Assembly: GCA_016840825.1 (NCBI GenBank)
Contig: JAEORN010000288.1
Span: 1-37,659 of the forward strand
Length of the DNA stretch: 37,659 bases
Reading direction: 5' to 3'
From: Candidatus Thorarchaeota archaeon
GTDB lineage: Archaea > Asgardarchaeota > Thorarchaeia > Thorarchaeales > Thorarchaeaceae
Shown one piece after another: positions 1 through 37,659 of this stretch. Under the pieces are notes generated by a model. It worked only from the letters and a program-made list of their open reading frames with translations. It made no database searches and had not been told where the DNA came from. The stretch's first letter is position 1. Each line of letters begins with the position of its first letter. The translations under genes and the position numbers were made by a program.

Positions 1-157
1 AAGCTTCATTGATAGACTTTAAACGCTCTTCAGCCGCTTTGTCAGGATTCCTATCCGGGTGCAGTTCCTTGGCAAGCTTTCTATATGCTTTCTTGATTTC
101 CTCTTGTGTTGCGTTTTTGTTCACGCCTAGGAGGTTATAGTAATCATCATTCGCCAA
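1..157 (-). CDS. dnaJ: Chaperone DnaJ, N-terminal J domain (partial, 3' end outside window)
   Basis: Only the first 52 codons are present; the gene runs off the left edge. The translation starts [20 protein letters not shown] and continues with a helix II and the HPDRNPD loop, the invariant HPD tripeptide that stimulates DnaK ATP hydrolysis. The frame opens with a TTG codon at 157-155, preceded by a GGTGAG ribosome binding site at 162-167, which decides this start. It lies 18 bases after the dnaK stop on the same strand, so it is the third gene of a grpE-dnaK-dnaJ operon. Which DnaJ subtype it is (with or without the zinc-finger and C-terminal domains) cannot be seen here. The J domain identity is certain from the motif. 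Confidence 0.93.
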
Positions 158-175
158 GGATTCTCACCAGTATTT

Positions 176-2065
176 TTAATCAAGGTCTTCAAAGTCTACA
201 TCAACAACATCTTCTTCAGAAACGTCCTTTTGAGGACTTCCACCAGATGCCTTTGAAGGATCGAATCCCATCTTGGAAGGATCGAATCCTGCTTGAGAGG
301 GGTCGAATCCTGCACCAGCACCTTGCGATGCGTAGACTTTCTCTGATATTTTATGAAGTACTTTCTCTAGGGTATCTCGTCCTGATTTCATCTTTTCGTA
401 GTCATCAGCCTTTATGGCTGCATTGAGAGATTCAATCTGAGACTGTGCCTCTGACTTAAGATCACTGGGAACTTTGTCGCCCAGGTCTTCGAGAAGCTTC
501 TCGGTCTGAAAGACCATATTCTCTGCGTTTACCTTGACCTCGATTTGGTCTCGTTTCTTCCGATCGTCTTCTGCATAACGTTCAGCATCCTTCACCATCT
601 GCTCCACTTGTTCAGACGATAGGTTTGTCGATGCAGTAATGGTGATGGATTGCTTCTTGCCAGTGGCTTTATCCTCAGCACTTACGTTGACTATTCCGTT
701 CGCATCGATGTCAAACGTGACTTCAATCTGTGGAACACCACGAGGAGCAGGAGGAATGCCATCCAATCGAAACTTACCAAGGGTCATATTCTGGTCAGCC
801 ATTGGACGCTCACCTTGTACGACATGGATGTCTACAGCAGTCTGGTTGTTCTCTGCTGTCGTGAAGGTCTTGCTCTTCCTTGTTGGAATTGTAGTATTCC
901 TCTCAATCAATGGTGTAGCAACGCCATGGAGTGTTTCGATGCTCAGTGTAAGTGGGGTGACATCAAGAAGGAGAATATCAGTGCGAACTCCAGATAGCAC
1001 ACCTGCTTGGGCTGCGGCTCCCAGAGCTACGACTTCGTCAGGATTGACGCTTTTATCACCTTCTTTGCCAAACATTGCTCGAATAACATTCTGAATCATT
1101 GGCATCCTCGTTGCACCACCTACGAGAAGGATCTTCTGGATTTGCTCTGGTTCCATCTTAGCATCTGATAGTGCCGTCCTAACCGGACCCAATGTCGCCT
1201 GGACAAGATCCTCAGTCATCTTCTCGAACTGAGAGCGGGTTAGGTCGATGCTAATGTGTTTTGGTCCAGTTTGATCAGCTGTAATATAGGGCAGATTGAT
1301 GTTTGTTTGCATGACCGTCGAGAGCTCTATCTTTGCTTGTTCTGCTGCATCCCGAATACGTTGCATTGCAGACAGGTCTTTTGTAATATCCATGCCTGTT
1401 TCTTTCTTGAATTCCTCAACAATCCAGTTAATCACTCTGTTATCCCAATCATCGCCACCGAGTTTTGTGTTTCCGTTTGTGGAGAGGACTTGGTACACAG
1501 TTTCGCCCTCTTCCTTACCAATATCAAGAATCGTGACATCAAAGGTCCCTCCACCAAGATCGAACACCAATGTCTTGACCTCCTGCACACGCTCAAAGTT
1601 GAAAGCCAAAGCTGAGGCAGTAGGTTCGTTCACAATTCGTTCCACCTCGAACCCTGCAATCTTACCTGCGTCTTTCGTCGCTTGCCTTTGGGCATCATTG
1701 AAGTATGCGGGTACAGTAATTACAGCTTTCTTAATCTCTTCACCTAGGAAGTTCTCTGCATCTCTTTTCATCTTGGACAATATCATTGCAGATATTTCCT
1801 GTGGGCTGTATTCCGTTTCACCAATCTTGACTATGAAATCTTCACCCATGTGTCGCTTGATGGACCGCACGGTTCGGTCAGGCATTGATACTGCTTGGCG
1901 TTTTGCCAACTCGCCTACAACGATCTCACCTTTCGGAGTGATACCGACAACTGAAGGAGTTAGTCTCTTTCCTTCTGCATTCGGAATTATAGTCGGTTTA
2001 CCACCTTCCATGTAGGCTATTCCACTGTTTGTAGTTCCTAGATCTATTCCTACAATCTTTGACAT
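176..2065 (-). CDS. dnaK: Chaperone DnaK (Hsp70)
   Basis: Cytoplasmic ATP-dependent Hsp70 that binds unfolded polypeptides, working with DnaJ and GrpE encoded beside it. The 629-residue length is usual. Visible motifs: phosphate-1 loop IDLGTTNS (residues 7-14), phosphate-2 [10 protein letters not shown] (169-178), adenosine motif LVGGATRMP (314-322), the interdomain linker [10 protein letters not shown] (365-374), the substrate-binding beta domain, and an acidic EEVD-like tail [13 protein letters not shown]. The N-terminal lobe runs directly through RSIKRHMG without the insert of about 23-27 residues found in proteobacterial Hsp70; by family knowledge that is the Gram-positive/archaeal form and fits ancient acquisition from bacteria. 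Just before the acidic tail are three copies of a GFDPS(K/Q)x heptapeptide (586-606). ATG overlaps the grpE stop (TAATG), implying translational coupling. Confidence 0.98.
258..310 (-). repeat. Three-copy 21-base tandem repeat inside dnaK
   Basis: The string GGATCGAATCC (with GGGTCGAATCC as third copy) recurs with a period of 21 bases at 258, 279 and 300 on the plus strand. It encodes three heptapeptides [14 protein letters not shown] and GFDPSKA in the flexible C-terminal linker of DnaK. Such in-frame repeats can change copy number by slippage; whether they do here is unknown. Confidence 0.85.
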
Positions 2066-2727
2066 TAATTATCACCTTCATTTTCGATAGTGTCTTCTTT
2101 GGCATCCCCGATAGTTTCATTTTTCGGATCATTGATTACTTCCTGATGTCGGTTCACGCAGACCACAGCAGGTCTGAGCACCTTATCTCGAATCATGTAA
2201 CCCTTTTGATATTCCTGAACCACAGTCTTGTCTGGAAGACTGTCATCACTAACAGAGTTTATCGCATTTTGGTAGTATGGATCGAATACCTTGCCAATTG
2301 ATTCAATTGGACGAACCTGCTCATTCTGAAGAATCTTCTCGAGCAGTTTGTTTATAGCTGCTACACCTTCTTTCGACGATTGAGGGTCGACAGAGAAGTC
2401 TGTTTCCAGTGCACGCTGCAAGTTATCAAAAACATCAAGTACTTTCAGGAGAATGCCTTCACTCGCAAACTGTGTTACTTCTTCAAAACGTGCATTCATC
2501 CTTTTCCTGTAATTGTCAAATTCTGCCTGAAGTCGAAGATACTTATCATGTAGTTCTTGGTAAGCCTCATTCGCTTCAACTGCCTGGGGTCCTTCCTTTG
2601 TAGCAGACTCAGCATCTTGTGACTTAGACTCAGCCTCATCGAAGTCCAAGGATACTTCTTCAACTCCGTCCTTCTTCTCTTCAAAGGGCTCATGGTTCTT
2701 CTGTGAATCATGATTCTCCTCGTACAT
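2065..2727 (-). CDS. grpE: Nucleotide exchange factor GrpE
   Basis: Co-chaperone that releases ADP from DnaK. At 220 residues it is slightly long because of an acidic, low-complexity N-terminal tail (about residues 1-50). The long dimerising helix follows (YQELHDKYLRLQAEFDNYRK, about 56-75, and on to about 110), then the C-terminal beta domain with the family signature GYMIRDKVLRPAVVCV. The stop codon overlaps the dnaK ATG by one base. It is first in the operon; no Shine-Dalgarno sequence stands before the ATG, so the message may be leaderless. I looked for the bacterial CIRCE operator (TTAGCACTC-N9-GAGTGCTAA) upstream and saw none, so control is presumably archaeal. Confidence 0.95.
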   Translation of the reverse strand: MYEENHDSQKNHEPFEEKKDGVEEVSLDFDEAESKSQDAESATKEGPQAVEANEAYQELHDKYLRLQAEFDNYRKRMNARFEEVTQFASEGILLKVLDVFDNLQRALETDFSVDPQSSKEGVAAINKLLEKILQNEQVRPIESIGKVFDPYYQNAINSVSDDSLPDKTVVQEYQKGYMIRDKVLRPAVVCVNRHQEVINDPKNETIGDAKEDTIENEGDN

Positions 2728-2938
2728 ATTCTATACACACTACCTGTTTTCGACTAGTCATTGACTATCACACGGAGAAAGTATCGAGTCAGACATGGAA
2801 TCCTGTACCTGATACGCGGGATATTCCCTCAGTGACTCCACATTTTTTGGTTAGGATAGTAAGAAAAAGCTTTCGACATGGAAGGAAATCTGTAAGACCG
2901 AAAACATCATCTAATGCTTGATAGGTTGTTAGTGTACC

Positions 2939-3682
2939 ATGCTCGCTGAAAATTCAATCAATCAAGCCATTGATTTACTCAAACGCTCGAAGAGAATCAT
3001 CGCATTTACTGGCGCTGGGATAAGCGTAGATTCAGGTATCCCTGACTTTAGATCCGAAGGAGGTCTCTGGGAGAGGTATGATCCACACGAATACGCAACT
3101 TATGATAGCTTCATCGCAGATCCAAGTAAGTTTTGGACGATGGCACAAGAACTAGCAGATCTTATTCTAAAGGCAAAGCCAAACCCAGCTCATCTTGCTT
3201 TGGCAGAGCTTGAGAAAAGAGGTAGACTGCTGGGCATAATAACCCAGAATATCGATAATCTACACAGAGCTGCAGGCAGTAAGAACGTAATAGAGTTGCA
3301 TGGTAATTACCTTCGAGCGCACTGTATGGATTGTCAGCAAGAGTATGCAGATACGGAGATCCATCGGCGAGTTGTAGATGGTGAGATACCTCCAAAATGT
3401 GATATATGTGGAGGTGTGCTAAAATCTGAAGCAGTTCTTTTCAATGAGCCTCTTCCGCAACAAGCAATGGAATCTGCTATTTCTTTGTGTAGAAATACTG
3501 ACCTCATGATCGTAATAGGAACAAGTCTAACAGTGTATCCGGGGGCATACTTACCTCAATTGGCAAAAGACGCAGGAGCAACGATTATCCTCGTAAACCT
3601 TGAAGGTATAAACAGAGATAATGTAGCTGATATTATCATACAGGGAAGAGCGTCTGAAATCATTCCTCAGATATTACAGTAA
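2939..3682 (+). CDS. NAD-dependent protein deacylase, Sir2 family
   Basis: Cytoplasmic sirtuin, removing acyl groups from lysine with NAD and giving nicotinamide and O-acyl-ADP-ribose. Residues 24-39 carry the NAD-binding GAGISVDSGIPDFRSE, 102-109 TQNIDNLH, and His121 in ELHGN is the general base. Four cysteines (129, 132, 154, 157) form the small-domain zinc site, and GTSLTVYP (194-201) closes the Rossmann fold. The 247-residue length is typical of single-domain prokaryotic sirtuins. One deviation: the usual V-x-FGE-x-LP segment reads AVLFNEPLP, with Asn for Gly. It stands alone; its 3' end overlaps the convergent membrane-protein gene by 9 bases. No clear ribosome binding site is visible. 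Substrate is unknown; chromatin or metabolic enzymes such as acetyl-CoA synthetase are known sirtuin targets elsewhere. Confidence 0.95.
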   Translation: MLAENSINQAIDLLKRSKRIIAFTGAGISVDSGIPDFRSEGGLWERYDPHEYATYDSFIADPSKFWTMAQELADLILKAKPNPAHLALAELEKRGRLLGIITQNIDNLHRAAGSKNVIELHGNYLRAHCMDCQQEYADTEIHRRVVDGEIPPKCDICGGVLKSEAVLFNEPLPQQAMESAISLCRNTDLMIVIGTSLTVYPGAYLPQLAKDAGATIILVNLEGINRDNVADIIIQGRASEIIPQILQ

Positions 3683-4003
3683 TGGGAAAGCGAACCAAGA
3701 ATACACACCGATTCCTCCAGGAACCAAGATTACACCAAGAAGAATTAGAAAAACCCCAAGGAAATACCGCCCATTATCCATAAACCAGAGACCCAAATAA
3801 GAATAGCCATAGGCAACAACACACGAAGTAAATCCCAAAACGATGACAGGCACAATAGGAAAAGCTATACTCAGGAATCCACCAGCATGTGTCCATAGAA
3901 GTCCAATATTAATGACGACAAAGAATCCCCGAACTGCAAGATAAGAAATGATGGATATGAAGATTCCAACTTGTGAGAATGTGATTTTCGCAGGTATACT
4001 CAT
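3674..4003 (-). CDS. Small multi-pass membrane protein, unknown function
   Basis: I do not recognise this family. From the ATG at 4003 the protein has 109 residues (MSIPAKITFSQVG...), almost entirely hydrophobic, with three or four membrane segments. The frame stays open to ATGs at 4027 and 4054, but the latter overlaps the divergent gene at 4091, and an AT-rich box on the minus strand (about 4032-4046) would place transcription start near 4015, so the shorter start is preferred. Its 3' end overlaps sir2 convergently. The compact hydrophobic layout and Gly/Pro-rich end (LVPGGIGVYSW) give no function. Confidence 0.65.
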   Translation of the reverse strand: MSIPAKITFSQVGIFISIISYLAVRGFFVVINIGLLWTHAGGFLSIAFPIVPVIVLGFTSCVVAYGYSYLGLWFMDNGRYFLGVFLILLGVILVPGGIGVYSWFAFPLL

Positions 4004-4090
4004 GGCTATCAATGACTGACATATCATCCTTCTAGATATTCTTTTTCCATGCACGAACTTGATAAGGGACCATTTTTGTACCCCAAAACT

Positions 4091-5056
4091 ATGTCAGACA
4101 TTCCTTGGAGAATAATGAGTCTAGCACAATTATCAGTACTAATGGAAGTAAGTTCTCCAAAACCAGGAAATGTAAATAGGCTTCGAGCATTCTCTGACAC
4201 TGGATATCGTCATTTCTTGGCGAGTGCAGCTCTTCTAGGTCATGGATTATTTGTATCAGCTGAAACCGGCGGAAAACTAGCTTCGGGAAAAATAGATGCC
4301 AGACACGTGAATCTAGGTGATCTCATCTATCTGTGCTCAAAGGATGTTTTCAGAGGACTGAATCAAAGGAATACGATTCTTGGCACAATTCTATTGTATA
4401 TACCAATAGTTGTTGGCGCTTCAGCAAATATACATGAATCTGGAAAATTCGACATGGAAATCCTGAAAAAATGGACACAGCTTGTCATTGATAACTCCAC
4501 GACAAATGATACACTTAGTGTGTATAAGGCATTTCACCTCGCAAGTCCAGGAGGGGATATGAATCGTGAAGTACAAACTTGGAGTGAAATTCATGATAGA
4601 TACGATATCAATAATCCAAAGGTCCTTGAAAACATCGAGAGGGACAATATTACTCTCAAGGAGCTCTTCAAGCTGTCTTCAGATGTTGAATCTCTATCAA
4701 AGGAATGGTCGACGTATTTCGATGTCACTCTGAATGAAGTATATCCATATTTGGACAGAATATCAGAAGATCTGGATGATCTTGAGGAAGGTATTGTGCG
4801 AACTTTTCTTTGGCTACTATCTAAGCAACCAGATGGTCTGATCATCAAGAAGGTTGGACTTCGAAGAGCAAGGGAAATTCAGAGATTGGCAAAACGAGTC
4901 GTTGAATCGCGACAAACAGTGGGACACACACAAATGCTACTTGATGAACTCGATACCATCCTAAGATCAGATGGGAATAGGCTAAATCCTGGAACAACAG
5001 CTGACATAGTTTCTGTCGCCATCTTACTGAAGCTGATAAAGATGACATATGGCTAA
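4091..5056 (+). CDS. Triphosphoribosyl-dephospho-CoA synthase (CitG/MdcB) family protein
   Basis: The first conserved block, LAQLSVLMEVSSPKPGNVNR followed by an FLASAA segment, is the signature of the CitG/MdcB family (Pfam ATP:dephospho-CoA triphosphoribosyl transferase), which in bacteria makes the prosthetic group precursor of citrate or malonate lyases. The remainder keeps the all-helical pattern, e.g. LGTILLYIPIVVGA. No citrate lyase or malonate decarboxylase genes are in the window, so its substrate here is open; many archaea carry such stand-alone homologues of unknown role. The start is uncertain: the frame is open from ATG 4049, but homology begins at about 4115, which has GGAG four bases upstream (4107-4110); ATG 4091 is a compromise and fits a TATA-like box at about 4032-4046. 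Confidence 0.8.
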   Translation: MSDIPWRIMSLAQLSVLMEVSSPKPGNVNRLRAFSDTGYRHFLASAALLGHGLFVSAETGGKLASGKIDARHVNLGDLIYLCSKDVFRGLNQRNTILGTILLYIPIVVGASANIHESGKFDMEILKKWTQLVIDNSTTNDTLSVYKAFHLASPGGDMNREVQTWSEIHDRYDINNPKVLENIERDNITLKELFKLSSDVESLSKEWSTYFDVTLNEVYPYLDRISEDLDDLEEGIVRTFLWLLSKQPDGLIIKKVGLRRAREIQRLAKRVVESRQTVGHTQMLLDELDTILRSDGNRLNPGTTADIVSVAILLKLIKMTYG

Positions 5057-5057
5057 A

Positions 5058-5243
5058 TTATCCAATAATCCCTGAGTAGACAACTAGAGCCAGAACAATT
5101 AGAAGCGCACCAGTAGGTATCAACATGACCATTCCTTCAAGTCGTTTGACACGACGGACTTCATTGCGTGGTCCCAATAAATAACCAAGAAGAAGAAACA
5201 ATCCAAGGATAATGATAGCAATTGCATATCCTTCGTGTGCCAT
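5058..5243 (-). CDS. Small two-helix membrane protein, unknown function
   Basis: A 61-residue protein with two hydrophobic helices (about residues 7-25 and 38-59) joined by a basic loop, LLGPRNEVRRVKRLEG, which should face the cytoplasm. The ATG is preceded by GAGG three bases away on the minus strand, and an AT-rich CATTAAAGG box lies about 30 bases further upstream. The stop falls 1 base from the convergent CitG-family gene. Real because of start signal and composition; function unknown. Confidence 0.65.
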   Translation of the reverse strand: MAHEGYAIAIIILGLFLLLGYLLGPRNEVRRVKRLEGMVMLIPTGALLIVLALVVYSGIIG

Positions 5244-5336
5244 TTCCTCACATCAAATCTCCCTTTAATGCTCTACCTCTTAACCTTGACGGAGATAAAA
5301 TTAGAAATGGAAGCGACTGCGGTTCTTTTAATTTGG

Positions 5337-5606
5337 TTACATTAGAACCTGTCTGAAGACATGTTCGTATTTCATGCGAAGTTCCCTTGCTCTCTCGCAG
5401 TCAGCTTGATAGAGTGGCTGACGCATATCGCTGAGATTAGGAATCTTTCTACACAGGTTCTGACCCATTAACTTCCTTAATGCAAAAGAAACCGTACGAG
5501 GAGCAAGATCGACTTTACTGCTGATGTCCTTAGGTGTCAGTGGACCTTCATGTTGCAAGCGATCCAATACGATTATTGCACTACGTGGAAGCTCAAAGCT
5601 GGACAT
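5337..5606 (-). CDS. Winged helix-turn-helix transcriptional regulator (MarR-like)
   Basis: A compact DNA-binding protein of about 89 residues from the ATG at 5606. The wHTH is clear: the segment VLDRLQHEGPLTPKDISSKV followed by recognition helix LAPRTVSFALRKLMGQNLCR and the wing KIPNLSDMRQPLYQAD. A helical tail (REL RMKYEHVFRQ) may dimerise. The frame extends upstream to ATG 5669, but ATG 5606 has GGTGA just before it, and a TATA-like TTATAT box at about 5672-5678 lies too close to 5669 for that start to be transcribed. It is divergent to the dehydrogenase gene; a perfect 12-base palindrome (5709-5720) lies between them and could be its site. Ligand unknown. Confidence 0.85.
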   Translation of the reverse strand: MSSFELPRSAIIVLDRLQHEGPLTPKDISSKVDLAPRTVSFALRKLMGQNLCRKIPNLSDMRQPLYQADCERARELRMKYEHVFRQVLM

Positions 5607-5708
5607 CTTCACCGTATTCACCCGTTTCCGTAAATATCCTTTTGGACAGCAGTCTATTACTCGGAACATAATATAAGGGAACGGGTCACCGCATTATGTA
5701 ACGATTTT

Positions 5709-5720
5709 GAGTAGCTACTC
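5709..5720. promoter_or_regulatory. Perfect palindrome in divergent promoter region
   Basis: GAGTAGCTACTC is its own reverse complement. It sits between the MarR-like regulator (start 5606, minus) and the dehydrogenase (start 5793, plus), upstream of the likely TATA boxes of both, a position suited to an activator or shared operator. The assignment to the adjacent regulator is a guess. Confidence 0.4.
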
Positions 5721-5792
5721 TTAAATGAGAGGGTAGCAGTGACTTCGGAATACTTATTCTTGCAGTAAGATAACAAAGCAAGGGGTGTAGAG

Positions 5793-6785
5793 ATGTCAAA
5801 AAGAATCTTTGTAACGAGGAAACTACCGGGAACTGCACTCAATAGACTAAGTCAATTGCATTCTGTAAAACTTTGGGATCAAGAAACACCTCCTTCTCAA
5901 GAGGACATCATTGAGAATGCGCGGGATTGCTCCGGACTAATTTCTCTTCTATCTGATGGCATAAACAAGGATGTAATATCCGCATTACCCAAATTGGAAA
6001 TAATTGCACAATATGCTGTGGGATACAACAATATCGATCTAAAAGAGGCCACTAATAGGGGCATTATTGTTACGAATACTCCAGGTGTACTAACAGAAAC
6101 GACCGCAGATCTCACATGGGCACTCATTCTATCTGCATCACGGAGAATTGTAGAATCCGATAATTATGTACGCACAGGAATGTGGAGAGTAGCTTGGGGG
6201 CCTGAGATGCTTCTTGGAGTAGATATCTACAAAGCAACGATTGGAATCATTGGTATGGGTAGGATTGGGTATGCAGTAGCAAAACGGGCTAAAGGATTTG
6301 ATATGAGAATTCTATTTCATTCTAGATCTGAGAACGAGATTACACGAGATGCTGTAAACAGCTTGAATGCAGAACATGTTGATTTGAGGAAGTTGCTAGC
6401 TGAATCAGACATCGTTTCAATACACGTTCCATTAACCGAGGAAACTCACCACCTCATCAGTACTGCAGAACTATCAATCATGAAACCCTCGGCCATTCTG
6501 ATCAATACATCAAGAGGGCCCGTTATCAATGAATTAGATTTATATCAAGCACTAAAGTCAAGAACCATCTTTGCCGCAGGTTTGGATGTATTTGATATTG
6601 AGCCAGTTCCGAAGAATCATCCCTTGCTGAAATTGACCAATGTCGTTATGCTACCTCACATTGGTAGTGCAACTGTCAAGACCCGAGAGAGAATGGCAGA
6701 AATAGCTGTTGAGAATATGATAATTGGCTTGAAAGGAGAAATTCCGCCCAATCTAGTTAATCATGATCTTTTTGGACAAGAATAA
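5793..6785 (+). CDS. D-2-hydroxyacid dehydrogenase (glyoxylate/hydroxypyruvate reductase-like)
   Basis: NAD(P)-dependent oxidoreductase of the D-isomer-specific 2-hydroxyacid dehydrogenase family, interconverting 2-oxoacids and D-2-hydroxyacids. The 330-residue length matches the short forms without an ACT domain. Rossmann motif GMGRIG at 154-159; catalytic Arg241 in NTSRGPVINE, Glu270 in VFDIEP and His289 in LPHIGSAT are all present. The second strand ends in HSRSE (176-180) rather than an acidic residue, suggesting NADPH preference, as in glyoxylate reductases. AYGVGYNN-like substrate loop reads QYAVGYNNID (73-82). A GGGGTG ribosome binding site precedes the ATG. It could supply a SerA activity to the serC gene 25 kb away, but the absence of a regulatory domain makes glyoxylate or hydroxypyruvate reductase at least as likely. 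Confidence 0.9.
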   Translation: MSKRIFVTRKLPGTALNRLSQLHSVKLWDQETPPSQEDIIENARDCSGLISLLSDGINKDVISALPKLEIIAQYAVGYNNIDLKEATNRGIIVTNTPGVLTETTADLTWALILSASRRIVESDNYVRTGMWRVAWGPEMLLGVDIYKATIGIIGMGRIGYAVAKRAKGFDMRILFHSRSENEITRDAVNSLNAEHVDLRKLLAESDIVSIHVPLTEETHHLISTAELSIMKPSAILINTSRGPVINELDLYQALKSRTIFAAGLDVFDIEPVPKNHPLLKLTNVVMLPHIGSATVKTRERMAEIAVENMIIGLKGEIPPNLVNHDLFGQE

Positions 6786-6855
6786 CTGAAAGAACATCTT
6801 GAATCTATTTTCTTTCGATTCTTATTCTGCAATAATATCAAAAAAGAAAGGAATA

Positions 6856-6871
6856 GGGGACAAAAGTCCCC
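6856..6871 (-). terminator. Hairpin terminator of the 1568-residue protease gene
   Basis: GGGGAC-AAAA-GTCCCC forms a perfect 6-bp stem 16 bases after the protease stop codon. On the minus strand it is followed by a pyrimidine tract ending in six T (6845-6840), the layout of a bacterial-style intrinsic terminator. Confidence 0.65.
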
Positions 6872-6886
6872 ATTAAACTATAGAAC

Positions 6887-9800
6887 CTACTTCTTCTTGA
6901 CTAAGAAGAGAATCAGGATCACAACAACGCCGACGCCTATTCCACCAATGAGACCAATCCAGAGGAGCATCTCAGGTGGGAAGAGTCCGCCACCGCCACC
7001 ACCAGTGTCTGTGTCAGTGAGACCTGTGTCAGGTACGGTACCTGCATCGAACGGAGAAGATTCTCTTTCATCTGTCAATCCATACGAGTCAGTGACCCTA
7101 ACCAAAACTTGGTACTCACGCTCAGTAAAGCCATTGGAGTCCCAAACGAATTCAGTGTCAGTCAATCCAGTTGCAATGAGCTGGTATGACACACCTTCAT
7201 CGGCTGAGAGTAGAACCTCGAATACGTGGGTGTCATCTGCGTTCAGGTCGCTGTAAGTCCATTCAATGGTCTTTGAAGCTCCTTCACCAGAGACATCAAC
7301 AGGTCCAAGGACAGGGCTGAAGTAGTTGTAGAAGGTAATGTTCGAGTATTCAAGCTCGAAATCTACGTTTGTCTCAGTCCATCCATAGATCTTGACTGCG
7401 AAAGTTCCATTCTTCTCAAAGTCATAGGTGTCGAATGTGACTTGGGCTGCTGCTGCATCCTCGTCGATGCTTACACGACTATCGAGAGTCAGTTCGTAGG
7501 TATCTGGGAATGCGGCTGCATAGTAGAATGAGTAGATCACACAAGCGATTGACATGTCTGCAGTAGATGTGAACTGACCACTCTCAACTGTATCACCAGA
7601 GCTTCCATCATCTATTATGATGATTGGAGTGCCAACTATTGCACCGTCCTCATATTCGTATATGAGAAGTGCAGGGTCAGCAGCTGGATTGAACATCTCA
7701 AGTCTCAGTCGTACAACATCACCAGCATGGATACCGTCTATAACCTCGACTGCATATGAATCAGTCACGGCTAGTGAAAGCGGCCAATTCTCTGATGATG
7801 GTTCTGCTACATCACCTGTTCTGGTCACGAGTAGACCAGAGAGGAATGACATTCTCATGTCTGTGATTTCAAACTCAGGCATATTTGGCAGGTTGAATTC
7901 AGGGTAGCTGGCATTGAGTACGACGTGATCTCCACTAAGATGGTCTCCGTCAACAACAGTATCAACATCAGTACGATCGTTGTATGATGCACTGAGGATG
8001 ACAGGCTGATCAGTCAGACCCTCATACCACATTACTTCAATGGTGAAATTAACTGGTCCAAAGACCGAGGCATTGAGAGCAAGTGGGTGAATCTCAAGAT
8101 AGTACATTCCTTCACCGTCAATCTCAGCAAGTACAGCTGTAGTGTAATCGGTTTCGGCTGAACCATCTCCAATTGTTCCGAGAGCAGCGTCATAGACTTG
8201 GACGAACATGTCGTTGCCAGTATTTTCCCAGATAACACGAATACCTAGGTATGTCGCGTTTTCGTTTGTGTTCTTGATTGCATAGCTTCTGAAGTCCCAA
8301 TCATCTGGGTCCTCTTCCATACATCCGTATGCTGCATTGTCGTAAGGACTGAGGTCAGCGCCCCAACCATCAACAATGGTGTGTACGTCACCCTCATCAC
8401 CAGTGAGGTTGGCAACAACCATGTATCCGTATGGGATCATCAATGACTGTCCACCATCAGTTACTGTGACAAATCCAGTGTAAGCACCAGCATCTGCATC
8501 GGCAGGAACAGATAGTGTAACGTTGGCTGTGTAGCCTGAAGCTGCACCATTGTCAGCCCATGCGATAGGAGCTGTTGCGGTCTCCCAGAAGATTACAGTA
8601 ACAGTGAAGTCATTGCCAGGTGCGGTCATGTTCACGTCGTGGATAGGATCATGAATCACGATTGTCATGTTTCCAACGAGTGCGTCTAGACCAGCTGTAT
8701 TAGCATATGACATCTCATTGACGTTGCTTGCATCACTAGCACTGGTCAAGCGTCGTAGCTCATCACCAGTACCCTTGGAGGCATTGTAGAGGTTTGGCAT
8801 TCCATCATGTGGATCAGCGTCGACCCAGTCATAAAGGAACATCCAAGGCTCATCGCCGGCTACATCATCAGCGTTGAATGCAACGACGAATGTTACATAG
8901 TCGTAAGCTCCAAAAGCTGCATCATATGTGGCTGCACCAAGTGCCTCACGTACGTTGAAGTAGCCATACATTTGACTGTCTGGGAATTCGTTTACTTCAG
9001 TATCGTTGTAGGAGAATGTTGTGTCTTCAAAGGTGTATGTGTCTCCTGCTACATAGTAGAATGCATCTCCAGTGAGACTATCATCAGTGTAGTCGAGCAA
9101 TGTCGTTCCATAGTCATCCCAAACGCTGTACTCGATCATCACGTCCTCGCCAGGCAGTACCTGTCCGAAGAAGAGTGCACCGTCCATATAGCCAGTTGGG
9201 AAGGCTACAGCACTGCTGTTAATGAATTCCTGCATTCCAATGTAGAAGTCAAGAGTTCCCCAGTACTCCCAAGCATCAGCTACCAGAGCTGCGAAGTTGT
9301 CAAAGGAGTCCATGGTTCCACCCATGAGACCAGCATTGGTTTCTGCAAAGTCACAGGCTGCTTCTGCATTGACAAGACCGAAGCCTTGTATTGCTGAATC
9401 GTATCCTAGGTCTGTTGCGGTTGCCTGAATTACGGCTTTCACCTTGTAGGGTGTTGCATCACCTAAAGCTTCGATAACCAATGCGGCTACACCGGCTGCA
9501 ACTGGAGCAGCTTGACTGGTTCCAGAGAACAGAGTGTAGTTCTGGTAAATGCTTCCAGGTTGCCAGAATGGTACCCAGTAGACGCCCCACCAGGGCACTG
9601 CTGAATAGCCAGCTGAACCAGGAGCAAGTACATCAGGCTTTGGATATCCGGAGTAGGATGGACCTCTGCTTGTAAATGAAGCAAGACCATTGTAGTAGGT
9701 ATCTGATGAAGGACCATATAGATACTCGAGCCATGCGCTTGATGTTGAAGCACCTACAGTGAGGATGCTTGTTGCGGCACCAGGTGGACCAATGGTCATG

Positions 9801-11593
9801 TAACCTGCGCCTTCATTTCCTGCTGAGAAGACATGGAGTACACCAGGGTATCCAGTCTCGATAAAGTCTGGTTGAGAGAGTATCTCCCAAGTGAATGATA
9901 GGTAGTCGAATTGACTTGCTGGTGTGGTTACCCAACCCCAAGAGTTAGTAACGACATCTGCTGTGTGATTACCAGTGTAGACGAAGTAATCACTTGTCTC
10001 ATTGTAGTCGAAACCACAGACCCATAGGTATGAACCCCAGTTACCACCAGTGGTGATAGCCTTGGCAGAGATGAGTTCTGCATCAGGTGCAATACCAATC
10101 ATTTGGAATGTGGTGTTGGTATTCCAGTCCCAGTATGTCGCAGTACCATCTGCTGCAACGTGAGCTGCGGTAGCAGTACCGTGAGTACCTGAGTCGTAGT
10201 AGAGACCAAATGCCATACCATCATGTCTGAATTGGTAGACGAAGTCATCGGTGAAGGGTAGTCCATTGAGTTCTCCTTCCCAGTATGGGTCAGTTGCGAT
10301 CAAGTCGTAGACATAACCGATACTACCAATTGAGTAGTCATCAATTCCATCACCAGTGTAGTCATGTGCAAGGTGTGGATTGCTGGCGTTGTAGAATTCT
10401 TCTGCGATATCATCTGTAAAGTCGTAATCGAACAATGCTCCAATTGTAGACCAGTTTGAGGTTATATTGAAGTCCAATGTTTGATAACGCCAAGCACCCA
10501 TGAAGAATCTATTCCAACCCTCTGCACCTTCCCAGTCAACAGCTACTTGCCATTGCCCGTTTGTGGTTGAGTTCCAAAGCAGAACAGGAGTGAATATCCT
10601 GGGTGCTCCACCTGCGGTTGTGCCCTTACCTTGAAGGACATATCCAAAGTGGAAATCACCGTAAGCAAAAGATGCGTCAGGTATCTTGTACTCCTTCCAA
10701 ACTACTTGCTCGAAGAAGTCTGTTGCATTGGGCTTATTCTTTGCACCAGTAGCGTATACATAGTACTGGGGTGATAGAATGTTCACACCGTTGTAGTTTA
10801 CGTCGACATCGAAGTCAAGGGTGATGTTCATGTAAGTACCAGTTCCATTTACGAAGGTCAGTACGTTCCCGTCCTCGAGCCACTTCGTGATGTTGCTGAC
10901 AGCTGTAGTGTTAGCCAAAGCCTTTGTCAGAACAACACCAGCGCTAGTTGGATCGAATGAGTAGGGACTGTAGGCACCTTGAATGTCTGGATTACCGAAG
11001 TCACCACCAGTATCGATGTGTCCGACTGTAACTCCAGCGCCAGTATATCCGGAAGCTACTGTTCCAGTTGCACCGACGATGTCACGGAATTCAGTCATGT
11101 CAACGGCTGGTTCCTCAGGTATAGCTGCATCTACTTCGGGGGTTCCCTCAATATAGGTGTCTGCCATAATACCGGTGACACCTTCAAGGCCTATTACTAG
11201 GTCAAGAGCTGCTGCATCAGAAACTTTTGCCTGTGCGACCTTGAAAAGCTTGAGATCAACCACCCAAGCCAAATCAACCATATCTCTTAAGCTCTCGACG
11301 TCCATCCAGGGAGCGCCGTAGATCAGTACGCTTGGTCTTCCTGCAAAGGAGACAACAGAGTCACTTATGACTCCTGTAGACTGCCATTCTGCAAGATATG
11401 CATCAATACCTGGTCGGAAGCCCGGTTGAGAAACCTCTTTGTAGAAGTTATCAATCTGCTCGACTTGTTCAGGTGTAAATGTATCAGGCGAACTGATCTC
11501 TGCCTGCCTCACTGGTACCATGGGTAAGCTAAACATAGTCATACTCATGGCAAATATAAGGAGCAAAGCGAGAGCAATTCTCTTATTATTCAT
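6887..11593 (-). CDS. Giant secreted, membrane-anchored subtilisin-family (S8) serine protease
   Basis: Exported endopeptidase of 1568 residues. A signal peptide (about 1-25, hydrophobic ALALLLIFAMSMTMF) leads to a propeptide-like region. Catalytic triad: Asp194 in GHIDTGGD, His471 in DSGTHGTATAAH, Ser693 in FSGTSQAAP, with the oxyanion Asn593 in SAGNEG. An insert of about 275 residues separates Asp and His, far longer than in subtilisin (about 30). The long C-terminal part (about 720-1510) is beta-rich, acidic and full of N-x-S/T sequons, with Fn3-like strands near 1430-1510; then a TDTDTGGGGGGLFPPE linker, one membrane helix and a VKKK tail, so the enzyme faces outward from the cell membrane. 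GAGGAG lies 11 bases before the ATG. A structured leader (11620-11811) precedes it and a hairpin terminator follows. Confidence 0.94.
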   Translation of the reverse strand: MNNKRIALALLLIFAMSMTMFSLPMVPVRQAEISSPDTFTPEQVEQIDNFYKEVSQPGFRPGIDAYLAEWQSTGVISDSVVSFAGRPSVLIYGAPWMDVESLRDMVDLAWVVDLKLFKVAQAKVSDAAALDLVIGLEGVTGIMADTYIEGTPEVDAAIPEEPAVDMTEFRDIVGATGTVASGYTGAGVTVGHIDTGGDFGNPDIQGAYSPYSFDPTSAGVVLTKALANTTAVSNITKWLEDGNVLTFVNGTGTYMNITLDFDVDVNYNGVNILSPQYYVYATGAKNKPNATDFFEQVVWKEYKIPDASFAYGDFHFGYVLQGKGTTAGGAPRIFTPVLLWNSTTNGQWQVAVDWEGAEGWNRFFMGAWRYQTLDFNITSNWSTIGALFDYDFTDDIAEEFYNASNPHLAHDYTGDGIDDYSIGSIGYVYDLIATDPYWEGELNGLPFTDDFVYQFRHDGMAFGLYYDSGTHGTATAAHVAADGTATYWDWNTNTTFQMIGIAPDAELISAKAITTGGNWGSYLWVCGFDYNETSDYFVYTGNHTADVVTNSWGWVTTPASQFDYLSFTWEILSQPDFIETGYPGVLHVFSAGNEGAGYMTIGPPGAATSILTVGASTSSAWLEYLYGPSSDTYYNGLASFTSRGPSYSGYPKPDVLAPGSAGYSAVPWWGVYWVPFWQPGSIYQNYTLFSGTSQAAPVAAGVAALVIEALGDATPYKVKAVIQATATDLGYDSAIQGFGLVNAEAACDFAETNAGLMGGTMDSFDNFAALVADAWEYWGTLDFYIGMQEFINSSAVAFPTGYMDGALFFGQVLPGEDVMIEYSVWDDYGTTLLDYTDDSLTGDAFYYVAGDTYTFEDTTFSYNDTEVNEFPDSQMYGYFNVREALGAATYDAAFGAYDYVTFVVAFNADDVAGDEPWMFLYDWVDADPHDGMPNLYNASKGTGDELRRLTSASDASNVNEMSYANTAGLDALVGNMTIVIHDPIHDVNMTAPGNDFTVTVIFWETATAPIAWADNGAASGYTANVTLSVPADADAGAYTGFVTVTDGGQSLMIPYGYMVVANLTGDEGDVHTIVDGWGADLSPYDNAAYGCMEEDPDDWDFRSYAIKNTNENATYLGIRVIWENTGNDMFVQVYDAALGTIGDGSAETDYTTAVLAEIDGEGMYYLEIHPLALNASVFGPVNFTIEVMWYEGLTDQPVILSASYNDRTDVDTVVDGDHLSGDHVVLNASYPEFNLPNMPEFEITDMRMSFLSGLLVTRTGDVAEPSSENWPLSLAVTDSYAVEVIDGIHAGDVVRLRLEMFNPAADPALLIYEYEDGAIVGTPIIIIDDGSSGDTVESGQFTSTADMSIACVIYSFYYAAAFPDTYELTLDSRVSIDEDAAAAQVTFDTYDFEKNGTFAVKIYGWTETNVDFELEYSNITFYNYFSPVLGPVDVSGEGASKTIEWTYSDLNADDTHVFEVLLSADEGVSYQLIATGLTDTEFVWDSNGFTEREYQVLVRVTDSYGLTDERESSPFDAGTVPDTGLTDTDTGGGGGGLFPPEMLLWIGLIGGIGVGVVVILILFLVKKK

Positions 11594-11619
11594 TTTTTCT
11601 CTTTCTCCTCACTCTTCAA

Positions 11620-11811
11620 TAGAGAACAGAGATGTCAGAGCACGAGTCGACTAAGACATGCTCTGAGCGCAATAAACCGGTGTTTGCCGAGAACGCCGCC
11701 CCGTCGGGCAGGCAAACACTTCTCCTCATTCCGCGTTCTCTACATCTTGCGTGATTAATTAGGAACGACTTCAATACCACTATTAAGGATTGTGCCTTCT
11801 CAATAGTGGGT
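11620..11811 (-). ncRNA. Candidate structured leader RNA upstream of the giant protease
   Basis: This stretch is a local island of complementary segments. Seen directly: a perfect 9-bp helix GTGTTTGCC (11680-11688) with GGCAAACAC (11711-11719), enclosing GCCC/GGGC (11698-11701/11706-11709, loop CGTC); GAGAACGC (11689-11696) complementary to GCGTTCTC (11733-11740), which crosses the first helix as a pseudoknot; AGAGAAC (11621-11627) complementary to 11735-11741, a rival of the pseudoknot; TCAGAGCA (11635-11642) with TGCTCTGA (11659-11666); and CCACTATTAAGG (11777-11788) with CCTT (11795-11798) plus AATAGTGG (11802-11809), a 12-bp stem with a 3-base bulge. It lies on the minus strand between a TATA-like box and the protease ATG. 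No known riboswitch or housekeeping RNA was recognised. An independent small RNA is the alternative. Confidence 0.55.
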
Positions 11812-11865
11812 TCGTTGATATGGACCCCCAGAAGTTTATGGATAAGGATTATGAGCACTTAATTC

Positions 11866-11873
11866 TATTTTTA
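11866..11873 (-). promoter_or_regulatory. TATA-like box for the leader/protease transcript
   Basis: On the minus strand the sequence reads CCTAAAAATAGA, a reasonable archaeal TATA element. It would place transcription start near 11843, just before the first stem of the leader RNA, giving an untranslated leader of about 250 bases. The rest of the 384-base gap (11874-11977) is AT-rich with further TATA-like strings (for example around 11920-11950) and no gene. Confidence 0.3.
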
Positions 11874-11977
11874 GGATGTCCTTATGCTTACTTATTCACG
11901 AATGGGGAGTGGATAGTTCTCTATTAATATGTTTTTTATGTAACGAAAATTTGGTCTAAACATAAGCTGATAATTAG

Positions 11978-13096
11978 CTACTTGCGTGATAGCTTCTTTA
12001 TACTATCCACGATTTCATGAACCATCATGACTGCACCTATTAGTTCGACTTTAGGAGCATCATCTTTCTCAGCAGGTTTGCCAACGATTCGACCCATCGA
12101 ACGTCCCAGACCCTCTATCAAGGTAGTGAGAGTCTTCTTCGTTGACTGCTCTAATCCACTGGACTCAATCTGGGAGATCAATTCTGCAAGATCTGAGATA
12201 ACACTATCAGAAACCTCAGATGCGGTTTCAGCTCTGCGAGAATAGTCATTGACTCTTGCAGTAACAACTTTCAACTTCTCCTCAAGTTCCTGGATTTTCT
12301 CTTCTCCAGCACCTACAGCTTTTTCAGGAGACCGTTCATCGCTTTCCATGATAAGACGTAAATCAGCTAGTTCAGATTGGATACGACTTATGGTTTCATC
12401 CTTCTTGGATATAGTTTCTAGAAGCTCTTGCTTACTGGCGTCATCTTCGACAGATTCTCGGAGTCTTGACTCCATTTCAGCAATCGAGCCCTCGCGCTCA
12501 CTAACTGAAGCCTTCAATCCATCTAGTTCAGATTGAAGAACCTCCAAAGTTTCTTCCTTCTCCCTCAGAAACTCACTAAGCCTCTTGTTCTCGGCTTCTA
12601 GTTCCTTCTTACCTCTAGCCATTTTTTCGGAAGCTTCACCAATCTCCCTTAGCTTGCTCTGCAGATTGGTGAAATCAGGATCTGGTGGATTTATGACAGA
12701 TCTAGCAATAAATGCGAAGATGATGATTGTTCCAATTAGATAGACCATGAAATATTGAATTCCATATACAAATAGCATATTTGACACTCTCTGAAGAATG
12801 GCGTAATATAAATCATAAGAGCCAAAAGATGCCGAATCATCTGGCAACCACCACATGGAACCAAAACCTGAATAGAGAATTAGAATGAATGCTCCGACTA
12901 TTCCAAGAATTCCGATGAAGATTATTACATTTCTACGACGTTCAGTTGATGGAAGATACCTTTGATAAAGAAGCAGCAGGATTGCTCCAAAGATTAATGG
13001 AAGAGCAAAGGGGAGTGCTGCTACAAGGTTGCTTCCATACTCCGTAGGGAATCCGATGAGCATCTCAAGACGAGGAAGGATATTCGAATTAGACAA
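11978..13096 (-). CDS. Membrane protein with long cytoplasmic coiled coil, unknown function
   Basis: No known family recognised. About 372 residues. The N-terminal third has three or four membrane helices (roughly residues 24-45, 57-79, 105-135), then an abrupt switch to a charged heptad-patterned coiled coil (about 140-290, e.g. KELEAENKRLSEFLREKEET and KIQELEEKLKVVTARVNDYS), then a shorter helical C-terminal domain (about 295-372, LAELISQIESSGLEQSTKKT onward). Such a layout suits a membrane scaffold or sensor. The frame opens with TTG codons at 13102 and 13096; AGGAGG (13105-13110) is 8 bases from the second but only 2 from the first, so 13096 is preferred. A GATATATTTC box (about 13147-13156) gives a 30-base leader. 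Confidence 0.75.
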   Translation of the reverse strand: MSNSNILPRLEMLIGFPTEYGSNLVAALPFALPLIFGAILLLLYQRYLPSTERRRNVIIFIGILGIVGAFILILYSGFGSMWWLPDDSASFGSYDLYYAILQRVSNMLFVYGIQYFMVYLIGTIIIFAFIARSVINPPDPDFTNLQSKLREIGEASEKMARGKKELEAENKRLSEFLREKEETLEVLQSELDGLKASVSEREGSIAEMESRLRESVEDDASKQELLETISKKDETISRIQSELADLRLIMESDERSPEKAVGAGEEKIQELEEKLKVVTARVNDYSRRAETASEVSDSVISDLAELISQIESSGLEQSTKKTLTTLIEGLGRSMGRIVGKPAEKDDAPKVELIGAVMMVHEIVDSIKKLSRK

Positions 13097-13194
13097 ATAC
13101 AAGTCCTCCTAATTAAGCCAGACAGATTAGATTGTAAGGTTCTTGAAATATATCTCTTCTTGCACTGTACCTGTTAAAGAAAATGGATAGAAAA

Positions 13195-13220
13195 GTTCCA
13201 CTTCAAAGAAATTGTGGAAC
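13195..13220 (-). terminator. Hairpin terminator after the small unknown gene
   Basis: GTTCCAC (13195-13201) and GTGGAAC (13214-13220) form a 7-bp stem with a 12-base loop, 10 bases after the stop codon at 13230. On the minus strand the stem is followed directly by TTTTC. It also separates this gene from the TTG-start gene downstream. Confidence 0.55.
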
Positions 13221-13229
13221 CTACACTGA

Positions 13230-13520
13230 TTATTCTCGCCAGAGAGCTGCCTTTTGTGACTCGTGATCTTGAATCAGAATCTCCAATGCCTTGTACAAAC
13301 GACAGACCTCATCGATGTTCAAAAGGAATGCTCCTTTGACATCTCTATCCTCACCTAGCGATAGGCGAACCTTCCCATCATTGACCCATCCTTCAGATGT
13401 CTTGCTTGGGATTGCTAGCTGTATCTCAAGCCAAGTCCTTCTTTTCGCTCCGGTGTCCCTATCATCGAAGAAATGCTTTAACTGCAATCTTCTCTCATAT
13501 TGCTGTGATTCGGTACCCAT
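13230..13520 (-). CDS. Small soluble protein, unknown function
   Basis: I do not recognise this 96-residue protein (MGTESQQYERRLQLKHFF...). It looks like a single mixed alpha/beta domain: a charged N-terminal helix, strands in RRTWLEIQLAIPSK and GKVRLSLGED, then VKGAFLLNIDEVCRLYKALE, a strand followed by a helix. No membrane segment or cysteine cluster. The frame is open to ATG 13583, but ATG 13520 is preceded at 5 bases by AGTGATC, part of the GGAGGTGATC ribosome binding consensus, and the extra upstream residues are unlike a protein start. It is transcribed divergently from the neighbouring protease gene (13681), so the two may share control. Confidence 0.7.
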   Translation of the reverse strand: MGTESQQYERRLQLKHFFDDRDTGAKRRTWLEIQLAIPSKTSEGWVNDGKVRLSLGEDRDVKGAFLLNIDEVCRLYKALEILIQDHESQKAALWRE

Positions 13521-13680
13521 TATCAGATCACTTCTTGAAAGTATCTTCAATAGTATATGGTACTTGAGAGGATTTACCTTCATAGCTCGCTAGGTCCGAG
13601 TCGATAATTAGGGCTAACACGCCTTCAAGCAAAACCTTAACTTTAGAGCGATTAAGCAGAGATTGGATGGACACCCCACA

Positions 13681-16584
13681 ATGTCTAGAATCAACAGTGA
13701 TAATTCCCAGCGTTTTCTATCAGGCTTCATCCTAGTACTCCTAGTATTGCCATTCCTTGGAATGACAGTATCTAGTTCAGGAAATCAGTCTGAATCAAGT
13801 TCCTTATTGATAAACCCACATCTTCTTTCCAGGATGACTGAAGCAACTTCGGATGATTCGATTCCTATTACGATCGAATTCGAATTGGGCTTTAGTCAAT
13901 ACCTGCTGGAGGAAATGATGTCGAAATTATCAATCAATGGAATCGAAATCAGGAATATCTTCAGATACATCCCCTACGTTTCAATGTATGCGACTTCTGA
14001 TGCCATTATGCAGCTTACAAAGCTGAACGGAGTTGTTTCTATCAATTATGATAGAGAACTGAGTGTCGAGCCACTTGATATCGCACTTGCACCACCTCAG
14101 AACGAGATTGAGGCGGGTTATGTCCATCCAGATAAAATACTAGATGTCGAGAGCCTCTGGAATGCAGGATATAATGGAACGGGAATAACTGTAGCAGTCA
14201 TTGATAGTGGAGCTGATGGTACGCATCCTGATTTGGTGGGGAAGCTTTCAGGATTCTATGATCTAGTCAATGATCAGAGTGATATGGATCCCTCAAATGG
14301 GATTGATGCGTATGATGATAATGGACATGGTACTGCGTGCACCTGGCTAATCACAGGATCAGGTGTAGGAACAGATTACGCATATACCGGATTGGCCGTT
14401 GGTGCACAAGTTCTTGTAATTAAGACCCTAGATTCCTCAGGTGCTGCAGAGGATTCTGTGATTGCTCAGGGAATCGAATATGCCATTACTGCAGGAGTAG
14501 ACATCATTAGCCTGAGCGTTGGAGGAGAATGGCTTGACAGCCCGCTCTTTTCAGATGCTTCGTCTGATGCAGCAAAAACAGCAGTAGAAGAAGGAATCGT
14601 TGTCGTTGTTGCAGCAGGCAACTCAGGACCAGCTACGAACACAATTACCTCCCCGGGAATAGTTCAAGAGGTAATAACTGTTGGAGCATCAATAGGCGCC
14701 ACAGACGTGGTATCCTTCAGTAGTAGAGGTCCAGTCTATCGGGAACGGCTTGATCCTGTTGGAGCTGTGGCAAAGCCAGACATTCTTGCCCCGGGATATA
14801 ATATTCTATCAGGAATCACTAGTGATGCTAATGTTTACGAATATCCTCCATACAACCGGACTCAATTTGATGCGGACTACACCATTTGGTCAGGAACGTC
14901 TGCTTCTGCTCCACAGATTGCGGCAGTCGCAGCATTACTTATGGATAAACATCCTGCTTTGACTCCAATCGAAGTAAAGACAATCTTGATGGAGGGTGCG
15001 ACTGATCTCGGTATAGATCCATTAGAACAAGGATATGGTATTGTCAATGCCACAAAGTCTTCAGAGATATATACGAGTACTTCAGGAGTTATTACTCTCA
15101 TTGCACCGCTCCGATATCCAACCCTCCCGGGAACTAGTCAGGTCCTTATCATAGGTGATACCAGGGATCCTACAAATGCAACCGTTATATCAACTGTTAA
15201 TCGAGGTTCTTTGGATATTGAACTGACAGGAAACGCCTCTCAGTTTGTAGTCGCAGACTCGGATGTTACAGTAACGACAGGTTACAGCTATTTCAGCATT
15301 GGTCTAGAAGTCCCTCATAACTTACCTCTATCAGCATTAGGTGCGTACTCTGGAACGGTAGACTTGGTTTCAGGCAGTGAGATAATTGCATCTATGGAGC
15401 TGAATTTACTTATAACTACCTATGGAGGCCGCCTTCTAGTTGACATGGGACATCATTCTAGTACGGATCCTGATGATGTATCATACTATAGATACTTCTC
15501 AGAATATCTGAGAGAGCAGGGAATGGTGATATCTGAATATCCGGCCAATTGGAGGGATGATTTTGCTGTACCAAGAGCATTCGATGGAGCAGCAATAGCA
15601 TCTACCGAAGTTCTAATGATTATGGATACTGAAGAATCATACACTCAGAATGAAATTGACTTGATCCACTCATTTGTTGAAGACGGAGGAACTCTCCTTA
15701 TTCTTTCAGAAGGATTCGATACACAAGCAAATATGCCTGCTTTCGCCTTTGCATCGTACAATCAAATCCTTGAGCCATATGGCATCCAGTGTGAGGAGAA
15801 TTGGATAGGAGACAATGGTGGTGTATATGGTTCAGACAATGGTGGTGCCGTCGATTCGGATCCTCTTACTGATGGAGTCAGGAACCTGTATGTTCTAAAT
15901 GGTGGAACTCTATCAATTGATTCATCTGTCGAAGGAACAGAGGGATTAGTGTGGACTGATGCAAGTAGAACTCATGCAATAGTTGCCATTGCACAATCCG
16001 GAGAAGGTCGAGTCATTGCAATCTCAGATGGTTCAATTCTCTACGATACAAGCATCTATGATGCAATTCTTAATGAAGCAGACAATTTGCGATTGCTTGA
16101 GAATGTTGCTGAAGCAATCATTCCGAACTCACCTCGAATCTATGATGTTAAACTAAATCATGAGGGAGTAGGGGAGGATGCAAATCTCACAGCATATATT
16201 TTTGATGAGAATATTGACTCTGTTGACATTTCGATTATTGATCCCAATGGAAATGAAATCGCATCCCCAATTGTGGAACCGCTTGGCTACAAATACACAA
16301 TCGAATTCATCTTAGAAACCACGGGCTTCTACGAAGTTAGCATTATAGCAACCAATGAAGCAGGATATGCTAGAACATATACGAAAACCATCTTGGTACC
16401 GGTACAAGCACTGGAAGACGAGATTCTTATGGGCGTGATATTTGGATTGCTCGGAATTGTAGGAATCGCTCTGGTATACGTAGGATTCCTTAGATTTGTA
16501 GGTGGAAGGAAAAAGAGAATGCCATATGAGAGAGAGTGGTCACCTGAATGGGAGGACGAAAAAGCTCCGCCCTCTATTGAATAG
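13681..16584 (+). CDS. Secreted membrane-anchored S8 protease with site-1-protease-like layout
   Basis: About 967 residues. Signal peptide (about 10-36, FLSGFILVLLVLPFLGMTVS), an I9-like propeptide (about 45-140), then the subtilisin domain with Asp175 in AVIDSGADG, His216 in NGHGTACT, the oxyanion Asn in VAAGNSGP and Ser407 in WSGTSASAP. A post-catalytic domain (about 584-800) begins RLLVDMGHHS and contains EVLMIMDTEESYTQNE and GRVIAISDG; a beta domain, one membrane helix (about 917-940) and a short cytoplasmic tail follow. The order protease, GATase-like domain, C-terminal helix is that of eukaryotic site-1 protease. The frame opens at ATG 13663, but a TATA-like CTTAACTTTAGA (about 13637-13650) favours ATG 13681. 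The 3' end overlaps the convergent oxidoreductase by 11 bases. Confidence 0.92.
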   Translation: MSRINSDNSQRFLSGFILVLLVLPFLGMTVSSSGNQSESSSLLINPHLLSRMTEATSDDSIPITIEFELGFSQYLLEEMMSKLSINGIEIRNIFRYIPYVSMYATSDAIMQLTKLNGVVSINYDRELSVEPLDIALAPPQNEIEAGYVHPDKILDVESLWNAGYNGTGITVAVIDSGADGTHPDLVGKLSGFYDLVNDQSDMDPSNGIDAYDDNGHGTACTWLITGSGVGTDYAYTGLAVGAQVLVIKTLDSSGAAEDSVIAQGIEYAITAGVDIISLSVGGEWLDSPLFSDASSDAAKTAVEEGIVVVVAAGNSGPATNTITSPGIVQEVITVGASIGATDVVSFSSRGPVYRERLDPVGAVAKPDILAPGYNILSGITSDANVYEYPPYNRTQFDADYTIWSGTSASAPQIAAVAALLMDKHPALTPIEVKTILMEGATDLGIDPLEQGYGIVNATKSSEIYTSTSGVITLIAPLRYPTLPGTSQVLIIGDTRDPTNATVISTVNRGSLDIELTGNASQFVVADSDVTVTTGYSYFSIGLEVPHNLPLSALGAYSGTVDLVSGSEIIASMELNLLITTYGGRLLVDMGHHSSTDPDDVSYYRYFSEYLREQGMVISEYPANWRDDFAVPRAFDGAAIASTEVLMIMDTEESYTQNEIDLIHSFVEDGGTLLILSEGFDTQANMPAFAFASYNQILEPYGIQCEENWIGDNGGVYGSDNGGAVDSDPLTDGVRNLYVLNGGTLSIDSSVEGTEGLVWTDASRTHAIVAIAQSGEGRVIAISDGSILYDTSIYDAILNEADNLRLLENVAEAIIPNSPRIYDVKLNHEGVGEDANLTAYIFDENIDSVDISIIDPNGNEIASPIVEPLGYKYTIEFILETTGFYEVSIIATNEAGYARTYTKTILVPVQALEDEILMGVIFGLLGIVGIALVYVGFLRFVGGRKKRMPYEREWSPEWEDEKAPPSIE

Positions 16585-17854
16585 GACCTAAAGTTTCCTC
16601 TAGGAGATCTCGCATTCTCTTATGCAAAGGATCAAGAAGTGGAGATTCGTTCAACTTGGATCCCTTCTCCACACGCTGATAGATCTGATAGCCAATTCTT
16701 GCGCCCATTCGAGGCGAGAGTACCTGTCCGCCAATTATAGTGCCATCTTCCTTTGTGACAAGTGCCACTTTAGAAAATTCTGCGACATCATCCAAGTAGT
16801 GGACATTTGTCTTGATACCAAGAGAGTGGGCTAACACTGAAGAATGCCCTATGCACACAATATCAGTATCAAAGATTCGGTCATATTGAAACCTAATTGA
16901 TACATCATCATACACTTTCTTCCCTCCAACTGCAGCAACTCCTGCTTGACGACCTGCTCTTGCTGCAACACTGCCAATTGGCATTAAGACAGGACGCCCA
17001 GTTAGCCTATCAAACATTTCAATACAATCTCCTACGGAGTATACATCTTGTATTGAGGTCTCAAGCAAGCTGCTTACTTTTATCCCACCCAATTCTCCGA
17101 TTTCAAGGCCCATGGTTCCTGCTAAATCTACACGTGGCTGTACTCCGGTCATGAATAATACACCATCAGCGGGATGGGTTTCATCATCGATTAATATTGA
17201 CTCAACTCTCGTTGTTCCAAGCACTTCCTTGGGAGAAGCGCCTTGATGCACATGTAGTTTCTTAGGTAACCTACTAAGAAGTTCATCACTCATTGGATCT
17301 TCCAATTGGCGACGCATCAAACGAGAACGCACAACAAGATGCACGTCTTTACCTAAATCGAGTAAACGCTCCGCCACCTCAAGACCACTAAAACCAGCTC
17401 CCACCACAAAGATAGAATGCATCTCATCCAAGTGCTCTCCAATTCTCGATGTGTCACTCATATCTTGGATGGTGAATACACCTTTAAGCTCAATTCCCGG
17501 GATTGATGGAATGGCTGGTAGGCCACCAGTAGCTAGAATCAGTTTATCATACTTTGATTCTGAAATAGATTTGCCATCGTTGAATTTAACAATCTTAGAT
17601 GAAGTATCAACTTCAGTAACTTGAACTCCGCTCACGAATTTAATTCCTTTAGCACCGAGAGATTTAGGAGACCAATCTTGAATCAGTAAATCAGAGGTGT
17701 TGGGATATTCTAAGGCTAATGATGAACCAGGTTTCTGATGAGCACTAAGGGTTTCATTCGTATAGATTACGACTTCAGTATCTCTATCAAAGGTTTTCGC
17801 GGAGGTTGCCGCTGTTATTCCTCCAGGTCCTGATCCAATTACAACCAGTTTCAT
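16574..17854 (-). CDS. FAD/NAD(P)-dependent oxidoreductase, CoA-disulfide reductase/NADH oxidase-like, lacking the redox cysteine
   Basis: A 426-residue pyridine nucleotide-disulfide oxidoreductase fold. FAD site GSGPGG (7-12), ATGG (108-111), NAD(P) site VGAGFSGLEVAERL (151-164), second FAD motif YSVGDC (272-277), then the dimerisation domain. In CoA-disulfide reductases and NADH oxidases a cysteine follows near residue 43 (as in S-x-A-x-C-G); here the region reads QKPGSSLALEY and there is no cysteine in the first 270 residues. It may therefore be a ferredoxin- or quinone-type reductase. VVRSRLM after the second strand suggests NADPH. AGGAGGT stands 6 bases before the ATG. The gene starts 13 bases after the 1053-residue protease stop on the same strand, so the two are probably co-transcribed; a functional link is unclear. 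Confidence 0.88.
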   Translation of the reverse strand: MKLVVIGSGPGGITAATSAKTFDRDTEVVIYTNETLSAHQKPGSSLALEYPNTSDLLIQDWSPKSLGAKGIKFVSGVQVTEVDTSSKIVKFNDGKSISESKYDKLILATGGLPAIPSIPGIELKGVFTIQDMSDTSRIGEHLDEMHSIFVVGAGFSGLEVAERLLDLGKDVHLVVRSRLMRRQLEDPMSDELLSRLPKKLHVHQGASPKEVLGTTRVESILIDDETHPADGVLFMTGVQPRVDLAGTMGLEIGELGGIKVSSLLETSIQDVYSVGDCIEMFDRLTGRPVLMPIGSVAARAGRQAGVAAVGGKKVYDDVSIRFQYDRIFDTDIVCIGHSSVLAHSLGIKTNVHYLDDVAEFSKVALVTKEDGTIIGGQVLSPRMGARIGYQIYQRVEKGSKLNESPLLDPLHKRMRDLLEETLGPIQ

Positions 17855-17867
17855 GAAATACCTCCTT

Positions 17868-20800
17868 TTACTTTCGCCATTTCCATAGGATTAGCACTAC
17901 AGCTGCTAAACCAACTCCAATGCCACCTATAAGTATTGCATATGAGTAGTCGTCAACCAAGCTAAGCTGCCCTAGTAGAAGGGATACTTCTGTTCCACTT
18001 TGAGAAATAGCTACAGCAAATACATCATATGCTCCAGCTACTAGTCCAGCCGTAGAAATGTCAAATCTATACACACCATTTGAACCAGTCAAACTAAGAT
18101 TGAACATTGCTCCGTATGATGATTGAAGTGAAAGAAATACATCTGAAGCTAATAGATATCCTTGCACAGTGAAGTTGCCAGTGATTCTTTCTGTTATTAA
18201 CGGACCAATCCTTACGATATCTCTGTCAAGGCTTCCATCGATTATCTGTAGCTGAAGGGAACTACCACTTGAAAGAACGACTGGTGGAAAACCAAGGTCA
18301 TGTGTTCCATCTGATAATACTATCAGTAAGGAGAGCATATCTGTCGATGATATTTCAGATGTGTCAATCTCCGTTTCAAATGTATACACGCCGCTAGCTG
18401 AAATCTCGTTCAGCACATCCAAATCACCATCCACTACATCGATACTGACAGCAAGAAGACTAGAGTCAGTATCCTTGTCCGAAAGCTCCAGATTTATGGT
18501 GTATATCTCATCTGAGTAGCTCATCGAGAATGATTCGATGAGTGGGAACCATAGGTCTACCAAAAACGAGGTGGCTGTTTCATCCTTCGAGGAGTTAGCT
18601 AGATCTCCGCTCTGAATTTCAATACGACCGAGATCAACTCCAAGCGTATGCTCGATATATAGGTAGACAAAATTAGAGCTGTTACTCCACTCAGTTTCGC
18701 CAGTAGCAACAAAAGCGCCGCTTTGCCATTCATATATTGTAGCAATATTACTAGACACATTTACCTTCAAGTCTACTCCCACTTTCCCTGTTGCCATCGA
18801 GTTATCAGTATCCCAATTTAGTGTTAGTACATCATTTGTTGAAAAATCAGGTGTCCCTCGAAAACCTATTCTGAACCACGCCTTATCGGTTTCAAGGTAT
18901 GTACTCACATTGAGGATATCATAACCTCCATCAATATCTAGATCTGATCCATCTGATACTAAGGCCGGTATTCCATTCCAGTTCAATGATTCGTTTCCAG
19001 AGAGGAGTTGTTGTATCGACCAGACGGGATTGACTATCCCAAATCCCCATGAGTCTGAAGGTTCGCTGAAATGGTTTTCAGCACCACCACTTCCTTGCAA
19101 AAGAGCTGAAAGAGTCCGCCATCCATCGATATCACCTGATGCGTCTTTAATAAGCGCAACTACACCTGCCGCATGAGGAGCTGCCATACTTGTTCCCGAT
19201 CTAGTATACCAAAGAGTGCCCACACTGTTATAGGCAGCGCGGATCGCATCTCCAGGAGCTGTCACAAGTGGCTTTGGCACCTCATCTACTCTGGGACCTA
19301 AGCTTGAAGAGTCACTTAGCAGCATTGTGATTTCATTAAATGAGGCCACCGTTATTCCAAGATCAGCTGTTCCAGGTGAACTAATTGTGTGTGTATAATC
19401 AATCTTTGTTGTAAAACGCAGTGCAGTGCCGCCCCACGCATTGTCCCATGCGTACATATGGACTATCACATCATCTCCAGTAGGATTTGTGATTCCTATG
19501 TCCCACAATCCTAAATCCCAGAAGTGATCCTGAGAGGAAATCTGAATGATAACGCGATTAATGCCCTTCACACCTTTATCAGCGAAGACATACGCTGAGA
19601 TATTGCCATGGTTTATTTCAAAATAATCATCTTTTATTTCATTGAACTCTCCAAGATCAATTCTCTCTTCAGAGTCTGGAGGTGTGAGTACGACATGCTC
19701 ATCATCGTTGTCGCTCCGCCATAAAATATTCAGAAACGAATAGCTAGGAGGACTATGAACAGAGAGAGTTGCGCTATTTTCATTGCTTGAGGTAATCGTA
19801 AAACTAGCGTGTTTCGGACGCCCTCCGAGATTTCCTGCTGCAAGTGTTGAAATCGCTCCATATTGCATCAAAGCCTCATTGATTGCCAAATCCTCATAAT
19901 CAGAACCATCAAGAAATCCAAGGTAGCTTGAGAAGGACATATTGATGACATCAGCGTCATTCTCAGCAGCAAATGAAATCGCATCAATTACAGCATCAGA
20001 ATCCAATGGACTCTTGATTATAATTAGATCTGCTCCAGGAGCCACACCAACATAATCGGTCATTCCAATCTGACCGCCAGCTACAATAGATGCAACATGT
20101 GTACCATGTCCGATTGTATCAAGTACATTAATCGCATCAGTCAAATTGACACCACGGACATATACGCTGGAGGTTACTTGATCATATAGAATGGCTACCT
20201 TTGATTCACCAAGTATGACTACGTGTTCAGAATTCAGATCAATAAATCCATCATGATTGGAATCTATCCCACCAAGCCATCTGTCGCCGGCAGAAAAATC
20301 AAAACGTCCATTATCTTCAATATCGATAAACATGTAATCATCACTGTAATCAATAGTAGATCCACTCTGCTGATCAATAGTATTGATGGGTCCTTCGTTT
20401 TCATCAAATACTGAATCACCATCGATATCAACAAAATAATGAGTACCATTGTAATGCACGGATAGTTCCTCAGAAGATGCTCGCCAAAGGGATGGATGTA
20501 GCCATGTTGCACCTGTGTCAATTACAGCTACTCGTGTACCAGTTCCATCTATCGCTTCTCCGTCTAGTTCAAATTCGTTCCATACTGTAGGTGCACCTAT
20601 TGATGGGACAGAAGTAGCAAGTGACGGATAATATTGCTTAGACCCAGAAGATGCTTGAATTAGTCCAAGGTATCTGATGCGATTCAAAGATTCGATATCT
20701 GAAACGGTTGCTGTGTAAATCGACCCGACATGAATTACATTTCCATTTCTCCTATTAAACTGGATTCCCAAATCTTCAGCCTGATTGACCTGATCTTTGG

Positions 20801-21029
20801 TTAGTTCGGATTGGAATCTGAGAATACTACTTACTCCAGTATTACCCGCAGCAAGGACTCTTTCTGCTGTGTGGGTTTTGTATTGTGTTAGCTCCATCTT
20901 GAGTTGTGATTCAATAAGTGGAGAACTAGATGGAATGTAGCCATCATTTGAACTATCAGAAACCGACATTGATACAGGAATCTGTATTGTCGATATGACA
21001 AGTACGAGTATGATAAGACGCTTGTACAT
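17868..21029 (-). CDS. Secreted membrane-anchored S8 protease with calcium-loop insert
   Basis: A 1053-residue exported serine protease. Signal peptide (about 1-22, LIILVLVISTIQIPVS), propeptide (about 40-135), triad Asp171 in AVIDTGATW, His308 in IGHGTHVAS, Ser614 in RSGTSMAAPH, oxyanion Asn400 in LAAGN. The 137-residue stretch between Asp and His holds EF-hand-like acidic loops: DIDGDSVFDENE (201-212, acidic at positions 1, 3, 5, 9, 12), DIEDNGRFD (236-244) and DSNHDGFIDLNSE (256-268), probably calcium sites. A second insert (about 410-550) between Asn and Ser looks like a beta-sandwich. Beta-rich C-terminal region, one membrane helix (about 1028-1048) and a WKWRK tail. Start supported by GAGG seven bases before ATG. 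First gene of a pair with the oxidoreductase. Confidence 0.94.
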   Translation of the reverse strand: MYKRLIILVLVISTIQIPVSMSVSDSSNDGYIPSSSPLIESQLKMELTQYKTHTAERVLAAGNTGVSSILRFQSELTKDQVNQAEDLGIQFNRRNGNVIHVGSIYTATVSDIESLNRIRYLGLIQASSGSKQYYPSLATSVPSIGAPTVWNEFELDGEAIDGTGTRVAVIDTGATWLHPSLWRASSEELSVHYNGTHYFVDIDGDSVFDENEGPINTIDQQSGSTIDYSDDYMFIDIEDNGRFDFSAGDRWLGGIDSNHDGFIDLNSEHVVILGESKVAILYDQVTSSVYVRGVNLTDAINVLDTIGHGTHVASIVAGGQIGMTDYVGVAPGADLIIIKSPLDSDAVIDAISFAAENDADVINMSFSSYLGFLDGSDYEDLAINEALMQYGAISTLAAGNLGGRPKHASFTITSSNENSATLSVHSPPSYSFLNILWRSDNDDEHVVLTPPDSEERIDLGEFNEIKDDYFEINHGNISAYVFADKGVKGINRVIIQISSQDHFWDLGLWDIGITNPTGDDVIVHMYAWDNAWGGTALRFTTKIDYTHTISSPGTADLGITVASFNEITMLLSDSSSLGPRVDEVPKPLVTAPGDAIRAAYNSVGTLWYTRSGTSMAAPHAAGVVALIKDASGDIDGWRTLSALLQGSGGAENHFSEPSDSWGFGIVNPVWSIQQLLSGNESLNWNGIPALVSDGSDLDIDGGYDILNVSTYLETDKAWFRIGFRGTPDFSTNDVLTLNWDTDNSMATGKVGVDLKVNVSSNIATIYEWQSGAFVATGETEWSNSSNFVYLYIEHTLGVDLGRIEIQSGDLANSSKDETATSFLVDLWFPLIESFSMSYSDEIYTINLELSDKDTDSSLLAVSIDVVDGDLDVLNEISASGVYTFETEIDTSEISSTDMLSLLIVLSDGTHDLGFPPVVLSSGSSLQLQIIDGSLDRDIVRIGPLITERITGNFTVQGYLLASDVFLSLQSSYGAMFNLSLTGSNGVYRFDISTAGLVAGAYDVFAVAISQSGTEVSLLLGQLSLVDDYSYAILIGGIGVGLAAVVLILWKWRK

Positions 21030-21042
21030 AATCCAGCCTCAA

Positions 21043-21058
21043 GTGCAAACTTGCAAAC
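21043..21058 (-). repeat. Short direct repeat at the probable transcription start of the 1053-residue protease
   Basis: GTGCAAACTTGCAAAC holds two copies of TGCAAAC eight bases apart, about 14-29 bases upstream of the ATG. A TATA-like AGCATATCTG lies about 25 bases further upstream on the minus strand, so the repeat overlaps the expected transcription start and could be a regulator site. Confidence 0.3.
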
Positions 21059-21099
21059 AACCTAAATGACAGATATGCTTTCTGTTTCGAGGAAGAAGA

Positions 21100-21121
21100 G
21101 GTGGTGAGCTATCTCACCACC
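21100..21121 (-). terminator. Hairpin terminator of the tldD-tldE operon
   Basis: GGTGGTGAG-CTAT-CTCACCACC is a perfect 9-bp GC-rich stem with a 4-base loop, 8 bases after the tldE stop. On the minus strand it is followed by CTCTTCTTCCTC. It lies in the 100-base gap before the next same-strand gene, the 1053-residue protease. Confidence 0.65.
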
Positions 21122-21129
21122 ATTAGGTC

Positions 21130-22488
21130 TTATTCCTTTGAGATAACATCCACATCTCTGAAAACAATCTCAGGCGCAATTAGATTCTGCATATTGTGTG
21201 GTTTCTTGGCAATCTCTTCCACTTGTTTGAGGAGATCGAAGATATTGCCTGATACCATCAAACCGTGTATTGCTCCAATCATTTTCCCATTCTCGATTAG
21301 AATCGCAGGATTACCAACGACACTGAAATCACCTGACTCAGGATTTGAGCTATGGGCTCCCTGCACTCCTCGTATATAGTATCCATAGTCAATCTCAGAT
21401 ATTATTGTTTCAATATCACGGGCACCCGGCTCAAAGATGATATTGCTTGTTGATACTTCAACTAATCCTTGTCTTTTGTTGCGTCTAGCATTTCCTGTAC
21501 TTTCTACGCCCATTCTACGTGCCCAGTAGTTATCCCAAATGAAAGAACGCAAGACTCCTTTATCTAGAATAGTGGTTTTTTGTCTTGGAACTCCTTCATG
21601 ATCAGCCACACTTGCATTTATGCCTCTAACGTCCGTACCATCATCAATCATAGTGATTAGCTTTGACGCAATCATCTCACCAATTTTATCCCCAATCTTT
21701 GATTTCCCTCGAGCAACATTATCTCCCCGGATTGATTCAAAGAGTGTGTACTGCATTATTTGCCCGTAAGCCCCAGGATGCATTATGACCTTGAACTTAC
21801 CCGTTCTGCCTTGGGCAGTTCTTTTGACTATCCTGATATTGTCAACTACTTCTCTAACAACAAAATCGACATCAATGTCAGCAGATCTTCGTACATCAAA
21901 ACCCAACACACTGGGAGTCATTCCTGTTTCGGTAGGCGCTACACCAGCAAGATACGTATATGCTGCAGTACCTTTCTCTGAATGCTCAACACCACTACTA
22001 TTGGCGTATGCCTCCACAGAAACTACACTTCCAGTTCCGCCAAATCCTGCAATCAATCCAGGCTCTTCTGTTGTGCACTTTTGGACAAGGTCGGTTGAGA
22101 TCTCAGCTACAATAGATGCCTCAGAACTGACTACAGAATCATCCCATAGACCATCGACTTTCTGATAGCTTTTTGGTAAGGGGAGAGGTTGTATGTTTTC
22201 ATCTTCTGTGGTTGCCTTTGCGGCAGCAATCGCCAGGCTCAAAGCTTCTTTGGTCGCATCTTTTGTAGGAATATTGGTGAAAGCAGAACCGGTTCTCTTT
22301 CCAATGAAAGCCCTAATGGCTATTGCAACGCCTTTATTGAGGTTAACACTGGAAACTTGACCCATCTCAACTGTGGATTCAAGATTCTCCGAATCTTCAG
22401 CATGGACCTCTATATCATCAGCTCCCATCCGTTTTCCCTCAGAAACTAGAAACTTACATAGCTCCAAGAGATTCTTTTCGTCAATCAT
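21130..22488 (-). CDS. tldE: TldE/PmbA, partner subunit of the TldD/TldE protease
   Basis: A 452-residue member of the TldD/PmbA family. By family knowledge TldE lacks the metal site and forms a heterodimer with TldD that trims unfolded peptides (in Escherichia coli it matures microcin B17 and degrades CcdA). The N-terminal domain carries EVHAEDSENLESTVEMG and VSSVNLNKGVAIAIR; the C-terminal domain has YYIRGVQGAHSSNPESGDFS and GNPAILIENGKMIGAIHG. No HExxxH motif is present, which makes this TldE rather than TldD. Its ATG overlaps the tldD stop by one base (TAATG), so the two subunits are translationally coupled. Archaea commonly carry this pair as a general intracellular peptidase. Confidence 0.93.
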   Translation of the reverse strand: MIDEKNLLELCKFLVSEGKRMGADDIEVHAEDSENLESTVEMGQVSSVNLNKGVAIAIRAFIGKRTGSAFTNIPTKDATKEALSLAIAAAKATTEDENIQPLPLPKSYQKVDGLWDDSVVSSEASIVAEISTDLVQKCTTEEPGLIAGFGGTGSVVSVEAYANSSGVEHSEKGTAAYTYLAGVAPTETGMTPSVLGFDVRRSADIDVDFVVREVVDNIRIVKRTAQGRTGKFKVIMHPGAYGQIMQYTLFESIRGDNVARGKSKIGDKIGEMIASKLITMIDDGTDVRGINASVADHEGVPRQKTTILDKGVLRSFIWDNYWARRMGVESTGNARRNKRQGLVEVSTSNIIFEPGARDIETIISEIDYGYYIRGVQGAHSSNPESGDFSVVGNPAILIENGKMIGAIHGLMVSGNIFDLLKQVEEIAKKPHNMQNLIAPEIVFRDVDVISKE

Positions 22489-23918
22489 TAATTCTTACCT
22501 CCAAAAGTAATTCCACCTTGTGAGAACCTTATGTGAGGCCCGCCAGAAGCAACAAAAGCCTCCTGACCCTTGCCGCATCTACCAGTCTCCCACGCAAAGT
22601 CTTTGTTCTCAACTCCCTCAATCTTGAATAAGGAATCAGTTGCGATTCCTGATATTGAGAGATCCATTACAGGCTTCCCAATCTCGCCATTCACAATTTC
22701 ATAAGCTTCTTGAATTCCCACTTGGAAGCTTGCATTCATTTGAGCTTGTCCACCTCGAAAGTCAACACAGTAATAACCAAATTTGATGCCTTCAAGCAGC
22801 TCTTCCATAGATTGGTCACCTTTGTCAAAGAAGGTATTTCTCATTCTTATGATGGGTGGAAAGAGGTAACTTTCAGCTCGAGCATTCCCAGTAGCTCTTT
22901 GGCCTATCTTTTGAGCATATTCTCTATTCGTTAACAATTCAGTTAGAACAGAGTCTTTAATGATGCGTACCTTACTTGCAGGAACACCTTCATCATCGTA
23001 TTTTGAAGTGCCAATGACTCCTGGAAGTGTCCCATCATCAATCATGTTCACGCCTTCAGAAGCAACTACTTCACCTACTTTCCCATTGAAAGCACTTTGT
23101 ATAGTAAGATCTGCTTCAGCAAGATGCCCAAGAGCCTCATGTGCAAGAACGCCTATTACTCTAGGTCCAGTTATACATGGAAAAGAGCCACCTTTTGCTG
23201 GAGTTCCTTCAAGCTGTAATGTTACACGCTTGGCTACAACCTCACTAATGAATTCAGGAGTGGCAAATCTATCCATATACTCCCATCCTTCATGCGTTGA
23301 TGATTCTTCATGTCTTGCCGCACTCAACTTGGTCCCTTCTTTTCCAGATACCCATGGGTATATCCATACAAGAAGAAGTGGAATTTCTATCCGAGTGCCA
23401 TCGGAATTGACAATATATTTCTCTCCAGAAGCTGTCCGCACCTTAACAGTCACAGCAGAAATGCGCTCGTCATAATTTTGAACCAATTTGGTAATATTGG
23501 ACATGTATTCGATCTTTTCTTCGATAGGTACATAGCGAGGGTCACGCTTCGCCTTTGACTTGATAATTTCCTCATGCCCCCTTGTTTCAATCAGCTCAAT
23601 TTTCTCATTTCGAGTTTTAGCTGCAGCTTTAGCCATCTTATACGCGCTTTCAATTCCTTCACTAAGAGTGCTAATATCGCCGGTTGAAACAAACCCCCAA
23701 GCACCATCAGCAAGAACGCGAATCGCGACTCCACGTTCAAGTCTTTGAGTTAATGCATTAACACGTCCGTCATCCATCTGAATGTATTCAATAAATCCAG
23801 ACTCTCCTCTCAGCTCAACATAACTTGCGCCTAATCCCTGACCATACTCAAGGGCGTTTTCTAATTCATCGAACAAGAAGTACCAACTCACTAATGTGTT
23901 TTCAATGAAGGAAGTCAC
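22488..23918 (-). CDS. tldD: TldD metallopeptidase, catalytic subunit
   Basis: Cytoplasmic zinc metallopeptidase that acts with TldE. The HExxxH motif is VLAHEALGH (His260, Glu261, His265), and Cys448 in GRCGKGQEA is in the position of the third metal ligand known from E. coli TldD. Other family blocks: QMDDGRVNAL, TTGNAR-like RATGNARAES, FRGGQAQMNASFQVGIQEAY. With 476 residues it is normal length. The frame opens at a GTG (23918); homologues usually begin close to FDELENALEYG, so internal GTG 23891 or TTG 23876 are alternatives. A TATA-like TTTAAGCTTTAC (about 23964-23975) would give a near leaderless message from the GTG. First gene of the tldD-tldE operon. Confidence 0.94.
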   Translation of the reverse strand: MTSFIENTLVSWYFLFDELENALEYGQGLGASYVELRGESGFIEYIQMDDGRVNALTQRLERGVAIRVLADGAWGFVSTGDISTLSEGIESAYKMAKAAAKTRNEKIELIETRGHEEIIKSKAKRDPRYVPIEEKIEYMSNITKLVQNYDERISAVTVKVRTASGEKYIVNSDGTRIEIPLLLVWIYPWVSGKEGTKLSAARHEESSTHEGWEYMDRFATPEFISEVVAKRVTLQLEGTPAKGGSFPCITGPRVIGVLAHEALGHLAEADLTIQSAFNGKVGEVVASEGVNMIDDGTLPGVIGTSKYDDEGVPASKVRIIKDSVLTELLTNREYAQKIGQRATGNARAESYLFPPIIRMRNTFFDKGDQSMEELLEGIKFGYYCVDFRGGQAQMNASFQVGIQEAYEIVNGEIGKPVMDLSISGIATDSLFKIEGVENKDFAWETGRCGKGQEAFVASGGPHIRFSQGGITFGGKN

Positions 23919-24032
23919 ATGTAATAACTCTTTGAATATTGCTATTCACGCTGGAACAACCAAGTAAAGCTTAAACCGCAAGACCCAATACGCATTTATG
24001 TAACTCTTGGACTAGTGCTTGTCTTGACGACG

Positions 24033-26039
24033 ATGGAGGTTCCCCCCGAATTTATTCATTTGAAGGAATCAACCCAAATACCTTGGGAGGAGATGGATAG
24101 AGGAATTAAGGTACGATTAGATAAAGGACATGATCAATTCTCTGCATTCACAGATGTATCAATAGATTTGGCTACAAAGGAGTGTATGAAGGAGAATCCA
24201 AGATCAGATCTTATCGCCCTGGGTCTTCAATCATGTCTGACAAGAGGAAGATTAGCTGAAGCATTGTTCTTGTCCACAGGGTCTTCTAGTATAGAGGTAC
24301 TAAGTCTCCGAAGCATAGTGTTGTTCGTGTTATCTGACTCCCAAGGACTAGGTGAAGTGATGAAAGAAATGGAGAAAATAGTCACTGATGATTCACCTCC
24401 TTCAGACAAAGTACGACTAAGCACAGTTCGTGTTCTATTGGCAGCTGCTGAACGGGATACCAGTGTTGTCATTGCAGTCATGGAATTTGATAACCTACTC
24501 GAAACATACCCCGATCAGGTGGAAGAACCGCTAACAGAAACTATGTTCACTCTATATGTGATTGGTGACTTGCTTAGGGCAGTTGGGCAAGCAGCAAGAG
24601 CTTCTAGGATAAATGATACATTACAGGACATGGCTCTAAAAGGAAATCATAGAATGTTCCTTGCGCTATCAGAAAATCTTCGTGGAAATATCTGCAATCT
24701 GTCGGGTGAAGTTCAAGACGCAGAGAAGCATTACCTCCGTGTCAAAGAGATAAGTGAAATTCTCTCCTTCAATCTTGGTTTAGGAATGACCTATAACAAT
24801 CTTGGTACTTTACGTCATAATAGCCTGAACTTGGAGGAAGCATTGGAGTTCTACAAGAAAGCATATGATATAATGGATATGGATGCTGCGAAAACTGCGC
24901 CTTTAGCAAATCTAGGAGAGATTGCTATTTCTCTGGGGAGGTATGATGAAGCCGAACGATATCTGAGTGAAGCTATCAGAATAGAGGAGAAGACACACTT
25001 TGGCACGATAGAGGTATATGCTTGGTATGTCATTCTATTAGCACGCACTGGTCGAGATAAAGAAGCTAAAAGGTATCTCAAGATCACGAAGGATAAGATT
25101 GGCGAATCTGAAAAACCACTTCAACAAGCAGCGTATCTGTTGGCAAAAGGTGCTGTTGAATCGTCGAATAAAAAATGGAAAGCCGCTCTTAGAAGTTATG
25201 AAGACACCTTAAGATTGAGTAGAGAGAATAATCTTTTCGAAATTCTTGTTAGGAGTGAGCTTAATCTAGCTCAAACTCATATGCAGGCGTATCAAGATGA
25301 AGGTAACGAGGAAGAAGTCAGTCAAGCCATATATCATCTAGACGATCTCATTCAAATCGCAAAAGAACAAGGACTACAGCATCTATATGCTGAAGCTCTT
25401 CTACTTCGGAGCGATATCCTTCGATTAGCTGGAAAAACATTAGAAGCAAAGGGAGATGCTGAACGAGCGAAAAGCGTTGCAGCATATGTTGAAGATAGTC
25501 GTCTACTATTTCAAGCAGAAAATAGATTAAATTTGATAGCGGGAAAGCAAATCACTCAAACCCCCCCACCAGATCTATCAAAGAAGATACAAAGAGTTGC
25601 CGCTTTCAAACCAACTGGACAACTGAAACAAGTACCAAGGCCATCTCTGTATATTCTACTAACACTTTGCAAGGAATCAGGTCTATCTGAATATGTGTAT
25701 CATTTCGATACCGAGATGGAAATGGATAGTGGACTTGTAAGCGGATTCATCTCTGCGATAACTACATTCTCAAATGAAGTAATGGGTAAAATCGGGATGC
25801 TTAGGTCAATAAACCATGAAGGTTTTGTCTTGATGATGGAGCATACTGAGAAGAGAATTGTAACATTAATTGCTGAAGAAGAATCGTTTGATATTCGATA
25901 TCTCTTACGAGAGTTTGCAAAGGAATTTGAAAGCATATACCCTACAGTAACATTAGAGGGTATCAAAGATGACACTTTCAACAAAGCAGATGAATTGATT
26001 CATGTGGTGTTCAATTCAGGTGAGCCAGATTCAACCTAA
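24033..26039 (+). CDS. TPR-repeat protein with C-terminal longin/roadblock-like domain
   Basis: About 668 residues, no signal peptide, so cytoplasmic. Residues about 70-490 are helical repeats; clear TPR units include TYNNLGTLRHNSLNLEEALE and NLGEIAISLGRYDEAERYLS. The C-terminal about 130 residues (from PRPSLYILLTL) switch to an alpha/beta pattern: a strand, FDTEMEMDSGLVSGFISAIT, further strands (HEGFVLMMEH, RIVTLIAEEE) and a final helix RYLLREFAKEFESIYP. This pattern matches the longin/roadblock-like domains abundant in Asgard archaea, where related folds regulate small GTPases; the assignment is by pattern and memory. The frame opens at GTG 24015, but the TATA-like CATTTATGTAAC (about 23992-24003) favours a nearly leaderless start at ATG 24033. 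It is divergent to tldD. Confidence 0.85.
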   Translation: MEVPPEFIHLKESTQIPWEEMDRGIKVRLDKGHDQFSAFTDVSIDLATKECMKENPRSDLIALGLQSCLTRGRLAEALFLSTGSSSIEVLSLRSIVLFVLSDSQGLGEVMKEMEKIVTDDSPPSDKVRLSTVRVLLAAAERDTSVVIAVMEFDNLLETYPDQVEEPLTETMFTLYVIGDLLRAVGQAARASRINDTLQDMALKGNHRMFLALSENLRGNICNLSGEVQDAEKHYLRVKEISEILSFNLGLGMTYNNLGTLRHNSLNLEEALEFYKKAYDIMDMDAAKTAPLANLGEIAISLGRYDEAERYLSEAIRIEEKTHFGTIEVYAWYVILLARTGRDKEAKRYLKITKDKIGESEKPLQQAAYLLAKGAVESSNKKWKAALRSYEDTLRLSRENNLFEILVRSELNLAQTHMQAYQDEGNEEEVSQAIYHLDDLIQIAKEQGLQHLYAEALLLRSDILRLAGKTLEAKGDAERAKSVAAYVEDSRLLFQAENRLNLIAGKQITQTPPPDLSKKIQRVAAFKPTGQLKQVPRPSLYILLTLCKESGLSEYVYHFDTEMEMDSGLVSGFISAITTFSNEVMGKIGMLRSINHEGFVLMMEHTEKRIVTLIAEEESFDIRYLLREFAKEFESIYPTVTLEGIKDDTFNKADELIHVVFNSGEPDST

Positions 26040-26046
26040 TTTTAAC

Positions 26047-27732
26047 CTAAGAGTTTGGAAGTGAATTAGGGAATACATTCTCCTTTCGGATAAGATTTCT
26101 TGGAGATGCAATTCGAGTTAGACTGTTCAATTTCAAATCAGTATGTTCTATGTAATCTATTAATCGTCGATACCACATTGAGGGAGCAGCAACAATTGAT
26201 ATGGATTCATTATCTGTTTCAAAGGTTGTTGCTTCAAGAACATTAGGTATCACATAGTTAGTTATGTCCTTTAGAGTTCCACTAACTAGATACTCAGGCT
26301 CTATTCCTAGATGTCCAAATGATGGGATGAGTTTTAGGCACCCCGAATTCATCAGAGACTCTATCCGCTGTGGAGATCCGACCAAGGTATTGGCTAAAAT
26401 ACTAGTATCTCCGAGCGATAGTCTCTCAAGGACAGCTTTCTCAGCTTCTGATAATGATGCTTCTTTTAGGTGGATTGATGTGCTAAAGGCCTCCTGATCA
26501 TTGTCAGTAATAGAGAGTTTTTGGAGAGCCCATCTGAGAATATCCTTTCCTGTTGACAGAATCCCACCTACTTTGGGAAAAATATCATCCAATCGTAGGT
26601 CGTAGTGAATAGATTTCAGTTCATCCCCTTCTGTGGGATTTAGGAAAAGGCTTGAGGTTCCTGAATCTGCTAGAAAACTAACGCTTAGCCACACTTCCTT
26701 CTTGTTATCAAATTCCTGTGATTTATGAATCCGGGGTATTTTACCTATGGGCATTGTATTGCATAGAGCTCGTGGTGCCAAGTGAATAGATTTTAGGGAG
26801 TGTCTGCTTTTGAGCAGATTCCGGGGCTTTTCCAGGCTTTTGCAAAATCCATTAACTATTGGCCATGCTTCAGTTCCGACAGATACTTCATGATAATTAT
26901 GGATAATCTCAAGAGACTCCTTCCATTTTTGAATCGGTACATCAGTAGGTGCTTTACGAAGAAGTTGTAAGATACGAAACATCCCCTGAGCTCCATAGCT
27001 CTCACGATGTACAAGCAGGTGATTTACAACTCCTTGAAAATCTGTGCCCTTACTTGATTCAAGCCACCACTTGACCCATATCTCTTGTGGTTTGTCCTTC
27101 AGAAGTATAGATGTAATTGCGTTGCTAATGCATTCGGCAAACTCATCACCTGCCCTATCTTTATCCAGAAGCGCAAGGAATGAACTTCTAATTGATAAAG
27201 CTTCAAGATTGGAAGGAGTTGCAGAACTCTCTAAAAAGAGAAACGAGCCATCGTCAGCGATTCTCAACCCAAAGGACTGCGATGACTGCAAGTCCAAGAT
27301 TTTTGATACATAGATGTTGGGGAAGGCAGGTTCTTTCACTCCTAAGAATCTTGCAACACGTCGTAGAGCCTTTGCTAATGCAGATCGCATCTCTTCAGTT
27401 GCTTCCATTCTAAGTTCAAGTTCTGTAGGTGGCTTAGGTCGTTCATACTTTTTGATTAACTTAGATTTCTCGCGAATCTTTACATATTGATCGTGATCAA
27501 TATTCTCACCAACCAGCATAATTGCGCTCGAATTAAAGAAATAAATACGCACACGATCTGAGCTGATAACCGAAACTAAATATGAGATACCTTGAAGTTT
27601 AGACCAATACTTCCTAATTGTTGATGCCTTGACTCTCAACACCTCAACTGAATCTGGACCCATTTCCTGAAATTGTCGCTCTCCAAAGTCTGCAAGAGCT
27701 TTGGGAATTTGGCGAGTGTCTCTCTTTGACAT
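26047..27732 (-). CDS. Conserved-looking soluble protein, unknown function
   Basis: A 561-residue protein that I cannot assign to a family. No signal peptide, membrane segment or cysteine cluster. The N-terminal 90 residues look alpha/beta (SYLVSVISSDRVRIYFFNSS); a helical charged region around 95-135 follows (MEATEEMRSALAKALRRVAR); the middle part is helical and the C-terminal part mixed, with SLSEAEKAVLERLSLGD (about 435-451) resembling a winged-helix opening. A TATA-like ACTTTATCA on the minus strand (about 27757-27769) gives a leader of only a few bases before the ATG, so probably leaderless. It converges on the TPR gene with a 7-base gap. Confidence 0.75.
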   Translation of the reverse strand: MSKRDTRQIPKALADFGERQFQEMGPDSVEVLRVKASTIRKYWSKLQGISYLVSVISSDRVRIYFFNSSAIMLVGENIDHDQYVKIREKSKLIKKYERPKPPTELELRMEATEEMRSALAKALRRVARFLGVKEPAFPNIYVSKILDLQSSQSFGLRIADDGSFLFLESSATPSNLEALSIRSSFLALLDKDRAGDEFAECISNAITSILLKDKPQEIWVKWWLESSKGTDFQGVVNHLLVHRESYGAQGMFRILQLLRKAPTDVPIQKWKESLEIIHNYHEVSVGTEAWPIVNGFCKSLEKPRNLLKSRHSLKSIHLAPRALCNTMPIGKIPRIHKSQEFDNKKEVWLSVSFLADSGTSSLFLNPTEGDELKSIHYDLRLDDIFPKVGGILSTGKDILRWALQKLSITDNDQEAFSTSIHLKEASLSEAEKAVLERLSLGDTSILANTLVGSPQRIESLMNSGCLKLIPSFGHLGIEPEYLVSGTLKDITNYVIPNVLEATTFETDNESISIVAAPSMWYRRLIDYIEHTDLKLNSLTRIASPRNLIRKENVFPNSLPNS

Positions 27733-27842
27733 AAGGTATCACGAATGAATCAAACGAAACCCCGCCTGATAAAGTGAGCGAACCAAAATGCCCTGTACGG
27801 TAGCCTTAATTTGCTTAGCTTTTAGATTTTAGTGGAACAAAG

Positions 27843-28001
27843 ATGCAAACAGATTCACTTCTATTCCTTCTTATTTGGTGGGGTGTACCACTTGCCATCC
27901 TCTTTGGCAGAGCCCTATTTCAAGCTAATATTACTAGAAAGAAAAGATCAGCATTAAGAGAGCTTGAAGAGAGGATAACGCCTCTTTCCCCCGAGCTCTA
28001 A
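27843..28001 (+). CDS. 52-residue single-span membrane protein
   Basis: A short gene: ATG CAA ACA ... CTC TAA, translating as MQTDSLLFLLIWWGVPLAIL and on through FGRALFQANITRKKRSALRE to a short tail. One hydrophobic helix (about 5-24) is followed by a basic, then amphipathic cytoplasmic segment, the normal positive-inside layout. A TATA-like CTTAATTTG (about 27804-27812) lies about 30 bases before the ATG, fitting a leaderless message. The stop is 5 bases from the convergent gene. Function unknown; a regulatory subunit of a membrane complex is possible. Confidence 0.55.
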   Translation: MQTDSLLFLLIWWGVPLAILFGRALFQANITRKKRSALRELEERITPLSPEL

Positions 28002-28006
28002 CGAGA

Positions 28007-28501
28007 TTATGCCGCCTCTTGAACTGATGATTCTATACTCTCGTACTGTGGAAGAAGAATGTCACGAGTTGGAGTACTATTCATCACCACATCAAGGACT
28101 TCTTCGTTTCGCATTAATATACAACCTAGAAATTCATATTCGAATTTATCTAAGCGGATATTTACACCCCTTCTAGGAATTTGAGTCAGTAGCAAAACAA
28201 TTGAGAAGTCGCCACGAGGGAGTTGATTCAATATCCCTCTTTTCATATCAGGTTCAAGGTTATCTTCCAATTGTCGAGTCATAGCTCCTCGTTCTATGAA
28301 GTTGTATCTAATTCTTTCAAAGTCGCCACTAGAGCTCTTCTTTGGTCGAATAAAGGAAATCGAGTATCCCAATCTCTTTAGCGAGTTATAGCCAATCAAT
28401 GTTCGAAATAATGGTGGGCTAAGCGTTTCGAGTTCGACTTTCCTTAGTTCTATTAAGTCCCCGTTTCTTCGTACCTTAAGGTTCACCAATTTCACTCCCA
28501 A
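28007..28501 (-). CDS. Small soluble protein, unknown function
   Basis: No family recognised. Up to 164 residues, basic N-terminal half with a beta pattern (VKLVNLKVRRNGDLIELRKV), a central helix (MTRQLEDNLEPDMKRGILNQ), then strands DFSIVLLLTQIP and EYEFLGCILM. The start is ambiguous: the frame begins at TTG 28501, with GTG 28495, TTG 28489 and GTG 28486 following closely; GGGAG at the first codons could serve the TTG at 28489. It lies 57 bases downstream of the methyltransferase gene on the same strand and may be its operon mate. Confidence 0.6.
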   Translation of the reverse strand: MGVKLVNLKVRRNGDLIELRKVELETLSPPLFRTLIGYNSLKRLGYSISFIRPKKSSSGDFERIRYNFIERGAMTRQLEDNLEPDMKRGILNQLPRGDFSIVLLLTQIPRRGVNIRLDKFEYEFLGCILMRNEEVLDVVMNSTPTRDILLPQYESIESSVQEAA

Positions 28502-28557
28502 TAAGGGTAGGTCCCATCTATTCGAAATATGAATCCAAAATAAAGCATTCTGAGAAA

Positions 28558-29067
28558 TTACTCCGCGAATACGCCTTCTGCTTTTAAAAGAGCTCTTTTT
28601 GTTGCAATTCCTGTTCCTGCGCCATAGCCACCAAGCCCATTTTTAGCAACAACTCTATGACATGGAATCAGAGGAGGAAATCGATTAGACGCCATCACAT
28701 TTCCTACGAAACGGGAAGCATTTTGCAGACCTACCTCTAGTGCGATATCACCATATGTTCTTGTTTCTCCATATGGAATTCTCATTGCTGCCTGCAAAAC
28801 GAGAATCTGCTTATGAGTTAAATTCGTGAAGTCAAATTTCAGACCGGAGATATCGATTTCGACACCGTCCATTACCTTAAAGATCAATTCAAGAACTCTT
28901 AGATCTTCAGGGTAGTATTCTTCTCTCAATCCTTGACCTTTAACCAAACGAATTGCCTCAGATTTAGACTTAGAAGGGAGATTTGTAGAGAAGAGTCCAG
29001 AAGAAGAGAAAACACCTGCAACATAGAGTTCTCCTTGTTGCAGGATGGCTAGTCGCTTCTCGTTCAT
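28558..29067 (-). CDS. ogt: Methylated-DNA--protein-cysteine S-methyltransferase (O6-alkylguanine repair)
   Basis: Suicide DNA-repair protein that moves the alkyl group from O6-alkylguanine or O4-alkylthymine to its own cysteine. The C-terminal domain has the wHTH segment ETRTYGDIALEVGLQNASRF with the arginine finger region, then the active site IPCHRVV with Cys136 (134-140) and GGYGAGTGIATKRALLKAEG. The Asn-x-x-P hinge reads SNRFPPL rather than the common NPxPxx. The N-terminal domain is poorly conserved, as usual. 169 residues is normal. GGTGG lies a few bases before the ATG. It starts 12 bases after the toroid-protein stop, so the two are likely co-transcribed. Confidence 0.95.
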   Translation of the reverse strand: MNEKRLAILQQGELYVAGVFSSSGLFSTNLPSKSKSEAIRLVKGQGLREEYYPEDLRVLELIFKVMDGVEIDISGLKFDFTNLTHKQILVLQAAMRIPYGETRTYGDIALEVGLQNASRFVGNVMASNRFPPLIPCHRVVAKNGLGGYGAGTGIATKRALLKAEGVFAE

Positions 29068-29079
29068 TAAACCACCACT

Positions 29080-29958
29080 CTAATACTTCGAGCAAATCCT
29101 TGCTACATATGCCAAGATGGAACTCAGTTCAGGATCGCTCTTTTTTGTTCCCATTGGGGCCCAGCCACCATCATGGTTCTGAGAAACCATGATAAGATTT
29201 AATCCCCGAAGAATAACATCTTGCTCTTGAGGAGTTTGGGGTTTACCAACTGCAGTCAAATCAACCATATCAAATGTGGACTCATTTTCAATAGAGGTTA
29301 CAAGATGTTGGAAAAGGGCTGCTCTTCCATCGCGATAGACCTTGTGATTTGGGTCAACTCCAGCAGCGCGTAGTCCTGGCAATATATTCCCAGTCCCGAG
29401 GGGATCAGATTCTTCATGTTCCTTGAAATCAGGCCAATTGCCATCCTCATTTTGAGAATACATCAGAAAATCTCGTGCGCGACGAATTCTCTCTTCATCA
29501 TCGTATTTAGCCAGAACCAAAGCTTCCAGAGCTTTGCCAGTCAACCAGGTGACGCTTTTCCCAACAGGATACCATTCTCTACCTTCAGTGGTACCGTATT
29601 TATCTTCAATATATGAATCAATGTTTAACGTTTCAGCGAAACCACCATCACCTTTCTGTCTGGAAATTAAGAAAGAAATCATATCCCTAATCAGATCAGG
29701 ATACAACTCTTCAAACTTAATGACTAAGGGAACAATTTCGGATGTCAATTTTGCAGAACTTGGATTACCTCTAGTTAAATCAAAAGGAATTCCACCATCT
29801 GAATTCTGGATTGACTTCAATTTTACTAGTGAATCGTCAATTACTTCAGAAGGCAACGTATAGCCTGCTGCTACCAATCTCAGCTTATCGATAATTGTCC
29901 CATTTTCAAGAATATAGACACTAACATCATGCACTAAAGAGTTGTTCAATTTACTCAT
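29080..29958 (-). CDS. Alpha/alpha-toroid repeat protein (prenyltransferase/squalene-oxidase-repeat-like)
   Basis: A 292-residue protein with at least four QW-type repeats, each a helix pair ending in Q-x-x-D-G-(G/N)-(W/F): IQNSDGGIPF, RQKGDGGFAE, SQNEDGNWPD and SQNHDGGWAP. This is the signature of the alpha/alpha-barrel shared by squalene/terpene cyclases and protein prenyltransferase beta subunits. At 292 residues it is about half a squalene cyclase, and I see neither the cyclase DxDD acid motif nor the prenyltransferase zinc ligands as a set, so catalysis is doubtful; a binding role or a new enzyme is possible. GGAGGT stands 7 bases before the ATG; a CTTTAAG box lies about 110 bases upstream. 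It leads an operon with ogt. Confidence 0.82.
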   Translation of the reverse strand: MSKLNNSLVHDVSVYILENGTIIDKLRLVAAGYTLPSEVIDDSLVKLKSIQNSDGGIPFDLTRGNPSSAKLTSEIVPLVIKFEELYPDLIRDMISFLISRQKGDGGFAETLNIDSYIEDKYGTTEGREWYPVGKSVTWLTGKALEALVLAKYDDEERIRRARDFLMYSQNEDGNWPDFKEHEESDPLGTGNILPGLRAAGVDPNHKVYRDGRAALFQHLVTSIENESTFDMVDLTAVGKPQTPQEQDVILRGLNLIMVSQNHDGGWAPMGTKKSDPELSSILAYVARICSKY

Positions 29959-30099
29959 TTTTCTTACCTCCGACTATATCTGAAATCTTGTGAAAATATA
30001 CGGCAGAAGAAGGTGGCACCGACTTAGAAAGTCCATTTACTCCACTAGCTAAGACATGCAATTGGCTCAACTTAAAGGTTATTCATAGCAAGACATTGC

Positions 30100-30360
30100 C
30101 TAATCTTCCGCTTCATAGAATTCTAGGATCTCTTTCCGTCGCTCTCGACGTTCATCTTCAGTAAGCTCTTCATACGGCCGTTCGTCTTCTTCCACAACAA
30201 CAATCTTCTCTTTTGGTGAATGTTTTACTCGGAAATCGACCTTATATCCTTCAGGTTTCATACTCTTCTCATATCCACATTCACGACACTTTAGGACTGT
30301 TTTCTTGCTGTCCTTCTTTGACGGTAGCATAAGAGCACCACACTTCTCGCAGAACTCCAT
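30100..30360 (-). CDS. Short RpoM/TFS-like zinc-ribbon protein
   Basis: 86 residues from the ATG at 30360. The N-terminal zinc ribbon FCEKCGALMLPSK...CRECG has Cys4, Cys7, Cys25 and Cys28, as in the N-terminal (Rpb9-type) ribbon of archaeal RpoM/TFS. The C-terminal TFIIS ribbon, which carries the RNA-cleavage-stimulating acidic pair, is absent; instead there is an acidic, helical tail (YEELTEDERRERRKEILEFY). It may be an Rpb9-like accessory subunit or regulator of RNA polymerase without cleavage activity. The frame runs upstream to ATG 30408, but that would extend through a 14-base palindrome over the probable transcription start; homology starts at MEFCEKCG. Confidence 0.82.
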   Translation of the reverse strand: MEFCEKCGALMLPSKKDSKKTVLKCRECGYEKSMKPEGYKVDFRVKHSPKEKIVVVEEDERPYEELTEDERRERRKEILEFYEAED

Positions 30361-30384
30361 GAGTGAACCCCCGATACTTTTGGT

Positions 30385-30398
30385 TCGCGTGCACGCGA
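30385..30398. promoter_or_regulatory. 14-base perfect palindrome at the promoter of the RpoM-like gene
   Basis: TCGCGTGCACGCGA equals its reverse complement and is far richer in GC than its surroundings. A TATA-like AAACTTAAATTG on the minus strand (about 30406-30417) puts transcription start near 30385, so the palindrome covers the start point, a classical archaeal repressor position. The regulator is unknown. Confidence 0.5.
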
Positions 30399-30527
30399 CC
30401 ACTGACAATTTAAGTTTGACTATTGGGGATTGAAAGGTTATTAGTTTATTTCATAATAAGAAAGACTTATGTCTAGCATCTTTCGGCGAAGCGCTCAGAG
30501 GCCAAATTCATTTAGGAGTGACCCATA

Positions 30528-31859
30528 TTGGTTCGAGTAGTTCCGTTTAAGGCTTTTAGATACAATAAGGAAAAAATCAACGATCTTTCAAAAGTAGTCG
30601 CACCCCCCTATGATATCATTAAGGGAGAGAAGGTCGATCAGATTCAATCGCTTTCAGAATTTAATATCGCTTGGATAACGAAGAACAAGCCACAAGATAC
30701 TGACACAGAAACCAAAAACCAGTATACCAGAGCTAATGATCTTCTCCAACAATGGATTATAGAAGAGATTCTTGTGCAAGATGAGAGAGAGTCGTTCTAC
30801 GTCTATGGCCAAGACTTCGAGGTATATGGCAAGCAGCTATTCAGATTTGGTTTCATTGGATTGATTGAATTAGAGGAATTCGCCACAAAGGCGCCGAGTG
30901 GTGGCAAATTCGCAGGAGTCCTTCAACATGAAGAAACTCTACCAAAGGATATCATTGATAGACTTAGTCTATGCAGAGCATCGATGGCTAATTTCGGTCA
31001 AATCTTCGTCATCTATCCAGATCATGAGGGAGCTGTAGATTCGATTCTCGAAAATACTATGAAAGATGACCCAATTATAGATGTGACCGACTATGAATCC
31101 GTCCGCCATAGAATTTGGAAGATTGATCATGAAAAGGACACAGGTGAAATCACTCGCCTGATGCAGGACAAGTATGTCATAATTGCAGATGGACATCATA
31201 GGTATAAAACCGCATTGAAGCTATCAAATGAAAATCCAGACTTGGAATCAGCAAAATACAGAATGCTGACTTTTGTGAATATTTCAAACCCGGGTCTTAT
31301 CGTCTTGCCTACCCATCGGTTGATTCAGAATCTTGAGGACTTTGATGGCGATCTACTTCTCGATAAAATCCACCAGTACTTTGACATTGAAACATTCGAT
31401 GAAAAGGAACCCATGTTCACTCTTATGGAGAAGAGATTTCAGGACGGAGACCATGCCTTCGGATTATTCATGAATGATGGCCACTTCTATACGATAACTC
31501 TCAAAGACACTGCAATTATGGATGAGGTCATGGTGGACAGCTCCAATGAACTCAAGAAATTAGATGTGTCTATCTTGCACTCTTTGATTCTCGATAGAAT
31601 GCTTGGCATTGATAAAGAGAAACTGCAGCAGGGCACAATGAAAGGCGGCGGATATGTTGTATATCTAAAGGGTATCGGCGATGCCATAGAGGAATCTATT
31701 AATTCTGTAAAAGCTGAAGCACAGGCCGTGTTCTACATGAATCCCACAAAGGTCGAAGAGGTTGAAGCCGTTTCGAAAAACTTTGAAGTGATGCCTCAGA
31801 AGAGCACATTCTTCCAGCCAAAAATCTGGACAGGATTCACAATTAACAAATTAAAATAG
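30528..31859 (+). CDS. DUF1015 family protein, probable serine/phosphoserine metabolism
   Basis: 443 residues, recognisable as DUF1015 by VPFKAFRYN at the start, VVAPPYDII (23-31) and the block VIIADGHHRYKTAL (about 217-230). The ADGHHRY motif recalls the DGHHR motif of the ParB/Srx-fold serine kinases (SerK, SbnI). The gene is 17 bases before serC on the same strand, an arrangement I also know from bacteria where DUF1015 accompanies serA/serC; no phosphoserine phosphatase is in the window. I infer it may interconvert phosphoserine and serine, or regulate the pathway; this is not shown. The start is TTG, with GGAG (514-517 of the 30-kb block, i.e. 30514-30517) nine to ten bases upstream. Confidence 0.85.
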   Translation: MVRVVPFKAFRYNKEKINDLSKVVAPPYDIIKGEKVDQIQSLSEFNIAWITKNKPQDTDTETKNQYTRANDLLQQWIIEEILVQDERESFYVYGQDFEVYGKQLFRFGFIGLIELEEFATKAPSGGKFAGVLQHEETLPKDIIDRLSLCRASMANFGQIFVIYPDHEGAVDSILENTMKDDPIIDVTDYESVRHRIWKIDHEKDTGEITRLMQDKYVIIADGHHRYKTALKLSNENPDLESAKYRMLTFVNISNPGLIVLPTHRLIQNLEDFDGDLLLDKIHQYFDIETFDEKEPMFTLMEKRFQDGDHAFGLFMNDGHFYTITLKDTAIMDEVMVDSSNELKKLDVSILHSLILDRMLGIDKEKLQQGTMKGGGYVVYLKGIGDAIEESINSVKAEAQAVFYMNPTKVEEVEAVSKNFEVMPQKSTFFQPKIWTGFTINKLK

Positions 31860-31876
31860 AAAAAGAGGGTAGTAAC

Positions 31877-32959
31877 ATGACAAAACGTGTCTACAATTTC
31901 TATCCAGGTCCAGCAACTCTTCCACTTCCAGCTCTTAAGAGAGCACAAGAAGAATTGCTAGACTTTGCAGGAACAGGAATGTCAGTAATGGAAATCTCCC
32001 ATCGTTCAGATGAATGGGAGCAAGTCATGAATGAAGCAAAGGGTCTTGTCAAAGAATTATTGCATGTTCCGGACGACTATGCCATTATCTGGCTAGGAGG
32101 CGGTGCATCAACTCAATTTACGATGAGTGCAGCCAACCTGCACGTTCCCGGAAAGCCTATGGAATATATCAACACTGGAGGTTGGTCAACGAAGGCTATC
32201 AAGGAAGCTAAATTGTATGGTGAGGCAAAGGTCATAGCTTCATCAGAAGCTGATAATTTCAATCATATTCCAAAGGAGTATGCTATTGGGAAAGATGCGG
32301 CATATCTCCATATTACTAGTAACAACACACTCTATGGCACAGAATGGCAAGAATTTCCGGAACCTCCTGATGGAGTACCACTTGTATGCGATATGTCATC
32401 AGATTTTATGGCAAGAGAAGTCGATATCAAGAAATTCGGAGCAATATATGCAGGTGCTCAAAAGAATCTTGGACCAGCTGGTGTCACACTGATAATCGTT
32501 CGTGAGGATTTGCTTGATCGTGTGCCAGAGAAAACTCCTACCATGCTCAAATGGAAGACACATGCTAAAGATTCCATGTTCAATACACCTCCAGTCTTTC
32601 CAATATACATGGCCAAACTTTGCCTAGACTATTGGAAAGAATTCGGAGGTATATCCAAGATTGAGAAGGTGAACCGCGAGAAAGCGAAAATTCTCTATGA
32701 TGTGATTGATCACTCTGATGGTTTCTATAAAGGTCATGCTAAGAAAGATTCTCGTTCACTCATGAATATCACTTTTACAATGGAGAGCGAGGATCTTGAG
32801 AACAAGATCGTTGAAGAGGGAACGAAGAGGGATCTTATTGGACTAAAGGGACATCGGTCCGTTGGAGGGATGAGAGCCTCTATCTATAATGCAATGACCA
32901 TTGAAGGCGTTAAGGCGCTTGCTGATTTCTTAACTGAATTCAGGGAAAAGCATCAATAG
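31877..32959 (+). CDS. serC: Phosphoserine aminotransferase
   Basis: PLP-dependent class V aminotransferase that makes phosphoserine from phosphohydroxypyruvate and glutamate. It starts with the SerC hallmark YNFYPGPATLP; GGGASTQF (74-81) binds the cofactor phosphate, Asp172 in CDMSSDF binds the ring nitrogen and Lys196 in AGAQKNLGPAG forms the Schiff base. HRSVGGMRASIYNA near the end is also typical. At 360 residues it is the bacterial/eukaryotic type rather than the shorter archaeal serine-pathway aminotransferases. GAGGGT precedes the ATG at 7 bases. Co-transcribed with the DUF1015 gene upstream; a hairpin follows the stop. Confidence 0.96.
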   Translation: MTKRVYNFYPGPATLPLPALKRAQEELLDFAGTGMSVMEISHRSDEWEQVMNEAKGLVKELLHVPDDYAIIWLGGGASTQFTMSAANLHVPGKPMEYINTGGWSTKAIKEAKLYGEAKVIASSEADNFNHIPKEYAIGKDAAYLHITSNNTLYGTEWQEFPEPPDGVPLVCDMSSDFMAREVDIKKFGAIYAGAQKNLGPAGVTLIIVREDLLDRVPEKTPTMLKWKTHAKDSMFNTPPVFPIYMAKLCLDYWKEFGGISKIEKVNREKAKILYDVIDHSDGFYKGHAKKDSRSLMNITFTMESEDLENKIVEEGTKRDLIGLKGHRSVGGMRASIYNAMTIEGVKALADFLTEFREKHQ

Positions 32960-32972
32960 AAGAATTAGAGTA

Positions 32973-32988
32973 GGGGGTTCAGTCCCCC
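32973..32988. terminator. Hairpin between convergent genes
   Basis: GGGGG-TTCAGT-CCCCC, 5-bp GC stem, 13 bases after the serC stop and followed on the plus strand by a pyrimidine tract (GATTTCTTCTTTC). The stop codon of the convergent gene lies in its loop, so it overlaps the last codons of that gene. Confidence 0.5.
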
Positions 32989-33335
32989 GATTTCTTCTTT
33001 CTCCGTTTTGAGAAGGTAGAAACGCTCTCCTCAAGCTCTTTTTTCATATCAGGAACAAACGTTTCATCGGCAAGTCCCTTGTATGTTCGCCGCATGACGG
33101 AACCTGAAACTCTAACACCTAAATTCCTCATACCATGAGTTTCAAAAAAAGTCTTCAATGTAGATGCGATAGGAATCATAACACCACCAGGAAGTCTACT
33201 TGATATCATATCTTGGCAGCAATTACAATCTAGAACGACTATGGTATTTTCTCTGTCAACCAATACTTCAACTGGCATTGTTTTTTGTTTTCCATCCTCT
33301 TTGAATTGAAGTTCGAACTCGCCGAGTTTCTTCAT
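32979..33335 (-). CDS. Small soluble protein, unknown function
   Basis: 118 residues from the ATG at 33335, which has a strong AGGAGGT seven bases upstream; the longer open frame to 33434 is therefore not used. A TATA-like CTTATATG (about 33387-33394) fits a 30-base leader. The protein opens with strands (KLGEFELQFKEDGKQKTMPV), has VVLDCNCCQDMI with three close cysteines (a possible metal or redox site), a helix with TLKTFFETHGMRNLGVRVSG, and ends in a strongly basic tail KRRKKKSGD. I know no family for it. Confidence 0.72.
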   Translation of the reverse strand: MKKLGEFELQFKEDGKQKTMPVEVLVDRENTIVVLDCNCCQDMISSRLPGGVMIPIASTLKTFFETHGMRNLGVRVSGSVMRRTYKGLADETFVPDMKKELEESVSTFSKRRKKKSGD

Positions 33336-33479
33336 AGACGTTACCTCCTGATTGTATCGGTTATGACTCGGAAGAAAATCATGTACATATAAGACCATCC
33401 CATACATTGCGTATTCACGGAAAAATCTATCCAATTATGCTATCCATTGTCATTCTGAAGCATTTTGATATGCTTCTAA

Positions 33480-34886
33480 CTACTCGTCATCATTGTTCAA
33501 TGAAGAGTCTACTGGATTCTCATCATGTGCTGATATTTCTAATTTCGTATCAGACAGAGGAAGATGATCTGCTAGTTTGTAGTATCCTTCTTCTTCTTCA
33601 TCACGGCTTACCTTCTGTCCTTCATAGAGTGAAGTACCTCCGCTTACCAAATATGCAATGGATACGCATAGTGCCAATGGAATTATCAAATCCAATGAAT
33701 GGCTCATTTCTAGCATCATTATGGTTGTTGCTACTGGAGTATTCGTATTAGCTGCCAAGACAGCCCCCATACCCAATACAATGAATGCTCCAACCTGCGC
33801 AGGGTAAAAGACCTCTCCAATGACTGCTCCTAACATGGCTCCAACAAAAAGTGAGGAAGCTAAAACTCCACCAGATACTCTGCCAGCCACAACGAAGGAA
33901 GAAGCAAAGAGCTTTCCAAATAGAAGGATGATTAAGACAGTAAGAGGAACTGTTGAAGTAGCTAAGCTGTTGATGACCTCATATCCCATACCTGCTACTG
34001 TAAGCGATGGATCTAGGAATAAGCCTGTCAGAAATATTACAATACAAGCGAGGGCTGATCCTGCAATAGGATCCACCCAATCTGGGAGTTTAAGGGTAAA
34101 GAAATTCCGTGTAGCAATTAGGATTATCGAGAAGAATGTAGAAACCAGACCAGCTACTAATGCGAAAATGATGAGGAGAGGTAATACTTCCAATGTCAAG
34201 TCAAAACTTGCAGTGAATTGCAGGATTGGATCTATTCCCATTACTATAGCATATACTATATACGATGTGATTGCAGAAATGACAATTGGCACAAAATATC
34301 CGAGAGCAGCATCTCGTCTATAGGGAGATTCAGTGGCAAAGAGAGCACCACCAAGTGGAGCTTTGTAGATACCTGCGGTGGCAGCTGCTGAACCCATCAT
34401 CAAGAACACACGAAGGTGCGACGGTTCACTAAATCCAAGTCTTCTTCCGACAGAATTCCCAATTGACGCCCCAATAAGAACTGCAGGACCTTCTCGACCA
34501 ACTGGATTACCCGATCCAATTGAAACAGAAGTTGCGACAAGTTTTGTGACAGCAGTCTTGTTCTTGAACTTCCCGGGGCTATGGGTCATCTCAATAGCTT
34601 TTGAGATTCCACTCCCTTGGATCTCCTTCCTGCCAAAATAGATCAGAAGACCTGAGAATATACCTCCAATAACTGGTGCGATGAAGTTAGGCAGTAAGCT
34701 GAAAGCTTGAGTGAATCCATCTATAAGCAGTTGAAATGCAATCATAGCCAAACCAGCGATTGCACCAATTAGAATGGCAATGGGTACATAGAGCTTGTAG
34801 AAGTGTCCGAAATGGGAGAAATGAAAAATATCCTTGATAGGAATGACATTTTCAGTTTCTGATCCATCTGGTTCACCTAAACTCAC
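33480..34886 (-). CDS. ClC-family chloride channel/transporter
   Basis: 468 residues with about ten to twelve membrane segments. Diagnostic blocks: GSGISKAIE (91-99, canonical GSGIP), GSGNPVGREGPAVLIGASIG (124-143) with gating Glu132, KAPLGGALFATE (175-186) with an acidic residue in the position of the proton-pathway glutamate, and GRVSGGVLASSLFVGAMLG where the canonical GIFAP reads GVLAS. The gating glutamate suggests H+/Cl- exchange rather than an open channel, though the missing prolines in two anion-site loops leave selectivity open. No CBS domains; the C-terminal tail is short and acidic. The start is GTG with GAGG 7 bases before. Weak 7-bp hairpin at 33457-33476 just after the stop. Confidence 0.93.
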   Translation of the reverse strand: MSLGEPDGSETENVIPIKDIFHFSHFGHFYKLYVPIAILIGAIAGLAMIAFQLLIDGFTQAFSLLPNFIAPVIGGIFSGLLIYFGRKEIQGSGISKAIEMTHSPGKFKNKTAVTKLVATSVSIGSGNPVGREGPAVLIGASIGNSVGRRLGFSEPSHLRVFLMMGSAAATAGIYKAPLGGALFATESPYRRDAALGYFVPIVISAITSYIVYAIVMGIDPILQFTASFDLTLEVLPLLIIFALVAGLVSTFFSIILIATRNFFTLKLPDWVDPIAGSALACIVIFLTGLFLDPSLTVAGMGYEVINSLATSTVPLTVLIILLFGKLFASSFVVAGRVSGGVLASSLFVGAMLGAVIGEVFYPAQVGAFIVLGMGAVLAANTNTPVATTIMMLEMSHSLDLIIPLALCVSIAYLVSGGTSLYEGQKVSRDEEEEGYYKLADHLPLSDTKLEISAHDENPVDSSLNNDDE

Positions 34887-34953
34887 AGTCAGGCCTCATT
34901 TATTCAGATACTATTCCCCGATAAAATCCTTTGGCGTTTAACATGGCATTCGT

Positions 34954-34978
34954 CATCACATTTATCATGGTTGTGATG
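34954..34978. promoter_or_regulatory. Inverted repeat flanking the TATA-like box of the coiled-coil regulator gene
   Basis: CATCACA (34954-34960) and TGTGATG (34972-34978) are exact reverse complements 11 bases apart. Between them lies TTTATCA, a TATA-like element giving a transcription start near 34990. A protein bound here would block TBP, so autoregulation by the product of the next gene is plausible. Confidence 0.45.
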
Positions 34979-35001
34979 CACTGATTGTTGGCGAAAATGA
35001 A

Positions 35002-35472
35002 TTGACTCCGAGTTCCAAACCTACTGATGAGGCAAGTAAGCCAGAACTCACGATAGATGAGGTTCAAAATCGCCTGGATGAGATATCAAAGAGACTGGCA
35101 CGTGTTGAGGAGCTTATCGAAAGAATAGGTCCGGGCATTGATGAAGTCAGTGAGTCAGCTAAGGTCATCAGGGAAGGATTCGAATTCTATGATGGCATGG
35201 TCAAGTTGATGTCCAAGTTCACAAAAGCAGAACGATTAGAGTCAAGGTATGGAGACCTCAAGAAGGATCAGATCTCATGGCTCATTATCAAGATTCTAGA
35301 TTCAAATAGACCTCTAAACATCAGTCAACTGACTGCATCAGTTCGTTCAGAAAGAGGGACGGCATCTCGTCGCATTGTTAGAGAACGAGTGAATTCCCTC
35401 TTGGAAAGAGGCATCATTAGTGTGATTGATGATGAGGATGAACGGGCTCGCTTCTTCACGCTAGCCAAATAG
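35002..35472 (+). CDS. Coiled-coil winged-helix DNA-binding protein
   Basis: 156 residues. An acidic disordered start, then a heptad-patterned coiled coil (about 18-60, VQNRLDEISKRLARVEELIE), a linker helix with FYDGMVKLMSKFTKAERLES, and a C-terminal winged helix (about 92-156): ISWLIIKILDSNRPLNISQL, recognition helix GTASRRIVRERVNSLLERGI and wing ISVIDDEDERARFF. Probably a dimeric transcription regulator. The start is TTG at 35002; no in-frame ATG or GTG exists near, and the inferred transcription start at about 34990 supports it. The inverted repeat over its TATA box suggests self-control; the next gene has a separate clustered operator. Confidence 0.82.
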   Translation: MTPSSKPTDEASKPELTIDEVQNRLDEISKRLARVEELIERIGPGIDEVSESAKVIREGFEFYDGMVKLMSKFTKAERLESRYGDLKKDQISWLIIKILDSNRPLNISQLTASVRSERGTASRRIVRERVNSLLERGIISVIDDEDERARFFTLAK

Positions 35473-35548
35473 AGGCTCTCATAGTTGTTCTAAAGTCATA
35501 CTTACTTGTTTTATTCTAGTATAATACAAGGATACGTCTTTCACAACA

Positions 35549-35556
35549 TTTATATT
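35549..35556 (+). promoter_or_regulatory. TATA box of the small membrane-protein gene
   Basis: TTTATATT is the best archaeal TATA match in this 145-base gap. It predicts transcription start at about 35578, inside the palindrome cluster that follows, and a leader of about 40 bases to ATG 35618. Confidence 0.5.
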
Positions 35557-35564
35557 CGTTCGCT

Positions 35565-35599
35565 ACGTTTGATACTTGTCAAACATCAAACGTTTGACA
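35565..35599. promoter_or_regulatory. Clustered operator: four TCAAAC/GTTTGA half-sites
   Basis: ACGTTTGA (35565-35572), TGTCAAAC (35577-35584), TCAAAC (35587-35591 and following) and GTTTGACA (35592-35599). TGTCAAAC and GTTTGACA form an 8-bp inverted repeat, and TCAAACGTTTGA (35587-35598 approximately) is a perfect palindrome nested in it; ACGTTTGA also pairs with TCAAACGT. The cluster spans the expected transcription start, a repressor arrangement. Confidence 0.55.
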
Positions 35600-35617
35600 G
35601 ATGTCGAGTTGGTCGTG

Positions 35618-35857
35618 ATGAATCGACAAGCGCCACCACAAACCGCCGGTCCTCGTAGCCAGTTACTCTCCAGAAAGACAATTTATGGATCGGCGGCTTT
35701 CGCATTCGCAATTCTCCTCTCCATTCTCCTCGGTCCCGCTGCTATGGGAGTTCTCCTCTTTGGAGTTGTAGCAGTGATATGTTCTCAAAACTCCCTCAAA
35801 AAGACAGAAAGGGGTCTGGTGGTTCGCACCAGACTCCACACTGCATCTAATCTATAG
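35618..35857 (+). CDS. Small two-helix membrane protein, unknown function
   Basis: 79 residues from ATG 35618. A polar N-terminus (MNRQAPPQTAGPRSQ) is followed by two tightly spaced hydrophobic helices (about 22-39 and 42-58) and a basic tail. The frame also runs up to TTG 35576, but that codon lies at the expected transcription start inside the operator, so ATG 35618 is preferred. Its last codons are overlapped by the terminator hairpin of the convergent MFS gene, and the last 6 bases overlap that gene's coding sequence, so the true C-terminus is less certain. Function unknown; the elaborate operator suggests a regulated stress or envelope protein. Confidence 0.55.
   Translation: MNRQAPPQTAGPRSQLLSRKTIYGSAAFAFAILLSILLGPAAMGVLLFGVVAVICSQNSLKKTERGLVVRTRLHTASNL
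35811..35837 (-). terminator. Hairpin terminator of the MFS transporter gene
   Basis: GGGGTCTGGTG and CACCAGACTCC form an 11-bp stem (one G-T pair) with loop GTTCG. It begins 15 bases after the MFS stop codon; on the minus strand it is followed by TTTCTGTCTTTTTG. It lies within the last codons of the convergent small membrane-protein gene. Confidence 0.65.
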
Positions 35858-37111
35858 AGTTTCACCATCTATTACGGTGATTTCTTCTTCTGACGATGGT
35901 CCTCTTTCTTCATGCCATCGTGCCAATAGATATCCAGGTATCAATGCGACAACAAGGAACACTACAGCTAGTTGCCATCCCAACCTGAAATCAGACAATG
36001 CTTCGACCAACACTGCGATCATCAAAGCACCTATGGCTGTTTGACCCAAGTTTGAAAGACTGTTGTACAGATTGTACATGGATCCTGCAACTATACTGGG
36101 TGAGTTGTCCATGCTTATTCTCATTTGAGTGGCCTCATAGCCGCCATTTGCAATACCTACCAAGAGGAAGAATGTTGCTGCAACTGCGAAGTCACCCAGA
36201 TTAAGCAAGAGGACAGAGATAACTAAGATTGCATAAATTGCAGAAGTGACAGGTAGGGTCAGACGAACTGAAACTTTGTCACCGAGAAGACCAAATACGA
36301 CAGCACCTGTGAACATGCCAAGAGCAAATATCACAAAGATGACACCTATTGTAGTATTGTCAAATCCAACTGATTCATCCAGATAAGTCTGCATGATTGC
36401 TAAGATAGAGATTGCCGCACCAGATAGGATTTGAAACAGCATGCATACTAAGACATCTCTTGTCTTGAAGACATTCTTGTAGACACTAGCAGCAACCCGC
36501 TTGAAATCAGGTGGCAATGGATTCTCCTTGAATAGGAGAACTAGGAAACAAGCTAAGCTTACAATCACTCCTGGAACGGCATAGATGATGAACCACTGAT
36601 TGGCGTCAGCAAGCACACCAACAATCAATCCCGAAATGCCAACACCGATGCCGCGTGAACCCCATGATACTCCTTGCATCATCCCTCGTTTCTGCGGAGG
36701 TGTGATATCGACTGCCAATGCGTCTATCGTGGCATCACTCATACTTGTGCCAAGAGAAGCAAGAATCCCTGAAACTAAAAGTAACGGACCAAAAACTGCA
36801 TGGAGTGGAAGGGTTAGCCATCCAATCACACCCACAATTCCAGCTGTGAAGATGTATGGTTTCCTACGGCCATACTTCTTGATTGGCACGTTATCAGATA
36901 GTATTCCAAAAATGATCTTCAGATACCACGGCAACCAGATTATTGCTTGGACTGCTATCCTCTCAAAGGGAGAGAGGGATAGGAAATCAAGGAATGCTGT
37001 TAAGAAGAATAGTGCACCCATTGCTATACCTTGTGCAAAATAGAACACTCCTTGTATTCCGAAGTAATAATCTCGCCAGACTGAGTATCTAGACTCCACC
37101 TCGTCGAACAT
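35852..37111 (-). CDS. Major facilitator superfamily transporter
   Basis: 419 residues, about twelve membrane helices in two halves. The loop between helices 2 and 3 carries the MFS signature as GILSDNVPIKKYGRRKPYIF, close to the D-x-x-x-x-R/K-x-G-R-R/K form seen in folate/biopterin (BT1) and AmpG-like transporters; PPQKRGMMQGVSWGSRGIG (helix 4-5) and GLLGDKVSVRL (helix 8-9) are the further repeats. A hydrophilic central loop (about 198-215) and an acidic C-terminal tail (EERGPSSEEE) face the cytoplasm. Substrate cannot be told from sequence alone; a drug, sugar or pterin carrier are options. Monocistronic, with its own hairpin terminator. Confidence 0.88.
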   Translation of the reverse strand: MFDEVESRYSVWRDYYFGIQGVFYFAQGIAMGALFFLTAFLDFLSLSPFERIAVQAIIWLPWYLKIIFGILSDNVPIKKYGRRKPYIFTAGIVGVIGWLTLPLHAVFGPLLLVSGILASLGTSMSDATIDALAVDITPPQKRGMMQGVSWGSRGIGVGISGLIVGVLADANQWFIIYAVPGVIVSLACFLVLLFKENPLPPDFKRVAASVYKNVFKTRDVLVCMLFQILSGAAISILAIMQTYLDESVGFDNTTIGVIFVIFALGMFTGAVVFGLLGDKVSVRLTLPVTSAIYAILVISVLLLNLGDFAVAATFFLLVGIANGGYEATQMRISMDNSPSIVAGSMYNLYNSLSNLGQTAIGALMIAVLVEALSDFRLGWQLAVVFLVVALIPGYLLARWHEERGPSSEEEITVIDGETL

Positions 37112-37208
37112 GGGGAAGCAATGTACAAACCATTACTTAAGGAGTATGAGAGGCAATGGGTTCAATGCGTTTTTTAGTTCGATGTCTTTTAGTTTGTTGG
37201 CGTTAACA

Positions 37209-37659
37209 ATGCTAGATGAAGCGGTCAATCTCCTGCAACAAATGATTCGGAACAAATGTATTAATCCACCAGGAGGAGAGATGCGGAATATACGGACAGT
37301 AGCGAAGTTCCTTGATGAGAAAGATGTTCCATACGAGGTCTTTGAGTCTGCATCTGAAAGAGGGAATCTCTTGGCAGAAATTAAAGGCACAGATGACAAA
37401 CCGAGTCTAATGTTTGGTCCATCACATGTTGATGTTGTTCCCGTAGAGGATGAAAACAAATGGAGTGTGCCTCCATTTGATGGAGTCGTTAAGGACGATT
37501 GCGTCTGGGGTAGGGGAGCTCTTGATATGCTTTATTTTGTTGCCGCACAAACAGTCGTCTTTGCGAAACTTCATCAAGAAAAATTCACACCAAAAGGAAC
37601 TCTAAAGTTACTCATAGTCGCGGATGAGGAGTCTTCTGGTACTTTTGGTGCCAAATGGA
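37209..37659 (+). CDS. M20-family metallopeptidase/deacylase (ArgE/DapE-like), partial at right edge
   Basis: The first 150 codons of a zinc-dependent hydrolase of the ArgE/DapE/CPG2 group. MLDEAVNLLQQMIRNKCINP at the start is the usual helix and first strand; metal ligand His73 and Asp75 are in GPSHVDVVP, bridging Asp106 in WGRGALDM (normally GRGAxDMK, here DMLYF), and the catalytic Glu pair is in VADEESSGTFG. The substrate (acetylornithine, succinyl-diaminopimelate or dipeptides) cannot be decided from this half. A TTTTTTAG box (about 37169-37176) supports a nearly leaderless start at ATG 37209; ATG 37182 in the same frame is the alternative. Confidence 0.9.
   Translation, partial: MLDEAVNLLQQMIRNKCINPPGGEMRNIRTVAKFLDEKDVPYEVFESASERGNLLAEIKGTDDKPSLMFGPSHVDVVPVEDENKWSVPPFDGVVKDDCVWGRGALDMLYFVAAQTVVFAKLHQEKFTPKGTLKLLIVADEESSGTFGAKW

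Follow-up and report, generated by a model that had tools for sequence, protein, structure and literature searches.

A candidate structured leader RNA upstream of a giant subtilase gene in Thorarchaeota

What is the role of the DNA directly upstream of a giant protease gene in a Thorarchaeal genome? The Thorarchaeota are archaeal relatives of the ancestors of complex cells, and the question is raised by positions 11594-11977 of a Thorarchaeal (Asgard) stretch of 37,659 nucleotides, the whole of which is called the window. An earlier note on this DNA had proposed a pseudoknotted leader RNA of the protease, read from the minus strand. There can be very little doubt that a conserved structured leader is real; its shape is preserved among relatives even where much of the sequence differs, and this leader, which lies outside the catalogued RNA families, probably controls the protease gene. 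The patterns of conservation suggest, with fair confidence, that minus-strand positions 11756-11605 form a structured leader, about 150 nt long and conserved across the class, at the 5′ end of the giant-subtilase mRNA. The features are as follows.

6887-11593, minus strand: the putatively controlled gene, coding for a 1568-aa subtilase (Pfam Peptidase_S8, PF00082, E 3.9e-37)
11781-11786, minus strand: TATA-like box TTAATA, the putative promoter, at a conserved spacing to AATCAC
11751-11756, minus strand: AAUCAC, the putative 5′ end of the transcript, in the same place in 27/27 upstream regions
11735-11743, minus strand: 5′ strand of helix P1, GUAGAGAAC, with 97.7% of cells paired
11722-11734, minus strand: joining strand J12, GCGGAAUGAGGAG, ending in GAGGAG in 27/27
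11680-11719, minus strand: hairpin P2, with an outer 9-bp stem (11711-11719/11680-11688) and an inner GCCC/GGGC stem
11689-11696, minus strand: bulge of P2, GCGUUCUC, one strand of the earlier note's pseudoknot
11667-11679, minus strand: joining strand J23, CGGUUUAUUGCGC, reading GAGGU in many relatives
11635-11666, minus strand: hairpin P3, UCAGAGCA/UGCUCUGA, with exact 8-bp arms
11619-11627, minus strand: 3′ strand of P1, GUUCUCUAU, with GGAGAA at the ribosome site as a possible rival partner
11605-11612, minus strand: GUGAGGAG, the putative ribosome binding site, GTGAGG in 26/27

The translation of the subtilase carries the motifs DTG at 194, HGT at 471, and GTS at 691. It also has a hydrophobic N-terminal start and a C-terminal hydrophobic segment closing in KKK, and because of these two hydrophobic ends, judged by eye, the protease may be located at the cell surface. 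The neighbourhood is rich in peptidases, with two further subtilases and a PmbA/TldD pair beside the giant protease (13663-16584, plus strand; 17868-21029 and 21130-23918, minus strand), and several relatives likewise have subtilase matches a few kb away. Upstream of the leader, positions 11978-13102 of the minus strand encode a 374-aa protein whose sole Pfam match, Sec2p, is below the cut-off, and HSP70 and GrpE genes are adjacent at 176-2727 (minus strand).

Every string and coordinate of the complementary segments named in the earlier note is found in 11594-11977. The exact inverted pairs are 11680-11688/11711-11719 (9 bp) and, at 8 bp each, 11689-11696/11733-11740 (the proposed pseudoknot), 11620-11627/11735-11742, 11635-11642/11659-11666, and 11777-11784/11802-11809. 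The string TTCTCCTCA (minus strand TGAGGAGAA) occurs twice, at 11603-11611 and 11720-11728. The P1 3′ strand also takes part in a perfect inverted repeat of 10 bp with DNA upstream of the putative transcript start, AATAGAGAAC/GTTCTCTATT (11618-11627 and 11916-11925). The contrast between a GC-rich element and AT-rich flanks holds as well, with a G+C content of 0.54 in 11621-11745 versus 0.33 in 11594-11620 and 0.34 in 11746-11977. The stretch had been taken as non-coding, and the only frame of at least 60 aa inside it is an 80-aa GTG frame. A conserved upstream ORF was rejected, since the length differences between relatives in the P2 and P3 segments are not divisible by three.

All foldings and partition functions were computed at 37 °C. 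Minus-strand 11594-11760 folds at -60.1 kcal/mol compared to a shuffled mean of -46.0 (z -3.38), and 0/200 shuffles are equally stable. The plus strand also folds (11620-11760, z -2.87, with 3/200 shuffles equally stable), but the promoter, the order of the motifs, and the direction of the gene point to the minus strand as the RNA strand.

Occurrence of the leader in the class and phylum

The class searched is that of G001, the genome containing locus L001 (Candidatus Thorarchaeota archaeon OWC3); 47 of its genomes were covered, with both the protease protein and the leader DNA as queries. The named relatives are Candidatus Thorarchaeota, with a few titled Lokiarchaeota or "archaeon." A plasmid origin was rejected, with no match among plasmids. 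The best DNA match to the leader comes from G012, where 166 bases immediately before the protease are 87% identical; a number of shorter matches likewise lie next to the protease on its upstream side, and the others are at chance level. From 45 loci, the 300 nt upstream of each orthologue start were taken, giving 27 regions (26 relatives and the window), to which counts out of 27 refer. Left out were L001; L003-L009, which repeat places or are without a start; L010, L023, and L027, in which the start is not that of the orthologue; L024, L036, L037, and L039, without a start; L056, which repeats L035; and the paralogues L002 and L022.

The proposal of a structured, conserved leader RNA on the minus strand is upheld by these genomes. 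The same leader precedes the orthologous subtilase of about 1,570 aa in every class genome whose orthologue start could be located, 28 in all (26 by upstream extraction, G025 by protease search, and G029 by likeness of the start peptide), which is the constant position upstream of the same gene that is expected of a cis-regulatory leader. A 29th leader, in G010, lies 157 nt before the end of its contig. Among the matches listed, the other 18 class genomes have start-less fragments, paralogues, weaker subtilase matches, or nothing. The leader is kept while the protease drops to 32-36% identity to that of the window.

With a first covariance model, seeded on six relatives, the window scores E 1.1e-11 and 19/23 non-seed sources reach E ≤ 0.001; the retrained model recovers 29/29 sources, 25 of them training rows. 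When the best 64 candidates per genome were scored with the retrained model, 30 of the 47 class genomes had a match at E ≤ 1, and strong matches (E ≤ 3.4e-5) were found in 29/47, one per genome. Those outside the training rows are G025 (2.7e-17), G003 (1.9e-9), G001 (4.8e-9), G034 (6.8e-6), and G005 (3.4e-5). Two weak matches in G014 (E 0.010 and 0.18) are taken as chance, and the stretch concerned, L089, is without GAGAAC and GAGGAG. In 227 genomes of the phylum, with the best 13 candidates per genome scored, one further match at E ≤ 0.01 was seen (G080, 0.0088) and is likewise taken as chance; the protease itself is present at E ≤ 1e-60 in 31 of the 227, all first met in the class search. 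With such strict filters and the best 64 or 13 candidates per genome, weak extra copies of the leader could be missed.

The giant paralogues P0014, P0015, and P0016 (2299-2599 aa) have a subtilase joined with PF00496, a family of peptide-binding proteins. In the covariance-model search of the class, no second strong leader was found in the searched genomes with paralogues, including paralogues fused to substrate-binding domains.

One could consider that the element is a separate small RNA gene that chances to sit before the protease, and its compact fold with a promoter-like box of its own would suit such a gene. However, none of the 29 strong matches lies away from the protease (the G010 contig ends 157 nt on), P1 ends only 9-17 nt before TGAGG in 26/27, and no T-tract is seen between P1 and the start codon in the upstream regions, which makes a small RNA gene very improbable.

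The earlier note had matched the element to no known class, and a search of Rfam 15 agrees, with 0 matches over the gathering cut-off in the window and in six relative loci. At E ≤ 10, 391 bases give three weak matches, the best at E 0.036 and all below the cut-off. An HDV- or hammerhead-type ribozyme, a candidate suggested by the crossing pairs, was rejected, as there is no Rfam match and the crossing pair is not conserved.

Promoter, helices, and joining strands

In reading order, the element consists of the TATA-like box, AAUCAC, P1 (which closes a three-way junction), the GAGGAG strand, P2, P3, GUGAGGAG, and the start codon. AATCAC follows the TATA-like box by 29-31 nt in all 27 upstream regions (the box is TTAATA itself in 23 and a variant in 4), and this spacing places the transcript start near 11756. 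The earlier note had considered a start near 11843, which is unlikely given this spacing. The upstream hairpin of that note (11777-11809) covers the promoter, lying on the TATA-like box (minus 11786-11781), and, being upstream of the probable start near 11756, it is probably outside the RNA. The transcript would thus start at AAUCAC and run into the protease gene. Among 156 ORFs of at least 150 aa with 200 nt upstream, drawn from the examined loci with the protease orthologues included, AATCAC occurs within 200 nt upstream of 30; this protease accounts for 20 of them, paralogues for 2, and unrelated ORFs for 8. The letters AUCAC are common to the putative 5′ end and to the 3′ end of the 16S rRNA of relatives, GGATCACCTCCT.

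P1 pairs GAGAAC (two species have GGGAAC or GAGAAT instead) with GUUCUC or a variant of it, and the pairs further outward are species-specific. The string GAGAACGC is intact in 24/27 and GTTCTC in 21/27. The distance from the end of P1 to TGAGG is 9-17 nt in 26/27 and 12 nt in G003. Part of P1 had been described in the earlier note as an alternative to the pseudoknot: the pairing (11620-11627/11735-11742) is indeed present, but it is the conserved P1 and not an alternative. The repeated TGAGGAGAA, for which a decoy role had been suggested, is likewise present in both copies and is partly explained by GAGGAG, which stands in the P1-P2 joining strand in 27/27. A pairing between J12 and J23 (such as GAA with UUU) reaches 3-8 contiguous pairs, G-U pairs included, and was left out of the structural model. 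A further helix, P0, joins the 5′ UCAC by 4 bp to the GUGA that belongs to the ribosome site. It is part of the window's best fold and of the consensus fold computed for 10 relatives; it hardly varies and is therefore not assessable by covariation.

Sequence-only MAFFT alignments misplace P2 and P3, and for this reason the covariance model was seeded with a structure set by hand on six sequences, three of which fitted it less well (31-33/40 pairs). The resulting alignment of 29 rows (the 27 regions with L043 and L044, loci for which the upstream extraction had given no start; G025 stands outside it) is therefore fitted to the structure. In this fitted alignment, 33/40 pairs have changed on both sides, 89.1% of cells are paired compared to 38-49% in slid controls, and all five measures are above 500/500 shuffles, so conserved secondary structure with compensatory changes is found. 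Changes on both sides are seen in 6/9 pairs of P1 (helix 2), 8/8 of P2 (helix 3), and 16/16 of P3 (helix 5, with 79.9% of cells paired). A tree-aware null in the manner of R-scape, which keeps the tree and the changes per column and was applied to the same fitted alignment, leaves 21/40 pairs at E < 0.05 (2/9 in P1 and 0/4 in P0); five column pairs pass the all-against-all threshold, all within the structure. Compensatory changes in homologues had been set beforehand as the check on the leader, and it is these both-sided changes, 33/40 in all and 21/40 under the tree-aware null, that speak for it.

Because the alignment is fitted to the structure, tests independent of it were added. The pairs flanking P1 sum to 85 compared to a mean of 63.9 with shuffled partners, and 0/2000 shuffles are as high, in a shuffle that ignores kinship. 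The P2 and P3 segments fold as hairpins when taken alone: relative to shuffles, z is below -1 in 27/27 for P2 (mean -3.6) and in 20/27 for P3 (mean -2.2). When the sequences of 10 relatives were aligned without regard to structure, RNAalifold returned P0, P1, and small helices with 0/23 pairs changed on both sides, which is attributed to misaligned hairpins.

While the hairpins keep their shape, their letters do not stay the same. By a simple global measure, the mean pairwise identity is 0.49 for P2 and 0.57 for P3 versus 0.80 for J12. The freedom of P2 and P3 to vary in sequence, together with a P1 that starts only 7-12 nt past AAUCAC in 27/27, would suit a passive element, meaning a fold near the 5′ end that shields the mRNA or serves as a spacer and senses nothing. 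However, the fixed letters of GAGGAG and GUGAGG exceed the needs of a stability hairpin, and the leader stands before one gene only, so a passive role is rather unlikely.

The fixed purine letters bring up another reading, in which the GAGG motifs are bound by a protein (a repressor, an activator, or a protective factor) and not by a small ligand. Similar motifs are indeed repeated in unpaired strands: GAGGAG in J12 (27/27), GAGGT in J23 (17/27, the window itself being without it), and GTGAGG at the ribosome site (26/27). Against this, an exported protease would be an unlikely binder of its own mRNA, and such a protein-bound leader is less likely than not.

The crossing helix fares less well than the leader. 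The earlier note had placed the pseudoknot at the core of the RNA, and this is not supported by the relatives: 7-8 bp are reached in 2/27 only (the window and G012), and the crossing helix is not conserved. Counted in Watson-Crick pairs, GAGAACGC with GCGUUCUC in the P2 bulge gives 8 bp in the window and 7 bp in G012; G006 and G038 stop at 6 bp, and none of the remaining 23 exceeds 5 bp. When G-U pairs are allowed, G001 and G004 reach 7 and four others 6, in a count made without a shuffle control. One could still picture the H-type pseudoknot as a working third state in the lineage of the window, for the long pairings of the window and G012 are matched by 0/500 shuffles each, and those of G006 and G038 by fractions of 0.014 and 0.022. 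Against this, the pseudoknot would compete with P1, the G006 strand sits inside a P2 stem, and the window and G012 are close relatives (their leaders are 87% identical), so one origin may explain both long pseudoknots. A third state of this kind is quite unlikely.

The ribosome site and possible modes of action

How would such a leader act? In 27/27, a GAGG starts 15-19 nt ahead of the start codon. The 3′ end of the 16S rRNA is GGATCACCTCCT in 4/4 relative loci read, with a 16S match in 5/6 genomes, and GAGG-type motifs can therefore serve as ribosome sites. In the comparison of 156 ORFs, GTGAGGA within 30 nt of the start is found before 16, all of them this protease, and other common motifs are GAGGTG (13) and AGAGGT (13). 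The leader very probably acts in cis, and its fold would do so on translation. That it works through the ribosome site is also probable, to a lesser degree. The 5′-terminal UCAC could pair with the GUGA of GUGAGGAG.

A strand exchange between P1 and the ribosome site is a more specific mechanism. At the ribosome site (11603-11612, minus strand), the motif, in several species close to GUGAGGAGAAC, resembles the P1 5′ strand GUGGAGAAC (11735-11743), a likeness that a strand-exchange switch would need and that 6/27 are without. GGAGA stands at the ribosome site in 21/27 and is missing in 6/27, and in most species it could take up the P1 3′ strand GUUCUC. The mean computed probability over the 27 is 0.72 for P1 (below 0.1 in 6/27) and 0.44 for P0. 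When the P1 5′ strand is blocked in the computation, pairing of the 3′ strand with the ribosome site reaches a probability of at least 0.3 in 14/27, in line with the earlier proposal that a shared strand can also reach that site, which is thus computed for some species. On blocking, the mean openness of the ribosome motif over the 27 goes from 0.40 to 0.32; it falls by at least 0.1 in 10/27, rises in 3 (the window, G043, and G008), and is little changed in 14. The motif of the window is closed either way, with an openness of 0.01 before and 0.15 after blocking. Because the window does not behave as a switch would when P1 is blocked, and the folding supports only some species, P1 strand exchange as the switch is a doubtful proposition. 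Action in cis via the ribosome site is the best reading, and P1 strand exchange is a weaker one.

The same computations bear on an RNA thermometer, in which heat would open the ribosome site. In many of the ensembles computed at 37 °C, the ribosome motif is largely paired, with a mean openness of 0.40, and this speaks for a thermometer. A simple one, however, needs neither a conserved GAGGAG strand nor two covarying side hairpins, and a thermometer is thus improbable.

Returning to action in cis via the ribosome site, a small molecule, an ion, or a protein might settle on the purine-rich joining strands, stabilise or disrupt the junction, and in this way set the openness of the ribosome site. 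In its most far-reaching form, the leader would be a riboswitch class confined to the Thorarchaeota, in which the three-way junction binds a metabolite or ion and shifts the P1 3′ strand and the 5′ end on or off the ribosome site. This reading is clearly less likely than not, and such a class would be the first Asgard-specific one, as far as the searches show. The association with a single gene gives no hint of a ligand. Being short, strongly covarying, and tied to one gene, the leader lends itself to in vitro synthesis and direct testing. If it does control the protease, extracellular protein breakdown would be shown to be regulated at the RNA level in organisms related to the ancestor of eukaryotes.

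Comparison with known leaders

Protein-bound mRNA leaders include those of ribosomal protein genes and those with CsrA-type GGA sites. The Thorarchaeal leader is like them in its repeated purine motifs, one of which is at the ribosome site, and unlike them in that the gene downstream codes for an exported protease.

Among archaea, few riboswitches are predicted and fewer are validated, according to PMC11549558, and PMC4247193 and PMC10450193 likewise indicate that they are few. No riboswitch in Asgard archaea was found in the literature searched, which was available in part and mostly without subscription papers, so an earlier description is possible. SECIS elements have been treated in Asgard archaea (PMC11227280), and structured mRNA elements as such are therefore already known there.

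The closest archaeal parallels are the candidate fluoride (crcB) and preQ1 riboswitches of the Thermococcales (PMC4247193), which are structured leader-type RNAs seen as transcripts. They belong to different families, and their Rfam models do not match the Thorarchaeal leader. RNA thermometers (PMC11549558) also place a structure near the ribosome site in the 5′ leader; the Thorarchaeal leader differs from them in that the letters of its joining strands are conserved and its two side hairpins covary. Translational riboswitches offer the remaining comparison. Although the Thorarchaeal leader matches no Rfam class and precedes one gene only, it is like them in being a 5′ leader with conserved junction letters and covarying helices, placed next to the ribosome site.
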